Virus record (IMG/VR): IMGVR_UViG_3300030419_007368
Span: 31,632-95,631 of that record
DNA from: a virus
DNA: 64,000 nt
Strand: one strand, 5' to 3'
The position numbers and the translations under genes are program-made. The notes under the pieces were generated by a model. That model was not told where the DNA came from, ran no database searches, and worked only from the letters and a program-made list of their open reading frames with translations. Below are positions 1 through 64,000 of the stretch, piece by piece; the first letter of the stretch is position 1, and each line of letters begins with the position of its first letter.

Positions 1-250
1 AATATGGGTCAGTTCTGCCAAACGGCTGTTCAGAGGTGTATTCAGGGCTGAAGCTATCCGACAATTGATCAATATATGCGATAAACTGTATCAAAGGTGG
101 GTTTTTAATATGCACAGGAATAACCTCCAGCAACGTACCGGCTACTGCTGAATCGGAATTTTCAAAATCACCTTTTTTAAACTTCACGTTAGTGAACTTA
201 GTTTTAGTGCCGTTGTATGCGGCGATTTCTGATTGAAAAAACTTTGGCAT
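1..250 (-). CDS. Partial tail/baseplate protein (N-terminal 83 residues; runs off the left edge)
   Basis: An open frame starts at ATG 250-248, after a good ribosome site (AGGAGCAGG), and stays open to base 1, so the C-terminus is outside the window. The translation begins MPKFFQSEIAAYNG and contains IQFIAYIDQLSDSFSP followed by SEQPFGRTDP. A 'hydrophobic strand, then (Y/F)GRTDP' pattern resembles, from memory, small tail or baseplate proteins that follow tape-measure genes in marine myoviruses. It starts 18 bp after the tape-measure stop, so it should be co-transcribed with it. A tube-cap or baseplate-hub role is an inference from position; the fold cannot be assigned from this fragment. Confidence 0.75.
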   Translation of the reverse strand, partial: MPKFFQSEIAAYNGTKTKFTNVKFKKGDFENSDSAVAGTLLEVIPVHIKNPPLIQFIAYIDQLSDSFSPEYTSEQPFGRTDPY

Positions 251-267
251 ATCTACCTGCTCCTATA

Positions 268-2397
268 TTAAGCGTTTGCGCTCCAAACTGCTGTCCTTAT
301 CTTATCGTCAACTACAGCTACAGCTATTTTGCCCATCTTTTGCGCAAATTCCGTGCCATCTACGTTAAGATTTATTGTTGTCGCAACATCACTGACAACT
401 GGCGCTCCGGGAGAGCCCGCACCTCTTGCACCGCGTTCGGCTTCGCCTCTGCCCGCATCTGCTGTTCGAACCTCAGGAAGGCCGGTCCGGCCGGCGAGTT
501 CAAGTTTTCGCATGACAGCAGGAGACTCCAACCTCTTCAAAAGCTTTTTCTGGTCAGCAGAGGTTAAATCGATGCCCATGCTCTTAAGTTGGTCGATGAC
601 TATATCACCAAAAGCTTTTATTCGAGATGCTGCTGATACAATAGGGATGTCGAAAGCCCTAAATATTCCAAGCATTTGAAGCGCGGCAGCTTGAGAATCT
701 TTTGTATTCTTTACTAAGCTGCCGAAGCTATTCGTCACTGCGTTAGCTGCCTGCACAGCAGCGCCGCGGACTTTACCCATGATCTTAAACATACCGCCGG
801 CCATATTCGACAAGCTGGCTTTCATTCGTTCCATCGTATTCATTGAATCATGAATCCTCTTTTTGAGCTTGTCTTGAGACATAGCACTCGTATCCATATT
901 CTTTTTCGCCAGTTCAAAATCTTCTTTACTACCAAAAATCCTTGCTGCTCCTGCGACATCTGTGCCCAGCATGGTAGCGATTATTTTCTTAACACGCCTG
1001 TTGGCGGTTTCAAAACTTATTCCGGAGCGATCCATGGCATCACGCAACATATCAATTTTTTCTGACGGTGTTGCCATGGCGAGATCAGCAGCTGATAAAA
1101 CCGTATCCCCAATAACAGCATTAAAAGTCTGGGCCGCTTCGGCGGCGCCTTTAAACGTGTCTAAACGGTCAGTTATCTTAACAAGGTCGCCTACTTTAGA
1201 ACCAGTAGCCACAGCTTGCGCCTGGAGATTAGCAAAAACTTCTACTGCTTTGTCACCCCACTGGGCAAGATTCCCCATGTTAGCGTTAAAATCTGAAATG
1301 GACTGATTCACGTTAATTCCGAGGCTGTCTGCAACGTTAACCAATTGTTTAACTGATTTAGCTGCAATCTTCGGGGTTTGGCCAAAAACCTTCACAAAGC
1401 CATCTAAAGATTTAGTGGATGTCGGCAAGGCAACCCCTATCTTTTTAAGGCCAGCGACAAGATTGCCAGTAAAAGCTGCAACCTCAGGGTTCATCTTCAC
1501 CCAAGATTGTCGAAAATAACTTACATTGTTAGTCAATGCCTGCATCGCAGCGCTGGCTTCGGGAGCGGTTATGCCAATACCTGCCATGGGGTCTAAACCC
1601 TCTTTCTTAAAGTCCATCAACTGGTCACGAACAGCGTCTAAAGGATCTATAATTGATATGTAAGTCTTTTTAAGCTCCTCAGTCGACAACCCAGTGGCCT
1701 TAACATAATTAAACCAGCCAGACTCCAGAGACTTGAACATAGCTTGCATTTCCAGCCGAAGAGTACCCATTGTAAATTTCGTACCCATCAAGAGGGTCAA
1801 GCCGGCTAGCGAACCTTCGATGTTGTTGAACATCTTCAGCGCCTCTTCGCCAGTAGATGTGATTCCGGTCAGGGCGCCATCGCCAAGCTCTCGCCAGGTT
1901 TTCATATCTTTGAAATCTCTTCGGAAGTTGTTACTTCTATCTTCCGATATCTCTTTTAATCTTTTCGCCGCGGCATCATCACCACCGAGCTGCCTGTCGA
2001 TTTCTTTGTTAAGTTCTTTACGCCACTTAACTATGTTCTTTAATTGCTGTTCCTGATCCTTGAAATGTTTTTTACGAGCTTTCGCCATCTTTTCAAGACG
2101 TTCAATTTGCTCGACATATTCGCTCGTTACTTTTTTTTGTTCATCCGATTCCAAGGCCTTGTATTGAGCGGATTCCTTCAGTTTTTTAAGCTGGTCTTCA
2201 ACCAATTTTTTCTGCTTCTCATAGATGTTTCCTCCACGCTCCAACATCGACAAATAGATTTTCAACTGTGAGATCTGATTTTGTTGCGCAAGGGTAAGAT
2301 CAGTTACGGACTTGTTCTGAGCTTCAATCAGCTCCTTGAGCTTCTCATAAGCTTCAGCCATTTCTTTAATTTGCTCTGGTGTTTGCGGCGCCGCCAT
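268..2397 (-). CDS. Tape measure protein (tail length determinant)
   Basis: This 709-residue protein would sit inside the tail tube and set tail length. Residues 1-150 are strongly alpha-helical, rich in Lys, Glu and Gln, with heptad-like coiled coil. The middle (about 200-560) is Ala/Gly/Met-rich with repeated amphipathic helices and short hydrophobic stretches, typical of tape measure proteins. The C-terminus (about 655-709) changes to a Gly/Ala linker and a small beta segment (TTINLNVDGTEFAQ). The ATG at 2397 follows AGGGAG. The gene has its own ACTATTTAT motif 26 nt upstream and lies just after a terminator, so it probably starts a transcript that continues into the next gene. The family is assigned from composition and from the order sheath-tube-chaperone-tape measure; no catalytic domain is visible. 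Confidence 0.75.
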   Translation of the reverse strand: MAAPQTPEQIKEMAEAYEKLKELIEAQNKSVTDLTLAQQNQISQLKIYLSMLERGGNIYEKQKKLVEDQLKKLKESAQYKALESDEQKKVTSEYVEQIERLEKMAKARKKHFKDQEQQLKNIVKWRKELNKEIDRQLGGDDAAAKRLKEISEDRSNNFRRDFKDMKTWRELGDGALTGITSTGEEALKMFNNIEGSLAGLTLLMGTKFTMGTLRLEMQAMFKSLESGWFNYVKATGLSTEELKKTYISIIDPLDAVRDQLMDFKKEGLDPMAGIGITAPEASAAMQALTNNVSYFRQSWVKMNPEVAAFTGNLVAGLKKIGVALPTSTKSLDGFVKVFGQTPKIAAKSVKQLVNVADSLGINVNQSISDFNANMGNLAQWGDKAVEVFANLQAQAVATGSKVGDLVKITDRLDTFKGAAEAAQTFNAVIGDTVLSAADLAMATPSEKIDMLRDAMDRSGISFETANRRVKKIIATMLGTDVAGAARIFGSKEDFELAKKNMDTSAMSQDKLKKRIHDSMNTMERMKASLSNMAGGMFKIMGKVRGAAVQAANAVTNSFGSLVKNTKDSQAAALQMLGIFRAFDIPIVSAASRIKAFGDIVIDQLKSMGIDLTSADQKKLLKRLESPAVMRKLELAGRTGLPEVRTADAGRGEAERGARGAGSPGAPVVSDVATTINLNVDGTEFAQKMGKIAVAVVDDKIRTAVWSANA

Positions 2398-2423
2398 GTT
2401 GCGTGGTCTCCCTAGTGTGTACT

Positions 2424-2432
2424 ATAAATAGT
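2424..2432 (-). promoter_or_regulatory. ACTATTTAT motif, putative late promoter of the tape-measure unit
   Basis: Minus strand reads AACTATTTATAGT. It lies 26 nt upstream of the tape-measure ATG and directly after a terminator, where a promoter is expected. The same 9-mer occurs upstream of six other genes in this window. Confidence 0.5.
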
Positions 2433-2440
2433 TAGCTGAC

Positions 2441-2470
2441 CAAAAATAAAAACCCTGCGTTAGCAGGGTT
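2441..2470 (-). terminator. Rho-independent terminator after the 63-aa gene
   Basis: Perfect 8-bp stem AACCCTGC/GCAGGGTT with a 4-base loop (2451-2470). On the minus strand it is followed by a U-rich tract (TTTTATTTTTGG overlapping the stem end). It begins only 3 bp after the stop of the 63-aa gene, separating the tube and gp26-like genes from the tape measure. Confidence 0.85.
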
Positions 2471-2472
2471 TA

Positions 2473-2664
2473 TTAAGTTGCGTTTTCGATGGCTTCCCGT
2501 TCTGTATTGAATTGCTCGATTAGCTTATCCAAAAACCACTTCCGAAGACCAACAGGCAAGTTGTAAGCTTCTATAAAGCTCCAACCACCGTGATATTTTA
2601 AGGCAAAAAATTGCTCATAGACGGACTCCATGTATTCATCACCCAGGCCAAAAAAACTCCGCAT
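2473..2664 (-). CDS. Small helical protein overlapping the gp26-like gene; possible tail-assembly chaperone partner
   Basis: Using ATG 2664, the product is 63 residues and begins MRSFFGLGDEYMESV. The frame is open upstream to a GTG/ATG near 2721, but the sequence upstream of residue 1 is poor. A GGGGG stretch lies about 11 bases before ATG 2664; ATG 2631, after the preceding stop, is the other candidate. The protein is helical with aromatic-rich GGWSFIEAYNLPVGLRKWF, a pattern that looks conserved rather than random. It is in the +1 frame relative to the gp26-like gene and overlaps its last 26 bases. The position immediately before the tape measure matches that of lambda gpG/gpT-type chaperones or T4 gp51. 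It may be made separately, as a frameshift extension, or both. Confidence 0.7.
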   Translation of the reverse strand: MRSFFGLGDEYMESVYEQFFALKYHGGWSFIEAYNLPVGLRKWFLDKLIEQFNTEREAIENAT

Positions 2665-3463
2665 TAAGCGGAACCCCCATTTCTTCGCTATGGAAGCAGG
2701 CAGCACATCTAAAAACATCACTTAGATCAATGTTCGGCGCTAGTTCTTTATAAATCTTTCTTAAGTGTCGAGCATCAGCAGCAGGCATAGTATGTACGAA
2801 TTGCCGGATAGAGACAGGATTCGAGTCGCCGTTAACAGATACAATGAACGCGGAAAGAGCACTAGTTATGGGAGCTTCGCTGTCCCCTTCATCAGGTACC
2901 TGATTTGTCGACAATATACCAACTTCAACAGTCATCTGACAAACTGGAAGTTTCAACGAAAACGTCTTCGTGTCATCGTTCAAATGAAGGTCATTTTCTT
3001 TTAAAAAGTCTTCATCAAAACATGCACCCTTAACCTGATCCGTTCTCAAATTAAAAGTAAAAGGCAGGGAGGTGCTACACACTGGACAAGTAATCCTTGT
3101 TTCATATTTTTCGCCATAAGCAGAGATTCTTGCTGCGACCATAATAGCATTTCGATCGCCAACAACAAGAGTTCGCGGATCAATCGCGTTATCAACAAGG
3201 AGGTTCTGTAATAACCTATCCAGCACAATACCTTTCTTGATGAGAGCTGTCGAAGATAATATATCTTCTTCTTTTGCTGTCATGTATTTAATTTCCACCG
3301 TTTCTTGGTTGTGCAGCGGGTGCCCTTCTGGATAGAACAGGCCTCTTGACGGTAGTTCGACAAACTCAGTCGGTACCGTGTACGACAGAGTGTTGTGACT
3401 CTGTGGCGGTGGATCAGTTGGCGCTGGGGATTGACCCCCTAAGCGTTTCTGATTATTTCTCAT
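2639..3463 (-). CDS. T4 gp26-like baseplate hub / tail assembly protein (T4_baseplate family)
   Basis: This 274-residue protein matches the pattern of the T4 baseplate family (Pfam T4_baseplate; T4 gp26). A Pro/Gln-rich N-terminus is followed by VELPSRGLFYPEGHPL (about residues 35-50) and MTAKEEDIL (about 61-69), which are hallmarks of that family. A four-cysteine zinc-ribbon-like arrangement is visible: CPVC near residue 126 and CAAC near residue 253. In T4, gp26 acts in baseplate hub assembly. The gene follows the tail tube and precedes the tape measure, consistent with hub or tape-measure chaperoning. The ATG follows GAGAGG. Its last codons overlap the next small gene and hold the T7 run described separately. 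Confidence 0.75.
   Translation of the reverse strand: MRNNQKRLGGQSPAPTDPPPQSHNTLSYTVPTEFVELPSRGLFYPEGHPLHNQETVEIKYMTAKEEDILSSTALIKKGIVLDRLLQNLLVDNAIDPRTLVVGDRNAIMVAARISAYGEKYETRITCPVCSTSLPFTFNLRTDQVKGACFDEDFLKENDLHLNDDTKTFSLKLPVCQMTVEVGILSTNQVPDEGDSEAPITSALSAFIVSVNGDSNPVSIRQFVHTMPAADARHLRKIYKELAPNIDLSDVFRCAACFHSEEMGVPLNAEFFWPG
2650..2656 (-). other. T7 run, candidate programmed frameshift site
   Basis: On the minus strand the gp26-like gene reads GAG TTT TTT TGG CCT GGG TGA. The seven-T run ends 8 bases before the TGA stop. A -2 (or +1) slip on the run joins the gp26-like frame to the overlapping small gene, giving ...EFF-FGLGDEYM... The run is seen; slippage is inference. Confidence 0.35.
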
Positions 3464-3482
3464 TTATACCTCTCTAAACTTC

Positions 3483-4100
3483 TTAAACCTGGTAACTAGG
3501 GGCTGCGCCCGGGTCGAATGATGTTAGTTTAGCATAGTCATACTTAATTGTTAAATCAATACTAACCAAATCATCAGTATTGTAGTCCAAGTCTCCAAAT
3601 TTTGCACTAGTGATAAATGCGTTGTGGAGGATCCACTCTTCAATGTATTTTGTGGGACCAAGACCGGGAGGCGTTTCACCAGGATTCAGGATCAAATCTA
3701 GATTTCTGCCGCCGCCGTCAAGCTGTTTAATACTAACCTGTCCCAGCGCTGCATGTGCACCGGCTTTTGTAACCCCTGCCAGCAAATCACTTTGTGAACT
3801 TGGTGGCTCGTATCCGGAGCTTAAAAGAGAATTGTAGAAATTGCGGCCCACGTCAGGATTAACAGCATCAATAAAAGAAATGGTTACATCTTGCCACTTA
3901 ACAATGTTGGGAAACTTAAACTCGTGATTCAAAACTCTATGTTGCGTAGAGTCCAAATTATAAGATGGCTTTGAGCACTTGGTCGCCATAAAAGAAAGAC
4001 TATTCCCGCCAGGGGCTGTAGAGCCACCTATCTTAGAGAAGCTAACAATCCATCGAAATTTTCTTTTAGGCTGGAAATTGGGGTTGTTAAAAAACGACAT
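3483..4100 (-). CDS. Tail tube protein (T4 gp19-like)
   Basis: The 205-residue protein would form the inner tail tube through which DNA passes. Family signs are a short basic N-terminus, KFRWIVSF early on, the segment HRVLNHEFKFPNIVKWQDV, and VTISFIDA, with an overall beta-rich tube fold. The region near 150-190 (LHNAFITSAKFGDLDY) matches the 'describes where the increment acts' strand typical of gp19. It is somewhat longer than T4 gp19 (163 residues). The ATG at 4100 follows AGGAG. It lies 43 bp downstream of the sheath gene, the T4 order gp18-gp19. A related motif, ACTATTTAAAT, lies in the gap. Confidence 0.85.
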   Translation of the reverse strand: MSFFNNPNFQPKRKFRWIVSFSKIGGSTAPGGNSLSFMATKCSKPSYNLDSTQHRVLNHEFKFPNIVKWQDVTISFIDAVNPDVGRNFYNSLLSSGYEPPSSQSDLLAGVTKAGAHAALGQVSIKQLDGGGRNLDLILNPGETPPGLGPTKYIEEWILHNAFITSAKFGDLDYNTDDLVSIDLTIKYDYAKLTSFDPGAAPSYQV

Positions 4101-4143
4101 CTACTACGGTCTCCTATCATATTTAAATAGTGGTAAAAATAAT

Positions 4144-7100
4144 TTAGTCATCAAAAGATGCCCCACTTCTGGCAATAATGAAATCTAAAGCGATAAATTC
4201 AATAGCTCTTGCCGGCTTCAAGAAGATCTTGGCATACAAAATATTCCTGTCGATCAAATCCGGGGTTGTAGTGGAGTCATCCAACACAACTCTGAAGTCG
4301 GTCAAGCCTAGCCCAGACTTAACACCGTCAAGGAAAGGAACAACTTCTCCCTTGAAACGGTCCCAAGTTTGTTGCACATTTTGCTCGAAAAGCATTCGTG
4401 ACGCAATTCTGGAAATCTCTTTCTTAACAAATATTAGCAATCTTCGCACGTTAATCCTATCCAGAGCGGAAGGAGTGACCTGCAAGGTTTTTTGACCAAA
4501 GATCACGACGCCTTCTGCAGGAAAGCTGGCGATGGGGTTGATATTGGCGTCATATAGCTTGTCACGCTCCGCAGACGTAAGTCTCTGTCTCACACCGAGA
4601 ACTGGCAAACCGGCCGAACCTTCACTCAACCCACCACGAGTAAACCCTGCCGGGGCGAACCAGACAGCAGATTTTCGCTGAGAACTTGAGAAAGTACCAA
4701 GTGCGACAACAGACGGCGGCACGTATAGCGACGCGTCATTTAAATTATCGCGAACTTTAACAAACGGATAGAACATGCATCCATAACTTGAGTTGACAGC
4801 AAAAGTCTTAAGGTTGGTCACTGCTGTGTCAACGCTTCCAACTCTTGCTGACTCAAGAGTGTTTGTTTCGTGTGCGGGTGTGTAGCCGCCGGCAATATCA
4901 AGAATCGCTAAGGCATCGCCACGATCTTCACATACGTTGAGAATTTGATTATTTAACGTATTTCTGGTCAATCCAGGCACAGTAAGAACATCGAACTCTG
5001 CAAATTCAGCGTCGGAAACCAAATCAACTGCTTTCTTGATACTGTAGTATGCATAGTTAGTGGTTTCATTTTCACTACCCTTAGAAATAAAGTTATTTCG
5101 GAGTGGGTCTTTTTCTGTGATATCAAACCCGTCAGTTCCACCGAACATCGGAACAGTAAATTGGTCATAGCCTCTGCTGAGTACGTAATGGTCGTTTGTC
5201 GCACCACTCACAGCAGTGAAGGAAAGGTCGCTGGCTCTTGAGCCGGAGACCCAAACTGCATGCTTAGCGTCTTCAGGAGACTCTTTCACGTCATCTAGTG
5301 TAAATACCCAAGAATACTGACTTGAACCAGCCACTCGTGCTGTTGGGTCGTGCCCAGCAACTCTGAGCCTGTGCAAATCCAAGTTGGTTGGGTCAAACCT
5401 TCTCGTGCCCTTGAGCACCGACTGATACCCAAAGTAAGCTTGCGAACCTAACACCATGTTTCCTTCTGACGAAGAAACCCGTAGACGAGCAGTTGGAAAT
5501 TCAAATGAAGAAGTCAACGCAAAACGGTTGTTCATCAAGTCTGTCTTGCCCAGCTGCCGAAAGGCGCTCGGGATGCTGGCGCTTGGCAGGCAGTTCGCGC
5601 TTCCGCTACCAACAACCCACGAAGAAATACCGGCGCCGCCGTTATCCGTCACGGTCGTGGCTGTTGAGCCGCTAAGTACCCTGAAAGTTACCGGGACAGT
5701 CGGCCCATATCCTCCATAGGGAAGGAGCGTTTTTTGTCCTGCAAGGCCATCTTTAATCTTTGGGGCAACCTCGACACGAAGAATCTTCGAAACGTTGTCG
5801 TAGTTTCCGTGCTCCACAATTGTTTTATTATCGGAGTTATATTCGTAGTATCTATCTCCAATGGCTTTAGCAATGTAGTTCGTCGAAGTTGGGTCTAGAT
5901 TAAGGCCACTGTATCTTTCCACAATTTGTGGCTTGTTGTCAGAATCCGAGTTTCTTCGCACCACAATAGAAAATGTGCCATATTTGTTGAATTTATCAGT
6001 CGGAGCTTTAATGTCCTGAATAGAAACTTTGTAATCTCTATTCGCGGAGGCGCCGCTATCCAAAGCATGGAACTTAAAGAGCAGCTCTGTGTGCTGAGTC
6101 GGATTGAAATTGGACGTTGTTGTCCCTCTCGTGTCTTGAGAAATAATCCAGCCAGTTTGTGCTGCTGTGGCTTGCTGCCTTTTATCCTGCCAGTCAATTG
6201 CTGAGCCATCGGCTGTGCCTTCTAGTCCAAGAATCACACCCAACATCTCACTGCCATCCGCAACTGCAGAACCAGTGACGGTAAGCTGACTGTTTTCAGA
6301 CAGTTTCAGGTTGGAATCAAAAGTTTCTCCAAGCCAGTAATACTCCAAAGTCGTTGTGTCAGTGTTTACCAAGTCCGCATTCGTTTTTGTTGGATCGGTA
6401 TTGAACACTTTTCTGATATATAAGTCAGATGTTTCGTCGAAGTTAAAAGTGGCTGACTTAAGAACATTAGTGTTTGTCACTCCGTCCTTAACAACTTTAG
6501 CAGTAAATTTGGCTCCGCTATCGCCTTTAATAGGTACGCCGGCGGCGAAAGTCCTGGAGATGCCTTCACGGTCATTGCCTTCCAGCACGACAGCGCCATC
6601 TTGAACATACCAAACAGCAGCTAGCGTTCCAGTTACTGGCCAGTTGTCTCCTTCATTGAAGAGTTGAGTAACCGTAGCGTTGCTCAAGCCCTCGACTATA
6701 GCAGTGTTCCCGAGTGGACCGGGAGACGACTGTGTTAGCTGCAATATAGGGCCGTCTGCAACGGCGGTGATTTTTCCATTATGGCCGCTAGCATGATTGA
6801 TGGATTGTGTAAGTGACTGCGCCACCACAGTAGCGCTGCTGGTGACGGCAAACTGCTGATTCTCATTATCTTGTGTGTCCGCATGACCGGTGTATGTCAC
6901 AGAAGTTCCGTCATATGAAATAAGTGTAAGAGTCTCTCCGTTCGAAGGATTGCCAGTAAAAGTTATTTCGGCAGTAGCGACCGTATTCCCGTAAGAATCC
7001 GGATTGGGAAACACAAACAGTCCATATGCGCCGCCCGCTTCGCCGATATCAACGTTCAAAGTATTGTCAGTAGTCCAGCCGGCCAGCGCAGTACTAACAG

Positions 7101-7437
7101 AAGAGTCTGCGTTTGAAGCGTTTTCACCCAACACCCTATAGACGGTGCATGGGGAGTTGTTGCGCAGCCAAGCTTGAGCCGCGTATGCAGCGTAAGTGGG
7201 CGCGGTTAACTCACCGTTGCGCCAAATATCGCCTTTGGCGTTCCCGGGTGATGGGTATCCGAAGACCTCTACAAATTCTTTAAATGAATTTACTCGCACC
7301 GGTCTGTTCGAAGGGCCTTTTTGGAAACGGCCAATAATCATAGGTCCCATCCGCGCAGGAAGCGCGGGCAGTCCTGATTCATCAATCTCTTCTAGGAAAA
7401 CACCCGGTGAAACAAATTTAAACTTATCAACTGCCAT
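4144..7437 (-). CDS. Tail sheath protein (T4 gp18-like), enlarged
   Basis: The contractile sheath subunit. The N-terminus KFVSPGVFLEEIDES followed by MGPMIIGRFQKGP and a 'FGYPSPGNA' segment is the standard gp18 opening. The C-terminal domain (about residues 980-1097) has RRLLIFVKKEISRIASRMLF and ends with ILYAKIFLKPARAIEFI, the strands that lace neighbouring subunits together. At 1097 residues it is far longer than T4 gp18 (659). The extra length lies mainly in a Thr/Ser/Asn-rich, beta-type region at about 130-640, probably surface-exposed insertion domains. The ATG follows AAGGAG, and an ACTATTTAT motif lies 51 nt upstream, so a separate promoter for this abundant protein is plausible. Confidence 0.9.
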   Translation of the reverse strand: MAVDKFKFVSPGVFLEEIDESGLPALPARMGPMIIGRFQKGPSNRPVRVNSFKEFVEVFGYPSPGNAKGDIWRNGELTAPTYAAYAAQAWLRNNSPCTVYRVLGENASNADSSVSTALAGWTTDNTLNVDIGEAGGAYGLFVFPNPDSYGNTVATAEITFTGNPSNGETLTLISYDGTSVTYTGHADTQDNENQQFAVTSSATVVAQSLTQSINHASGHNGKITAVADGPILQLTQSSPGPLGNTAIVEGLSNATVTQLFNEGDNWPVTGTLAAVWYVQDGAVVLEGNDREGISRTFAAGVPIKGDSGAKFTAKVVKDGVTNTNVLKSATFNFDETSDLYIRKVFNTDPTKTNADLVNTDTTTLEYYWLGETFDSNLKLSENSQLTVTGSAVADGSEMLGVILGLEGTADGSAIDWQDKRQQATAAQTGWIISQDTRGTTTSNFNPTQHTELLFKFHALDSGASANRDYKVSIQDIKAPTDKFNKYGTFSIVVRRNSDSDNKPQIVERYSGLNLDPTSTNYIAKAIGDRYYEYNSDNKTIVEHGNYDNVSKILRVEVAPKIKDGLAGQKTLLPYGGYGPTVPVTFRVLSGSTATTVTDNGGAGISSWVVGSGSANCLPSASIPSAFRQLGKTDLMNNRFALTSSFEFPTARLRVSSSEGNMVLGSQAYFGYQSVLKGTRRFDPTNLDLHRLRVAGHDPTARVAGSSQYSWVFTLDDVKESPEDAKHAVWVSGSRASDLSFTAVSGATNDHYVLSRGYDQFTVPMFGGTDGFDITEKDPLRNNFISKGSENETTNYAYYSIKKAVDLVSDAEFAEFDVLTVPGLTRNTLNNQILNVCEDRGDALAILDIAGGYTPAHETNTLESARVGSVDTAVTNLKTFAVNSSYGCMFYPFVKVRDNLNDASLYVPPSVVALGTFSSSQRKSAVWFAPAGFTRGGLSEGSAGLPVLGVRQRLTSAERDKLYDANINPIASFPAEGVVIFGQKTLQVTPSALDRINVRRLLIFVKKEISRIASRMLFEQNVQQTWDRFKGEVVPFLDGVKSGLGLTDFRVVLDDSTTTPDLIDRNILYAKIFLKPARAIEFIALDFIIARSGASFDD

Positions 7438-7488
7438 ATCTTTTTCGCTCCTTAATCAAAAGCCAGCTACAAACAAACTTTTTCTTTA

Positions 7489-7497
7489 ATAAATAGT
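7489..7497 (-). promoter_or_regulatory. ACTATTTAT motif upstream of the sheath gene
   Basis: Minus strand reads GACTATTTATTAAAG in the 81-bp gap before the sheath gene, 51 nt before its ATG. Confidence 0.45.
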
Positions 7498-7518
7498 CTC
7501 GCTACTCTACAAAGTCCT

Positions 7519-8373
7519 TTAAAATCTAAATTCCCCATCTTCATCTTGCACCACGATTCTTTCTCTAGCGAATCGTATTTGTACTGCGTTTTCATTTCTT
7601 ACAACTCTTGGCTGTTTTTGGTTCTTTCCATCGCCGATAAGATAACCATAAACGTTCAGACCAATACTAGTTTCATACTTCCTCTCGTTGGATTCATAAT
7701 TTGATATATTATTTTCAATAGTATAGTCTTCATCGAAGAATGCCTCATATTCGTTCATATTGTGACTTATAATAATTCTTTTATGCGCGTTCGAAGAGCG
7801 TATAAATGGAGTCAACATGTCGTTCATTTGTTCCTGGTATTCACTCCTTAAGTATATTTTATAAACCACCTCAACGTATATTGGTATTGGAATTGTGTGC
7901 GTTTCATATACGATCTTCTTATTACCTTTTTTTCGATGCATAGGAAAATTTTTCTGACCGTATAGCCGTTTAGCATCTGCATTGGCGAAATTACTCGTTT
8001 TATCTTGGTTAATCACTCTATTTATCACCAATGCTCCGCCTTTAAGGTCACCGACAGGATCAATCATAGCATATGGAATAACCCGGCTTTTATTAGTCTT
8101 TTTTACTGCAGTTCTCTCAACTGTAATCGCTGGAAGTGTCAAGTATCCAATTTTATCGCGATCCAGCGTATCATCTTTGACGTTGTAAGCCCTCTCGGCG
8201 CCTGACCAAATTACAGGGACCTTTTCGAACCCCTTGTTAGTGCTAGTGCTAACATTCATCTGCTCATCAACAAATTTAAACAGAGCAAAATCAATATCTT
8301 CCAAATCTGACTTATATCTTATAGCGTCGCTCATGGTCTCTTCATTGATCGACCCTTCTTTCTTAGGTGCCAT
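7519..8373 (-). CDS. Tail completion / sheath stabilizer protein (T4 gp15-like)
   Basis: A 284-residue protein likely to sit at the head-proximal end of the tail and join it to the neck. The start is placed at ATG 8373 (MAPKKEGSINEE), after GGGAGGG. An upstream TTG-type extension is possible but lacks a ribosome site. Visible gp15-like features are KVPVIWSGAERAY (about 77-90), the strand pair GYLTLPAITVER, the long IPIPIYVEVVYKIYLRSEYQ segment and MLTPFIRSS, all characteristic of tail-terminator folds of this group. The gene overlaps the end of the gp14-like gene by 11 bases and precedes the sheath gene, the same order as T4 13-14-15-18-19. The assignment rests on pattern plus synteny. Confidence 0.65.
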   Translation of the reverse strand: MAPKKEGSINEETMSDAIRYKSDLEDIDFALFKFVDEQMNVSTSTNKGFEKVPVIWSGAERAYNVKDDTLDRDKIGYLTLPAITVERTAVKKTNKSRVIPYAMIDPVGDLKGGALVINRVINQDKTSNFANADAKRLYGQKNFPMHRKKGNKKIVYETHTIPIPIYVEVVYKIYLRSEYQEQMNDMLTPFIRSSNAHKRIIISHNMNEYEAFFDEDYTIENNISNYESNERKYETSIGLNVYGYLIGDGKNQKQPRVVRNENAVQIRFARERIVVQDEDGEFRF

Positions 8374-8857
8374 CGAACAAACCCTCCCGTGCAGCAATAC
8401 ATTCAGCAGATATTTCGATTCTTCGATCGACTTGTCCAAAAAGCTCTTTTGGCTCTTTAAGCATTACAATTTCAAAAAAACTTTCCCCATACAAAAGAAA
8501 ATCACCTTCTCTCACAAATAAATTCTGATCTTCCGTGAGGCGCCTCTTGTGAAAGTGAACAGTTATTTTAGACATCTTGTCAATGCCCCATTTTTCAGTT
8601 TTTGTTTCTTGACCTTGATATTCGACGAGAGCATGCACACGAACAGGAGGCAAAAACGTCTTCACCAGCGCTTCTTTATAAAGTGGGTGGAAATTAGTTC
8701 GCTTCAAGTCTATGGGGTAATAAGCAACAACCTGGCCGATGACCCTTTCAATAAGCTCATCGTTAACTTGCTTAACCAGATCACGTTCTTTTTCTCCAAG
8801 AAAAAGCGGTGGTGGTGGGCTATTGGGCTGCGACCATTTTTTTTCTTCACTAGCCAT
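8363..8857 (-). CDS. Neck / head-completion protein (T4 gp14-like)
   Basis: A 164-residue protein. The start is ATG 8857 (MASEEKKW), with GGGG upstream; the TTG just before it is less likely. Pro-rich SPPPPLFLG follows, then a helix (ERDLVKQVNDELIERV) and a beta-rich domain with YYPIDLKRTNFHPLY, WGIDKMSKITVHFHK and EGDFLLYGESFFEIV. That last stretch ('GDFL.Y....FEI') resembles gp14-type neck proteins of marine T4-like phages. Its place between the gp13-like and gp15-like genes supports a role in closing the filled head and docking the tail. It is shorter than T4 gp14 (256 residues). The function is inferred mainly from synteny. Confidence 0.6.
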   Translation of the reverse strand: MASEEKKWSQPNSPPPPLFLGEKERDLVKQVNDELIERVIGQVVAYYPIDLKRTNFHPLYKEALVKTFLPPVRVHALVEYQGQETKTEKWGIDKMSKITVHFHKRRLTEDQNLFVREGDFLLYGESFFEIVMLKEPKELFGQVDRRIEISAECIAAREGLFDGT

Positions 8858-8863
8858 CAAAAA

Positions 8864-10180
8864 TTACCCCGTGTATATGAAATATGGATAAGTCTGAACA
8901 ACCTCTTGGCTGTTCTTGGTTATATTCTTTTGTATCTCAGTTATTTTCTCGTAAGTCAACTCGTCCAAGACTTTCTGAAGTTCCTCCCTTAAGGTTTTTT
9001 GCTCTTCTCTTGCCTCTGATATCAACTTATCTCCATTTAGCTGCACGTTGTTCCCTGGGATGGGAATTTGGCCAAATTTAGACCTGATTTGACCTAAAGT
9101 CTCTTTGACAAGAGCTAAGGCGAATCTTCTTATCCACTGCTTGCCAATTGAGTTTATGTTTTTGTATGGAACATTCGCCAACGGCAGCGTATTCAAGTTG
9201 TTCACGCCTTTTAGGCCATCTAGTCTGTCAGACTGGTCTTCCCAGGGATCCTCCTCAACCGTAAATTGAAACCACATCTTTTTTGGTGACTGTCGCACCG
9301 GCCAGGGGAATATTCTTAATTTATTATTTTTTATTTCGTAAGAATAGTGTGAATTCCTGGTATAGATAGCGTCTTCATAGGCCATGGCTTGAAGTTTGTT
9401 GTGCCATGGCGGTATAACCTCGTATGTTGAATCATCAGCATACATGCCGTATGTCGACATATTACCTACCGTGTTCATACCGCCGTAATAGCCGTAAAAT
9501 CTCCACATCGCATGCGGCGTCCTGTAGAACATCTTTCTAATTATAATCCTCTTATTGTTGACCTTGTTATAAAAGTCTACGTCCGACATAGAAGAACTAG
9601 CTTGCACAATTGCCTGCAAATCATAATCTTGCTGTGTGTTAACCGTGTCAAAAGAGGCAGAGTATATCGGCGTACCTCCACCTAGACCGACTTCCGTTAT
9701 GGTGTTGTCCATAACTCGTTTAGAATACCCAAACTCGAATTTTGGATATTTTAGCTCAACCTGGCTTCCAGAGCTGACATCGGTTCTCTGGCCATCTTGA
9801 TCAAAAGTCCCCGTTGTTGCTCCCAAGGCACTGTGTAAGACGTTTTTAGCCTGGTGTACATTGACAATGTATGAGTATTCCAGAACTGCTTCTTCATAAG
9901 CTGCATATACGTTTTTCTGGTCTAGCTCGATGTCTAGTATATCACCTCCGAGCTTTCGAAAAGTATAAGAAACTTGTTCGACGGCGCCCGTTATGAAGTT
10001 TGCATCGTATAATTCATTAGTGGACGTGACATCTAAGCCATCGATGTCAACAAGCTTTGTCGACGCGACGTAAAGACCATACGGATAATTTGCCGATCCG
10101 CTGGCTACAGCATAACTCCCTGTAGAGGGCAGCGCTACAGCAGACGTTTGTGAACTCGGTGTTAGTGTGGGTATCGCCAT
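8864..10180 (-). CDS. Neck protein (T4 gp13-like)
   Basis: A 438-residue protein, longer than T4 gp13 (309). The N-terminal 50 residues are Ser/Ala-rich. The body contains FRKLGGDILDIELDQKNVY (about 72-90) and YEEAVLEYSYIVN. A tyrosine- and methionine-rich stretch (about 220-260) includes MWRFYGYYGG. The C-terminal part (about 345-415) reads IRRFALALVKETLGQIRSKF, then PIPGNNVQLNGD and a Lys/Glu helix, which closely resembles gp13-type neck proteins of marine T4-like phages as I recall them. These proteins form the collar ring between portal and tail. The ATG follows AAGGAG. It starts the gp13-14-15-18-19 block. Confidence 0.65.
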   Translation of the reverse strand: MAIPTLTPSSQTSAVALPSTGSYAVASGSANYPYGLYVASTKLVDIDGLDVTSTNELYDANFITGAVEQVSYTFRKLGGDILDIELDQKNVYAAYEEAVLEYSYIVNVHQAKNVLHSALGATTGTFDQDGQRTDVSSGSQVELKYPKFEFGYSKRVMDNTITEVGLGGGTPIYSASFDTVNTQQDYDLQAIVQASSSMSDVDFYNKVNNKRIIIRKMFYRTPHAMWRFYGYYGGMNTVGNMSTYGMYADDSTYEVIPPWHNKLQAMAYEDAIYTRNSHYSYEIKNNKLRIFPWPVRQSPKKMWFQFTVEEDPWEDQSDRLDGLKGVNNLNTLPLANVPYKNINSIGKQWIRRFALALVKETLGQIRSKFGQIPIPGNNVQLNGDKLISEAREEQKTLREELQKVLDELTYEKITEIQKNITKNSQEVVQTYPYFIYTG

Positions 10181-10245
10181 TCATCAGGTCTCCTTATACA
10201 CTACTAATTAGTTGGAAGAGGGTGAATAACCTCCACGTTTATGTG

Positions 10246-10542
10246 TTAGGAGCGCTTAGCACTTTTTCTAGCAGCTTTTGCTAGCTCTTCTGCTTCTTTT
10301 GCAACACTTTTAGCATAATCGCAAATTGGGTCAAAAACCTCATTCAACTCTTCTACTGATATTTGTTGTGACGCGTGGAGAATCTTCTTTTTCATTTCTT
10401 CTAGTTGTTTCTCTTGATCGCTGTTCAGAGAATCAGGATTCATGCCGGAGTCTTTTATGTCAGAATCTATTTTTGACAAAGTCTCTCGTAAATTGCCATA
10501 CTTCTCTTTAAGCGCTGCGTACTTGTAAATCTTTTTCTTCAT
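10246..10542 (-). CDS. Small charged helical protein, unknown function
   Basis: A 98-residue protein, almost entirely helical, with alternating Lys and Glu (KYAALKEKYGNLRETL; KQLEEMKKKILHASQQ) and a basic tail ending AARKSAKRS. It is predicted to form a coiled coil. No signal peptide, membrane segment or catalytic motif is visible. Only a weak ribosome site precedes the ATG. It lies just after a terminator, so it must have its own promoter or be reached by read-through, and 65 bp before the neck gene. It could be a head-assembly accessory factor, but nothing in the sequence proves this. Confidence 0.7.
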   Translation of the reverse strand: MKKKIYKYAALKEKYGNLRETLSKIDSDIKDSGMNPDSLNSDQEKQLEEMKKKILHASQQISVEELNEVFDPICDYAKSVAKEAEELAKAARKSAKRS

Positions 10543-10598
10543 AAAGTCAAAATCTCAAAAATTATCCTCGAAAAAAATTTGGCATATGCCGTTTTTCG

Positions 10599-10630
10599 AA
10601 AAAACCCGCTATAGGCTTCTATAGCGGGTT
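10599..10630 (-). terminator. Strong Rho-independent terminator after the 65-aa gene
   Basis: Perfect 12-bp stem AACCCGCTATAG/CTATAGCGGGTT with loop GCTT, followed on the minus strand by TTTTTTCG. It ends the capsid-decoration transcript. The plus strand also has a short T run after the stem, so it could work in both directions. Confidence 0.9.
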
Positions 10631-10650
10631 TTTAGTATAATAATAAATTA

Positions 10651-10848
10651 TTACTTTTTGCTTTTCGCTAGCGCATCAAGATAAGTGCGTCTTTTCTCTT
10701 TGCGCAGGCGGGCTCTTCTTTCTTTAAGCCAGTCATTTTGAAGAGCAGCGAGATCAATAACCACCTTCTTAGGCTTGGGGGCTGCCGCCTTTTTCTTGCT
10801 TGTGGTTGCTTTTTTTAACAACCCTTGTTTTTCTTTTGAATCAGCCAT
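10651..10848 (-). CDS. Small very basic Lys/Ala-rich protein
   Basis: A 65-residue protein with about one third Lys plus Arg. The N-terminal half is KKATTSKKKAAAPKPKK, a histone-tail-like composition, followed by a helix with LKERRARLRKEKRRT. The ATG at 10848 follows an excellent AAGGAGG site. It is the last gene of the decoration transcript and is followed at once by a terminator. Such composition suggests nucleic-acid or capsid-interior binding (compare internal head proteins), but this is only inference. No homologous family is recognised. Confidence 0.75.
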   Translation of the reverse strand: MADSKEKQGLLKKATTSKKKAAAPKPKKVVIDLAALQNDWLKERRARLRKEKRRTYLDALAKSKK

Positions 10849-10876
10849 TTATAAGTCCCTCCTTATGCCAGGTTTA

Positions 10877-11701
10877 TTATTTCTCTACAAGACCCCATTT
10901 AACTTTACGCAGGATGACTTCACCAGCCACATGCGCCGCGTTAATATAATAGAAAAACGGTGTCACAACTTCGCCATCGTCAAAAGTAAATGTATCGGCG
11001 CCGTCGGCACTATCGGTCGACGAGAGTGTGGGCGCGCTTCCATCAATTTTATAGGTAACGACGCCAGCTGAAGAGACATCAACTCTAAGAGTATGCACCT
11101 CGCCATCAGCCCAGTCTTTCAAAGTATCGTGGTCCAACGTGTCGCCATCATTTAAGATGTTTTGAATATAAATATTACCGCTGACGGCATTCAACACAGC
11201 CATCTCGTCATAATCATCAAGATTTGCCTGCTCGGCTTCAACCTTACGGAAGCCAAAGGCGCAATCGTCAGTGCCGCTTACGTCTTCAATTGAAAATTCC
11301 AACTCAGCATAAAAAGCTCCATGAGTACCAACTGTAAAACGATCAACACCAGGGTAGCCTTTGTGCGTGTTCAGACTAGCAACCCACTGTACTCCTTCGT
11401 TGTTTGTTCCGTCATATCCATAATCCATACCAGTGGTAGCGGCGGCTGGAATTAGAACTGTTTGTGTACCAATATTCTGTACGTGCAAGCGCAATCCATC
11501 AGCATATTGATGAACCATTATTGCTTCATCAGTGCCGGCGGCGACCGTGCTATCGTCGTCGATAACAAGCGGTGGCGCGCCGAAGTTTCCCTGACATGCA
11601 CCCAATTGCGCACACATTGTTGAACCCGAAAGATTAATCTCTCTTTTTAAATTTTCTAATAAAGCCTCCACTCTTGCGAGGCCTATTCTTTTAGTACCCA
11701 T
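10877..11701 (-). CDS. Capsid decoration-like protein, copy 2 of a tandem pair
   Basis: A 274-residue protein. The N-terminus MGTKRIGLARVEALLENLKR is an amphipathic helix. It is followed by a beta-sandwich-like domain with GVQWVASLNTHKGYPGVDRF, FRKVEAEQAN and WADGEVHTLRVDVSSAGVVTY, the layout of a concanavalin-like or LamG fold. It is a paralogue of the adjacent upstream gene across its full length, with 46 bases of uninterrupted identity, which points to recent duplication or gene conversion. Closeness to the capsid gene, a shared sigma70-like promoter and abundance-type ribosome sites suggest a virion surface protein that may bind glycans. The ATG follows AGAGG. Confidence 0.75.
   Translation of the reverse strand: MGTKRIGLARVEALLENLKREINLSGSTMCAQLGACQGNFGAPPLVIDDDSTVAAGTDEAIMVHQYADGLRLHVQNIGTQTVLIPAAATTGMDYGYDGTNNEGVQWVASLNTHKGYPGVDRFTVGTHGAFYAELEFSIEDVSGTDDCAFGFRKVEAEQANLDDYDEMAVLNAVSGNIYIQNILNDGDTLDHDTLKDWADGEVHTLRVDVSSAGVVTYKIDGSAPTLSSTDSADGADTFTFDDGEVVTPFFYYINAAHVAGEVILRKVKWGLVEK
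11073..11118 (-). repeat. 46-bp direct repeat shared by the two decoration paralogues (copy in downstream gene)
   Basis: Identical base for base to 11889-11934. It encodes the DVSSAGVVT-proximal segment WADGEVHTLRVDVS in both proteins. The 816-bp spacing is about one gene length, so RecA-type exchange between copies would delete or add one paralogue. Confidence 0.85.
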
Positions 11702-11716
11702 AGTATTAGTTTCCTC

Positions 11717-12535
11717 TTATTTGGGAAGAAGGCCCCACTGAACCTTCCTGTATACGATGCCGGCAGAACTTCCTGCGGCGTGCGCGTGATACCCAAATGG
11801 TGTCACAACCTCGCCGTCGTCAAAAGTAAATGCTTGTGTAGTCGTCGGTGCGGATCCGTCGATCTTAAAAGTCACAACTCCAGCAGACGAGACATCAACT
11901 CTAAGAGTATGCACCTCGCCATCAGCCCAGTCTTGACCCGTGTCTGTAGCTGTGGTAGCAGCGTTATTCAAGATCGTTGCAGTAAAGATATTTCCCGCGT
12001 TGCAATTAAGGAACGCGGCCTCGTCATAAGCGTCAACATCTTCTGGCTGGAAAGCCTCAACTTTACGGAAACCAAATGCAACCGTATCTGCATCTGAAAC
12101 GTCAGCTATACTAAGTTCCATCTCCATGTAAAAAGCGCCATGCGTTCCGACCGTAAATCTATCGACGCCAGGAGTGCCCTTGTGGGTATTCATGCTGGCC
12201 ACCCACTGCACACCCTCGTTATCAGCAGCGTCGTATGAATAATCCATTCCAGTAGTAGAGGCGGCAGGAACCAAGATGGTCTGGCCGTCAGTGCCACCTT
12301 CATGAATGTTCTGTACGTGTAATCTAAGCCCGTCTGAATATTGGTGGATTACGACCGCATTGTCAGCTCCGTCTGCGACTGTGCTGTCATCGTCAAGTAC
12401 AATTGGGGGTGCACCGAAAGTACCTACGCAAGCGCCCAAAGGAGCACAAAGCGTAGAACCCGAAAGGTTGACCTCTCTTTTTAAATTTTCTAATAAAGCC
12501 TCAAGTCGCGCGAGACCAACTCTCTTAGTACCCAT
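11717..12535 (-). CDS. Capsid decoration-like protein, copy 1 of a tandem pair
   Basis: A 272-residue protein starting MGTKRVGLARLEALLENLKR, with the same helix plus beta-sandwich plan as its downstream neighbour. Differences cluster in loops: an inserted HEGGTDGQT near residue 97, and a changed region between FRKVEAFQ and QDWADGEVH. The conserved core includes GVQWVASMNTHKGTPGVDRFTVGTHGAFY (given in short here) and a C-terminal VQWGLLPK. The ATG follows GGGAGGG. The roughly 90-nt leader carries two hairpins and an ACTATTTAT motif. It is likely a capsid surface protein; a tail-lectin role cannot be excluded. Confidence 0.75.
   Translation of the reverse strand: MGTKRVGLARLEALLENLKREVNLSGSTLCAPLGACVGTFGAPPIVLDDDSTVADGADNAVVIHQYSDGLRLHVQNIHEGGTDGQTILVPAASTTGMDYSYDAADNEGVQWVASMNTHKGTPGVDRFTVGTHGAFYMEMELSIADVSDADTVAFGFRKVEAFQPEDVDAYDEAAFLNCNAGNIFTATILNNAATTATDTGQDWADGEVHTLRVDVSSAGVVTFKIDGSAPTTTQAFTFDDGEVVTPFGYHAHAAGSSAGIVYRKVQWGLLPK
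11889..11934 (-). repeat. 46-bp direct repeat shared by the two decoration paralogues (copy in upstream gene)
   Basis: Same sequence as 11073-11118. It is flanked by clearly diverged sequence on both sides, so the identity is a local island. Confidence 0.85.
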
Positions 12536-12576
12536 AGTTCAGAACCCTCCCTTGGTAAAACCATTTGTAATCATGT

Positions 12577-12608
12577 CCTGCTTGAGCAGGGGCAGATTTT
12601 GATCTGCC
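12577..12608 (-). promoter_or_regulatory. Double hairpin in the leader of decoration gene copy 1
   Basis: Two abutting perfect hairpins: GGCAGAT/ATCTGCC (7 bp, 4-base loop, 12591-12608) and CCTGC/GCAGG (5 bp, loop TTGA, 12577-12590). No U run follows, so this is not a normal terminator. It lies between the ACTATTTAT motif and the ribosome site, so it would be in the 5' leader of the mRNA. It may stabilise the message or modulate read-through. Confidence 0.5.
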
Positions 12609-12629
12609 TAAAAACTATGTTATGTGTTT

Positions 12630-12638
12630 ATAAATAGT
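12630..12638 (-). promoter_or_regulatory. ACTATTTAT motif upstream of the decoration pair
   Basis: Minus strand reads GACTATTTATAAACA, 91 nt before the ATG of decoration copy 1 and just upstream of the double hairpin. Confidence 0.45.
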
Positions 12639-12671
12639 CAACTAAATTATCTTTTTACTCAAATTAACAAA

Positions 12672-12872
12672 CTATTCTTCTGTCTCAACTTCGGTTTCTT
12701 CTTCGGAAACTTCACCAGGAGGGACACTGAACATTTGAATTGCCTGCGCAACCAAAGAAGCCTCGTTCAAATCAAATGCGCCTCTCTTTTGAGCTACATG
12801 GGCGGCTTGAACTAACACACCAAGAGCCTGATTTGGGGTTTCTACGGTTTCTGCGTTTTCTTGTTGCGACAT
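12672..12872 (-). CDS. Small acidic protein, unknown function
   Basis: A 66-residue acidic protein (MSQQENAETVETPNQALG... ending EEETEVETEE) with one predicted helix in the middle (QAAHVAQKRGAFDLNEASLV). The ATG follows AAAGGAG. It is the first gene after a strong sigma70-like promoter and the capsid terminator, so it leads the decoration transcript. The central pattern 'AVQ.AQKRGAF.L.EA..V..AI..F' looks like a small helical capsid-associated or chaperone-like protein, though no family is named with confidence. Confidence 0.75.
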   Translation of the reverse strand: MSQQENAETVETPNQALGVLVQAAHVAQKRGAFDLNEASLVAQAIQMFSVPPGEVSEEETEVETEE

Positions 12873-12904
12873 AATACTTTCTCCTTTAGTTATGTGCAGT
12901 ACAG

Positions 12905-12933
12905 ATTATAATATGCCTTACTATCTGTGTTAA
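12905..12933 (-). promoter_or_regulatory. sigma70-type promoter (TTAACA - 17 bp - TATAAT)
   Basis: On the minus strand a -35 TTAACA (12928-12933), a 17-base spacer, and a perfect -10 TATAAT (12905-12910) lie between the capsid terminator and the 66-aa gene. The predicted start is near 12898, giving a leader of about 25 nt with the ribosome site. Spacing and position are ideal, which suggests use by host-type RNA polymerase. Confidence 0.7.
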
Positions 12934-12945
12934 GCTTTTTTTAAT

Positions 12946-12981
12946 AAAAAAAACCCCGTTTGGTATCTCTACCAAACGGGG
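12946..12981 (-). terminator. Strong Rho-independent terminator after the major capsid gene
   Basis: Perfect 12-bp stem CCCCGTTTGGTA/TACCAAACGGGG with a 4-base loop, followed on the minus strand by eight T residues. It lies 26 bp after the capsid stop. Confidence 0.95.
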
Positions 12982-13006
12982 CTTCTTCCTAAGAGGTTAG
13001 CTTAGA

Positions 13007-14866
13007 TTAGCTAGTTGCGCCAGCCTCACCAAGCAAGCCACGTACGATCACAAGACCATACATATCAGGACGTACCATCTTCTTAGCGTAGCGGGTCATA
13101 ACGCCCTTACGCGGCACGAAGTCTTCCGGTCCAAAAATGGTCGGAGTGACTTGTAGCGGCACGTACGGAGCATACACATATCCACTCTCTAAGAAGCTTC
13201 CGCCTCTGCGGCCAACAAGGATGACGTTTCTTGGGAAGTAGGGATCAACCCACACGTCCCATTTCTTGGACATCGATCCAACGTTGACAGCACCAACGGT
13301 GCCCCGATCTGCATCGGCAGTGATATTAGCACGGAAGCCAGCAGTAAACTCAAGGATGTTAGCAACTTCAGGTGAGGTCACCAGGAAGTTAGCTCCACCG
13401 CGGAGAGTCTTTCTGTGGATCTGGGCCGACACATCGTTGATCGTCTCAACGAGAGTCTCATACCACTCGCTGACAGTACCAGTGAAGTCTGGAGCAGCCG
13501 AAGATGCACCAAGCTCAGCGCCAGTTACTCTGTTAACGAACAAGCCAGGCGCTCGCGACCAGTAGTACGTGCTAGCGGTTGCACCTTCAATAAGATCCAG
13601 AACAATCTCACGATCAATCTCCAGAGCAATATGCTCAGAGAGGATTTGAGTAAGTTCGACTTCTGCATCGAGATTGTGGTAGGCATTGAGATCTTGTCCC
13701 AACTCCGGAGTCCACTTAGCCTTGAGCTTCTTGGTAACTGCGGTTACTGCGATACTCTCGACTTGAATGTCGATCTCTGGAATCTGGTTCTTCGCGTCAG
13801 ACGAAGCTCCACCAGTAGGTGAAGTAGCAGCGCTAACGCCAGCCTCTTCAAGAGCCCACTCGGAAGCACCTCGGACAGAACCTAATGCATCACCAGTCTC
13901 GAACGTATCAGCCAGAGGGCCAACAAGCCGGATGTCCTGCGCGTCCATGTCGCCAGCCGTAATAGAGCCGGTGAAATAGAACGTCAAACCGATATCCCCA
14001 GTTGAGGTGTCCTTGTAGGAAATAGTGTTAGTATCCCCCTCTCGAATACCCAAATGAGTCAAGCGACGAAGCTGATGAATTGCACTAAAGTTGGTTCCTG
14101 CAACATCCTCAAGGTGGAATGCACCAAGAGCGTTGAAGTTAAACTTGTCAGCGTTAGCTTTGCTCAGCTTCACTACCAGAGCCTGAACTTCGTTCGTGTC
14201 CGAAGACGCAAGAACGTCAGGATCATAGTTGATAGCAGCCTTCTGGTTCTCAGTTAAGTTCTGGACTTGGACCTCAGAACCACCCGTCCAGGGGCTAAGA
14301 GAAGCACCAATGACGTTAAACTCGTCAGAGCCCAGGGTACCCCAGTTGGCAGTCGTATCTTTCACCAGGTGAACTGAACCGGTTGGTGAAGAGTAAGCGT
14401 TTGCTAACTCGTAGAATCCACCACCATCCTCAGTGATGTCAGTAACACCAGTTTGGATGCCAGATCCGGTAACTCCACCACCGTAAACCGAGGGGTTTCC
14501 ACCCAGGCCAAAGCGATTAGTGGTTTGGTCACTCAACGTGAAATCCAAGAAGAAAATCAGCCCAGAGGGCAGACTCATCGGCTGGACCGACACAAGGTCG
14601 TTGGCCAGAAGACCACCGAAAACACGGCGGACGATTGGGAAAGCGACCGAAGCGAAACCTTCGACGTCCCCAGTAGACATTGCAGATGCCTCTTTAAGCA
14701 GCTGCGCAGCCTGGTTTTCTAAAAGACGGGACATGCCCTGTCTCTTTGCATCGCCTTCGATACCCTCAAGAAGTCCGGTACGCTCCCATTTTTCTACAAC
14801 GGCAGCACCTTCTCTTCTAAGGTTACGTTCAGCAATGCCTTCAGTTAGTTTTTGTAAAACAGACAT
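13007..14866 (-). CDS. Major capsid protein (T4 gp23-like)
   Basis: A 619-residue subunit of the icosahedral shell, longer than T4 gp23 (521). The region RLLENQAAQLLKEAS (about 47-61), followed by FPIVRRVFGGLLANDLVSVQ and PMSLPSGLIFF, aligns with the gp23 N-terminal region (IFENQ...VRRAIPNL..FDICGVQPMNSPTG). A likely maturation cleavage by the window's gp21-like protease is after Glu59 (LLKE|A), analogous to T4 gp23 processing. A Gly/Thr/Asn-rich insertion at about 118-350 may form an extra surface domain. The C-terminus (RKGVMTRYAKKMVRPDMYGLVIV) matches the gp23 end. It lies directly after the scaffold gene, follows AAGGAG, and is followed by a strong terminator. Confidence 0.92.
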   Translation of the reverse strand: MSVLQKLTEGIAERNLRREGAAVVEKWERTGLLEGIEGDAKRQGMSRLLENQAAQLLKEASAMSTGDVEGFASVAFPIVRRVFGGLLANDLVSVQPMSLPSGLIFFLDFTLSDQTTNRFGLGGNPSVYGGGVTGSGIQTGVTDITEDGGGFYELANAYSSPTGSVHLVKDTTANWGTLGSDEFNVIGASLSPWTGGSEVQVQNLTENQKAAINYDPDVLASSDTNEVQALVVKLSKANADKFNFNALGAFHLEDVAGTNFSAIHQLRRLTHLGIREGDTNTISYKDTSTGDIGLTFYFTGSITAGDMDAQDIRLVGPLADTFETGDALGSVRGASEWALEEAGVSAATSPTGGASSDAKNQIPEIDIQVESIAVTAVTKKLKAKWTPELGQDLNAYHNLDAEVELTQILSEHIALEIDREIVLDLIEGATASTYYWSRAPGLFVNRVTGAELGASSAAPDFTGTVSEWYETLVETINDVSAQIHRKTLRGGANFLVTSPEVANILEFTAGFRANITADADRGTVGAVNVGSMSKKWDVWVDPYFPRNVILVGRRGGSFLESGYVYAPYVPLQVTPTIFGPEDFVPRKGVMTRYAKKMVRPDMYGLVIVRGLLGEAGATS

Positions 14867-14891
14867 TTTTGAATCTCCTTATATATTAAAA

Positions 14892-16136
14892 TTAGTTATT
14901 GTCTATTCCAGCAAGGAATTTCCAGCGATCAAACACTGGAGCGTCTTTTTGTCTTCCTTTTTTCTCTCTTCTACTGGCGGACAAAATGACCGAAGAAGAC
15001 TTCTCAACTGCCTCGCTCAGTGATTTTGGCTGCTTTTTGCGAGAGGTGCTGCCCACTGTGCTTTGAAGTGTTTCGAAAATAATTTTTGCTTCTTCAATTG
15101 TGTCGGCATGTGAAACAGCTTCGACAAGCTTGTGCTTTTGTCGCTCATTCAAGGAGTCGCTATTCAATGCCTTGTTTTGGTATAACAACTTTGCATTAGT
15201 CAGGCTAGACGTTTCCAGCCGTTCCTTCAAAGTCAATACCGCGTTTCTTAGTTCTACAATATGCTTCCCAGCTTGTGCAAGAGAGCCTTGTAGTTTTTCG
15301 TTTTGCCTAAATACAGTCTCATTGACCTTATCTAGTTCTTTAATTGCTTTGTTCTTGGCGGCGCGGTCTTCACGCACCTTGGAGTCTTGCTCTAAAGCAA
15401 GAAGCTCTTCTTCTGCGACCTCTAATACCGAGGTCGGGGTCCAAGTATACCCATCTTTAACAGACTCAAGGGCGACGTCGACGTTCAAAGCCTCTGCGAT
15501 TTCATTAACCAAATCTTCGTCTAAATCGCTCTCTTCTTCAAGGCCAGCTTCTTCTTCAAGAGATTCAAAGTCCGACTCTTCTAGGTCTAGAAGCTCATCG
15601 ATGAAGGGGACTTCTTCATCTTCTGGATCTGGAAGGGGCATCTCTTCATCTTCTGGATCTGGAAGGGGCATCTCTTCATCTTCTGGAGTCTCTGGCTCAT
15701 CTCCTGGAAGGGGCATCTCTTCATCTCCTGGATCCATTGGAATTCCAATATCGATGTCCGGATCGTCCATAGCTAAGCCAAACTCTTCATTGATTGTTTT
15801 AATCTCTTTAAGCAGTTGGTCGAGAGGTATTTCAATTTGCTCATCACTTTCTTCCATAACAGCCAAGGGGATATGTTCCAGCACTGACGATGCGTCAAGA
15901 GACTGCTCTTGTTCACCGCCCATAGCAGGGTCGCCGGCGGGTGCATCTCCACCTCCTCCTTCGTCTGGGCCCCCTAATCCAAGCCCAGCAAGAGGGTCAT
16001 CTTGCTCAAGTAATGTTTGAACTGCGTCTTTTATTTGCGCAGAGTATTTTTCCAACACCAAAGATTCAGCATTCTTAACAGCCGCGGTGCGGAGTGCCTC
16101 CGCGTCTACGATTGCTTGTTCTAACATATCTGACAT
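14892..16136 (-). CDS. Prohead core scaffold protein (T4 gp22-like)
   Basis: A 414-residue, very acidic protein that would form the internal core on which the capsid shell assembles and then be degraded by the prohead protease. An N-terminal helix is followed by a Gly-rich segment, a long acidic Pro/Glu/Asp region with short tandem repeats (about residues 140-175), then a coiled coil (about 250-330) and a C-terminal helical part LNERQKHKLVEAVSHADTIE typical of gp22-like scaffolds. The ATG follows AGGAG, and an ACTATTTAT motif lies 29 nt upstream. It immediately precedes the capsid gene, as gene 22 precedes 23 in T4. It is larger than T4 gp22 (269). Confidence 0.75.
   Translation of the reverse strand: MSDMLEQAIVDAEALRTAAVKNAESLVLEKYSAQIKDAVQTLLEQDDPLAGLGLGGPDEGGGGDAPAGDPAMGGEQEQSLDASSVLEHIPLAVMEESDEQIEIPLDQLLKEIKTINEEFGLAMDDPDIDIGIPMDPGDEEMPLPGDEPETPEDEEMPLPDPEDEEMPLPDPEDEEVPFIDELLDLEESDFESLEEEAGLEEESDLDEDLVNEIAEALNVDVALESVKDGYTWTPTSVLEVAEEELLALEQDSKVREDRAAKNKAIKELDKVNETVFRQNEKLQGSLAQAGKHIVELRNAVLTLKERLETSSLTNAKLLYQNKALNSDSLNERQKHKLVEAVSHADTIEEAKIIFETLQSTVGSTSRKKQPKSLSEAVEKSSSVILSASRREKKGRQKDAPVFDRWKFLAGIDNN
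15612..15716 (-). repeat. Short in-frame tandem repeats in the scaffold gene
   Basis: Two nearly identical 30-bp units (15612-15641, 15642-15671) and a longer degenerate unit encode DPEDEEMPLP-type repeats. Copy number could vary by slippage without breaking the frame. Confidence 0.8.
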
Positions 16137-16165
16137 TTAAATGCTCCTAGGAATATTTGTCAAAA

Positions 16166-16174
16166 ATAAATAGT
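16166..16174 (-). promoter_or_regulatory. ACTATTTAT motif upstream of the scaffold/capsid unit
   Basis: Minus strand reads TACTATTTATTTTTG, 29 nt before the scaffold ATG. This is a logical late-promoter position for scaffold plus capsid. Confidence 0.5.
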
Positions 16175-16206
16175 ATCTCATACACATAAATGACCGATTT
16201 TTAAAA

Positions 16207-19200
16207 TTACGCATCATACGCTTCAATGGTTGGGTTGTTGCTCATAAAGCCTTGCACCATCCAGAAGCCGTTTACAGAGACAACATCTATATAATCACCC
16301 GGGTGGCCAGCTGACCAAGTGATCTTACCGTCTGAGCCTGCAGGACCGGTTAATTGATCGGTATCCATGGCTGCATCGGTGGTATCATTGTTCACGGATT
16401 TAATCCAGCCGATCATATTGTTGGACGTTGATTTTAGGACGTGCGCGCGGCCTCCAGCTGAGATGAATTTAAAATGTACGCCGTCAGTATCTGCTGGCAG
16501 CGTTATTGTTCGTGCTGTATTCGAGGGCAGGACGATAATCATACCACTCATCGCAGCAGTAAGTGTGCGATCGGCTTGGACACCAAATACTGGCAGCTTG
16601 TGGCCCAGGCCAGCACAGAAGTGGTTGGTGAGAGGAGACTCGGGATTTGTTCTAGCAATCTCAGTCGCAGAACTACCGCTCATCGAGGTAATAATTAAAT
16701 TACCGGTCTCGTTGTCGCTCGACACATCAACCGACTGTGCTTCGATCTTTACATATTCAGTGTCTGTCGGAGTGCCATTGTCCTCTCCGTAAAAAGACAA
16801 GGTTCCAAGATAGTCATCATCCGAACCGTCGGTGCCGGCTGAATTCTCAAATCTTAAAATTGGGCCGCGAGCGTCTGCATTAGAATTCTTAAGTCTTAAC
16901 AGTGGGTTAGCTTCAGACGCGACAGTGGTTTCAATGAGCACTGTCTCGCCGGCAGTATCCGCCATGGCGTCATTTAAAACATAAAGTCCTCGGGCGCCGA
17001 CTGCGGCCGTGTTGTCGTTGTGAATCTTGACCAAGTCTCTAGCAGAGACATTAGCAGAATCTGAGGCGAGGTTCAAAATACTGCCACCCTGCAGGGCATC
17101 TGCTGAGATGGTAATAGCGCTACCAGTCATAAGCGAATCAGCAGTAACACTTACGACGTGCTGAGTCTTGTTAAGCGCGGTGATGTCTAAAGCTAGTTGA
17201 TTTGTAACATGGTTTTCAATTTTAACCGCGGTGTTGCCGAATTCAGCAGGACTTTCGACCTCGAACATTGCTTGTGGGTTAGCTGTACCGACAGCGACAG
17301 TTCCGGAAACGAAGAGGGCAGCATAATTACTGTCTCCACCTGTGACGTTGACGTCTAATCCAACATTATTAATTTGACCCGTGGCGTTGGATGACACAAT
17401 ATCAATGTCAATACCGGCCATCATGACAGATGAAGCGCCGTTGTTCGTTGCCGTATCATTTAGATCTAAATCAAGACCAGTAATTGCAACAGCTTGTGCT
17501 GCACCTACAGTGCCAGTCTTGTCAATGTCAATATGAGCAACAGTCGTTACTTGATTTGATGTAGCTGTGTTGTCAACGTCAATAAAAAGCGCCTTTCCAG
17601 TAGTTAAGGAGGTCGCAGAAACATCAATAACATTCGCAGTTGTATTTGATGCATCGATATCAAGCGCAACTTCGTCTACATCGTTATTGTCGATAAGTAA
17701 AGCAGGGTACCCGTTTGTGGAAGGGTTTTGGATGCTCATGGATGACGTTAGTGCGCCATGTATTGGGCTGAATTTCATGACATCAGTGCCGCCGGCTTCC
17801 AACACTAGAACGTCGTCCGCGGAGGCTCTAATTGAAGTATCATCATCAGCGTCCAAGTCAATGCGACCATCTCCGCCTATGCTAATTGATCCTTGACCAT
17901 TTAAATCAATATCGTCAACATAAAGCGTACGCCATGCGGTGCTGGATGAGCCAAGATCATCTGCACTATCCCCACCGGGCAAAACATTACTACCGGCCGG
18001 GTCGAGAATAATATCGCCGCCGGCGGCAAGAGTTGTGTTGCCTCCGTCAGCTACAGACAAAGAAGAATCATCTGCTGCGTCGTCGCCTTGGTCGGCGCTC
18101 AAGTATAAAGCTGCCGCGGCGCCATCAGCAACAGTTGTTAGATATACGCTGCCAGTCAAGAATAGGCCATTCGGAGCCAGCTTCATTAAATCAGTACCGC
18201 CAACCTCAAAATCAATTTCATCATCACTGGACGAACGGATAGAAGTATCGGCATCGACGTCGAGATCTAAGCGGCCTTGGCCGTTGAGGTCGACATCATC
18301 AACATATAGCTTACGCCAGGCGATGGTCGGAGAGCCGAGGTCGTCTGCACTGTCGCTTCCTGGTAGCACATTGCTACCGCCCGGATCAAGAATAATATCA
18401 TCAGCCGCAGTAACCGTAAAATCGCCCGAAGGTACGTCGATCGTAAGAGAAGAGCCCATCGAAAATGTTGCTTTTGTGGTACCGCCATCTTTAAAAATAA
18501 CGTCCGCTCCATTAGCGTCCAGCACCACGTCGGTTGACGACGAAAGAGCTAGAATACCAGTTGAACTAACAGTAATTGGCGAGCCGGCAATTACTGCGCC
18601 AGTCGACCCATCATGAGTAATAGTGAAATCGTTACCTGCACCCATGTTGAAAACTGCAGAGTCGGACGTCAGGGAAAGGTCGTCTCCTACAGACAGATCA
18701 GTCGAAAACTCACCTGAACCTGTAACAACCAAACCAGTAGAGATGTCGACAGCAGACCCTCCAGAAATAGGACCAACAACTTGCAGGCCGCCGGCAACTG
18801 TAGCGTTTCCATTAGTGGTCAAGTTTCCGGTGATAGTAACATTGTTGGGCAATCCGACTGTAACTGTGTTGCCGGTTGCAGATGTGTCAATCTCATTCGC
18901 TGTCCCTGCAATTGTAAGTGTCTCGCTGTCTAAATCAATTGCAATTGTGCCGGAGTCTGTAGTGACATCTAAGTCTTCAGCAGATACTGCAGCGTTAATT
19001 CTATCATCAATGGCTGCAGAGGTCATTAAGCTTGTGTTGTTGTCTGCGAAAGACTCAGCAGATGTTTGTATTGCTGTCACACCGACATTATCAATGGTAA
19101 CAGTACTATTAAAAGTTGCGCTACCTGTTACTGCGAGGTTGTCGTTAATAGATGTCTCTGATGTTGTATGTCCAATAGACACTGGAACGCTACTTATAGT

Positions 19201-20268
19201 GCCTACCTTGATGCCATTGCTGGTGCTCCCCGCAGATAATGTTATTCCGCCGGTGGAATTTGTCGCGGATAATGTTATTCCGCCGACATCTGAAACGAGA
19301 GAGATTGAATCATCTCCAGTGCCTTGGTTAGAGTTCACGATGATAGTTTCATCACTGCCTCCGTTGGCTTCAATTCTTATTGCGTTATCGCCATTCTTTC
19401 CTGAATATAGCCCTATACCGCCTACATCACTGACTAAATTAATTGATGCGTCGGTTGAATTACCTGCTGTGTTCGTACCAGTGCCTTGATCAGAATGGAT
19501 TGAGATAGTCTCGTTTGCCCCACCATCAGCCTCGATTTGAATACAACCTTCTAAGTTCGCTGTCGACCTAATTCCTACTCCGCCGGCGAGGGCTGTAAAC
19601 TGGATAGCCGACCCAGTAGGGCCGACGGATACGCCAGAAGTATTGGTTACTGAGTAAAGCTCCAGAGATGGGGTGCCATGCGGTGCTATAATTGTTTCAA
19701 CGGCGCCATTCTTTCCTAATTTTAGCGTCTGGCCATCTGCCAGGGTGGCGCCAACTGTTATAGAAGCAACAGTTGAGTCAATCGCCACTTCTTGATTCGC
19801 GTTTACATCAAGTGCACCGTCCAGGGTAAATGTTAGATCAGCTGCAGCGGCGTCATCGTCAACAGTCGTGAAGGTTGTGGCGCCGTGTGTGTCCGTTGTG
19901 ATGCTAAAATAATCCCCAGTATCACTGTCGTCCATCATCTTGAAAACAACATTAGCAACATCAAAATCGAAGACAGTCGTCGTGCCATCGTCCATTGTAA
20001 TATTATCGCCATCTGCAGAAAGAGCAATATCGCCGGCGCTGTCTATAGTCAGACCGTTTGGTGCTGTAAGTGTGTTCGCGGTAATGGTTACAGAATCGCC
20101 AGAAGCATCACCAAGCACCATAGTATTGGCTGACACTTTGAAGTCTTCTACGTTGACGTCCATAGTTCCGGTAACAAACAAGTTTCCGCGGAAATGAGTA
20201 TCGTCAGCAAGAACTGTTACCCTAGAGCCAGTCGCTGCAGTTATATTGTTTACGTAAAGTGTTCCCAT
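16207..20268 (-). CDS. Large beta-repeat fiber protein (1353 aa)
   Basis: A long, Asp/Gly/Thr/Ser-rich protein that begins MGTLYVNNITAATGSRV, the usual opening of marine phage fibers. It consists almost wholly of short beta repeats. A repeat unit of about 130 residues occurs twice: DIILDPGGSNVLPGSDSADD..AWRKLYVDDVDLNGQG at about 624-665 and a near copy at about 753-795. The 'LGS...AWR.LYVDD' element is common in trimeric fibers and spikes. The C-terminal 130 residues form a separate, less repetitive domain (GMIIVLPSNTARTITLP ... NGFWMVQGF), a candidate tip. No S74 peptidase chaperone is seen. It lies between the prohead protease and scaffold, so head-fiber and tail-fiber roles are both open. 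The ATG follows AAGGAAG. Confidence 0.8.
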   Translation of the reverse strand: MGTLYVNNITAATGSRVTVLADDTHFRGNLFVTGTMDVNVEDFKVSANTMVLGDASGDSVTITANTLTAPNGLTIDSAGDIALSADGDNITMDDGTTTVFDFDVANVVFKMMDDSDTGDYFSITTDTHGATTFTTVDDDAAAADLTFTLDGALDVNANQEVAIDSTVASITVGATLADGQTLKLGKNGAVETIIAPHGTPSLELYSVTNTSGVSVGPTGSAIQFTALAGGVGIRSTANLEGCIQIEADGGANETISIHSDQGTGTNTAGNSTDASINLVSDVGGIGLYSGKNGDNAIRIEANGGSDETIIVNSNQGTGDDSISLVSDVGGITLSATNSTGGITLSAGSTSNGIKVGTISSVPVSIGHTTSETSINDNLAVTGSATFNSTVTIDNVGVTAIQTSAESFADNNTSLMTSAAIDDRINAAVSAEDLDVTTDSGTIAIDLDSETLTIAGTANEIDTSATGNTVTVGLPNNVTITGNLTTNGNATVAGGLQVVGPISGGSAVDISTGLVVTGSGEFSTDLSVGDDLSLTSDSAVFNMGAGNDFTITHDGSTGAVIAGSPITVSSTGILALSSSTDVVLDANGADVIFKDGGTTKATFSMGSSLTIDVPSGDFTVTAADDIILDPGGSNVLPGSDSADDLGSPTIAWRKLYVDDVDLNGQGRLDLDVDADTSIRSSSDDEIDFEVGGTDLMKLAPNGLFLTGSVYLTTVADGAAAALYLSADQGDDAADDSSLSVADGGNTTLAAGGDIILDPAGSNVLPGGDSADDLGSSSTAWRTLYVDDIDLNGQGSISIGGDGRIDLDADDDTSIRASADDVLVLEAGGTDVMKFSPIHGALTSSMSIQNPSTNGYPALLIDNNDVDEVALDIDASNTTANVIDVSATSLTTGKALFIDVDNTATSNQVTTVAHIDIDKTGTVGAAQAVAITGLDLDLNDTATNNGASSVMMAGIDIDIVSSNATGQINNVGLDVNVTGGDSNYAALFVSGTVAVGTANPQAMFEVESPAEFGNTAVKIENHVTNQLALDITALNKTQHVVSVTADSLMTGSAITISADALQGGSILNLASDSANVSARDLVKIHNDNTAAVGARGLYVLNDAMADTAGETVLIETTVASEANPLLRLKNSNADARGPILRFENSAGTDGSDDDYLGTLSFYGEDNGTPTDTEYVKIEAQSVDVSSDNETGNLIITSMSGSSATEIARTNPESPLTNHFCAGLGHKLPVFGVQADRTLTAAMSGMIIVLPSNTARTITLPADTDGVHFKFISAGGRAHVLKSTSNNMIGWIKSVNNDTTDAAMDTDQLTGPAGSDGKITWSAGHPGDYIDVVSVNGFWMVQGFMSNNPTIEAYDA

Positions 20269-20334
20269 TATTGTGCTTCCTTAAGTCTATAAATAAATAT
20301 GTGTGAACATTAGAAATGACTTTTAATTTTTAAG

Positions 20335-21153
20335 TTAGAAATCTGAATCGAGATCCCTGATTTTTAATTTGCAATTTGCTCCCACTGTTAAACTAACTCC
20401 GGCTGCGACTGTTATTGGGCCCCATAAAACAAAATTATAATTTTCAGGCAGTACAGCGTTAGAACTTATAGTCGAATGATTTCCGAAACCTGCTGCAGTG
20501 CCAAGGCCTGAAAGTGTAGTTAACGGAGACACAACATTTACCCTAGAACCAGACAAAGCCATGCCTTTAGATGAGCCGGACATGGTCATAAAATCACTTC
20601 CGTTCTCGTCGTATTCTATGTACGAGTCTTTCTGGGAACCGAAATAAAGTTTCTTGTCATCAGATATATGAAAATTACCAGTCAACATTAAATTGTTGCC
20701 AGGAGAACCTCCATAATAATCAAAAGTAAAGTTGTCTGAACCGGAATGCATCGTTCCAGAGGCAAAAAGAACATGCTTATCGTTGCCAGAACCTAAATGA
20801 AAAGATCCGCTAGAAAGATCCCCCAGGACGATTGAAGCAATGGTATCCTCAAAGGGTAGCTTTATCCACTGACTTCCGGAGTAAATAACCCAGTCATTGT
20901 TATTCCAGTCATTAATGCTATCAATAGTTGTATTCAAGGAAGGTGTGGACGATCGCCACACTTGCCAATAATGACCGTCAGATGCTGTTAAATTTGTTGA
21001 AGAGTGATACCCGCCGTTAACCAACAGCGTGGAAAAACTACCGGATGCAGCGTGAGGAAGTTGAGAGCCTGTACCATCGTTTCCGATGGCGTCCCAGTTT
21101 CCTTGGTAGCGCGCTGCGCCGAGAAACGATATACTTCCTGTTGCTGCTGGCAT
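20335..21153 (-). CDS. Fiber-associated protein with sugar-binding-like N-terminal domain
   Basis: A 272-residue beta-rich protein. The first about 95 residues hold GNWDAIGNDGTG ... HYWQVWRSS ... INDWNNNDWVIYSGSQW, the aromatic-rich module seen repeatedly in phage tail fibers ('GNW.A....W..GDW.I..G..W'). The middle resembles the beta repeats of the flanking fiber genes (HISDDKKLYFGSQKDSYIEYD). The C-terminus NYNFVLWGPITVAAGVSLTV ends in a strand-rich cap. It sits 13 bp after one fiber gene and 66 bp before another, so the three probably form one appendage. The ATG follows AGGAG. Direct glycan binding is inference. Confidence 0.75.
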   Translation of the reverse strand: MPAATGSISFLGAARYQGNWDAIGNDGTGSQLPHAASGSFSTLLVNGGYHSSTNLTASDGHYWQVWRSSTPSLNTTIDSINDWNNNDWVIYSGSQWIKLPFEDTIASIVLGDLSSGSFHLGSGNDKHVLFASGTMHSGSDNFTFDYYGGSPGNNLMLTGNFHISDDKKLYFGSQKDSYIEYDENGSDFMTMSGSSKGMALSGSRVNVVSPLTTLSGLGTAAGFGNHSTISSNAVLPENYNFVLWGPITVAAGVSLTVGANCKLKIRDLDSDF

Positions 21154-21165
21154 TCAATCGGTCTC

Positions 21166-24100
21166 CTATGAATTTAAGTTATAGGCGGCGCTTAAGGGGA
21201 CTATTTTTCCTGCTTCCGAACTACTACTTACATCTGAAAAGGAAAAGGCGAAAACACGACCTTGTTGAGCGCCAATTGAGAAACCCGAGGTTCCGCCGCC
21301 CATGTCAGTAAAACCACTTCCAGGCGCTAACGTTACAGCATTAGAGCTTACGTTAATATATCTAAATGTTATCAACGTGTCTGTGCTACAATTAGGAATA
21401 GCTGCTACGACTTGAGCGGCTGTAGCTGTTGTATCTGTCTGGCTTGAATTTCGATTCATAGCTGTAAAGAAGCCATCGATTAGCTGCGCGGCTGTAATGG
21501 TTTGGCCGGCCGTATTGTTGCTCATAGTGTTGTTAGCAGCGTGAATAGTCGATCCTTCAATCTGCAGCGCAGGTCCAGCGCCATCTTGTGTTAGGCGCAA
21601 ACATGCAGCATGCGTAGCAGAAGCGTGATCCTGGTGTATATGAGCCAAACTGCGAACAGTGGTACTAGCACAGTCAGAAACGATCTTTAATGCTGCTCCG
21701 GACGTAAGAGCGTCTGCTGTGATATCAATTACATTTGCAGTAGTTACAGCATCTGCTGTGATGTCAATGACATCAGCATCGATATTTGCTGCCTCGACAA
21801 CAAGAGCGATTTGATCAGTGTCGTCGTTATCAAGAACGAGAGCAGCGGCGCCTGTGGACGAGCCATTTGCGATCTCACATGGCGCGTTAATTGTAACAAG
21901 AGAACCGTCAGAAGAAACAGAATCTAGAGAGATATCTCCAACATTTGTAATGTTTCTGTCTCCAAGATCCAAAGTACCAGCAATTGTTGTTGTAGAACCA
22001 GTACCTGCTCCGATCGTTACATCAATCTCTCCATCCGTTGCATGCTCCCCCTCTAGAGTCAGGCCGGCGGTGAGGGCAGTAGTAGTGCTGTCGCTTTCAG
22101 CAACAAAGAACTCTAGTTTGCCAGCTTCATCACCTTCATCAGATTCACTGATTGACGCGACAATCTTAGCAAACGCTGTATTGTTGTTTCCTTCGTCTTC
22201 ACCGTAGAACGTAATCTGACCCAGTACTTCTCCATCTTCTGTATCAGCGGCATCCTTTAAGAACTGCAACTCCCCTGAAGAAGTCTTAGTCGTGTGAGTT
22301 GTCTTTATAGTTAATACCGGCTTGCCGTCAGCAGAGTCTGCAACTGTGACCGCAGGGCCGTCAATAGTCACCGCGGTTGATGCATCAATATCGACAGTGG
22401 GCGCGGTGACGTTGATAATGGAGTCCGCATCAATTCCAAGCTCACCATCTGCTTGCTGTTGAATAAAGCAAGCGGAGTCACCAAACATAAGCTTAGTTGT
22501 TCCGATGCCGGATGCATCCGACAATAACAAGCCCGTATCGTGCACGTGGCTCAAAGTAACTTCACCATCAGCGCCGAAGAGCAACTTGGCCCCATCGGTG
22601 TTTTGCCAAATACTACCAGCAAAAGTTGCTAGTTTGTTGCTGTCCAGCTTAAGAACTTGAGACTGCGAAGCATCAGCATCTGTTGTGTAGAAAACTAATG
22701 ATGCGCCGTTTTCTGTGCCTGACCAAGCAGCGTCGCAAAGAGACTCGATTCTAGCTCCAACAGTAATTGTGTCTGAGGCATCTTCTGCGCCGGCAAATTC
22801 GATCACACCAAGTCGGTGGCCATCGCCCATGGCGGCGCCATCATCTGTAAACAATCTAAACACTGCGCCGGTATCTGCGGCGCTGGCTTTGTCACTGAAT
22901 ATTCTTACATTCGAATCATCGCCAGCCTGCAAAGTTATTGGACCAGAAGCATGACTGTTAAAAATTGTCATGCCTTGGTTAGCCGAAGCGGACCACTTAT
23001 TGTATTCAAGCAAGTTCGCTCCGCTGGTGCCAAAGGCAAGATCGTCTGCAAAACTATCAAATGTTAGATTATTAAGCGTTACATTGCCAGAAGTATCAAT
23101 TTTCAACGCTGTTACATTACCGCCGCCGCCGCCGCTCCCCAGAGCGCCTGTGCCAACATTAATCTCAAAAGCGTCTGAAGCTCCATCATTAACGCCCATA
23201 GTGTACTTAACAGTACCACCAAGTGCAAACTGAATTGCAGCATCACCGTCTGTTGCACTGTTTGTGATCTGTAGGTTCGTTGCTGCTGTATCGCTATCTA
23301 TCGTGACGTTGCCAGTAAAAGTTGCTAACTTATCAGCATCTAATGTTAATACCAGCGATTCAGTTGTTCCATTAGTAGTGTAAAACTCTAAGTCTGCATC
23401 GTTATTTGAGCCATCCCAAGCATCTCTACAAATTGCTTGAATGCGGGCTCCTACACTAATGGTGTTGCTGGTATCTTCTGCGCCAGCAAACTCAATCACA
23501 CCTAATCTATGATTATCGGCCATGACTGCACCATCGTCGGAAACCAATCTTATTGAACCACCTTCAGTTGCAGAGCTTGTTGTGGTGTCAGTAATCGTAA
23601 GGCCAGTCGTGTTGAGGGTTGTTCCAGCAGTTACATCAATGTCTAAAATACCCGCGTCAATATCTACAATGGAGCCGGCATTTGCGTCTGCATCAATGTG
23701 CACAGCAACACCTGCTGTGTGTGCAGAAACTAGCGAGATATGTCCGTCTGCCGAAGTTGTTGTAATCACAATTTCATCAGCGGCGTCGACGGTGATCGCG
23801 TCAGCAGAGTCGATATCCACACTGCCTGCGCTAGCGTTTAAGTGAAGTGCGCTGGCTCCTGTACCCGCAGAGGCTAATCTTAATTCCTGCGTACTGCCGC
23901 CGGCCACTGCAATGTCTAGATCTTTACCAGAAGCAGTAACAGTGAGGTTCGAGTCATCGGTGCCGTCTATAGAAACTGTAGTAGCATCAATCGCGATTCC
24001 AGTTGTGGCGTTTATATCAATATCTGCCGCAGAAGTAATATCAACTTGTCCAGAAGTAGTTGTCTTAAGTTGTGCCTGAGCAGCTGTGGCATTAAGGGTA

Positions 24101-24465
24101 ATAGAGTGACCGCTGCCGCCGGCAATAGAAATATTACTATCTCCAACGTTAATATCGTCTGCTGCAACGGCGCCTCCGGATGCGGCGGCGATGGAATTAC
24201 CATTAGTGATTCTTACGTCATCGCCGTCGTCATTAGTAAAATAAAGGTCGTTTGGACTATTTGATTTAACCCACAACTGACCATATGCAGCGGTGTCACC
24301 ATCAGCGTTCGCCTGCTCTTTAAGAGTAACCGCACCCTCAACAGTTAGTTTTGTTTTCGGATCAGTTAGACCAATACCAATTCTATTATTCGCTGCATCA
24401 ACTGATAAAGTTCCGCTATCGACTTCCAGATCTGTTAAATTTCCACTTCCACCCTTAAAACCCAT
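21166..24465 (-). CDS. Large beta-repeat fiber protein (1099 aa) with internal duplication
   Basis: It opens MGFKGGSGNLTDLEVDSGTL, then NNRIGIGLTDPKTKLTVEG, a typical fiber start that attaches to a baseplate or vertex. The body is low-complexity beta repeats rich in Asp, Ala, Thr and Ile. A block of about 75 residues is duplicated: HRLGVIEFAGAEDTSNTISV near 310 and HRLGVIEFAGAEDASDTITV near 540, each followed by an FYTT...LDADKLATF-type end. The C-terminal about 110 residues (NCSTDTLITFRYINVSSN...GRVFAFSFSDVSS) form a compact domain. Composition matches the 1353-aa fiber downstream. The ATG at 24465 follows AGGGAAA. Confidence 0.8.
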   Translation of the reverse strand: MGFKGGSGNLTDLEVDSGTLSVDAANNRIGIGLTDPKTKLTVEGAVTLKEQANADGDTAAYGQLWVKSNSPNDLYFTNDDGDDVRITNGNSIAAASGGAVAADDINVGDSNISIAGGSGHSITLNATAAQAQLKTTTSGQVDITSAADIDINATTGIAIDATTVSIDGTDDSNLTVTASGKDLDIAVAGGSTQELRLASAGTGASALHLNASAGSVDIDSADAITVDAADEIVITTTSADGHISLVSAHTAGVAVHIDADANAGSIVDIDAGILDIDVTAGTTLNTTGLTITDTTTSSATEGGSIRLVSDDGAVMADNHRLGVIEFAGAEDTSNTISVGARIQAICRDAWDGSNNDADLEFYTTNGTTESLVLTLDADKLATFTGNVTIDSDTAATNLQITNSATDGDAAIQFALGGTVKYTMGVNDGASDAFEINVGTGALGSGGGGGNVTALKIDTSGNVTLNNLTFDSFADDLAFGTSGANLLEYNKWSASANQGMTIFNSHASGPITLQAGDDSNVRIFSDKASAADTGAVFRLFTDDGAAMGDGHRLGVIEFAGAEDASDTITVGARIESLCDAAWSGTENGASLVFYTTDADASQSQVLKLDSNKLATFAGSIWQNTDGAKLLFGADGEVTLSHVHDTGLLLSDASGIGTTKLMFGDSACFIQQQADGELGIDADSIINVTAPTVDIDASTAVTIDGPAVTVADSADGKPVLTIKTTHTTKTSSGELQFLKDAADTEDGEVLGQITFYGEDEGNNNTAFAKIVASISESDEGDEAGKLEFFVAESDSTTTALTAGLTLEGEHATDGEIDVTIGAGTGSTTTIAGTLDLGDRNITNVGDISLDSVSSDGSLVTINAPCEIANGSSTGAAALVLDNDDTDQIALVVEAANIDADVIDITADAVTTANVIDITADALTSGAALKIVSDCASTTVRSLAHIHQDHASATHAACLRLTQDGAGPALQIEGSTIHAANNTMSNNTAGQTITAAQLIDGFFTAMNRNSSQTDTTATAAQVVAAIPNCSTDTLITFRYINVSSNAVTLAPGSGFTDMGGGTSGFSIGAQQGRVFAFSFSDVSSSSEAGKIVPLSAAYNLNS

Positions 24466-24476
24466 AGTCTTTTTCC

Positions 24477-24914
24477 CTATCTCATTGCATCGATGCCAGA
24501 TCCAGTAAGCTGGAACATGGCTGAGCTAGTAATAAAAGTAAGCGATGCATACAGTTGATATCCGGCGGCATCTTTTGGCGCTTTGATATATATCTCTTTG
24601 CACTTTATGTCAAACTCCATGGAGTCTTCATGGCTATCTAGAGAAATATAGTGATGACTTCTTGCAACATATCCAGCGGCTGTCTCCGGCACGAAGTATA
24701 TCCTCAAGTCGTTGGTCGAAGAGCCCGATCCAATTACTGTGACCTTTTTTGTAACATTTGGAAACTGTACTCTAACTTCTTCGCCGGCCTTGATGATGGC
24801 GCCCGTAACATAAGGATGCCCAGAAACCTGATATGAACCAACATTCCTTAAGCCTGCTCTAGGCGCGCCCTGAAACACAGGCGCTGATGTATTTTTGTCT
24901 GTCGGATGAGCCAT
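24477..24914 (-). CDS. Small beta-rich virion protein, unknown
   Basis: A 145-residue protein. A disordered N-terminus (MAHPTDKNTSAPVFQGAPRA) is followed by a beta-sandwich-like domain: HPYVTGAIIKAGEEVRVQFP, TKKVTVIGSGSSTNDLRIYF and CKEIYIKAPKDAAGYQLYASL. The ATG follows AGGAGAAA. It sits 11 bp upstream of the 1099-aa fiber and may be the connector that anchors that fiber, or a head decoration protein. No family is recognised; the virion role is inferred from neighbours and composition. Confidence 0.75.
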   Translation of the reverse strand: MAHPTDKNTSAPVFQGAPRAGLRNVGSYQVSGHPYVTGAIIKAGEEVRVQFPNVTKKVTVIGSGSSTNDLRIYFVPETAAGYVARSHHYISLDSHEDSMEFDIKCKEIYIKAPKDAAGYQLYASLTFITSSAMFQLTGSGIDAMR

Positions 24915-24923
24915 TTTTTTCTC

Positions 24924-25157
24924 CTACCTTTTATCTAGTTTTTTATTTCTTTGTGTGTTAGCTTTTTGTGCATTTTGGAGCTTTCTTGCTTTCTCCATGC
25001 GCCTTTTTTTGGAAGGCTTTATATAGAATCGTCTATCTAAATAGTCTTCAACTATCCTTTCTTTTTTACACTTTTTAATAAATTTCTTTATTAATCGATG
25101 GGGGCAACCACCGACCTCTTTCAAAGAAACTTCAACATTGACGGTTTTGTTAGACAT
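24924..25157 (-). CDS. rpsU: Phage-encoded ribosomal protein bS21 homologue
   Basis: A 77-residue, extremely basic protein that would join the small ribosomal subunit near the anti-Shine-Dalgarno end of 16S rRNA. Residues 20-60 carry the bS21 signature: RLIKKFIKKCKKERIVEDYL, then RRFYIKPSKKRRMEKARK, matching the family's '..FKR..EK.GI..E.R.R..YEKPS..RK+K...A'. The length fits bS21 (about 70 residues). Phage bS21 is known from marine phages, where it is thought to replace or compete with the host protein to favour phage mRNAs. The ATG follows AGGTG. It lies in the middle of the head-gene cluster, so it would be made late, with virion proteins. Confidence 0.85.
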   Translation of the reverse strand: MSNKTVNVEVSLKEVGGCPHRLIKKFIKKCKKERIVEDYLDRRFYIKPSKKRRMEKARKLQNAQKANTQRNKKLDKR

Positions 25158-25167
25158 AATTTAACAC

Positions 25168-25578
25168 CTATATTAGATCTCTCCATTTATTTCCTACCAA
25201 ATTCTGTATGTCGCTGATGTCGACGCCCCGGTCGTCAGATGCAACATTTGCGAAAGTAGAAGGTCCTGATTTTCCGGGGGCGTCAGGTATATTTGGCACT
25301 CCAGAGAACACATCGACACCCCCTACGTCGGCAGACTCATTAAGCCGGCGGATTCTCTCTTGTCTGTTGGCTTCATACCGGTCCCTCTTCTCTTTCAAAT
25401 CTTGCGACGGTTCTGGTGCTCTTTCTTTCTTGCTCGGAGCTTCAGTTAATACAGAAGATTGCAAGCCGCGAGCGACTTCCATTACGACGCTGGATAAGAC
25501 GCCCTCCTCTAACAAAATTTCTTTTACGGTTTGCTTTATTAAAGGCTTTAAAATCTTCTTAAGTTGATTTGTCTTCAT
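25168..25578 (-). CDS. Small head-region protein, unknown (possible prohead core component)
   Basis: A 136-residue protein. A helical N-terminus (QLKKILKPLIKQTVKEILLEEG) is followed by a charged central part (APSKKERAPEPSQDLKEKRDRYEANRQERIRR) and a Gly/Ser/Asp-rich C-terminal segment ending DIQNLVGNKWRDLI. The start overlaps the last 20 bases of the protease gene and has AAGAGAG upstream, so the two are translationally coupled. In T4 the protease gene is flanked by small prohead core genes (67, 68), and this could play that part. No family signature proves it. Confidence 0.7.
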   Translation of the reverse strand: MKTNQLKKILKPLIKQTVKEILLEEGVLSSVVMEVARGLQSSVLTEAPSKKERAPEPSQDLKEKRDRYEANRQERIRRLNESADVGGVDVFSGVPNIPDAPGKSGPSTFANVASDDRGVDISDIQNLVGNKWRDLI

Positions 25579-26227
25579 TTTTCTCTCTTAAAATCATTTC
25601 AAACAAGTTGTCTAGTGTGCTATTTCTTGTCTTTCCGGATTCATTGATATAAGCAGATAGATTTCCGGTACTAAGGCTTTTCGGAGGCGCTTTTATCTTG
25701 TCTGGAGACAGATAAGCCCCCGGAGTCGAAGGTTCTGACACAATATCAAAACATATTAGTTGAAAATCGTCTTCGACGATCGTCAAACCGTCCTTCTCCT
25801 TCACAGAACCCAAGCCTCTGGAAGAGATTCCAAGCTTTACATTTGCCGTAACTAACTGCTTCAAAGTCTTTCCGCTAGGAGTGTCAAGCACCTCGATTTT
25901 ACCCATCACATTTCCTCCGTCCCACCACATTTTAGTAATAAGATGAGAAGCATTCTTCAAATTAATGACAGAATCATCAGGATGGTCTAATTCGCCTAAA
26001 GAACGTCTCTCCTGGATGGCTTTTTGATAGTTCGACACCTCCCTTTGTAAGATATCTTTACTATACACCCTCCCGTTGCCGTTCTTTACACCTGATTTTT
26101 GACATATACCAACTAGATAAACGGCGCCTTCAGATATCTTCCTTCTTTCTGATTCAGTTAAGACATCTATAGGACACCGGCCTTCAGGACATAGTTCAAA
26201 ATACTCCTGTAATAGCACTTTCGACAT
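25559..26227 (-). CDS. Prohead core protease (T4 gp21-like, peptidase U9)
   Basis: A 222-residue serine protease that would cleave scaffold and capsid precursors during head maturation. Start at ATG 26227 (MSKVLLQEYF), with AAGG about 10 bases upstream; a GTG three codons earlier is too close to that site. Family features: KNGNGRVYSKDIL (about 47-59), the His motif SLGELDHPDD (His82), NLKNASHLITKMWW, MGKIEVLDTPSGK, and the Ser motif LGISSRGLG (Ser135/136). These match the gp21 His and Ser catalytic blocks. A basic, variable C-terminus follows residue 190. It is close to portal and capsid genes, as expected. Confidence 0.9.
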   Translation of the reverse strand: MSKVLLQEYFELCPEGRCPIDVLTESERRKISEGAVYLVGICQKSGVKNGNGRVYSKDILQREVSNYQKAIQERRSLGELDHPDDSVINLKNASHLITKMWWDGGNVMGKIEVLDTPSGKTLKQLVTANVKLGISSRGLGSVKEKDGLTIVEDDFQLICFDIVSEPSTPGAYLSPDKIKAPPKSLSTGNLSAYINESGKTRNSTLDNLFEMILREKNEDKST

Positions 26228-26239
26228 GTTTTTCACACC

Positions 26240-26392
26240 TTAGTTGTTTGGGCTCTTTTTCTTTCCCTTCCCAATCCACCAAGATCTTGGAACTTGATTA
26301 GCAACGCTCTTCTTCGTTCCATGGTTTCCGCCGCCGGCGCCATGGCCCTTAGGTGCATTGGAATTTTCTTTTACTACTTTCTTGTCAGACAT
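26240..26392 (-). CDS. 50-aa basic Gly/Lys-rich protein
   Basis: The ATG at 26392 follows a perfect AAGGAGT site. The product reads MSDKKVVKENSNAPKGHG, then a Gly-rich turn, and ends SWWIGKGKKKSPNN. It is soluble and basic, with a Trp-Trp near the end. It ends 13 bp before the protease ATG, and its own start is 3 bp from the stop of the preceding tiny frame, so it fits a polycistronic chain. No family is recognised. The ribosome site and packing are the main evidence that it is real. Confidence 0.6.
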   Translation of the reverse strand: MSDKKVVKENSNAPKGHGAGGGNHGTKKSVANQVPRSWWIGKGKKKSPNN

Positions 26393-26395
26393 TTT

Positions 26396-26497
26396 TTAAC
26401 TCCTTTTTATAAAAAATTTAATATGCGAGGCTCTCCCTCGCTTGCGTATGCTGCCGTTGCAGCAACGCCTTACTTCTGGGATATTACGACGTCTCAT
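26396..26497 (-). CDS. 33-aa Arg-rich micro-protein (tentative)
   Basis: ATG 26497 follows a very strong ribosome site (AAGGAGGTGATGAAA). It encodes MRRRNIPEVRRCCNGSIRKR and ends KFFIKRS, with 10 Arg in 33 residues. It overlaps the last 14 bases of the DUF1360-like gene and its stop is 3 bp before the next ATG, inside which the next ribosome site is embedded. This is the classic layout of coupled small phage genes. An alternative view is that the strong site only boosts translation of the next gene. Confidence 0.45.
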   Translation of the reverse strand: MRRRNIPEVRRCCNGSIRKRGRASHIKFFIKRS

Positions 26498-26807
26498 TTT
26501 CATCACCTCCTTTTACGTTTCTGAATTTAAAACCAAAATCATCCAATATCATACTTAAGAAGTAACTTGTCCCGGATGACAAACTACCCAAAAGCAAAGC
26601 ATTTACCAAATTGTAATCATAGGTAAATAGTTCTGTGAAGTGATTGATACTCCACAAAAAAACACCAACCCAAAAGCCCATACAAAGTGGACATTTAAAT
26701 AATTGCCCTAGTTGGCCCTTTTTGGGCCTTATTGGGTTAAAAATAGATCCATATATTAGAATATATGTCATCCCATATGCACACAAGATAAAATAAATTA
26801 ATTGCAC
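26484..26807 (-). CDS. Membrane protein, DUF1360-like
   Basis: A 107-residue membrane protein with an unusual GTG start (26807), supported by AGGTGAT upstream. Three hydrophobic segments are visible: residues 2-22, 40-56 and about 66-88. Between the first two lies FKCPLCMGFWVG (Cys39, Cys42), the hallmark of the DUF1360 (YjcA-type) family of small bacterial membrane proteins of unknown function. A metal- or redox-active CXXC at the membrane face is possible. It is odd for a gene in the prohead cluster. It lies 8 bp after the preceding gene and overlaps the tiny Arg-rich frame. Confidence 0.75.
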   Translation of the reverse strand: MQLIYFILCAYGMTYILIYGSIFNPIRPKKGQLGQLFKCPLCMGFWVGVFLWSINHFTELFTYDYNLVNALLLGSLSSGTSYFLSMILDDFGFKFRNVKGGDENETS

Positions 26808-26814
26808 ATATCAC

Positions 26815-27336
26815 CTATATTCTATAAATAGTATTAATGCCGTAGCTTTGAATGCGCGGCGGTAAAGATCCCTTCTTCTCATCATGATATTTCTCTGGAT
26901 CAAATTCAGTGTATTCATCCGGCTCAGGTTGTAAAAGCCTTTGTTCCTCATCAGCCTCGAACTCTTTCTGATCTCGATAATACGGAAGCTCGGCCTCTAT
27001 AAACTGCGCGAGGGCATACAGCAAGTACTGTATGCTGTCACCTTTATCTGCTTTTGAGATGCTCGCCTCCATAGACATGAATAAATTTCCAGCTTGTACA
27101 GAGTCGTAAGCTATAACGCCTTTCTTGCTCAAAAACTTATATAACCTTTTCTGTGTATCATATACTTCATCGTCAAGCTCCTCTTTCGGAAGAGCCACAA
27201 TTTTACTTTTTTTGGGAAAAATCATCAAATCAACTTCTGGGTGGTCGCCGACAATTATATTGCCATCGATAGTTTTTTTCGCATTTAAAAGTATTTTTTC
27301 AACTTCTGGCGCGCCTTTGATTGTGATTCTAATCAT
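26815..27336 (-). CDS. Acidic protein, unknown, in the head-gene cluster
   Basis: A 173-residue protein. The N-terminal about 65 residues look like a small alpha/beta domain (MIRITIKGAPEVEKILLNAK ... HPEVDLMIFPKKSKIVALP). A helical middle has SIQYLLYALAQFIEAELPYY. The C-terminus is Asp/Glu/Pro/Tyr-rich and likely disordered (LQPEPDEYTEFDPEKYHDEKK). It overlaps the end of the preceding gene by 8 bases. An ACTATTTAT motif lies inside its last codons. No family recognised; the position between portal and protease hints at a prohead core role. Confidence 0.75.
   Translation of the reverse strand: MIRITIKGAPEVEKILLNAKKTIDGNIIVGDHPEVDLMIFPKKSKIVALPKEELDDEVYDTQKRLYKFLSKKGVIAYDSVQAGNLFMSMEASISKADKGDSIQYLLYALAQFIEAELPYYRDQKEFEADEEQRLLQPEPDEYTEFDPEKYHDEKKGSLPPRIQSYGINTIYRI
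26824..26832 (-). promoter_or_regulatory. ACTATTTAT motif inside the end of the 173-aa gene
   Basis: Minus strand reads TACTATTTATAGAAT, 16 nt upstream of the GTG start of the DUF1360-like gene. It could start the transcript for the protease and the downstream head genes. Confidence 0.4.
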
Positions 27337-28144
27337 TGTTGTTCAACTCACTGACTAGGGACTGTATGCGAGTAACTTCAAGTACCAGCTCTCTACTTAG
27401 TGCTGTTTGGTTGTAGCCATCGACCCTCTCTAAGACCTTTCTAATTTTTGTAGAAACATTGGTGTCTCTCTGTTGCTTGAGATTTTCGTTTAGCTCTTTT
27501 TTAATGCGAGCTATCTCTTCATACAGATAAGCTTTGAACTCAAGGCTGTCATGACCACCCGTTACAATATATTTATTCAAGAACTCTTTTTGTGCTTCGT
27601 TCAGGGCAGTAGAATACTCCTTGTTAAATTTTTCAAGAAAGTTCTTCATGGCCAGATTATTAATCTTGGGAAACATTTGCTTTTGTTTTTTCTCTGTCTC
27701 GAAAGAGCCAATTAGTTTATTCTCAATTATAACCTGTCTCTTTGGAGATAAATTTTGCTGTAATATTTGATTTACCGTAGCCAAGCTTTTAAAGTTCGGG
27801 ATAAAATTCGACCAAACTTGACGGCCAAATGCTTTATTAATTTTATCGATTGCCCTAGTCTGTACTTCAAAAACCCTTTGACGGTCTAAATTCATAAACT
27901 GCTTTTTTGCTTCTTTTATTATTTTTTCAACGACCGTACGACCTACCTCATCTAGATCTTCAAAAGATTTATATATTTCCAACTCTTTTCCCAGGATCCT
28001 ACCTTTAGAGAAGTACTCTTTTAACAAAGATATTGCATGCTGTCTTTTATCTTGTTCCTCCTTCATAGATGCCTTGGTCAATTCACACACCAAAGTCTCA
28101 TAAATAAAAGCCGTGTTTCTTTTTTTGTTATGATTGAACTTCAT
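27329..28144 (-). CDS. Helical head-assembly-region protein, unknown
   Basis: A 271-residue, Lys/Glu/Gln-rich, almost wholly alpha-helical protein starting MKFNHNKKRNTAFIYETLV. Long helices run through the chain (EEQDKRQHAISLLKEYFSKG; VFEVQTRAIDKINKAFG; LNKYIVTGGHDSLEFKAYL; IARIKKELNENLKQQ). No membrane or catalytic motif. The start is embedded in the end of the portal gene (16-base overlap) with GGAGAAG upstream, so translation is coupled to the portal. It sits where T4 carries genes 67/68, so a prohead core or chaperone role is plausible but not shown. Confidence 0.75.
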   Translation of the reverse strand: MKFNHNKKRNTAFIYETLVCELTKASMKEEQDKRQHAISLLKEYFSKGRILGKELEIYKSFEDLDEVGRTVVEKIIKEAKKQFMNLDRQRVFEVQTRAIDKINKAFGRQVWSNFIPNFKSLATVNQILQQNLSPKRQVIIENKLIGSFETEKKQKQMFPKINNLAMKNFLEKFNKEYSTALNEAQKEFLNKYIVTGGHDSLEFKAYLYEEIARIKKELNENLKQQRDTNVSTKIRKVLERVDGYNQTALSRELVLEVTRIQSLVSELNNND

Positions 28145-30170
28145 CCGTAGACTTCTCCAATGATTCTATCAGTTTTTTAATCTCGTTACTCTCTCTAAAG
28201 ATCTTATCTTCCTGTTCGTCATAATAATTAGGATCTAAGTTTTCAGAAAGTCTATATAGTGAGTCTAAATCTCTTTTTCCGGGAAGATAAGACCTTGTGT
28301 CTCCACCACGCAGGAATGCCGACCACTCACCTTTTTGAGAACGACGTCGACCGCCTGATTCTCTCCCGTCATAAGGTTTCGGCTCGTACATCTTGCCCTT
28401 TGATTTTGGGGTTGCTGTGAAAGTCCGACCAAACTTGTCTTTTATGGTGATGGTGCCTCCCTCGCCGATACTAAAATCATCTCTTTTTCCTGGAGCGCCT
28501 TCCTCACCGCCCCCTCCTGGCTCAGGAGTGGGCTCAGGGCCTTCTGGGCCGGCTCCCGCCGGCGTTGCCAATAACGGTCCCTCTTCAGCTGCTTCTTCAG
28601 GCGCACCTTCATCGCCTTCGGGTCCGCCGACGTCCATATCCGGACCGGGTTCATCGCCGCCTAGGTCGCCTCCAAGGCCGCCGGCTGCGGCGCCGCCTGC
28701 TGCTGCCGCTGCTTCACCAACCTGTTCCAAGGCAAAGTCGTGCTTCCTATCATAATACATCTCTTCTTGCATTCTCAAGAACTCTTCCTCACTAATATTA
28801 AGAATGTTGTTCGCCACCCACCTTCGACTAAAGAAGCCTTCAGTAGCGCCTTCTGCAGCTTCGAAGCGCGCTTTCCAATGTTCTAGTTCTTGCAACTCAG
28901 CTAGTTTCGAAGGGTTATTTAGAGCTAGTTTGAAAGAAAGCAAGTCTTTCCCTCTATATCCCAAAGTAAACAAGTGAATTACAACAATCTTCTCTAATTC
29001 AGAAACAACAGCTCTCTGCAATCTTTGAATTGTCCTTGCAAACCTTATATCTTTTTGTGCTAAAGTGGCCTTATCTTCATCAGCGCCGTCGCCGCGGGCG
29101 AGATATGACATTGGCACCTTAAGAGCGCTAAACAGCTTATCTCTAAGGTATTTTACGTCTTCAATGTCGCCAGTATATTGGCCTCCACCAACTGTCGATA
29201 TTTCAGTTCCGGAGGCCGTCCCGCGGACGGGAATATAGTAGTCCTCTTCGATGCTCAAAGGATTGTATCTTAGATCTACGCGACCGGTATTGACATCAAG
29301 AATCTGATTCCTCTTCATCTGAGTCATAACTTTTTGCATGTACTGCTCTACGTCTTGAGGAGGAATATTCCCAACGTCAATCTTAAAAACGCGGCGCTCT
29401 GGGGATCTAACAATTCTATACGCCATCACCGCGTCTTCCAAAAGGGTGAGCTGCCTCCAAATCCTTCGAGCTGGCTCTAAAATTGAAGTTCCATACGGAG
29501 CAAATTTGTCGTTGCCCAGTATTCTAAAATGTGCGACTTGCCAGTTCTCCAAAGTGATACCGGCACTATTCCATTGATAAGTGACATAATTTGGATTATT
29601 CTTGTCTTCGCCTTCGAGCCTTTCTATCTCATTTGCCGGCATGCCTATCGAATTTTTTATACCCTCGTCTTCTTCTATATCCAGATAAAGAAAGAAATCT
29701 CCATATTTGCACATAGACCTGCACCAACCATATAGATTAAACTGCACGTTTAAAACATTATAAAGCAGAGTCTCGATAACCCCTTTAATCTCCTGGTTTT
29801 TGCACGCAATATTTAATATCGGCCGATATACAGACGAGGTAGTCATCTCATCTGCATATATGTCCATGGAAGATGCGATTTCTGGAGTATATTCCATTTG
29901 ATCGAAATCAGTGTACCTGTCCATGCGGTTCTGATTCGAATAATAATCTGCCTGCAGCGAGCCGTAGATCTCACCATAAGACGAAACCTTAAATTCTTGG
30001 CCGCTGGCGGATTTAAATCGAGATCGATATTTGTCTAGTCTTCTTCTTTTTAACTGTCTTGTGTCCTGCCTTCTATAATTGGTTAGCGGTCCGGACAACA
30101 GCTTCGTAAGCTGCTTGAAAAGAGACGAATCTGGATTTCTTGGATTTTTCTTATTAATTGGGGATACCAT
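28128..30170 (-). CDS. Portal vertex protein (T4 gp20-like)
   Basis: A 680-residue subunit of the dodecameric DNA entry ring. Family signs: YGSLQADYYSNQNRMDRYTDFDQM (in parts) and TPEIASSMDIYADEMTT near residues 65-120; the wing region with WCRSMCKYGDFFLYLDIEE; and DKLFSALKVPMSYLARGDGAD followed by KATLAQKDIRFARTIQRLQ near 350-400, the stem/crown part. Residues about 477-573 are a striking Gly/Ala/Pro/Glu-rich low-complexity insertion (GEAAAAAGGAAAGGLGG ...). T4 gp20 is 524 residues, so the excess is mostly this insertion and the basic C-terminus. It lies 13 bp after the terminase gene. Confidence 0.9.
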   Translation of the reverse strand: MVSPINKKNPRNPDSSLFKQLTKLLSGPLTNYRRQDTRQLKRRRLDKYRSRFKSASGQEFKVSSYGEIYGSLQADYYSNQNRMDRYTDFDQMEYTPEIASSMDIYADEMTTSSVYRPILNIACKNQEIKGVIETLLYNVLNVQFNLYGWCRSMCKYGDFFLYLDIEEDEGIKNSIGMPANEIERLEGEDKNNPNYVTYQWNSAGITLENWQVAHFRILGNDKFAPYGTSILEPARRIWRQLTLLEDAVMAYRIVRSPERRVFKIDVGNIPPQDVEQYMQKVMTQMKRNQILDVNTGRVDLRYNPLSIEEDYYIPVRGTASGTEISTVGGGQYTGDIEDVKYLRDKLFSALKVPMSYLARGDGADEDKATLAQKDIRFARTIQRLQRAVVSELEKIVVIHLFTLGYRGKDLLSFKLALNNPSKLAELQELEHWKARFEAAEGATEGFFSRRWVANNILNISEEEFLRMQEEMYYDRKHDFALEQVGEAAAAAGGAAAGGLGGDLGGDEPGPDMDVGGPEGDEGAPEEAAEEGPLLATPAGAGPEGPEPTPEPGGGGEEGAPGKRDDFSIGEGGTITIKDKFGRTFTATPKSKGKMYEPKPYDGRESGGRRRSQKGEWSAFLRGGDTRSYLPGKRDLDSLYRLSENLDPNYYDEQEDKIFRESNEIKKLIESLEKSTDEVQS

Positions 30171-30183
30171 ATTTTTTACACTC

Positions 30184-31767
30184 TCAACCTTTTAGAAGCC
30201 AGAGAAAATCTTTACTTTCTTTCATATCGTTTTCTAGCTTGTGTTCTCTTCTTACTTTTTCATATCCTATCATACCTGGTATGGATGTGTTCAGAGATTT
30301 ATTTGTTGTTGACATTGAAGATAAAAAGGCCTTTTGATATTCTACACTCCTCTGATTAACAGAGAACGCCATTTCTTTAACCCAACATCCAATGGCGCAA
30401 GCGATAATAAGGTCATCGTTGTGTTTTTTCATTGCCTGCGGCTTGCCATTATGCCATATAAACGTCTTCATTTCATTAAAAAGCCTTTTTGATCTTATTG
30501 TAATTAGTTTATTTCTAACAAACTCTTCAAATTTAGCGACGACGAGGGGGCGCGTTTTTTGAGTCATAGAGAAACCGGGAACAACTCCAGTAGATTCTGC
30601 CATCAAAGAATCCACGTATTCATGTGTGGACTTCTTGGAGTAATAAATGTTAGGGTACCCAAGTTCCTCCATTTTAGTAACGACGGACCACCCAACTGAG
30701 TTGTTTTCAACAGCAGCAAGGCATTCGCCGAATTCACGCCCAGTGGTCGTAATCAAGTCCGCAAAAATATCTGGTGTTGCTTTCCCTTGATATTCAGCTA
30801 CAACTTCGTTAGTTTCCAGCTTAAAAATAAGAAAAGTAGAATAATCTTGTCCGTCGCCGCGCGCGACGTCAGCGGACAACATATAACTAAATTCAGGACT
30901 GTACTCTTCCCATATCCATAAATTTCGATCAAACCCCGTTCGGTACTTAGGCTCGCACAGGCATGCCTCTATCTCCTGCATGTCATCTGGATGAAACACT
31001 GTCTCTCCAGACATGTTGAAGTTACACTCCAGCTCTTGTGCAATCTGTCTGCGAGACATATTCTTTGTTTCTTTGTCGAACCACTCTTGATCACGGTCTG
31101 GATGTACAGACCATGGTAAATTAACTAGATGGAAATCGTTGTCGCCCATGTCTGCGTCGACGCAAGTCTGGTGGAACCAATTCCCAACACCATTTGGGGT
31201 CGAAAGAGCGATGCATCGACCACCGGTGGACAGTGTTGGGTACAGCCCTGTCCACAATTCTTCAAGACCCTCGACGTGCGCGGCCTCGTCAATCACCAAC
31301 AAAGACAAAGCCTCGGAACGACCTGCGTCGGAAGACGTTGAAGAGGCTTTTATTTGTGAACCATTAGACAATTCAAAAGATGTTCTATTGTCTATTGAGA
31401 TCTCTGCTATTTTCATCCACGGCGGCAAGTGCTTGTGAATCGATTTAACTTTCTTCACTAGGTTAGCCGCTGTGCCAAACTTTGTAGCAATTACCAAAAC
31501 GTTTTTATCGCGATGGAACATCATCATCCACGCGACATATGCTGCCGTTATAGTCGATATACCCAGCTGCCTAGCTTTAAGTATGACAGTGAATCTGTGA
31601 TCGTTGTAATTGTTGACCAAATCAGTCTGAAAATCATAAGTCTTAAAAGGTATCAAGCCGCGCATTGGATGAGATATCTTGGCATAATTGTTTATAAAAT
31701 AAACGGGATCCTTACCAGACTTAATGATTTCTTTCAGAATTTGTTCTTTAGACAAATCAAAAGTCAT
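30184..31767 (-). CDS. Terminase large subunit (T4 gp17-like packaging ATPase/nuclease)
   Basis: A 527-residue DNA packaging motor. N-terminal ATPase: adenine-type region near FKTYDFQTDLV, Walker A LKARQLGIST (63-72), Walker B LLVIDEAA (156-163; Asp160, Glu161), and coupling motif ALSTPNG (187-193). C-terminal RNase H-like nuclease: SADVARGDGQDYS (Asp300), AAVENNSVGW (Glu354) and KHNDDLIIA (Asp451/452). All key residues are present, and the length is close to T4 gp17 (610) without its N-terminal extra. Just upstream lies a 171-aa gene; the small subunit is not recognised in this window. The ribosome site is weak (TAAGATAAG). Confidence 0.95.
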   Translation of the reverse strand: MTFDLSKEQILKEIIKSGKDPVYFINNYAKISHPMRGLIPFKTYDFQTDLVNNYNDHRFTVILKARQLGISTITAAYVAWMMMFHRDKNVLVIATKFGTAANLVKKVKSIHKHLPPWMKIAEISIDNRTSFELSNGSQIKASSTSSDAGRSEALSLLVIDEAAHVEGLEELWTGLYPTLSTGGRCIALSTPNGVGNWFHQTCVDADMGDNDFHLVNLPWSVHPDRDQEWFDKETKNMSRRQIAQELECNFNMSGETVFHPDDMQEIEACLCEPKYRTGFDRNLWIWEEYSPEFSYMLSADVARGDGQDYSTFLIFKLETNEVVAEYQGKATPDIFADLITTTGREFGECLAAVENNSVGWSVVTKMEELGYPNIYYSKKSTHEYVDSLMAESTGVVPGFSMTQKTRPLVVAKFEEFVRNKLITIRSKRLFNEMKTFIWHNGKPQAMKKHNDDLIIACAIGCWVKEMAFSVNQRSVEYQKAFLSSMSTTNKSLNTSIPGMIGYEKVRREHKLENDMKESKDFLWLLKG

Positions 31768-31778
31768 CTTATCTTACG

Positions 31779-32294
31779 CTAGTCTTTTCCAGCAGACGGC
31801 TTCCACCCACCTTGATCTAAAAATGCTTTAAAATCTTTGGAAAGGTTGTCCTCGCTGGGCTCTCTCTTGTTAATAACGTCAGTAAGATTCTTAATCTCGT
31901 AAAGTTTCGTAGCGACGACGAAAACACGCACTCTACTGGTTTTTTGTACGTGAGCATCGACTTCGCCTTTCTCCTTTAAACTGAGAGTCTCGCCAGTGAT
32001 CGATTTATATCTCTTTTTGAGCGCTTTGGTTATGTCACTCATTGTTTGTTCAAGGTCCGACTCAAAATTGCCAGAATAAACTTCTTTTAAGGTGCACTCA
32101 GAGTGATAAGAACATATCAATGTCGGGCCGCTTATACGAACCTTGAACCCATCTATACGACGAGAGTCCAAAATAGGATTACCATCCTCTCTCTTAAGAC
32201 CGATCTCTTCGTCTTCGACGATGTGTGCACCGTCATAACCAAGATCAGCACACGCTTGTGAAATTCCGCGAATTATTTTAAGATTATCTGCCAT
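31779..32294 (-). CDS. Conserved-looking protein upstream of terminase, unknown
   Basis: A 171-residue protein; ATG 32294 (MADNLKIIRGISQACA) follows GGTGGAGG. It shows an N-terminal helix, then GLKREDGNPILDSRRIDGFKVRI, a strand pair ICSYHSECTLKEVY, a helix with LKKRYKSITGETLSL and a beta part QKTSRVRVFVVATKLYEI. It overlaps the previous gene by 11 bases and ends 12 bp before the terminase large subunit. The position is where the small terminase subunit often lies, but the sequence lacks the helix-turn-helix and coiled-coil plan expected for that protein, so the role is open. Confidence 0.7.
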   Translation of the reverse strand: MADNLKIIRGISQACADLGYDGAHIVEDEEIGLKREDGNPILDSRRIDGFKVRISGPTLICSYHSECTLKEVYSGNFESDLEQTMSDITKALKKRYKSITGETLSLKEKGEVDAHVQKTSRVRVFVVATKLYEIKNLTDVINKREPSEDNLSKDFKAFLDQGGWKPSAGKD

Positions 32295-32667
32295 TGTCAG
32301 GCCTCCACCCCGTTGTCCACCGGCCTTCTCGACCTGAAACATATTTTATAAAACATCCCTCGCAACATTCGAATTTTGTGAAATAAATATCATCATTAAT
32401 CGTTTTTAAAAAATTTTTGCACGTGGGACATCTAATTTTTCCTTCTTTAATAAGTAGTTTACGGCTTATTAAAACTCCGTCAACATTTTCATACTCACTA
32501 GAGGACTCGCTTTTCCTTTGTTTTTCTACGAATTCCTTAAGTTGATTTTTGTATTCCTCTTCTTTATCTTTGTCCCAGAATTTAGAAGGGTTTTGAATTG
32601 CCAGCTTCCCGTACTTCTTTGAGATCGCCTTTTCTAGGCCTGCTATGTAGTTAACATCTTTCTTCAT
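32284..32667 (-). CDS. Zinc-ribbon protein, unknown
   Basis: A 127-residue protein. The ATG at 32667 overlaps the stop of the previous gene (ATGA). N-terminal half helical and charged (KKDVNYIAGLEKAISKKYG; KDKEEEYKNQLKEFVEKQ). C-terminal half has four cysteines in a zinc-ribbon pattern: RCPTCKNFL and, about 25 residues later, ECCEGCFI. It ends with a Trp/Arg-rich tail (GREGRWTTGWRPDNGR). It may bind nucleic acid or act as an adaptor near the terminase, but no named family is certain. Confidence 0.7.
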   Translation of the reverse strand: MKKDVNYIAGLEKAISKKYGKLAIQNPSKFWDKDKEEEYKNQLKEFVEKQRKSESSSEYENVDGVLISRKLLIKEGKIRCPTCKNFLKTINDDIYFTKFECCEGCFIKYVSGREGRWTTGWRPDNGR

Positions 32668-33137
32668 CTTGATATTTCCACACTGGCATAAAACACAGCT
32701 ATCGACAAGGCAATACCTATAACAATTCCGCCTGCCAACCACCACTCAGAATTATTTGATTTTGACATCTGCTGTTTTAGCATTACATCTAAATCAGCAA
32801 TGCGTTTGTTTTTCAATTTCATGGTTTCTTCGTGAATTTTCTTCAAAGAGCTGTAATCGGCTTTCAATAAATCTAAAGACAAAGACTGAGTAGCGAGTTG
32901 CTTTTGAAATTCCTTTCTTAACGTTAACTCAACTTCCAGTCTTATAAACTTCTTATCCACTAGCATCTTAGATGCGGCCAGTGGGTCAAGCAAAATACCA
33001 GAATAAGGAGATTTAGCTCCTTTCGAAATTGATGTCACTTTACCTTGAAGCGGCAAAGGCGACTCAGATGCATGCGCGTGAATAGGCGCTGTAATCAGCA
33101 TTAGTGCTGTAAATACTGATAAAAATTTAAAAAACAT
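32664..33137 (-). CDS. Secreted/membrane-anchored protein with signal peptide and C-terminal TM (spanin-like topology)
   Basis: A 157-residue protein. The N-terminus MFFKFLSVFTALMLITAPIHAHAS is a clear Sec signal with an A-H-A type cleavage site. A short conserved-looking stretch follows (SKGAKSPYSGILLDPLAASK), then a coiled coil (about 65-125), and a C-terminal membrane segment WWLAGGIVIGIALSIAVFY. This topology resembles unimolecular spanins, but no lipobox cysteine is present. It lies next to two small membrane proteins, so it probably belongs to a lysis or envelope-modifying cassette. The ATG follows AGGAATGAG. Confidence 0.65.
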   Translation of the reverse strand: MFFKFLSVFTALMLITAPIHAHASESPLPLQGKVTSISKGAKSPYSGILLDPLAASKMLVDKKFIRLEVELTLRKEFQKQLATQSLSLDLLKADYSSLKKIHEETMKLKNKRIADLDVMLKQQMSKSNNSEWWLAGGIVIGIALSIAVFYASVEISR

Positions 33138-33140
33138 CTC

Positions 33141-33566
33141 TCATTCCTGTTTTTTCTTTTTCTCCCACTCCGATTTAACATACTCAGCGCTTAACGCTGA
33201 TGCGACGCGCTTAGCTAGCGCGTCCGGCGTGTCTTTATAGTTTTCAGTGGTTTCTTCAATTTCTTTCTGCTTTTCCTTCTTCAGATCTTCCAGTTCGGAA
33301 TCATGTTGCTTTTCTATTTCTTCTAGTTTTTTCTTGTGATTTTCGACAGCCTGTTCTTTCTTAGCTTCTTTCTCTTCGCTAACTTCTTTTATCAAATTTA
33401 TTTCTTTTTCATAGCTCTCTTTTTGATTTTCCATTAGCTTAGCAAGACCGTCGTTCGAGCGACGACCAATAAAGAAAGCCACAGCAACTCCCAGTATTAT
33501 AACAAGAAGTTGCCAGTGGTGTTTAGTCCAAGCCCATACTTTTTTCCAAAAAAGACTAGAAAACAT
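33141..33566 (-). CDS. Membrane-anchored coiled-coil protein (i-spanin / Rz-like)
   Basis: A 141-residue protein; the start is ATG 33566 (MFSSLFWKKVWAW) after AGGGGTG. An earlier in-frame start would lie inside the previous gene without a ribosome site. One N-terminal membrane segment (HHWQLLVIILGVAVAFFIG) is followed by about 95 residues of uninterrupted charged coiled coil (KLMENQKESYEKEINLIKE ...), the layout of inner-membrane spanins. It follows the holin-like gene by 10 bp and precedes a signal-peptide protein by 3 bp. Spanin identity is inferred from topology and order, not from a family match. Confidence 0.6.
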   Translation of the reverse strand: MFSSLFWKKVWAWTKHHWQLLVIILGVAVAFFIGRRSNDGLAKLMENQKESYEKEINLIKEVSEEKEAKKEQAVENHKKKLEEIEKQHDSELEDLKKEKQKEIEETTENYKDTPDALAKRVASALSAEYVKSEWEKKKKQE

Positions 33567-33576
33567 GAATTCACCC

Positions 33577-33771
33577 CTACTTGCCGTGTTTCCACTGCAC
33601 TGCAAGATCCACAAGGGCCTGAGAGCCAATATAAGCTAGCGTCACCGCTACCCAATCTGAACTAGTTAACGCGTTCGTCGCGACGAGGTACGTTGCCGTA
33701 CCCCAGGCCAAAAATTTTCTAGATATAAACCGTTCAACGTGTTTATCTAACCAAGCTCTAACTTTCTGCAT
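33577..33771 (-). CDS. Small membrane protein, holin-like
   Basis: A 64-residue protein with a basic N-terminus (MQKVRAWLDKHVERF) and two weak hydrophobic segments (KFLAWGTATYLVATNAL; WVAVTLAYIGSQALVDLAV), ending in a basic tail (QWKHGK). Size and charge pattern fit a class II-type holin, and it heads a group of membrane proteins that looks like a lysis cassette. It follows an ideal GGAGGTGA ribosome site. No endolysin gene is seen in this window, so a holin role is only probable; it could also be a small structural membrane protein. Confidence 0.5.
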   Translation of the reverse strand: MQKVRAWLDKHVERFISRKFLAWGTATYLVATNALTSSDWVAVTLAYIGSQALVDLAVQWKHGK

Positions 33772-33822
33772 AATATCACCTCCGAAATAATTAGTTCAAA
33801 AATCACATTATTCAACAAAACA

Positions 33823-36800
33823 TTATTCGTGTATGTGAGCTACACCATTATTTTTCTCTATGGCTATCTCTTTGTCAACAACGTCTTTTAAGCTATCTAA
33901 ATGTGATATTAAAACAATCGTTTTAAACTGAGTTTTTATCATATCCAGTATTCTTATGAACCCCTCCATGTTTTCAGCGTCCAAAGCAGTACCGGGCTCA
34001 TCAAGTATGAACACGTCACCCTTTGGCAAGGTAGAGACATTCAAAAGCGCCAATCTTATGGCCATGGCGCCGATTGTTTTTTCCGCCCCAGACCCCATCT
34101 CAATAGGGCGGGGGTCGTGCTTCGGATGTTTAATAAGGATGTCAAGCTTGTTTTCATCATTTTCAAAAAAGATTTCAAAATCAACGATATTTGTTAAAAT
34201 TTTCGATATTTCATTGTTAATTCGAGGAAGCCTCTTTTTAATTATATCATAAGATATGCCATTTGGGTGCATGCACTTTATATAAAGATCTGCAACAGTA
34301 AACTCATCCTGCAATTCCAGAAAATATTTCTTCTGACTCACCAGTTCTTCATACTTTTGTTCCAAACTACCTGTGTTTTTGTATACCTCTAGGAGGTTCT
34401 TACGCACTGATGATAGATTTTTATTAAATTTGTTTATTTCACCATCCAACTCTTCTTGTTTGTTGGTCAAGATCTCAAAATTTTCAATAGATTCCCTGTT
34501 GTCTTCATACAGGCTTTCCTTTGCCCCTAGATCCGCCAACAAAGACTCTGCCTGCAGTAGCTTTATATTGTTTTTTTCTATTTGAAGCTCTAAAGACGAA
34601 ATTCTCTCTTTCACAGAAGCTCTTTTGTCTGTCAACATGTGATACTTTTCAATATATTGATCAAGACGATTTGGATTGAGATCCAAGACCTTGCCCTTGA
34701 TAGTTTCTTTGTTTAAAGAAAGCTGGTTTAGGGATATCCTGACTCTCTGTGTATCGTCGATAGCGCGCTTGGCATCCTTTACGAACAAACACCTATCGCG
34801 CACAGAGAAGCTACAAGGCGCTTTTTTCAAATGATCAATTTTATTATCATCTATCTCTTTCTTTGACTCAAGTTTGGAAATCTCCTCTTCAATCTCAACA
34901 ATTCTCTTTTCATGTGCGCTGGCAGCCTCTCTCTTTTCAGTAAAAGATATGATGTCGAAGCCATTGATAAAGTTTTCTATTTTTTCAAATAAAGTTTGCT
35001 GCTCTTCTAATTGCTGTGTTTTTTCTTCCTTAATCTCCTTCAAAGAAGACACAAGGTCCAAACACTCTCGCAGTTGCTTTTTCACATACCTGATGTTTGT
35101 CAGGTCTTTCGGAATAGACTGAATTTCTTTTTTTGTGTTTTCCAGCTCAGAACTGAAATTGGAGATCTTCTCTTCAATTTCGGACAGTTCTCGCTCGCGA
35201 ACCATTAATTCGGTATTTGAACGTGCAACCGCCTCCCTGGCTTCCTGGATCTCCGTATCGTAATCACGGTCAGAAAACTTTTTTATGGCACCCTTCAGAT
35301 CAGTCGAATCCTCGTTGACCATTTTGAACTTTCTATCAAAGAACTCCAAATCTAGAAATTTAGCTAAAATCTCTTTTCTTTTTGTCGACCCCTCATTCAA
35401 ATATGACAAAGAATCTAGCTGGCTTGACATGGAAGTTAGGAAAAAATCGTCCACAGAGCCAAAAACTTTGCGAATGTTTTTGTCAGTTTCCATTCTAGAG
35501 ACGCCGTTTAAGGACTTCTCCTCGTCAGTCAGCGTATCAAAAACCAAAAAATCAACATCAGTTTTTGCTTCCCAGGTTTCCTTACCTTTTAGCCTCTTCT
35601 TATATTTCTTGCTTGTTCTCTCTATCTTGTAGACCTTGTGACCAACAGTAATCTCTGCATATCCTCGACACCACTCTTCATTTTGATTTATAAGATTGAG
35701 ATTTTTACGATTGTTTTTTGAAGTAGTGTTGTAAACAGTATAAAGTAGGCTGTCAATGACACTGGATTTGCCTGAGAAGTTCTTTCCCAAGATCCCAACA
35801 ATTCCGTCAAGGGCTTCGAAATTTATTTTATTGGATTCTCCATAGTTAAACAAATTATCCCACTCCAAACATTTCAACTTCCAATTGATGTTCCTGTATA
35901 CTTCCTCCTCTTTTTCCACCAGAGCGTTGTACTTCTTGTTCATCTCAAAGACCTTCTTTAAAGTTTGGTCCTCAAGGCGATGATCGCTTAAATACTCTTG
36001 AATAAACTTCTCTTGGATAGAGACGTCTCGCAGATCCTCTTGTCTTCCTGATTTTGTCAGGTTCTCGACAGAGCCACGTTCGCCGGCGGCTCGACTCAGA
36101 TAGGTCACAACCTCTGGTTGGAAGCGTGTCTTCGCTGCATCAATCACACGACGGATGACATCCAACGGCAAATTATTTTCCGATAAAAGGCGCAGGCGCG
36201 CGCCTGTCTTGACTTTTATCTTGTTCGGTAGTCGACCCTTTGGTGTAAGTTTGACAGTTACAAAGGGTTTCGGATTCTCAATAACGTGATGTACACAAGT
36301 ATAAGAATCTTTGCTTTCGATATCCCATACCAGAAAGCCCTTATCATTTGTCTCTCCGTGATTTTGTTGCACGGTTGAGCCAGGATATCTTACTTTCCCA
36401 TGCTTATCTACAATTTGATTAGTTTTGTGTATATCGCCGAGAAAACCATAGTCAAAATTATTAAATATTTTAACATCGTCCTCGCCAGACTCCATCTTCC
36501 ACCCAGTATCCGTTACCACCCCACTAACAGAACCATGATATAGAGCAATATTAATTCTACTTGAACTGGATGGAGGGCGCCAGTTGTCCCTGTCAAATAC
36601 TGATAAAACATTGATTGCAAATTCATCATTTAAAGCAACCTCTCCGCTATTTTTTAATAGGTGTAAATTGGGGTTCTGAAGTGCATTAGCTATTGGTGTT
36701 AACGCATCTTGCCTGTTAGAGTTTCTTAAATTTCCGTCGTGATTTCCTAGAATTACATATGTCGGCGCTATATTCGCCAAATTATTAAGGAAATTAGAGC

Positions 36801-36978
36801 ACAAATCAACGAATTCAGGACTAATTTGAGTTTTTGTGTGAGCTATGTCGCCACAATGTATGATATAATCAACTTTTTCTTGTTTGATCTTGTCATACAG
36901 CTTTGAAAATATCTCACGATATTCTTTGTGATACTTTAAATTTCTGATATGAGTATCAGCTAAATGAGCAAATTTCAA
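33823..36978 (-). CDS. SbcD-SbcC (Mre11-Rad50; T4 gp47-gp46) single-chain fusion
   Basis: A 1051-residue protein combining a nuclease and an SMC-like ATPase that process DNA ends in recombination-dependent replication. The start is TTG 36978 (read MKFAHLADTHI), with GGAG 7 bases upstream; the conserved Mre11 opening confirms it. Nuclease part (1-230): Asp8/His10, HCGDIAH (Asp44), LGNHD (Asn79/His80), YHG (His148) and GDIH (181-184), all metal-binding motifs. ATPase part (about 370-1051): Walker A GKNFSGKSS (398-406), a long coiled coil (about 575-890), signature MGSGAEK (961-967), Walker B VFILDEP (989-995) and the H-loop ISH. The hook apex shows Cys722-X7-Cys730 instead of CXXC. In T4 these are two genes, 47 and 46. 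Confidence 0.93.
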   Translation of the reverse strand: MKFAHLADTHIRNLKYHKEYREIFSKLYDKIKQEKVDYIIHCGDIAHTKTQISPEFVDLCSNFLNNLANIAPTYVILGNHDGNLRNSNRQDALTPIANALQNPNLHLLKNSGEVALNDEFAINVLSVFDRDNWRPPSSSSRINIALYHGSVSGVVTDTGWKMESGEDDVKIFNNFDYGFLGDIHKTNQIVDKHGKVRYPGSTVQQNHGETNDKGFLVWDIESKDSYTCVHHVIENPKPFVTVKLTPKGRLPNKIKVKTGARLRLLSENNLPLDVIRRVIDAAKTRFQPEVVTYLSRAAGERGSVENLTKSGRQEDLRDVSIQEKFIQEYLSDHRLEDQTLKKVFEMNKKYNALVEKEEEVYRNINWKLKCLEWDNLFNYGESNKINFEALDGIVGILGKNFSGKSSVIDSLLYTVYNTTSKNNRKNLNLINQNEEWCRGYAEITVGHKVYKIERTSKKYKKRLKGKETWEAKTDVDFLVFDTLTDEEKSLNGVSRMETDKNIRKVFGSVDDFFLTSMSSQLDSLSYLNEGSTKRKEILAKFLDLEFFDRKFKMVNEDSTDLKGAIKKFSDRDYDTEIQEAREAVARSNTELMVRERELSEIEEKISNFSSELENTKKEIQSIPKDLTNIRYVKKQLRECLDLVSSLKEIKEEKTQQLEEQQTLFEKIENFINGFDIISFTEKREAASAHEKRIVEIEEEISKLESKKEIDDNKIDHLKKAPCSFSVRDRCLFVKDAKRAIDDTQRVRISLNQLSLNKETIKGKVLDLNPNRLDQYIEKYHMLTDKRASVKERISSLELQIEKNNIKLLQAESLLADLGAKESLYEDNRESIENFEILTNKQEELDGEINKFNKNLSSVRKNLLEVYKNTGSLEQKYEELVSQKKYFLELQDEFTVADLYIKCMHPNGISYDIIKKRLPRINNEISKILTNIVDFEIFFENDENKLDILIKHPKHDPRPIEMGSGAEKTIGAMAIRLALLNVSTLPKGDVFILDEPGTALDAENMEGFIRILDMIKTQFKTIVLISHLDSLKDVVDKEIAIEKNNGVAHIHE

Positions 36979-37035
36979 CTATACACTCCTCGGCATATAG
37001 TAAATAATAGAAACGACAAGGAGGTAATAAAGGAA

Positions 37036-37734
37036 TTATTTCTTTTTGGGTTCTTCTTTCTTCTCGGGCGCAGAGTCAGGAGAGCCCGATTTCTTGTCGC
37101 CGGATCCGGCTAGGCCGGGATAAGGGTCGCTTAAACCAACTGACGTTCCAGTCGCTTGAGCGCCTTTGACTTGGGCCTGTGACATACCAGTCTGCACAGC
37201 GATAAGGTCATCCATGTTATCATCCATATCCCCTAGTTCTTTTGCGTTAGCTCCTAGAATTTGTGTTATAGCTTGCAAGAGCTTGTTTGTTTGAGTGATT
37301 AACTTTAGAATATCGCCTTTTGGTGTAACGTTCATGGCGTCATCTGTGGTAACTCCATCGATTGTCACATCCTGATTGACGTTCCGCATCGCTAAATTTC
37401 CGCCGAGGCCGGCGAGGGCGCCGAAGCCTCGACCGAGAAAACCTAAGGCGCCTAGGCCGAGGTTTCCGGCTCTCTTTCCCCATTTTGTTAAGCCCCTACC
37501 TATTTTACTTTTTCCGAATGCTTTACCGCCGCGGCCAAAAAGCCTCACGAGGGCCAGTGGGTTTAAACCCTCGTCGAGAGTCACCTCCGGGTCGTATCCT
37601 GGTAGTTTTTTAATTAAAGCGGCCTCTACCTCGGCTTCGCCATATTGATTCACCATCTCCTGTACAGGTATAGCGATGTATTCTCTAAAAAAATCAGCGT
37701 GTGCGTCGTTGTCTAGGTTAAATTTCTCAGCCAT
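37036..37734 (-). CDS. Gly-rich protein, unknown, next to SbcDC fusion
   Basis: A 232-residue protein; ATG 37734 (MAEKFNLDNDAHADFF) follows GAGGATATGAGC. Residues about 1-50 are folded and acidic. Residues about 55-120 are Gly/Arg/Leu-rich (LFGRGGKAFGKSKIGRG ... LGALGFLGRGFGALAGLGG), almost like a membrane-active or assembly segment. A helical part follows (LLQAITQILGANAKELG), and a Lys/Pro/Glu-rich tail. The gene overlaps the end of the primase gene if the upstream TTG is used. It could be a virion protein rather than a replication protein. Confidence 0.65.
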   Translation of the reverse strand: MAEKFNLDNDAHADFFREYIAIPVQEMVNQYGEAEVEAALIKKLPGYDPEVTLDEGLNPLALVRLFGRGGKAFGKSKIGRGLTKWGKRAGNLGLGALGFLGRGFGALAGLGGNLAMRNVNQDVTIDGVTTDDAMNVTPKGDILKLITQTNKLLQAITQILGANAKELGDMDDNMDDLIAVQTGMSQAQVKGAQATGTSVGLSDPYPGLAGSGDKKSGSPDSAPEKKEEPKKK

Positions 37735-37738
37735 AAGC

Positions 37739-38677
37739 TCATATCCTCGCAATCTTACTCAATAAATAGTTATCAGAACTCAAAAAGACCGCTGATTGTT
37801 TTCTGGACAAGAACTCCTCTTTTGACATCTCCCCAACATCATTAAAAGGATCAATGTCTACCTTATGGACCTCAATATCATATTTTAAAAATAATCTTAT
37901 AAGACTGTCTTGCTTCTTTTCAGCATCAGAATCCAGAGCAAGATATACAGGGGTGTCATTCTTGACAATCTTGTGGAAAAGAGAAGAATTCTCATTCAAA
38001 GTCGACCCCAACAAAGGAACAGAATTCTCTCCTGCCTTTATTGCGTCAAAAACCCCCTCTACGATTACCAGGTCTTCGTCAAAATCCAAATAAAGCTCAT
38101 TAAAGATAATGTCCCTGCTAGCTGTTGGGTTTAAATATTTCTTCCAAGAACCATCGTAGGACCTCGTCACAAAATAATTCACATGGCCAGAAAGATCGAA
38201 AGATGGTATGACTAGCCTGCCGCTATATTTTCCAGCTGCGCAATATCCAATTTTCCACTTCATAATATCGTTCTTGTTCACAGAGCGACTATTAAGATAG
38301 TTCAATGCTCGAATTGATGTGCTTGGCAGATCTTTGTTGGTGAGCGAAACAAAATTTTGAGGTAATGAGATTCTTTCCGGGGGAGCAATCTCTTCTGGGC
38401 CGAAGAGCTTTTCAGCAAAATTTTCTATTTCAATTTTCTGATCGAAACTTCTCCAATTGAAACGAGCTTGTCGGCCTCCGTATTTTCTTATTATACGATA
38501 TAAATTTCGTCCGGACCAATCGCACACCCAACACTTGAAGACATTTTTAGATAAATTTACAGATAATTTTTTCTTGTGGTGGCCGCACTTAGGACAAAAA
38601 AACAAATATTCACTATTAGAAGTGTAGAAAGACCCTAGAACCTCTTTGAGAATAGTTAGCTTTTTTTCTTCTGACAT
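37739..38677 (-). CDS. DNA primase (DnaG-type: zinc ribbon plus TOPRIM)
   Basis: A 312-residue primase that would make RNA primers for phage replication. Zinc ribbon near the N-terminus: FFCPKCGHH (Cys28, Cys31) and FKCWVCDWSG (Cys49, Cys52). The central part has YRIIRKYGG and the conserved RLVIPSFD...GHVNYFVTRS segment (154-174). The TOPRIM domain has VIVEGVFDA (Glu207) and LALDSDAEKK (Asp249, Asp251). No helicase domain is attached, so a separate helicase is expected outside the window. The ATG overlaps the resolvase stop by 22 bases, so the two genes are coupled. It is shorter than bacterial DnaG (about 580) and about the size of T4 gp61 (342). Confidence 0.9.
   Translation of the reverse strand: MSEEKKLTILKEVLGSFYTSNSEYLFFCPKCGHHKKKLSVNLSKNVFKCWVCDWSGRNLYRIIRKYGGRQARFNWRSFDQKIEIENFAEKLFGPEEIAPPERISLPQNFVSLTNKDLPSTSIRALNYLNSRSVNKNDIMKWKIGYCAAGKYSGRLVIPSFDLSGHVNYFVTRSYDGSWKKYLNPTASRDIIFNELYLDFDEDLVIVEGVFDAIKAGENSVPLLGSTLNENSSLFHKIVKNDTPVYLALDSDAEKKQDSLIRLFLKYDIEVHKVDIDPFNDVGEMSKEEFLSRKQSAVFLSSDNYLLSKIARI
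37762..37770 (-). promoter_or_regulatory. ACTATTTAT motif in the end of the primase gene
   Basis: Minus strand reads TAACTATTTATTGAG, 27 nt before ATG 37734 of the Gly-rich gene. It lies inside the last codons of the primase gene. Confidence 0.35.
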
Positions 38678-39183
38678 TCAGACCAGCCCGCTCTGGCAAT
38701 CACCCAACTATCTGCTTTGTCATAGCAATCAGGCTTAACGTTTCCATGCTTAGTATAAGTTATAGAAACGGAAGGGACGTTGTCAAGGACATGTTTTATA
38801 ACACATTGCTTCGCCTTTGTTCCTCTTGGTACGGTTATTCCACACAGCTTTCTAGCTGAAGTAGCTGCTATGTATTCTGGTTTTGTCTGCAATATTCTAT
38901 ATACCAGCCATGACACCACCCCATTAAAACGAGCGAGAGTTGACAAAGTTTTAGCCGAGGAGAATCCAGATCTGAAACTTTGGAGAGATTGCTCGATATA
39001 TACTCTTTCGACTCTGAAGCCGTCACCACAAAGCTGACGAATACGTTCTTCAACGTATTCTGCTTTTTCAAAGAAGTTTTTATACTTTCTCGTATCCCAA
39101 GACTCATTATAAACAACCTCCCCTGATGCGTCCACTATAGTTGCACCGGTGATACTAGTACTTACATCTAATCCCAAAATCAT
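38656..39183 (-). CDS. RuvC-like Holliday-junction resolvase / RNase H-fold nuclease
   Basis: A 175-residue protein with the RuvC fold signature. The first strand is MILGLDVSTSITG with Asp5; the second acidic residue is in RVYIEQSLQ (Glu64); C-terminal acidic residues are in DCYDKADSWVIA (Asp155, Asp158). The Ser/Thr-rich loop after Asp5 and the 'KQCVIKHVLD' helix are also RuvC-like. It could cut branched DNA before packaging, replacing a T4 endonuclease VII function. It overlaps the primase gene downstream. No Shine-Dalgarno is evident, and a TATAAT lies only 6 bp before the ATG (39190-39195), so a leaderless transcript is possible. Confidence 0.85.
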   Translation of the reverse strand: MILGLDVSTSITGATIVDASGEVVYNESWDTRKYKNFFEKAEYVEERIRQLCGDGFRVERVYIEQSLQSFRSGFSSAKTLSTLARFNGVVSWLVYRILQTKPEYIAATSARKLCGITVPRGTKAKQCVIKHVLDNVPSVSITYTKHGNVKPDCYDKADSWVIARAGWSECQKKKS

Positions 39184-39189
39184 TGTTAA

Positions 39190-39195
39190 ATTATA
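39190..39195 (-). promoter_or_regulatory. TATAAT hexamer abutting the resolvase start (possible -10 of a leaderless mRNA)
   Basis: Minus strand reads AGTATAATTTAACA-ATG. The -10 is perfect, but no clear -35 is present at 16-18 bp. With normal spacing, transcription would begin at or near the ATG. Confidence 0.25.
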
Positions 39196-40350
39196 CTATA
39201 TATCTAGCTTAAGTTTAAACGTATAGCTTCTTTCTTCTAATTTTCTTACCGGCTTGGCTAAACCTGCGATTGCAATTAAGTTTTTGTCCTTGTCGTATAT
39301 GCCGACTTTAGAGATGTAAGTAACAGGCTTAAAGCTGGCGCTGTACTCAGGGTAACTACTTGATAGTATATTCTTAATATTTGTTTTTGGGTCCTCTACG
39401 TATATTTGACTAGCAGATGCTGCTGCATAAGTTCCGCTAATGAACGTCGGGTTGTTTGAGAAATTAAGCTCACCTTCTTTGGCGTGTGCAAACATAGTGA
39501 CAGTCTCTATGTAATTTACACCATTAAATTCTATTCCAAAGCTGGAAGAAGGATAGTCTGCAGATCCTGTTGCTCCGAAATATTGCCAACTGGCCGGCAA
39601 CTCATCTGAATTATTTGGTAAATATTTCTCCGTCACACCAGAAAGCGCTGCACTAGCTGTCAGCATTATAAAACCTTCGTTATATAAAACGACTCCGACA
39701 GTTTGTCCAGTACTAGACCCTGTTGTTTGTATTAGCTGGCCATTTTTTAAAGTGTCTGCTGCTTCGGCCAGCAAACTCCCTGTTATATAATATTTGAGCT
39801 TAACGCTTCCTTTTTTTATACTTGAACCAAAAAATATTGAAGGTATGCTAATTAAATTTATAATTTGATTCTCTTTGTTTCCGTAAGCATAGTGTGGGCT
39901 AAGTTTGGAATAATAATCTAAAGTGTTTTTCAGAGCATATAGTCTTTTTTTCTTCTCACCAACAAAACTAACATCGTATCGATCTATTGATATAGTAGAA
40001 GTTAAAGGATATGAACCAGAAAGAATATCTCCGAAGTTAAAATCATGATTGAACTCGTCAGTTGTAATTGTTTTAAAAGTAGTGAACGACCCCCCTTTCG
40101 TTATGAAGGGGTATATCATTTCTTTATTAGCATCATTTGGATGCAGGTCTCTATGGACGTTTAATTCATAAAGATTGATATGGCCCTGGGGCGTGTGCGA
40201 GTTTATGGCGGTCTGGTTTTCATTATTATAATAAACAGACCCACTATAGATAAAGAACTCAACTTTAGGAAAAGCCTTTACCCTGTTGTGGAAAATATCA
40301 TCTTTACCAAACTTAAAAAAGTTTCCATATTTGGAATAATGTGAGGGCAT
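39196..40350 (-). CDS. Virion structural protein, paralogue A (384 aa)
   Basis: A beta-rich, Ser/Tyr/Asn-rich protein starting MPSHYSKYGNFFKFGKDDIF. The end, TYISKVGIYDKDKNLIAIAG then LAKPVRKLEERSYTFKLKLDI, is clearly related to the end of the next gene upstream (YITTVGLYSSDNELLAVAKL ... LRVRLDY), and the middle parts share 'KGxxKLxYxxTGS' and 'VLYxxGFIMLT' strands. The two are therefore diverged duplicates. The ATG follows GAGAGG, 12 bp after its paralogue. It is likely a part of the baseplate-peripheral or adhesin complex encoded by this block. No enzyme motif is visible. Confidence 0.75.
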   Translation of the reverse strand: MPSHYSKYGNFFKFGKDDIFHNRVKAFPKVEFFIYSGSVYYNNENQTAINSHTPQGHINLYELNVHRDLHPNDANKEMIYPFITKGGSFTTFKTITTDEFNHDFNFGDILSGSYPLTSTISIDRYDVSFVGEKKKRLYALKNTLDYYSKLSPHYAYGNKENQIINLISIPSIFFGSSIKKGSVKLKYYITGSLLAEAADTLKNGQLIQTTGSSTGQTVGVVLYNEGFIMLTASAALSGVTEKYLPNNSDELPASWQYFGATGSADYPSSSFGIEFNGVNYIETVTMFAHAKEGELNFSNNPTFISGTYAAASASQIYVEDPKTNIKNILSSSYPEYSASFKPVTYISKVGIYDKDKNLIAIAGLAKPVRKLEERSYTFKLKLDI

Positions 40351-40362
40351 CGCCGATCCTCT

Positions 40363-41496
40363 CTAGTAGTCCAGCCGTACCCTCAGTGTCAACTCCGTAT
40401 TTGGATCCTTCCTAATCGGCTCTGATAATTTGGCAACCGCCAGTAATTCGTTGTCTGAAGAATATAGCCCAACGGTGGTGATATATGTAATAGGCAAATC
40501 GTTAACGTTGTTTTTAACAACCAATTTGCTGCCAGAAACATATGTCGGGTTTGAGCTATAATTGTATTCATTGTGATTAACACGACAGAAGTAAATTGCT
40601 GAATTCAATTCAATGGTGTTGTTGAAAGTAATATTTTGAATTCTATGGCGGAAACCATCTGCCATCTGTTGTATGGTGGCGTTCATGATAGCCTGTTTCA
40701 TTGGACCACCGCTCGAAGCAGAAGTCCATATATTTGGATTCATCCCAAAATATGAGCCGTTGTCCATTTCGTCTCCGGCGTGCTTCTGACCTAGACCTTG
40801 AGCGTCGCCGGTACCGAGCCTAGAGAATATCGAAGAAGTCAGCACTACAACTCCGGCTTGATAGAATATCAACCCACAACTTAAGCTGTTTGTAGATGCA
40901 TCGGCAGAAGAGGAGAAGATAAGACCATAATCGCCAGCTGGTGACGTTCGGTACTCGTTAGCAGAGTCATAATCTCCAAAAACAAGCTTTGTGCCGGCGC
41001 CGCCGAAGCCGGGAGCTGTCGTACCAGAAGTGAGCATGCTCAATCTAAACTGGCCCTTCTTAATCTCATCTTTAGTTAAAAGTCGAGAAAAATTAAGAAA
41101 GAAACAATGGTTCATGACGCCAGAACCTTGATCATCAAGTGTTCCGTCTGAATCAAATTTTCTTATTTGACTGCCGGTGGTGTAACCCATAAGAACTTGT
41201 GCCATTTGATTATAAACATTCATCTTTTTGGCATTTTGAGTGTTAGCAGAAGAACTAGCGTTTGAACTAACGCCAAATGTGACATCAAAAATGTGGTTAG
41301 CAGAAGAACTTAAGAATGGATAGTCATAAACAGACTGAAACATGCCATGAGAAAAATTCTTAATGTTGGTTTCTGTGCTATCTCCGACACGATATGTTCC
41401 GGAAACTATCGTTCCGGTGATCGGAATTGCTTCATGCAGTAAAGTTCTCGTATTTACTACGTCGTCACCTAAAAGTGCTTTAAAAGTACTTGCCAT
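40363..41496 (-). CDS. Virion structural protein, paralogue B (377 aa)
   Basis: A beta-rich, Ser/Asn/Gly-rich protein beginning MASTFKALLGDDVVNTRTLL. Middle strands such as KKGQFRLSMLTSGT and CGLIFYQAGVVVLTSSIF match corresponding strands of paralogue A, and the C-terminal 'YITTVGLYSSDNELLAVAKL ... EPIRKDPN' matches too. The ATG follows AAGGTG. It lies between paralogue A and the 371-aa LTDTGR protein, so the three adjacent genes may encode subunits of one ring or fiber base. Function inferred from context only. Confidence 0.75.
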   Translation of the reverse strand: MASTFKALLGDDVVNTRTLLHEAIPITGTIVSGTYRVGDSTETNIKNFSHGMFQSVYDYPFLSSSANHIFDVTFGVSSNASSSANTQNAKKMNVYNQMAQVLMGYTTGSQIRKFDSDGTLDDQGSGVMNHCFFLNFSRLLTKDEIKKGQFRLSMLTSGTTAPGFGGAGTKLVFGDYDSANEYRTSPAGDYGLIFSSSADASTNSLSCGLIFYQAGVVVLTSSIFSRLGTGDAQGLGQKHAGDEMDNGSYFGMNPNIWTSASSGGPMKQAIMNATIQQMADGFRHRIQNITFNNTIELNSAIYFCRVNHNEYNYSSNPTYVSGSKLVVKNNVNDLPITYITTVGLYSSDNELLAVAKLSEPIRKDPNTELTLRVRLDY

Positions 41497-41507
41497 TGTT
41501 TTTCACC

Positions 41508-42623
41508 TTATGCTATTTTAACGTATCGGATGGGGATATCTAATCTAAATCCAGTGTTCGCTCCGATTACACGTACAGTCGTATCTAAATAATAAGTTGT
41601 TTTGCCTTCTACCAGTTTGTCGTTCCCGCCTGTCAAAAACCCAAACATGTTGTCAGCCGCGTCAGAGTCCTCTGAATTCCCCAGTTGTGTAAAAAGATAG
41701 GTAGAGGAATTTAGCTCTTGAGACGCGTGAATTCTAAATTGCAAAGTGCTTCCGCGTGGGCCTTTGAAGACCTGTGGGTTGTTGACTAGATCTTCTTGCT
41801 TTTTGGAGCCGTTGTGATTTGCGTCAGCCGGACTTCCTTGTGGGTTCACATAGCCGTTGGCGCCCTGGGATGTTAAATAATATGTAGCAATATTGTCGTC
41901 ATCAATAAAATTAACTGGGGCTGGTGTGTCGTTCGCGACGGGCTTCACTCTACCCAGCCTATAGTCCATCTCAACAATAAAAGAAGTCTCTACTAAATCA
42001 GAATCTAAGCCTAGTGCAGCTGCGATCTGATCAGTATCTAAACCTTGGTCAACTCTAATGAGGTCTTTTCGGATGTCCGAACTGGCGTTATACCCTTGCA
42101 AGACTCCTCTTAAATGCACCTCGTCGGGCCCATAAGAATTGTCTGGTGTCACGCCGGAGTTTCTATAATAAAGCAGCGCTCCATAAGTATCGTCGTCGAC
42201 AGCAACGTAAAATTTTGGATCCGTTTTAGCAGAAGTAACTTTGCCGGCCACGTCCCCATCTTTTCTTTCAAAAGTCTTTGAATAAGCAGCCTGTATAACT
42301 TCATCAGAATCTTTGTCATTCTTGTTTAGCTTTAAAACAGGCATAAATAAAATATTTGTCCTAGAAATGGACATAAGCCTTGTCTTCAAACTAGCGGCAT
42401 TATTTGTAAACGCTTCCAAAACGGGCGTTTGAAGAATCTCTAAGTCGTAATATGCGCTTCCACTAGCATGGTTTTTGTTGTACAGAGCATAGTTTATCTC
42501 GTCATCGCCCAAAGCAAATCTCGTCACTTTGAAGCTACCATCTCCCTGTGCCAATCTCAACCTTCCCGTGTCGGTCAAGACCGCGTCAAGTATGATGTCG
42601 CCAGAATTATCTAAAAATGCCAT
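41508..42623 (-). CDS. Virion structural protein with 'LTDTGR' N-terminal module (371 aa)
   Basis: It starts MAFLDNSGDIILDAVLTDTG, followed by RLRLAQGDGSFKVTRFALGD and DEINYALYN. This 'LTDTGR..L..G.......F.LGDDE..Y.LY' module is common at the start of marine phage structural proteins, and a shorter version starts the 330-aa protein at 49744-50736. The rest is beta-rich. The end (GFRLDIPIRYVKIA) resembles the ends of the next two genes. The ATG follows AAAGGAG, and an ACTATTTAT motif lies 19 nt upstream, so it may start a transcript for this trio. Confidence 0.8.
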   Translation of the reverse strand: MAFLDNSGDIILDAVLTDTGRLRLAQGDGSFKVTRFALGDDEINYALYNKNHASGSAYYDLEILQTPVLEAFTNNAASLKTRLMSISRTNILFMPVLKLNKNDKDSDEVIQAAYSKTFERKDGDVAGKVTSAKTDPKFYVAVDDDTYGALLYYRNSGVTPDNSYGPDEVHLRGVLQGYNASSDIRKDLIRVDQGLDTDQIAAALGLDSDLVETSFIVEMDYRLGRVKPVANDTPAPVNFIDDDNIATYYLTSQGANGYVNPQGSPADANHNGSKKQEDLVNNPQVFKGPRGSTLQFRIHASQELNSSTYLFTQLGNSEDSDAADNMFGFLTGGNDKLVEGKTTYYLDTTVRVIGANTGFRLDIPIRYVKIA

Positions 42624-42642
42624 TTTTGTGCTCCTTTCCTCT

Positions 42643-42651
42643 ATAAATAGT
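42643..42651 (-). promoter_or_regulatory. ACTATTTAT motif upstream of the 371-aa structural gene
   Basis: Minus strand reads TAACTATTTATAGAGG, 19 nt before the ATG, in a 40-bp gap. Confidence 0.5.
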
Positions 42652-42663
42652 TAAATATTTTAA

Positions 42664-45651
42664 TTATGTTTCATCACTTTCAGTAATTTTTTTATGAAAT
42701 GCAAAATTAATGTCTAGTTTCTTGCCACTACCCTTTGAAGTAATCCTCATTTTATATCTTTTTTTCTTAGCGGTTGCGCCTACATCGGAAAAAATACTCT
42801 CAACTCCCGACGTAAAGTATAACTGTTTTGGAGTCGGTTTTAAATAAATATATTTTTTACATTCCTTTATAGGGCTCTTTTTCTCAACAGGCTCCATGGA
42901 GACAGTTCTTATTAACGGTTTCACGGCGCCTTTCTCATCTATCAACTCAACCTCGTAGACGCTAGAAGGGTTTGATACATGCCCGTGCGCGTCGATCGAT
43001 CTAAATGTATAGTAATATTTAGTATTTGGCAATATTTGCTCTTCAAAGACGCCAGTCGTCGTTTTGTAATATTCAAAATCACCCCACGAAGTAGGTTTGA
43101 AGTTAATTCTAAATATTTGAAAATTCGTCACAGGGTCGTCAGAACCAAACTCAACTTTGTATCTTCCATCCGGACGGATGGGAGCTAGCTGTGAAGCTCT
43201 TATTTTTTCAAATGCCGCTTCATCTCCATCAATTAAAAATACTGGATAATCAGTATAGCGATCCGACAGGCCGTCCAGCAATATCTTCAATCTGTTGTTA
43301 ACCGCCCTGTATGGCACAATGTTCACATATGGTGGTACAGGAGGCTTGTCCATTATTAATATATCTGGCGTAGAAAAAATCAAATCCTCTACCATTTTTA
43401 TAGAAGGGGACACTTCGACGCTTAAAACAGCCGAAAAATCTCTAGATTCAATCGCTCCGTTGGCTTTTGTGTTCAAAGTTTCGCCGACGCCAACCGAGAG
43501 AATGTCTGCGTCCTCGGCGAGAACGTCCGGGTTGTCATCTTCACTTTTTAAGAAACCAGTTTGTTTATGGTCAGGATGAAGAGGGGCTCCAGGGTTTACC
43601 CAATAATATACGTATTTACACCCAAAAACAACACGTTCACAATAAACATTGTATTTGTAAACAGCAGCATCCTCATACTTAAGCTGCGTGTCGACAAATT
43701 TAGCTATATCTAAATCAGAGGTGTTTGGTATTAATATATTCTGCACGACAGAAAAAGAATCTTCATTTGGCAATTTGCGCATTTTCTCTATTTTATAAAA
43801 TAAATCTTCCGTATATGCCGGCTTTCCTTTCAAAATATCCACATAGGATCTTCTGTGATTTTTGTAAGTCTCAGTTATTTTTTTATAAAAAGCAGCACCA
43901 AACAAGATCTTAAACATCTGGTTTTCTTCTAAATTCACAGCATCGTCTAAATCATTTCGAACGAAGGTCACATAGTTTCTGACGTCTTCCTGATCAGGAA
44001 TATAATTGTTGTCTGCGCTTAAAGGCTCATGGGCGCCTGAATAATAGTCTCCAGAATTGAGCCATTTCTCGAAAACTGCCGGCAGGTCTAAACTTTTAAA
44101 AAATTTTGGTGTCGACAACTCACCCATGGAGTACTCAACTTCAGCTGTTTGTAGGTCTTTATACACACTCTCTTCATAGTATTCGATAAAAGATACTTGT
44201 TCCGAATAATCTGCTTTGAAGGAGTCTGCCTCGCCCCCAAGAGACATCGCAGATATGGTGTTGCCAAAAAACGGTGTCATGTGAGTTTGTTTCGCCGCGT
44301 CGCCTAAAGAGGTCAGCAATTTAGCAGAGAATTGTATCTCAGCATAGAAGGGGAAATGTTTCTTGTACTTCTCAATTTTGTCCATAAATGGCGTCATATT
44401 TGGACTAAAAACCAAATTGGTGCCTATACGCTCTAAAGCTTTGATTCTCTTATTTTCGCTATCAGAATCAAGAAAAAGTCGGGTATCTGTTGACAGTCGA
44501 TTTGCGAATTCATTAAAATAGTCTTGATACAGGCCGTCGACATCAAATTTTGTCGTCCCGCCCTGTCCGTTAGCATAGGTCATGGTGATAAGCTTTTCAA
44601 TTATTTTTGTTCCGATGTCTGCGGTACCGACCCACCCTAAATCTGGGTACCAAGGATCCCAACCTTCGTTACCAACAGTGCCGTATAGGGTTATCAAAGT
44701 CTCTAAAGGATAATTTTGCAACAAGTTTGTATACAAATCAGGCTTTGGTGTGGTCTCACTGTCTTTCCAATAATAATCTATAATACTTTTTTCTAACTCG
44801 CTTAAATCAATAAAACTATCTTGAATTAACTTATCGTTTTTGATTAAACGAAGAAATCCATAAATAGAAGGAAGGGCATTCTGCAGATCGTTTTTTAACG
44901 GAGACCCTACAACTGACTCATAGTAGTAACTCTTGACCCGCTCATTATAATATGTTGAATAATTTGCATAAAACGTTTTGCCAGCAGGTTGTTTTTCAAA
45001 CAGCTCATTTTCATGAAAAGGTAAAAAAGTTTCATGATAGTGGTCATAAAACGGAGTTGCTGCATCCACAATAGGATCTAGCGGATTGCCGGCTTCAATG
45101 ATAACGCCGGTCTTCATCAGATAAATCCAGTAAAATAGCTCCTTGGAACCGGCGTGGTCCTGGAAGGGGTTGTCATTGTTATCTACGTGACAATTTAAAA
45201 CAACCCTTTCTCTTGTCGAGGCGCCGGTGAGCCCCCAGACACCGTCGCCGTCGATTTCTTCTGGATCTGAGCAACTCTCCATTGTTAGTGGATTATTACA
45301 AAAAACTTTAATTGTGTTCCAACTATTTGAAAAAATCTTATATGAATCTGCATCATCGTATATACCGCCTGGATAGTCTGCCTCTCGGTGCTCCCAGTTG
45401 CAACCTAGTGCAGTGCGTAATGTGTCTTTAGACGGATCCGAAGCAAGAGAGTATTCTCCACCAAGTACTTCTACTTTATATGCTGACTGGATTGAAGATC
45501 CGAGCCATGGGTTCGGGCCGAACAAACCACTGCCCGGACCTGAGCCGCCGGCGGCGGTGTGGTCGTCGTTCGGATCACGAGGCACAGACTCATAACTACT
45601 GGGATCGACCAATATTTTCCTTTTTCCAACTAATTCAAATGAATCTGCCAT
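42664..45651 (-). CDS. Large structural/adhesin protein with FnIII-like domain (995 aa)
   Basis: A 995-residue protein rich in Tyr, Asp and Asn, with helical stretches in the middle (EKRIKALERIGTNLVF-type segments; a run around NHRRSYVDILKG). Around residues 767-909 a beta-sandwich of fibronectin type III character is visible: NRLKILLDGLS ... NFQIFRINFKPTSW ... ILPNTKYYYTFRSIDAHGHVS followed by YEVELID. The C-terminus is basic (TAKKKRYKMRITSKGSGKKL). The ATG follows GAGGGG. It lies between the 1354-aa and 371-aa structural genes and is probably part of the same tail-tip or baseplate assembly. Confidence 0.75.
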   Translation of the reverse strand: MADSFELVGKRKILVDPSSYESVPRDPNDDHTAAGGSGPGSGLFGPNPWLGSSIQSAYKVEVLGGEYSLASDPSKDTLRTALGCNWEHREADYPGGIYDDADSYKIFSNSWNTIKVFCNNPLTMESCSDPEEIDGDGVWGLTGASTRERVVLNCHVDNNDNPFQDHAGSKELFYWIYLMKTGVIIEAGNPLDPIVDAATPFYDHYHETFLPFHENELFEKQPAGKTFYANYSTYYNERVKSYYYESVVGSPLKNDLQNALPSIYGFLRLIKNDKLIQDSFIDLSELEKSIIDYYWKDSETTPKPDLYTNLLQNYPLETLITLYGTVGNEGWDPWYPDLGWVGTADIGTKIIEKLITMTYANGQGGTTKFDVDGLYQDYFNEFANRLSTDTRLFLDSDSENKRIKALERIGTNLVFSPNMTPFMDKIEKYKKHFPFYAEIQFSAKLLTSLGDAAKQTHMTPFFGNTISAMSLGGEADSFKADYSEQVSFIEYYEESVYKDLQTAEVEYSMGELSTPKFFKSLDLPAVFEKWLNSGDYYSGAHEPLSADNNYIPDQEDVRNYVTFVRNDLDDAVNLEENQMFKILFGAAFYKKITETYKNHRRSYVDILKGKPAYTEDLFYKIEKMRKLPNEDSFSVVQNILIPNTSDLDIAKFVDTQLKYEDAAVYKYNVYCERVVFGCKYVYYWVNPGAPLHPDHKQTGFLKSEDDNPDVLAEDADILSVGVGETLNTKANGAIESRDFSAVLSVEVSPSIKMVEDLIFSTPDILIMDKPPVPPYVNIVPYRAVNNRLKILLDGLSDRYTDYPVFLIDGDEAAFEKIRASQLAPIRPDGRYKVEFGSDDPVTNFQIFRINFKPTSWGDFEYYKTTTGVFEEQILPNTKYYYTFRSIDAHGHVSNPSSVYEVELIDEKGAVKPLIRTVSMEPVEKKSPIKECKKYIYLKPTPKQLYFTSGVESIFSDVGATAKKKRYKMRITSKGSGKKLDINFAFHKKITESDET

Positions 45652-45675
45652 TTATTTTACACCCCTCACCAACAT

Positions 45676-48600
45676 TTAATAATTACCCTCTATGTCGCCA
45701 CCACCTCCGCCGGTCTGAATAGTGACCCCTTCGGCCGCGGCTGGAGTGATCACATCGATGCCCGCAATAGTTGTAGTTGCGGGAGTTTCTGCCTGAACGC
45801 CAGCTCCAGTTGCTGTTCTTGATGCGCCTGCAGTCATGGCGCGGCGAGCTTCCTGGCGGCCTCCTGCAGCGGTGGAGCGCGCGGTACCGCCGGGGTCGCG
45901 ACCAGAAGGCGTAGTGGCTGGTCTATCGGTTGGGACGGGATCTGGGCCGTATATATCTCGATAGGGCGGCATATCACGAGGGCCCGGGCGGTCAGACATG
46001 CCCTTTTCAGTAGTTTCTCTATATTCTGCTATCTTTGTTCTGTTTCGTGATTCCCACTCACGGGGCCCGGGAACTTCGTATGTTCTTTCAGGCTCTGTGG
46101 GTATCGGATGTGGAGTGTAGGGTGGTATACCCGGGTTGGCGCTTGGATATATTAAAAAATACTTGTCCAGTACAGGTAAACATTCTTGTATTCCTTGTAG
46201 GAATTTTTCTTGATAATATCTAATCCTACAAAACAGCTTCTCTCCGTTATTTAAAGCTAGATCTTGTAAGGTTAACAGGCTCCAAGCTTTGTCGTCTTTT
46301 TTTGGAAATAAAGTCCCTCTGAAGACCTCAATTCTTGACGTCATATTCATATGCACAAAGAAAAAGGGTCTGTACTTACTTGCGTTTTTAAAAGCTGTCT
46401 GCATTATTGAATTTGTTTGGTCTACTTCTCCGTATTGTTCTCTATTTTTGTGCACCCAATATATTTTAAAACTATTAGGAAGAGCTTCTGAATAAGAAGT
46501 CATACTTAAGGCTCCCGGGGATTGAGAACCAACAGGGATCTTAATGATATTCTGCTTGTTGCTTTGAGTCAATGACTTAAAATATTCACTGGACTGTAAT
46601 AGTCCATCGGGGTAATCTTTTTCAAGATCCCAAGGCGCGTTCGGGTCAATTTCTATAGTGAACTGAGCAGGAACTGCCTCAGTTTTATAGAAATTATTGT
46701 AAGTATTTGGGAAATGTATCGTCATACTGATACTATCAAAATAACGCTTATATACTTCTTTTGTTTCAAAAGCCAGTGGATCAGCAACCTGAGAATATTG
46801 ATTATCGTAATAAGCATCTGACAAATCAAAACTTCCTTTTGTCATGACACTCAGCTTGTAAGCAGCTAGCGCAGCAAGAACCTTTTCATAATTAAGCCAT
46901 TTGTTGAAATCTTCATGTAAGGCAGTAGTGATGCCTGGCATTACGTTCGAAGCGCCATATGCAAACGTCATAGCTATTTGAGAGAAAGAGGAGTGATTGA
47001 AGTTATAAGATTGCGCGCCGTTAGACACATTAGATAAAGTGACAATTGAAGGTGTTAAAAACGAATACGCTTGCTGTTTCAAAGAGTCGTGCTTGTCGGC
47101 GTTAATTTCAGTGTCATAGACAACGTTGTTACCCTGTTGTTTAAACATGGCGATATTGCCAGGAAGAAAATTGCCCTGCGTTGCAACGCCATATTCTCCG
47201 TTGAAATCAGTTAAAACAGCCTCAGAGAATTTTAAGGTATCTAGACGACACCTTTTATCAAAATATTCAGGTGAAAGACTTCGCAAGCCATAAAAGTTCT
47301 CACTTAGAGGTACCCCAACTGACAGGTAATCTACATATATAGATTCGTTCTGAACTGATTCAAATATTTCGTTTGGATGATCAAAAGTATGGTGCTCATA
47401 AATAGTTGATTCACTGGAAGAAATATCGTAATCAAAATGGTTTTTTAGATTGTATGCGACGCCGGCGTCGGAGCCTAAGGTGACCTTGTTTAAATCAGAC
47501 TTTTTATTTATCCTTGTAGTACCAATTAACTTTTCTATTTTCTTAATACTTGTTGACAACAGCCTTGTAAAAAATTGTATACCTCTGGGGGATCCATCAA
47601 CAGGATCAATCATCGCTTGAACGTGAGCCTCGTTTTCACTAAAACTAGGAAATATGCCAAATATTTGCTGCATTTTCGTAATTAAAGGCGGTGCTTCGAT
47701 CCATGGAAAGTACTCTGCTCCTTCAAATTGTTTATAAGCAGCGTCGACAAATTCAGGATCCCTGAATGTTCCGTAAGTACTGTCAAAATAAGTTTTAAAG
47801 TTGCTTTTTAAATATGAATCCGGATGTTTAAGATCTCCGACGTAGCCGGCAGAATACTCAACGTTTAGGCCGTCTTTTGTAAACCCAGAAACTGCCAAGT
47901 CGTAATAAGACTCAAGGTTTATTTTAGCATGTTGAAGATCTCTCAATAGTTTGTATAGGAAATGATAAGTTCCGTCCTTAAAGTCCAACTCAATCCTATA
48001 TTGATATTTACCGGCGCTGTGCGAGCCAGGGAACGTATCAGAAAACATGAAAAAACGATTTGCAAAAGAGTCTCCATTTAAACCCCCAAGAGAAAGTTCT
48101 GCTAATTCGGGACTTTGTATAGGAGAGTTGTAGCCGGTTGCATCGCTTATTGTGCCAACTAGCTGTGAAGGCTCTTCATAAAACTCGTCATTTGCAAACT
48201 TTTCATAAGTGTTTATAGTGTGCTCTTTAACTCTGTCTCTATAGAGCCTAAGTTCTAATATTTTTGAATGGCTTAATATTTCATCTTTAAAAGCCTGCGA
48301 TAACGGTACAGGTACCGCAGCTGGATCCTTACCTAAGCGCGCTGTAAGTGTAGGATATAAATAAGAATTATTCTCTAATAAGTTTTGAAAATTTATGAAA
48401 AATAAGCCGCGCGCATTGTTGCCGACGTCTCTGCAAACATACAATTTCGAATATTCATTGTCGTTATCAAAAAGAGAGTGCGCACCGTTTCCGGTATACG
48501 GGTCACCTCCAATTTTTTGAAGATACTTACGTGTTTCTTTTTGAAAAGGACTTAAAAAATTATTTTGCAGGCTGAAGAGATTTTTATAGTTAGGGCCAAA

Positions 48601-49740
48601 ACCTTCAGTGGGTATTTTAGACACGCCATGTTCCGGATTATATCCTCCAGGAGTAGCGCCGAATCCAATCATCGAAGATAAAGGTTCGGGCTTTAGTGTG
48701 AATCTAAAGTCCTCTATTTTATGGTTTGCCATTGTAGCCAATTCAAGACGAGGCTGATCTGTGCCAGGCTTGTGCTCGGCGCCAACCATCCAACCTCTGT
48801 TGGGTCCGAATCCACCGTCTCCGGCGTAACCATCTGGAGCGGGGTTATCTCCCGTTGCATGTAAGTGAACAGACCCTTCCCAAACTTTTCCTCCGGGACG
48901 CATAAAGACCTCTCTCGTGTCTTGTACTTTACCCCCTGAAAAAATTATCTCAGTGTTAACAGGACCTTCAAAGACATACTGTTCAAAAAAATCATCATAT
49001 TCTTGCTGCCAAAAGCCATTATGCATCATCCATGCCGGAGTGTGCAAGAAAGTATAAAATGCAATCCCAAGATGATTATATTGGCCATTATATTTATTTT
49101 CAATATCCGGGTCGAACTGCAATGACCACGAAAAAGGTATTACATAATACTCCTTACCATCTTTAAACTCTGTTCTTATTTTCCCTTCTTTCCCTGCGCT
49201 CAAAACATCAGCCTTAGTTAGGTCCCCCAATAGAGATGAAGTACTAACTTTTATTGGGACATAAGCGCCGGCGAACCCTACTTCCTCGTAAGGCACTGGA
49301 CTGGGGTAGAAATGACCCTCATTTTTTGCTAACATGCCATCCTTGCCAGTCCACTCGCCTTTCATCTGACCACGCGGGAGATGTCCATCACCTTTAGATT
49401 GCGCTAAATAAATGTTACTTTCGCCGAATTCTGGGTCACCTAATGGATCATGGCTAGCCCGCAGCCTTGCAATATCATCGCTAGTCTTATATACGACAGG
49501 TTGTATATACAAGTGGTCAAGTATAGATGAGGCAAGATTTCCCTCCCCGAGATCGTTCAGCCACTGCGATTCTAAAAGTTTATTAACTTGCTCTAAGACT
49601 TCAAAACGAAGAGTTACTCTGAGGGAATGTGGACTGTACGCTGTTTCGGGGTTATCCCACCTTTCTAAGACGATTTTTCTGCAATAAACGTGAGGCAACA
49701 ACCCGCCGCCTACGTGCATGTCTAATATGGTCCCTAACAT
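45676..49740 (-). CDS. Very large virion protein with disordered C-terminus (1354 aa)
   Basis: The first about 1200 residues are a mix of beta and helical segments without a recognised domain. It begins MLGTILDMHVGGGLLPHVYC, then long Tyr/Asn/Gly-rich stretches. From about residue 1210 the composition changes sharply to Pro/Arg/Thr/Gly: EVPGPREWESRNRTK, PSGRDPGGTARSTAAGGRQE, ending with a pentaglycine (GGGGGDIEGNY). This tail is likely disordered and may be an assembly or docking peptide. The ATG follows GGGGAGG and comes 3 bp after the previous stop. One ACTATTTAT copy (47398-47406) lies inside this gene with no start nearby. Confidence 0.75.
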   Translation of the reverse strand: MLGTILDMHVGGGLLPHVYCRKIVLERWDNPETAYSPHSLRVTLRFEVLEQVNKLLESQWLNDLGEGNLASSILDHLYIQPVVYKTSDDIARLRASHDPLGDPEFGESNIYLAQSKGDGHLPRGQMKGEWTGKDGMLAKNEGHFYPSPVPYEEVGFAGAYVPIKVSTSSLLGDLTKADVLSAGKEGKIRTEFKDGKEYYVIPFSWSLQFDPDIENKYNGQYNHLGIAFYTFLHTPAWMMHNGFWQQEYDDFFEQYVFEGPVNTEIIFSGGKVQDTREVFMRPGGKVWEGSVHLHATGDNPAPDGYAGDGGFGPNRGWMVGAEHKPGTDQPRLELATMANHKIEDFRFTLKPEPLSSMIGFGATPGGYNPEHGVSKIPTEGFGPNYKNLFSLQNNFLSPFQKETRKYLQKIGGDPYTGNGAHSLFDNDNEYSKLYVCRDVGNNARGLFFINFQNLLENNSYLYPTLTARLGKDPAAVPVPLSQAFKDEILSHSKILELRLYRDRVKEHTINTYEKFANDEFYEEPSQLVGTISDATGYNSPIQSPELAELSLGGLNGDSFANRFFMFSDTFPGSHSAGKYQYRIELDFKDGTYHFLYKLLRDLQHAKINLESYYDLAVSGFTKDGLNVEYSAGYVGDLKHPDSYLKSNFKTYFDSTYGTFRDPEFVDAAYKQFEGAEYFPWIEAPPLITKMQQIFGIFPSFSENEAHVQAMIDPVDGSPRGIQFFTRLLSTSIKKIEKLIGTTRINKKSDLNKVTLGSDAGVAYNLKNHFDYDISSSESTIYEHHTFDHPNEIFESVQNESIYVDYLSVGVPLSENFYGLRSLSPEYFDKRCRLDTLKFSEAVLTDFNGEYGVATQGNFLPGNIAMFKQQGNNVVYDTEINADKHDSLKQQAYSFLTPSIVTLSNVSNGAQSYNFNHSSFSQIAMTFAYGASNVMPGITTALHEDFNKWLNYEKVLAALAAYKLSVMTKGSFDLSDAYYDNQYSQVADPLAFETKEVYKRYFDSISMTIHFPNTYNNFYKTEAVPAQFTIEIDPNAPWDLEKDYPDGLLQSSEYFKSLTQSNKQNIIKIPVGSQSPGALSMTSYSEALPNSFKIYWVHKNREQYGEVDQTNSIMQTAFKNASKYRPFFFVHMNMTSRIEVFRGTLFPKKDDKAWSLLTLQDLALNNGEKLFCRIRYYQEKFLQGIQECLPVLDKYFLIYPSANPGIPPYTPHPIPTEPERTYEVPGPREWESRNRTKIAEYRETTEKGMSDRPGPRDMPPYRDIYGPDPVPTDRPATTPSGRDPGGTARSTAAGGRQEARRAMTAGASRTATGAGVQAETPATTTIAGIDVITPAAAEGVTIQTGGGGGDIEGNY

Positions 49741-49743
49741 ATA

Positions 49744-50736
49744 CTAGCAAACCTCCCCAGGGTCGTCAGATTCATCTTCATATATATCAAAAGATTTAGG
49801 GGCGGTACCGCCGAGAACATCCAAGCAAATCTTGGTCTTTGGATCAGAAAATACGCCTTTAGATTCGTCGACCGGGTCATATGTACAGAGTATTTCGTCT
49901 CCTATTTCGTCGTCGACAAACAAATCAAAATAAAAATCTACGTCCATTTCACTTGGTGCTGGCATCTCTTGATCCATGTAGGATATTTCACTTAGCTGAT
50001 GTTCTGTTTGAAGAAATTTTAAAGGCTTTAAAGTTTCGATCACATTATCTCCCTGCTCTTCTTCTTGTATTTCAAATATTTCAATGTCAAAGTTTTTATT
50101 TTGATACAGACCGTTTTCTTCCGTCAGCTTAAAGAGAAAAAACATCTTTTCCTCGTCAGAAGTTATAGCAAAATCTGACAAAACCAAGCCGGCTTCATAT
50201 TCATCTCCAGAAAAATCATCCATAGGATCAACTGATATCCCCTCCACTATCATTTCAGTCTCAAGCTGGGGAATCATTAGCGTATTCCTGCCGCCACTTT
50301 TTTCTTGTAAGTTTATATAATTAACTGATCCTGATAAATTACCGTTTAAGAAATTCACCCTCCAGGCAGGAGCATAATTAGAGTTTAAATTGCTGGTTCC
50401 GATGGCCATTGGCAAAGCGTAATTTTTTTCAGGAGTCCTTTGTAGGGCTTGAGAACCTACTTCTTCATCACCAGTTAAAATAAGCTCATAGCTATTTGCG
50501 AACTCTTTCTCTAAAGAAGAATGTCCAATCTGTGGCCGCATCGTTTGTGCTTCTCGAATTCTAAATTCGGAATCATTCTGTAACTCTATAACGCCGGCAG
50601 ATAGAGCATCATAAAGAACGTTTTCATCAAAAAATGAATAAAATTCTGGCTTAAATTTACCTTTTGAAAGCAAATAACGACCATATTGCGTCATCTGTAG
50701 ATCGATAACATCTTCTTTTTTATTAAAAAACTCCAC
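49744..50736 (-). CDS. Virion structural protein with 'QYGR' module (330 aa)
   Basis: An unusual GTG start at 50736, directly after the TAA of the preceding gene (GGAGAATAAGTG), so translation is tightly coupled. It begins MEFFNKKEDVIDLQMTQYGR, then YLLSKGKFKPEFYSFFDENV. This 'QYGR.LLSKGKF.PEFY.FFDE..LYD' opening recurs in large marine phages and parallels the LTDTGR module of the 371-aa protein. The remainder is acidic, with a C-terminus (DVDFYFDLFVDDEIGDE...DESDDPGEVC) full of Asp and Glu. It lies between the 1963-aa and 1354-aa proteins, so it is probably a linker or ring subunit. Confidence 0.8.
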   Translation of the reverse strand: MEFFNKKEDVIDLQMTQYGRYLLSKGKFKPEFYSFFDENVLYDALSAGVIELQNDSEFRIREAQTMRPQIGHSSLEKEFANSYELILTGDEEVGSQALQRTPEKNYALPMAIGTSNLNSNYAPAWRVNFLNGNLSGSVNYINLQEKSGGRNTLMIPQLETEMIVEGISVDPMDDFSGDEYEAGLVLSDFAITSDEEKMFFLFKLTEENGLYQNKNFDIEIFEIQEEEQGDNVIETLKPLKFLQTEHQLSEISYMDQEMPAPSEMDVDFYFDLFVDDEIGDEILCTYDPVDESKGVFSDPKTKICLDVLGGTAPKSFDIYEDESDDPGEVC

Positions 50737-53700
50737 TTATTCTCCAACCTCAAATTCAATATCAATCTTAATCGATTCAATCAAAGAAAAATAATCATAT
50801 GGCCAGTTATGACCGACGACTTCACCCAGCCTAACGTTTGAGAACTTGTCTTCCAAGTCGAAGCTAAGTTCAGGTGCGTCTGGCTTTGACTTTAATTTTT
50901 TGCGTATCTGTGTTGCAATTTGTTTTTCCCTGTAGGATCTAAAATCTTTTTGCCCTCTCTCCTTTACTTTAAATACCATAAATTTAAGATTTTTATAAAA
51001 ATCTTTTGCTGTCCACTGGGGCCATAACTCGCCTCCGTCTCCAGTTGAGAGGTCTTCATCTGAATAAGGCGGCGGTACCGGCGCCTGAAACGGAAGCGGA
51101 GACAAAAAGTTGGCTGGGTTCCAAGAACGGAGATCTAAAGACATTTGCATCGGTGCTCCTGGGACGTCGAGTTCGCCGCCGGAGCCGAGCATTGTCGGTG
51201 TGAAAAATTTCACTTCGGGCAGCAGTTCTTCATGCAGATCAGTTTTAGACGGCGCTACTACAATTTGTTCAATCATCTTTTGAGCTTTTCGGCTGACATC
51301 TGGCATTATCCCTTGATAAATATTTATCAGGTCTTGTTTACCCAGGAAGTGCTTAAATGGCACAACCATCATTTGAAATGGTTGATTGTTGAAGTGTATA
51401 AAATCAAATTCTGGTGGCAATTGATATCCGTTTATACCAGCAGAAGGGTTGCCGTAAAGCATCCTGATCATTTTCCCACAGTCCGTGGACATTGCAGATG
51501 CGTACACATCATCATCGGCGCCGTGGAGGGTCTTATAAATTGGGTTGTCTTTCCCGTAAAGCTCTCGCGTTAAAAATGTAGACAAAATACGGTCAAAAAC
51601 GTTTTCTTGAATGGGCAAAAAGTGCTTGCCCGGGATAACCTCTCTTGTTCTGTATAATTCAGGCATTGGTTGATAGGAGTCTTTTGTTTGGCTGTAATCG
51701 CCGGGGTGGATACTTTTCTCTAAACTCGGGTCCACAATTTTGTCAGACTCATATGCAATTTTTCTATCAAAATAAGGTATTATTACCAAAGCTTCTGATA
51801 TTTGTTTAGTAGAGGCAATCTTGCCGATTTCAAAAACTTCTCTCTCAAATCCGATTTTCCTAATCAGCGAATCAATAGTAGGTTCTGCATCACGATATGT
51901 CGACCGGTCAGTGTAAAACCCTTCGCCATCGGACAAATTGGTTGTAAACCCGACGTCTCCAGGCAGGGAAGCTTCCTCAAGGGCAAAATTATCGTCAACA
52001 GTCATATAAATCCCTTTTCCTTGGGCGGCCGTGGAAGAATTCATCGCTGCAGCGATTTCGTTTTTGGCATATACGTCGTAAGGGTCGGTACCATAACCTC
52101 CCCACATGGACCTCCCCGTTGTTTCGTCATGATACGTATTTTGTACAGTTTCAAGAACATCACCAACTCCACCATGGAAAGCATATGAAGAAGAGAAATC
52201 TAGGACAGGACAGACCCACTTTGGAGTGATATACCAAGAATAATAGTTGTCATCTTGTCCTTCTTTCCTGATTAATACAGGATCGTTGAAAACATCAATA
52301 CTTGCTTCAATTTTCATTCTAGTGGCGGACCCAGTGGACACTGATGCAGTGTTTGGCACCCATTGCGCCAAGCCACCTGTTACATTGTATTTTTCAAAAT
52401 AAGACGCATTTGCTTTAACCTGATCTTGAATCCAAGTTAGCGAAACACCACTACCATTACCTTCAGCATTGGCGATGGAACTGGAGATATTTAAAAATAT
52501 CTGACTCTCTCCGTAAAAATATGGAGGAGTGAATGCCTGATAAGCAGGATCTTGTAAGTTAGCAGCATAATAACTCTCATAGTTATCTTTACCGACTTCA
52601 CAAAATTCATCGTATTGATCAGTTTCATAATTTTTAACATTACTAACAAATTTATCTTCAGACCCTGTCAATGGAACAATTTCTATTGGAGGACCATATA
52701 AATAACCTCTCAAGCTTGAAAACTTTTGAAATGCACTATTTCTATCAATCTTGTAGCCAGAGCGTCGAGGGCCCTCGCACATCACTTGTTGTGATCCCAT
52801 GTACAGGCCGACGCTCATATAGAACTTCACATTCTGATCAGCAAAAACAAGAGTTTCTTTTGATTTTGGCTCTGAAACAGCTATAGGAAACTTTACGTTG
52901 GCGGTTCCTTGGTCGGCTAAAAAGAACTGCATGGTTTCTGCCAGGAAGTTATTCATTGCGGAAAAGTACTCAGGCACCTCGACGGGTAAAGAGGGATCCT
53001 TCCAGCCGAGGTCGAATTCTGGCTTTAACATACAATTTGGAGTGTATGTGTAGTTTGCGCTATGGCCAGCAGTACCGCTGACTGTACCTGCAAAAGAAGC
53101 TGAGGATATCCTATCAAAATCTGTAAAATCTGGTATAAGATAAGAAGCCTTAAATTTATTAATTCCGAGCTGTAATTTGCCGGGTTCATATAAAGCTTCA
53201 AACGGCAATCTATAATCCGGTGCGCTCGTCAAAATTGCTGGAGTTGTCCTACTCTCTCCCAGCATGTAACCACCGCCGTATCCAAATGAGGCACTAAACA
53301 TCGATCCGGTTACCGCCCTAGGTGGTACAAATAATCTTGGTGCTTTGTTATAGACTGGGTATTCGACAGCTATGCCAGATTTGATTGAATTATATAAAAT
53401 GCCAGGGGCCATCAGCGGTTCCAAAAAAGACTGTAGGCGCGCCGCATCGAATCCAGGGGAGACACCGAACTGTGTTTGTTCTAATTTAAGTTTTCCTGAC
53501 TGGCCTAGCGGAGTTCCAAATGTTCTTACATCCGGATCTCCTGTCAAATCTAAGCCCCAGTTGTCATCATGGCCTTTTTGCACGCTTTCCTGCAAGAAAC
53601 TAATTTGATTTGTCGTCATATGGGCATTAGTCAAGTAAGGCCCGAAGGCCGCAGACAAATATGTTCCTAGTTGTGTTGTCCTGGTAACGGGATAAAATCC

Positions 53701-56628
53701 ATTGTACGGTAATAGCTTTTTAATTCCTCTGCATATAAATTTTATTTTATTCGGGACCGTGTTTGAATCTTGTTTAAATCCATGACCCTTCTGGTCAAGA
53801 AGGTGAGCAAAGCTTAAAATATTGTCAGTGTGTAAATATTTCTCTCTGAAAGCAACACTTCCACTATCCCAGTCCCAATGATGTGTTGTGTTCGTGGGCG
53901 CACTGCTTTCTACTACTCCAAAATTATCATCATATCTCCACCTTTGGGGAACACCAGTTGCAGGGTGAGCTGCCGGATCGTTCATTAAAGAAAGTGATTC
54001 TATTCCTGCCGATGAAGAAATTTCTCCACCTTCAATTGATAAATTGTTTATTTTCGAACTAAGCTTCATAAACCCGCCGAAGGGGCCCGAATCGATGGGA
54101 GAATGGTATCGCTCGATTAATGGTTTATTATAAGACAAGTTTGGATTCGTGGGCGCATCCTTCACTTCATACAACGGTTTGTCCATCTGTGAGGTACCAC
54201 CCACATATTTGTGATAATACTTGTAATTGGGAGATATTTTAAATTCTGATACAATGGAATAGTCTCTTCCTAAGAATTTGACGACATCTCCTATAAAAGA
54301 ATTATAGTCATTATACATCGGATCTCTTCCAATGACTTTATTAGTCACATAAAACGGCGTATTGTACGGATATGTGTGTCTAAGATACTGCAACGATGCT
54401 GTGGGAGAAGCATAACCTGATTCTGAATCCTTACCTCCAGTAAACTCATATGGAACATTTCCAGCCACCGAATCGTTGAAGTCTCCGGCGGTTGCTATTT
54501 TTGTTTGACCGGCAAAACCAGGAGATGTTTGCCCAAGATAAATGATTGGGCGCGCGTCTTCGGTGATGTCGTAAGAAGCGGTTATTCCAGGGTGATAGGG
54601 GCCGAATTTTGCTGAGGAGCCAGAATGAGCGCTGGCAGATAGAGGGGTAACCGCGTTGATCGCGTTCACAAGATTAAAAGCAGACTCTCTTGGGCTGGAT
54701 CCTCTCGAAAAACCAATAACGTTTGGAGTCGAAGTTAGATTAGTTGTTGCTCCCTCTGTGTAAATAATAGGTCGACCATGAGAAGAAGTTAATATTATAG
54801 AAGAGTCAGCTTCAATCGCGGCCATAAGTGTGAATTGTGCGCTGGCTGTATGATTCGTCATACTCCTTCTATAATAAAAAATAGTTGGTTTCGTGCTATA
54901 AGCTAATTCTCCGGCGGAACGAGTTACCATTCCAGGAGGCACACCCGTTGCACGAGAAGGAGTCGCATGAATGTAGTAGGTCTTCCACGCTGGTAATGAT
55001 GCACTCAAGGTCGAATTTGCAAACGTTGTTGTCATCGAATAAGGTACAGAATGTGGAGAAACGCCAATTTGGCGTCCTTTACCACCGATGCTAGATGTAA
55101 GATATGGCAGCACCACTGAAGCGCCTTCGCTGTCCGTAAATGTGTCAAACATGTCTTCACGAGTATCCAGAGGCCACATACTTAATAGTGAAATTGGATA
55201 AGGCTGATATAAAACATGTTGCACAAAACCTCCATACGGTTGTACAAGAAGGTTGCCATCAGCGTCAATGTTAGCTGATCGTGACAAGGTATTGATACCG
55301 TTCATCACAATTCCGTTAGATGTGTAGTGTGTAATATGGTTCCAAGGGCCGAATTCGTCAGCAGCATTAGAACTTGTGCCGTGCATGACAGACGATGTTA
55401 ACCCATTAGAGGCCAGCAAAAACGGAATTTGTGTGTGTTGTGGCCAACTTTGCGAATTAGACGCGGATTGATTTGTTCTCATTCGAGATGTACCATCAGA
55501 ATATATTGGAGGAAGCCTGAGGGCTTCTTCCGCTGTCCGGCCGCGCTGTAATTCTTTCCAAAAGCTTCGATTTAGAGTTCGATCATAACCATTCGAACCT
55601 AACCCGGGTTCTTCTTCATAGTGTGGTCTTTTTAACTTGAACGGTCGATAAGCGTTAACGCCCTTAGGGAATATCGTTTCAGAGTATTTATAATTTGATG
55701 CGCCGACGTCGCTACTAGCGTGAAAAATTCCGTACAATTGTTGTTTCCCGTGTGTAGGTCCAGGCGACGAAGCTGAGACAGGATCCGTTTCAGAAATTTT
55801 CATTCTATAATTTAATTGAGGATTTGTGAAAAAAGACAACTCATTGGACAGAGATACCCTAACTCGGCCAACGCCGGCTATGGAGCCACCAGGTGTCATG
55901 AACAACCCAGTATCGTAGATTAACGGCTTAAATTTCGAAACAACTGTTGGCTCATAATAATATTCTATCTTGGGTCGAATTTTGTCGCCAACAAAACCTG
56001 GAAGATGATCGAAAGTGCCTTGAAAAGTTATATGAGAATATGATCCCCATGGGGCGCCCAAATTCTCCTCGTATTCTTTTCTTTCCCTCCAAAGAGATTT
56101 AAAATATGAATGCTTTTCTTTAGGATCCGAAAACCCAACTTCAATCGACGCGGTATTAAATCTGCGAAGTTTTCTAGCAACAGAATGTTCACCACCGCGG
56201 ATTTGTTTCCAAGAAGGGTGCTGGTATGGCCCTTGACGATTTAATAATACAGAATTTAAAACAGTTGCTTGTGATGCTTTGATTCCTTCAGCGCCGGTTG
56301 CTCGTTTGAACGCACCGTTGGCCGGCCATGACTCGTTAAAGTTAAGCACAGACCCTGTCTTGAAAGACCCGGCAATTGAGCCGAAAAGGCCACTATAAAA
56401 CAACGATGCAGATAGTATATTAGCAGAGCCTTCGCCAGTGGGGCTAAAATGCATTTCTTCTCTAATGATTGTATTCAGGCCTACAAAATCAACGGGTATA
56501 AACTGATTTACCGCTGAAATTGTGTCAGCATCAGCATGCGTCCAAGCATATTGACGATTCCCGCCGGCATACCTGGCGGAGCCTATATCACTAGCGCTTA
56601 TAAAATTTAATGATCCACTAAAAGCCAT
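50737..56628 (-). CDS. Giant virion protein (1963 aa)
   Basis: It begins MAFSGSLNFISASDIGSARY. Near residues 125-160 is LLNRQGPYQHPSWKQIRGGE followed by HSVARKLRR, a stretch that I recall from giant proteins of uncultured marine phages. The body is Ser/Gly/Tyr/Pro-rich with many short beta strands and loops. A helical, more globular section occupies about 1600-1960 (KFVSNVKNYETDQYDEFCEV earlier; REKQIATQIRKKLKSKPD near the end). No protease or glycosidase motif is evident. The ATG follows TAAGG; a TATAAT-type promoter lies just upstream. It is likely a structural component of a large baseplate periphery or adhesion device. Confidence 0.8.
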   Translation of the reverse strand: MAFSGSLNFISASDIGSARYAGGNRQYAWTHADADTISAVNQFIPVDFVGLNTIIREEMHFSPTGEGSANILSASLFYSGLFGSIAGSFKTGSVLNFNESWPANGAFKRATGAEGIKASQATVLNSVLLNRQGPYQHPSWKQIRGGEHSVARKLRRFNTASIEVGFSDPKEKHSYFKSLWRERKEYEENLGAPWGSYSHITFQGTFDHLPGFVGDKIRPKIEYYYEPTVVSKFKPLIYDTGLFMTPGGSIAGVGRVRVSLSNELSFFTNPQLNYRMKISETDPVSASSPGPTHGKQQLYGIFHASSDVGASNYKYSETIFPKGVNAYRPFKLKRPHYEEEPGLGSNGYDRTLNRSFWKELQRGRTAEEALRLPPIYSDGTSRMRTNQSASNSQSWPQHTQIPFLLASNGLTSSVMHGTSSNAADEFGPWNHITHYTSNGIVMNGINTLSRSANIDADGNLLVQPYGGFVQHVLYQPYPISLLSMWPLDTREDMFDTFTDSEGASVVLPYLTSSIGGKGRQIGVSPHSVPYSMTTTFANSTLSASLPAWKTYYIHATPSRATGVPPGMVTRSAGELAYSTKPTIFYYRRSMTNHTASAQFTLMAAIEADSSIILTSSHGRPIIYTEGATTNLTSTPNVIGFSRGSSPRESAFNLVNAINAVTPLSASAHSGSSAKFGPYHPGITASYDITEDARPIIYLGQTSPGFAGQTKIATAGDFNDSVAGNVPYEFTGGKDSESGYASPTASLQYLRHTYPYNTPFYVTNKVIGRDPMYNDYNSFIGDVVKFLGRDYSIVSEFKISPNYKYYHKYVGGTSQMDKPLYEVKDAPTNPNLSYNKPLIERYHSPIDSGPFGGFMKLSSKINNLSIEGGEISSSAGIESLSLMNDPAAHPATGVPQRWRYDDNFGVVESSAPTNTTHHWDWDSGSVAFREKYLHTDNILSFAHLLDQKGHGFKQDSNTVPNKIKFICRGIKKLLPYNGFYPVTRTTQLGTYLSAAFGPYLTNAHMTTNQISFLQESVQKGHDDNWGLDLTGDPDVRTFGTPLGQSGKLKLEQTQFGVSPGFDAARLQSFLEPLMAPGILYNSIKSGIAVEYPVYNKAPRLFVPPRAVTGSMFSASFGYGGGYMLGESRTTPAILTSAPDYRLPFEALYEPGKLQLGINKFKASYLIPDFTDFDRISSASFAGTVSGTAGHSANYTYTPNCMLKPEFDLGWKDPSLPVEVPEYFSAMNNFLAETMQFFLADQGTANVKFPIAVSEPKSKETLVFADQNVKFYMSVGLYMGSQQVMCEGPRRSGYKIDRNSAFQKFSSLRGYLYGPPIEIVPLTGSEDKFVSNVKNYETDQYDEFCEVGKDNYESYYAANLQDPAYQAFTPPYFYGESQIFLNISSSIANAEGNGSGVSLTWIQDQVKANASYFEKYNVTGGLAQWVPNTASVSTGSATRMKIEASIDVFNDPVLIRKEGQDDNYYSWYITPKWVCPVLDFSSSYAFHGGVGDVLETVQNTYHDETTGRSMWGGYGTDPYDVYAKNEIAAAMNSSTAAQGKGIYMTVDDNFALEEASLPGDVGFTTNLSDGEGFYTDRSTYRDAEPTIDSLIRKIGFEREVFEIGKIASTKQISEALVIIPYFDRKIAYESDKIVDPSLEKSIHPGDYSQTKDSYQPMPELYRTREVIPGKHFLPIQENVFDRILSTFLTRELYGKDNPIYKTLHGADDDVYASAMSTDCGKMIRMLYGNPSAGINGYQLPPEFDFIHFNNQPFQMMVVPFKHFLGKQDLINIYQGIMPDVSRKAQKMIEQIVVAPSKTDLHEELLPEVKFFTPTMLGSGGELDVPGAPMQMSLDLRSWNPANFLSPLPFQAPVPPPYSDEDLSTGDGGELWPQWTAKDFYKNLKFMVFKVKERGQKDFRSYREKQIATQIRKKLKSKPDAPELSFDLEDKFSNVRLGEVVGHNWPYDYFSLIESIKIDIEFEVGE

Positions 56629-56658
56629 TTTTTTACCTTAACCCTGTCTTATAATTAG

Positions 56659-56687
56659 ATTATACACTAAATTATTGATGCTGTTAT
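56659..56687 (-). promoter_or_regulatory. Candidate sigma70-type promoter before the 1963-aa gene
   Basis: Minus strand: ATAACA (56682-56687), 17-bp spacer, TATAAT (56659-56664), followed by a leader of about 24 nt with TAAGG before the ATG at 56628. The -35 lies in the end of the previous gene. The match is 4/6 for the -35 and 6/6 for the -10. Confidence 0.4.
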
Positions 56688-59600
56688 CCATCTTGTTTGA
56701 TTGTCTGTTCTTGGGATCATGTGTGACACAAATCCATTGTCAAAAAACGAAGCCGTGATAAAACCACCAGCTAAATTTGCTCCACCGCTTGGATCATCTT
56801 TCCGGTCCAGACTATCGCCAACAAACTCAATTCTTTCAATGTTGTTTTTATGATATCTGTGCATGGAGGCAGATAGAACAATGTAGTCATCGGCGCGGAT
56901 CAGTCCGCGATCGTATGGACCAGTGTTCCAAAGGCCTTCGTAAATCCTCGCTGAAGCAGTCGTATGCTCACTAGCGCCAAATTTACCCATATGTGCTTGA
57001 AGAGTTGAATTGTGCGCTGCTCTAATCCAGCGGTTCCTCCAAGGCATCGCGTTATAAACAGAATAAATCTCATGTGCTGGGTCTAAAAATCCCCTAGTCA
57101 TAACTTCGAAACCGCCAGGAGCGCTGAACCTGGACTTAAGCCTGGTTCTATTCCTAACAGATCCTGTTAAGTACGTTCTATCTGGGAGTGATCCAGTCGA
57201 CTCTCCAGATGGCACTAGATCTGAAAACTTTTCAGGGCCCGAACCTGTCGGAAGGTTTAAAAGTCTGCTTGTTATACTCGACCCTGTTAAATTTAAAGTT
57301 AGCGCAGAAGTTTTTACAATACTGTCAACATTTTTAACAAACCAAGGATCGTTAGCTTCAGGGCTCAAAGTGTTGATATATTCATATCTATCAAAATAAT
57401 TTCCAACTGTCATTGTGCCTGATACGGAGCCGGTCGTTTGAACATTTCTTATATTCACTGGTCGTTTAGCTAACCCGTCTCTTGTTCTTGTTGCATAAGG
57501 TTTACGGTGATCATCAAAAGTTGGGTGCAGCATTTTAAAAGAATTCTGTTTAACTCCATCGTACTTATAAACATAAACGTTGTCAATTGCAGCGTCGCCT
57601 CGAACAGAAGTGGGGTCTGAATAAAGAAATCTTATGAAAAATCTCTTACCCACAAAACTTTCCAAACCAGAACCGTAGTCAGTAGAAGAAGCAATTGCAT
57701 TTTTAAAAGGCAGGCCGGCAAAAGCATGTTGCTCACCAGATATAGAAGAAGATAAAATAGGCGAGGCGCCGTCGTGATCCCAAGTAATTGCAATATCAGT
57801 GACATCCGCACTAAAATCTCTAGTAGGCGATGCTTGCACGCTTAACGTACCGCAACCGCCGCCATGCATATGATACCCAAAAGATAATCTGATATCTTCT
57901 CCTTCCTGTACGTCAATAAAATCTATAAGCGGAGTTACCAGGCCGAAAGGTCTAGCAGATCCTATGTAATCACTGGCATCGCAATAGGCATAAGTACCGG
58001 CGCTGGGGCCGGTGCCTGGTGTGGAAGTCACTCCATCTACAAGCTTCCATTTGTTTGGGGCAGAAGAGACGCCGTTTGTCCAATACTCATACTCGCTCGG
58101 ATCATCTATGCTAAATGGGTTGCCCGTCATGGCCGGGCGAAGTACTTTTGTATCAGTAGTGCCGCCGCCGCCTGCAGGTACGTCCGCAAATCTTTCTAGA
58201 AGGACATATTCGGTCTCGTCTAAATTCAAAAAGAATTGTAAAAACCACCCCTCGGGTCGGGATATTTGGTTGTCAGAACCTAGATTTAAATCTACATGAC
58301 GGTGCTGCATTCCCCCTACATGCCTTTCTGTAAAAGGGCCCTGCATTGGTATTTCAGCGCCGATACCATATTTATCTTCATGAATGTTGGTAAAATCGAT
58401 CTTGTATTGGCTGCTGTATTTTGAAGCATAACCGCTGTCTATAGAAGATGAAAAAATATTAAACGGTAAAAGGAGGCTGCTCTTCGCATCAACATACTCA
58501 TAATCATAGCTACCCGAGCCAGGAAGACCGGTGTCGATTTCAGAAGCCTCCATTGTCAACGCATTGAATCTAAATTCTTTTCTATTTACTGCAGCAGGTA
58601 CCGGATTATCGGCGCAATCAACTTGTTTTATTTCATTGTCTAAATCTAGGTAAATGAAATCATCGTCGGATCCGAATTTAATGGCGCCTTTATAGAAATC
58701 ATGTCTTTGTGCTGAATCCGGATTGGCGCCTGCTTTAAGGTTTAGCGACTTATCAGTCACCAAATCAGTTACTCGCCCCAAACTTCTATAAGAATAATAG
58801 GATTTAATATATTTTGCACCTTCAACAGTTTTTAATGTCGGAGGACCTTTACCGCCAGTCGACCCAGTTAACTCAGTCACGAATATTTTAAGCAAACTAT
58901 TCCTATCAGAATCGACGCTAGAGTTTTTAGTCCTTTTTGGACCATCTCTTTCTGCGCGCTCGTTCCACCATAAGCAACTTTCGTTCTGTGTTCCTGGGCC
59001 TGAGGAAATCTCGCCGGCAGAAACAGGGGCGTGACCAAATTTCCAGTTATATTTAAGCTCCTCTATGCCATGAAGAGAACCAACAAGAATCGGAGGGTCC
59101 GACTCCAAAGTCGGAAATTTAGACCAGTACTTGCTTCTTTCTAAAATATGACCCTCAACCATGTTTCTTAACAATTCAACAGTGTTTGAAGAGACAGGTA
59201 TCAATTGATAAATCATCATTGTTACTGCGTCATCGACCCACTTGAAATATTCTGTGAATTTCTCTAAATCTGGTTCATTTTCGACTCTTTCAAAGAATAG
59301 TTGTTTTAATTTCTCTACTTTTTTGTAACGTCGACGATAACGATTAACAGGATCTCCTACTAAATTGTTAAAGTCAACGACTGTTGCAAAAAACCTCAAC
59401 ATTTCTTCAGAAATTATTTGATACATGCTCTTTTCGACAGAAAGAATATGCTGGACATAAGTCGTGTCTCTTGTAAAAACTACATCGTCTTGCTTGTTCA
59501 GCAATTTGACCATATCGTCGCTATTTACAATCTCCGGCAGTTTTTGTTTTGCTGTTTGCACAAATTCGACATCAACGGCCTGGCCCCTGTGAGGAACAGA

Positions 59601-62600
59601 TGAAACAAAAAAGTCGCCGCGGCCGGCATAATTATATTCGCTTATATCACTCAACCACCCATAGCGGGATATTGTTTTGTCCCGCAAAGATCCAGAAGTG
59701 TAATCATGAATTAGAAATTGCCCACTACTATCAGAACCAGTAACGTTATCTAAAGTCCAATTTAACATTAAGGTGTCAATTTCTGGAATATACGTGTCAA
59801 AAAGCTGCTTGTGGCTAGCGGCGAAGCTTGTGTTCTTGTATGGGTGTAGCCGGCCATAACTATGAGCATTTTTAGCGTGGGCTCTGATTGTTTCATCCGA
59901 CAAATAATCAAACCAAAAACGCACAGACGATACTTTTACATCAGAATATTTTTCGACACTTCCAGTAAAGTTGGTTCGTGCGGCGCCAACAAATATCCTT
60001 TTTGGCTGTGTGAAAAATTTCTCAGCCTGGCCATAACTGATCGTACCGCTGAGAGAGAATTCATTTTGAAGTACATTAGAAACATAATTGACACCGTATA
60101 GTTCATATGTGTATGATTCATCATATGCGTCTGAAGAGCCAGATAAACTGCCAGACACTAAGCTAGCGAAAGGATACTTTGTTGGCTTCAATCTAAAGGC
60201 TAAGTTCCACTTTTCATTATCATAAACACCCATGAAAGAGCCTGTCGACAAATCAGACAATATAGGACTAGAACCTGAAGTGACTAGTGCAAAGGTGACG
60301 TTGCGCTTGTCATTGTCGGCCTTGTTCGCTACAATATTAAAGTTAATTGTATCATCGTCAGCAAAAGTTAAATCAGTGTTTGAAGCCCTGACTGCGTGCA
60401 TTCCAAACAGAGAGGCGATATTTGTTGGAAACAAATGATAATTTTTATCAGAAGCAATGAATCTCTTTGGAAACATTACTTCTGCTTCTAAAGTCATAGA
60501 CGAACCTGAAGCGGCCAGTGCAGAGATTGCAGGAATATATGATATGGAATTTCCGTCGGATTCATCATAATATTGATAAGCAGTTGCAGTAAAAGAGTTG
60601 GTGTACACTGCAGAAGAAGTCAGTCGAGTTTCTAAATCATCAAAATCAATATATTTCTTTCTTATGGCGGTGTTTGTAAAATTGTCCTTGAACTCGTAAA
60701 CATCATTATTAGCATAAATATTTAATTTCACCAATTCTTCATCGACGCCAAAACATCTTAAGAAATTTCTTAAAGATTTATACGTGCCTTTAGATTTTTG
60801 GATATACGATAAATTGTTATATATATTTTGATATATTGTGTTTTTTACTTCATGTAATTTCTTTTCAAAAAGCTTCTTTTCATCTCTTTCTAAATATTTT
60901 GCTAAAGCAGACGCATGTGCAAACAGCTCTGGTGCATCATAGCCCCGAGTTGTCAGCAGCCTGTCAGCAAAAGGTAGTGGCTTTTCATAATCATTGTCAA
61001 ATGGATAGTTTATATCCTTCAATCTTGGCAGTTTTTCAATTTGCAGATAGAGATCGTCAAAAAAGCTAGCGATTATTTGAGTTAAATATTTTAACTGAGA
61101 AGTCTTCTTTTCATCTTCTTCTGCGATCCATCCGGGCATCGATCGGTAGAGAGAAACGGAATTTTCGTGATCATGCGCGGCGCCGTCTTCTTTGCGATTA
61201 GTTATCAAAGACGATACTTGTGAATGATTGGAATACAAAATCGGATCTTTGAATTCTTCGTCTGCGACGCCCGCCAGCACCATAGCAGACCCAGTTGCAC
61301 GGAGACTGTTGCTATAACCTACAAACTCTCCGTTGGAAATTCGACCAGAATAGTCCAAAACAGAAGAATCAGTAGAGTCAATACCAACTATACCCTCGTT
61401 AAATTTATAATACACCCCCAAATCAACATAATTTAAAATATCATCATATTTTACGTTATCAGTATTGGTGCCGCCGCCGAGTTGCGCTTTAAAATACCTT
61501 CCTAATTGTTGTGCATCACGCTCTGTTTTCCAATATCTAAATTCGTCGAAAGAAGCAGAAACTAGTTGACCAAAGCCTCGGCCGCCAGATTGTTGTGTCT
61601 CCGTAGAAGAACCGCTAATAGCCGCGACGCAGGCGCCCAAAGCAGCAACCATGGTGCCGCTAAAAGCAGAAAGAGGTCCAGCTGCAGCAGTTTTCTTAGA
61701 ATTATGTACGCCATCAAAATAAAGCCTTGATATGGTCGTAGTTGCTGTGTCTTTAAGCGTGATTGCGTAATGATGCCAGTTATCATCAGCTATATCAGAT
61801 ATAGGTGCTATGTCATGAGTAAAGACCAAGGCTGTTGAGCCAGAACGTGCGTTGACGGTAACTCTGTCCTTTTTAGACCTAGACAAACTAACTCTAAAAT
61901 CACCGTAATTGGGGCTTGTGCCGGTACCTGTATGGCTTCCTGTGTTGTGAAGGTGAAAAATATATTCTTGAAGGTCGTAAGCAGTGCCGTCTTGAGTAAG
62001 CTGAGGCGCCCATGCTGTCTTTTTCATCCAAAATTCGATCGTCACACCTTTGGCTAGATCAAACTCTAGGTTGTTTGTTCTTTGACTACCTGTGTGATAT
62101 ATGTTGGCTTTGGAAGTGCCAATTTTTGACGGGCCCGCTTCTTTTTCATACTTGTAGTTGCCATTGGGGTCTGCATTAGGTCCTCCCTTTATGAAGATAT
62201 ATTGTGGGAAACTAGAACTAAAAATAGGTAAATTTGGAGACTTGTTTCCTGCAAAAGATGTACCTTGTCCAACTGAAACATAACCATTTGTTCTGGGATA
62301 TTCGTGTTCAAATATAAAAAGGTCTAAATAAGTGCTATCGTTCTCCCATTCAAGCTTTTCTGCTAAAGAGCCATCATAAGGATATGTCTCATATATTCTT
62401 TTTATAGCAGATTCGTAATACAACTCTGCTGATCCGAAACGAGCAAAATTAGAAGCGGTTGTAAAATCAACGTCGGGTATGAATCTATTTCTTTTCTTAG
62501 AATAAGCGTCGACATAGCGAGGAGATTCTAAGTCATCGCGAACGTCCGTCAAAGCCTTGTTTTTCAAGAACTTGAGGGAATATCCTTTATCAAATAAATC

Positions 62601-62612
62601 CTTAATACTCAT
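56667..62612 (-). CDS. Giant virion protein with LamG-like lectin domain (1981 aa)
   Basis: It begins MSIKDLFDKGYSLKFLKNKA. A LamG/concanavalin-like domain occupies about residues 135-385: LEFDLAKGVTIEFWMKKTAW, YGDFRVSLSRSKKDRVTV, DNWHHYAITLKDTATTTISR, RLYFDG and SFDEFRYWKTERDAQQLG are the usual strands of such lectins. A second, weaker LamG-like part is near 730-930 (MTLEAEVMFPKRFI ... FWFDYLSDETIRAHAKN). A beta domain in the range 1490-1650 (RLSFGYHMHGGGCGTLSV; KRFFIRFLYSD) also looks carbohydrate- or protein-binding. The start has only a weak GGGTT site. It is probably a receptor-binding or decoration component. Confidence 0.82.
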   Translation of the reverse strand: MSIKDLFDKGYSLKFLKNKALTDVRDDLESPRYVDAYSKKRNRFIPDVDFTTASNFARFGSAELYYESAIKRIYETYPYDGSLAEKLEWENDSTYLDLFIFEHEYPRTNGYVSVGQGTSFAGNKSPNLPIFSSSFPQYIFIKGGPNADPNGNYKYEKEAGPSKIGTSKANIYHTGSQRTNNLEFDLAKGVTIEFWMKKTAWAPQLTQDGTAYDLQEYIFHLHNTGSHTGTGTSPNYGDFRVSLSRSKKDRVTVNARSGSTALVFTHDIAPISDIADDNWHHYAITLKDTATTTISRLYFDGVHNSKKTAAAGPLSAFSGTMVAALGACVAAISGSSTETQQSGGRGFGQLVSASFDEFRYWKTERDAQQLGRYFKAQLGGGTNTDNVKYDDILNYVDLGVYYKFNEGIVGIDSTDSSVLDYSGRISNGEFVGYSNSLRATGSAMVLAGVADEEFKDPILYSNHSQVSSLITNRKEDGAAHDHENSVSLYRSMPGWIAEEDEKKTSQLKYLTQIIASFFDDLYLQIEKLPRLKDINYPFDNDYEKPLPFADRLLTTRGYDAPELFAHASALAKYLERDEKKLFEKKLHEVKNTIYQNIYNNLSYIQKSKGTYKSLRNFLRCFGVDEELVKLNIYANNDVYEFKDNFTNTAIRKKYIDFDDLETRLTSSAVYTNSFTATAYQYYDESDGNSISYIPAISALAASGSSMTLEAEVMFPKRFIASDKNYHLFPTNIASLFGMHAVRASNTDLTFADDDTINFNIVANKADNDKRNVTFALVTSGSSPILSDLSTGSFMGVYDNEKWNLAFRLKPTKYPFASLVSGSLSGSSDAYDESYTYELYGVNYVSNVLQNEFSLSGTISYGQAEKFFTQPKRIFVGAARTNFTGSVEKYSDVKVSSVRFWFDYLSDETIRAHAKNAHSYGRLHPYKNTSFAASHKQLFDTYIPEIDTLMLNWTLDNVTGSDSSGQFLIHDYTSGSLRDKTISRYGWLSDISEYNYAGRGDFFVSSVPHRGQAVDVEFVQTAKQKLPEIVNSDDMVKLLNKQDDVVFTRDTTYVQHILSVEKSMYQIISEEMLRFFATVVDFNNLVGDPVNRYRRRYKKVEKLKQLFFERVENEPDLEKFTEYFKWVDDAVTMMIYQLIPVSSNTVELLRNMVEGHILERSKYWSKFPTLESDPPILVGSLHGIEELKYNWKFGHAPVSAGEISSGPGTQNESCLWWNERAERDGPKRTKNSSVDSDRNSLLKIFVTELTGSTGGKGPPTLKTVEGAKYIKSYYSYRSLGRVTDLVTDKSLNLKAGANPDSAQRHDFYKGAIKFGSDDDFIYLDLDNEIKQVDCADNPVPAAVNRKEFRFNALTMEASEIDTGLPGSGSYDYEYVDAKSSLLLPFNIFSSSIDSGYASKYSSQYKIDFTNIHEDKYGIGAEIPMQGPFTERHVGGMQHRHVDLNLGSDNQISRPEGWFLQFFLNLDETEYVLLERFADVPAGGGGTTDTKVLRPAMTGNPFSIDDPSEYEYWTNGVSSAPNKWKLVDGVTSTPGTGPSAGTYAYCDASDYIGSARPFGLVTPLIDFIDVQEGEDIRLSFGYHMHGGGCGTLSVQASPTRDFSADVTDIAITWDHDGASPILSSSISGEQHAFAGLPFKNAIASSTDYGSGLESFVGKRFFIRFLYSDPTSVRGDAAIDNVYVYKYDGVKQNSFKMLHPTFDDHRKPYATRTRDGLAKRPVNIRNVQTTGSVSGTMTVGNYFDRYEYINTLSPEANDPWFVKNVDSIVKTSALTLNLTGSSITSRLLNLPTGSGPEKFSDLVPSGESTGSLPDRTYLTGSVRNRTRLKSRFSAPGGFEVMTRGFLDPAHEIYSVYNAMPWRNRWIRAAHNSTLQAHMGKFGASEHTTASARIYEGLWNTGPYDRGLIRADDYIVLSASMHRYHKNNIERIEFVGDSLDRKDDPSGGANLAGGFITASFFDNGFVSHMIPRTDNQTRWITASII

Positions 62613-62634
62613 AGATTAACCCAGTTATATATAA

Positions 62635-64000
62635 TTAATTATCTTCAACTCTAAATTTGAATGCTTCTTCTTGCTCTCGCCAACCATCTGACGTATAATA
62701 TGCCAACTTAATGCCGTATAGGTAACCGGACTCCAACAAAGACATATCTAAATCAAAATAGCTTCCTGAAACATCATATGATAAGTATGTATGATAATCT
62801 GAACTGGATGTTGAGTTGTTGATGACAGTGTGATTGTCAATCATTCTTATAACTTCAAATGAAGCGCTAGGAATTATAGCTCCCTCTATTTCAGTTGTGG
62901 CAACGTTGTAGATTGTCGGGCTAAAATCCCTCAATCGAGTGAAAACTCTAAATCTTGCGGACTCGTGTTTATTATAATATGGCTTTAGGTTGGTAATCTT
63001 TGTTGTGAACTGGTTGTAGTCGTTAGACAGCAAAGCGCTAGCATTATTAAGCTTTTTAACTTTTATGGACCCTGTCTTGAATTGTCCCAAGTTAGAGCTA
63101 TACCACACATCGTGAATAAGTGACGCAGTAGTAGATGCAGATATATGCACACGGTAAATCCCTGTATCGACGCGGGTAGCTAATTCCTTCTCTAATACAC
63201 CGCCGTTCGCCGACCCGCTGGTGCTAGCGTAAAGATTTACATAAATCGTCTCGTCGCCAGGAATGTCTCTAAGAGTGCCTCTGACATAATTATAAAAGTA
63301 TAGCCAATTTAAATTATCTTCTGCCGAGGCCAGGCTGCTCTTGGCGTAAAAATCACCTCTATCGTCAGTATTTCTAGAATCCCATCTAACTTCGATTACT
63401 GGTCTCTTAAAGAAAAATTCACTGGTTCTAGAGAAAAATCTTTTTGTATAAAAACTATCTTTAGGGCCGTCTGGGTTGTGCGGAACAGAACCTGAATCTA
63501 AGTCGTCTGAAGTTGAAAAGTATGCTTCTTGACTAGAGGTGAAATGTATGCCAAAGCCATAATTTGCTTGGTTTCCTTGAATCCATTCTTCGACCATGGT
63601 TGTGACATCTATTTCTAAATCTTCAGGGCCATCATTGAAACTGGCAGTATACTGAGGTAGTGTATATCCTTTCCCTTCGACACTTCCTGATGTGTAGGAT
63701 GATGTATGATAAGCACCTCCAACCTTGTTCCATCGTGTTGCTCTCTCTCTGTTCATCCAGTTTGAGCCGTCAATAGTATCTTTTGTCTTATCCTTATAAT
63801 TCTCCATGTCCAGCCCATAGCCTTCTTGCCACGAACTAGACACAGCCAAGACGTTTAGAATGGCATCTCTAGGTAGTTGTTCAGAATGCCTTGCATTAAA
63901 CATCCTTAAATAAAAACTAGCAGAATTGACAGCGGGTATTTTTCCATCAACCCGGTCCTGCGCGATGGTGTCTATTGGAAATTCTATTAAAATTCTAGAA
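62635..64000 (-). CDS. Virion protein with DNRLRE-like domain, 5' end outside the window
   Basis: An ATG at 63903 opens a 422-residue product, but the same frame stays open to base 64000 with sensible sequence before it (RILIEFPIDTI ... NSASFYLR-MFNARHSEQ), so the true start lies beyond the window. The 'IEFPID.IA...VNSASFYLR.FNA' opening followed by LNVLAVSSSWQEGYGLD, TRWNKVGGAY, EDLEIDVTTMVEEWIQGNQA and NYGFGIHF is the DNRLRE / CBM96-type beta-sandwich pattern of surface-binding proteins. Later strands (residues about 200-420 of the ATG form) build further beta domains. It is probably a virion adhesin component in the same operon as the giant proteins. Confidence 0.8.
   Translation of the reverse strand, partial: SRILIEFPIDTIAQDRVDGKIPAVNSASFYLRMFNARHSEQLPRDAILNVLAVSSSWQEGYGLDMENYKDKTKDTIDGSNWMNRERATRWNKVGGAYHTSSYTSGSVEGKGYTLPQYTASFNDGPEDLEIDVTTMVEEWIQGNQANYGFGIHFTSSQEAYFSTSDDLDSGSVPHNPDGPKDSFYTKRFFSRTSEFFFKRPVIEVRWDSRNTDDRGDFYAKSSLASAEDNLNWLYFYNYVRGTLRDIPGDETIYVNLYASTSGSANGGVLEKELATRVDTGIYRVHISASTTASLIHDVWYSSNLGQFKTGSIKVKKLNNASALLSNDYNQFTTKITNLKPYYNKHESARFRVFTRLRDFSPTIYNVATTEIEGAIIPSASFEVIRMIDNHTVINNSTSSSDYHTYLSYDVSGSYFDLDMSLLESGYLYGIKLAYYTSDGWREQEEAFKFRVEDN

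Follow-up and report, generated by a model that had tools for sequence, protein, structure and literature searches.

A fused Mre11/Rad50 (SbcDC) gene with a non-canonical hook motif in a marine tailed-phage genome and in related viral contigs

The stretch of viral DNA analysed here, referred to as the window, comprises 64,000 nucleotides of the IMG/VR record IMGVR_UViG_3300030419_007368 (positions 31,632 to 95,631 of the record). On its minus strand, positions 33823-36978 form a single unbroken frame of 1051 codons and a stop, in which an N-terminal Mre11/SbcD nuclease is followed by a C-terminal Rad50/SbcC ATPase (Table 1). The Pfam matches to Metallophos (3.2e-14, residues 1-184) and AAA_23 (1.8e-7, residues 374-620) pass the cut-off; SMC_N (9e-8, residues 368-1044) scores 32.2 bits against a cut-off of 40 and so falls short of it. 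PHROG profiles assign residues 1-244 to SbcD (1.3e-32) and residues 305-1046 to SbcC (1.8e-47), and a PDB profile search returned Rad50, SbcC, SbcD and Mre11 chains. The frame, Pfam and PHROG thus bear out the initial annotation, which had placed both proteins in one frame, and the two family matches, which in a two-subunit SbcCD would fall in separate sbcD and sbcC genes, lie in the same ORF. The start codon is TTG and not ATG, with an in-frame TAG immediately before it. The GC content is 0.45-0.48 across the capping and join region (window positions 35850-36300), compared to 0.33-0.41 over most of the fused gene.

Table 1. Positions of the fused gene, its parts and its neighbours in the window
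Feature	Position	Strand	Basis
Fused Mre11/Rad50 (SbcDC) gene, 1051 aa and stop	33823..36978	-	Frame, Pfam, PHROG
Shine-Dalgarno-like GAGGAG	36986..36991	-	7 nt ahead of TTG start; sequence
Calcineurin-like (Mre11/SbcD) nuclease core, residues 1-232	36283..36978	-	Pfam, PHROG, invariant catalytic residues, model secondary structure
Capping-like alpha/beta domain, residues 239-295	36094..36264	-	AlphaFold2 secondary structure; assigned by analogy with Mre11
Low-confidence loop, probably flexible, between capping-like domain and helix-loop-helix, residues 298-311	36046..36087	-	pLDDT <50
Putative Mre11 Rad50-binding helix-loop-helix, residues 319-357	35908..36024	-	Model helices 319-333 and 337-357; assigned by position and analogy
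Join of ~7 residues, 358-364, with R362-N363 of RNxxW	35887..35907	-	Model and alignment
Rad50 N-terminal ATPase lobe, residues 365-544, Walker A GKNFSGKS (K404)	35347..35886	-	Pfam, model, alignment
Ascending coiled coil, residues 545-719	34822..35346	-	Model helices
Non-canonical hook C722-x7-C730, coiled-coil apex	34789..34815	-	Sequence, alignment
Descending coiled coil, residues 731-903	34270..34788	-	Model helices
Rad50 C-terminal ATPase lobe, residues 908-1051, with SGAE 963-966, D993-E994 and H1026	33826..34257	-	Pfam, model, alignment
Neighbouring DNA primase	37739..38677	-	PHROG 47, 3.1e-40
Neighbouring RuvC-like resolvase	38656..39183	-	PHROG 159, 2e-6

All nuclease and ATPase motifs named in the initial annotation are present, and they are intact in 55 aligned relatives. 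Invariant are D8, H10, D44, N79-H80-D81, H148, D182 and H184 in the nuclease, and K404 (Walker A), S963-G964-x-E966 (signature), D993-E994 (Walker B) and H1026 (H-loop) in the ATPase; S405 is replaced by threonine in one of the 55. Asp182 stands at the position of His206 in P. furiosus Mre11, and Asp likewise replaces this histidine in Mimivirus R555 (PMC3175470). The ATPase is of the bipartite Rad50 type, its halves carrying Walker A (398-405) on one side and signature (963-966) and Walker B (989-994) on the other, with a coiled coil (helices 545-903) between them.

An AlphaFold2 monomer model has a mean pLDDT of 82.2 and a pTM of 0.52, which does not fix the relative placement of the domains. 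In the model, the nuclease core is followed by the capping-like region, a loop, two helices and the first Rad50 strand at residue 365. The join between the second helix and this strand (358-364) is aligned without gaps in 54 of the 55 relatives. The RNxxW motif is kept even in Microcystis phage Mel-JY01, in LR756501 and in the relatives L098, L099, L100 and L101, but its tryptophan (W366) already belongs to the beginning of the Rad50 strand. A phmmer search of the PDB with a 140-aa stretch over the capping and helix-loop-helix part and the join alone gave no match. The top Foldseek hit among solved structures was the Chaetomium Mre11-Rad50-Nbs1 complex, with E. coli SbcCD in third place. Among viral models, long DNA-repair proteins of giant viruses came at the top, with Tupanvirus first, followed by Tenacibaculum and Listeria phages; the lead of the giant viruses agrees with what was reported for Mimivirus R555 in 2011.

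Two rival explanations concern the fusion itself. The first is an artefact of assembly or gene calling, in which two genes were joined in frame through a missed stop. The frame is known from assembled contigs. In IMG/VR, a first search yielded 4 loci and an alignment-based search the best 80 more of at least 587 relatives; the full protein lies in one frame in 78 of these 84 related viral contigs, and the remaining 6 end at contig ends. A nuclease-part query (distant clade), chosen so as not to favour fused genes, gave both domains in one frame in 77 of its best 80 loci, with 3 cut at contig ends and none split. These searches cover the best 80 loci and were seeded on motifs of the fused family, so that rarer split relatives may be under-sampled in the counts. 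The ungapped join also speaks against an artefact. Because independent contigs carry the same frame, an assembly error is refuted, and we consider an artefact of this kind practically excluded. The same domain order, for which a search of phage databases had been proposed, was found in many independent contigs, and no close relative that was examined consists of two separate genes.

The second explanation is that two proteins are made from a single mRNA, either through translation from an internal start or through proteolytic cleavage of the loop 298-311, and that the working enzyme is an ordinary two-subunit SbcCD. The loop is probably flexible in the model, and codon 346 of the frame reads ATG and is preceded by AAGG. 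The initial annotation had found neither a stop nor a ribosome site between the domains; the former holds, and the latter is nearly right, given this ATG. However, the combination of ATG 346 and a Shine-Dalgarno-like motif occurs in only one of the 55 relatives, a start at this codon would cut the second helix, and the join is strongly conserved. An internal start for a separate Rad50 was rejected since it is not conserved among the 55 relatives, and the production of two proteins as a whole appears very unlikely.

A two-gene annotation in Rhizobium phage RHph_TM39 (L010:5061-8907) was considered as a natural split and rejected. The two CDS share N-terminal sequence and one contains an N run; the annotation is a misassembled fused gene.

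Some loci of relatives show further peculiarities. In L079 (6959-7902) and L084 (4164-5074) a GIY-YIG-like endonuclease ORF directly follows the fused gene, and behind it stands a second copy of the last ~60 residues of the gene, from Walker B (IFILDEP) onwards. This looks like a homing endonuclease with its target at Walker B that supplies a substitute 3' end for the gene. A leftover 3'-end copy without endonuclease is found at L057:9150-9359. In L002 (5672-6578, LR756508) an insert of ~0.9 kb interrupts the nuclease domain; it carries an ORF with cysteine-rich fingers and a putative endonuclease, and an Rfam search of the insert gave no match and no intron. Finally, the chromosome of a WOR-3 bacterium MAG (CP070664.1, L097:~2000-8050) contains, flanked by N runs, a piece of phage DNA that encodes RuvC, primase and the first part of the fused protein; this is probably a chimeric scaffold.

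Fusions of this kind have been described before. Yoshida, Claverie and Ogata reported in 2011 Mre11/Rad50 fusions in Mimivirus (R555), plasmids, bacteria, eukaryotes and Bacillus phage 0305phi8-36, and noted that the viral fraction of aquatic samples is enriched for R555-like reads, some of which they proposed to be phage-derived (PMC3175470). The novelty implied by the initial annotation therefore does not stand: the fusion is real and common to many aquatic viruses, but its kind has been known since 2011, including one case in a phage. The fused contigs found here fit the proposal of phage-derived aquatic homologues.

From its published description, Mimivirus R555 has the same order of nuclease and ATPase in one chain, the same Asp in place of His206, and the capping and helix-loop-helix parts; it is likewise the sole copy in its virus record and common in aquatic viral DNA. 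It differs in size (1351 aa) and in belonging to a giant virus of amoebae, whereas the protein described here has 1051 aa, a CX7C apex and a tailed-phage genome. The SbcD-SbcC fusion of Bacillus phage 0305phi8-36 (A7KV18) was reported without the capping/helix-loop-helix part and without one P-loop segment (PMC3175470). Further counterparts are Mel-JY01 WWT39521.1 (1066 aa) and the uncultured huge-phage records LR756508 and LR756501/LR756503, which contain both domains and are related over nearly the whole length; in Mel-JY01 the primase adjoins as it does here. Their identity to the fused protein is ~23-31%, and they have a CXXC hook. Rhizobium phage RHph_Y65 gp240 (Kleczkowskaviridae, 959 aa) also has nuclease and ATPase in one frame, but is very distant, with a different join and a CXXC hook. 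Both Mel-JY01 ("AAA domain containing protein") and RHph_Y65 gp240 ("SbcD-like") are unrecognised as fusions in GenBank. In the split systems, namely T4 gp47/gp46 and the SbcD/SbcC of cyanophage, Sinorhizobium, Caulobacter, Herelleviridae and T5-like phages, the same two domains, presumably with the same chemistry, are encoded by a pair of genes that small genes often separate; the eight checked have CXXC, and in the ATPase tree these systems do not fall within the fused clade. A DNA-level search of known phages gave no near relative. A bacterial or plasmid origin was rejected, with only two weak plasmid matches, and where genome contigs gave full-length matches, these were small metagenome-bin contigs, probably viral.

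In trees of the nuclease and ATPase cores, the clade of the window groups with the Mel-JY01-like clade, apart from the T4-like and Herelleviridae pairs. RHph_Y65 falls outside and is possibly an independent fusion, with the caveat of its long branch. The ATPase tree is compatible with a single origin of the fusion, the split rows lying on one side of a branch with support 86/83. In the nuclease tree, which has long branches, a single origin needs extra changes, and one metagenome-bin row that has only the nuclease (L103) falls within the fused group.

The virus record with the fused gene comprises 147,474 bases and carries the terminase, portal, protease and major capsid genes of a tailed phage. 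SbcC and SbcD have one match each in it, both in the fused ORF. No second copy of either was found in the record, which may be incomplete, so that a further copy is possible. The same record contains a RecA-family recombinase gene and a match to a family A DNA polymerase, and none to family B. Ten relatives with genomes of 147-204 kb were searched; each has a RecA-family gene and a single strong SbcC match. Of the 59 loci with enough upstream DNA, 58 have a primase in the neighbourhood of the fused gene and 54 have a RuvC-like resolvase there. Elsewhere in the window, the minus strand carries an ORF of 1963 aa (50737-56628) and, next to it, one of 1981 aa (56667-62612); a 995-aa ORF (42664-45651) has no PHROG match at 0.001.

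Taken together, the gene very probably encodes a single-chain SbcDC, which would act as a dimer and resect DNA ends in the service of recombination-dependent replication and repair. The fixed 1:1 ratio of nuclease to ATPase, already pointed out in the initial annotation, follows from the sequence. As to the form of the dimer, its binding in cis, the enzyme activity and the biological role, we infer the following scheme. Two identical chains would pair via the nuclease domains, the ATPase heads and the coiled-coil apex, so that a single gene product would supply the usual 2:2 nuclease:ATPase machine. By binding and hydrolysing ATP, the heads would alternately expose and block the nuclease, and the nuclease would clip or resect double-strand ends and hairpins; with D182 at the His206 position, its use of metal is a prediction only. 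The product would feed the RecA-family recombinase of the phage for recombination-dependent replication and repair, and a possible extra role is to help degrade host DNA. That the main role is instead the breakdown of host or competing DNA seems unlikely to us. T4 gp46/47 is annotated as also needed for host DNA degradation, but the primase and RuvC neighbours and the RecA-family gene in every searched relative point to replication and repair, and the two roles are not exclusive.

As ~7 residues separate the Rad50-binding helices from the first Rad50 strand, the helices most likely hold the base of the coiled coil of their own chain. They might also act in trans, each helix-loop-helix gripping the coiled coil of the partner in a domain-swapped dimer. 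Such an arrangement is compatible with the sequence, and the model is a monomer whose pTM leaves room for it. The short join between helix and strand argues against it, as does the distance of ~28 A from the Mre11 C-terminus to the Rad50 N-terminus in the T. maritima complex, which 9-12 extended residues bridge (PMC3175470) and which favours binding within the same chain. We therefore give the swapped form a low probability and prefer the grip in cis.

The apex of the coiled coil is the one part in which the protein departs from the canonical Rad50. The canonical CXXC zinc hook of Rad50/SbcC, called highly conserved in a study of the human hook (PMC9569753), is absent, and C722-x7-C730 is found in its place. 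Among 54 members of the window's clade, 37 have CX6C, 7 CX7C (together 44 with CX6-7C), 8 CX2C and 2 neither. The sister fused clade has CX2C wherever the test is applicable (49/49 and 41/41), as do all eight split phage SbcC proteins checked. In two close relatives (L089 and L090) the apex lacks both CX2C and CX6-7C and contains only GCKC. The 2011 fusion paper leaves the zinc hook unmentioned (PMC3175470), and no CX6-7C hook was found in the literature, as far as open-licence papers are concerned. We tentatively suggest, as a possibility and not as the expected outcome, that the window's clade replaced CXXC by CX6-7C (PCGx[FY]xxCKFIKDA and variants), the two cysteines being separated by a short helix, and that the resulting metal binding or dimer geometry would be different, so that DNA ends would be tethered otherwise than in the studied Mre11-Rad50 complexes. 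Whether a non-CXXC hook dimerises at the apex through zinc is uncertain.

With regard to the wider family, many aquatic sequences of the R555 type from the 2011 study could plausibly derive from tailed-phage-like genomes of 147-204 kb with a RecA-family gene. A Mre11-Rad50 of 1051 aa with a fixed ratio and encoded by one gene would be convenient for structural and single-molecule work, because one chain controls mutations, stoichiometry and assembly. The variant apex offers a natural test of whether the geometry of the zinc hook matters.
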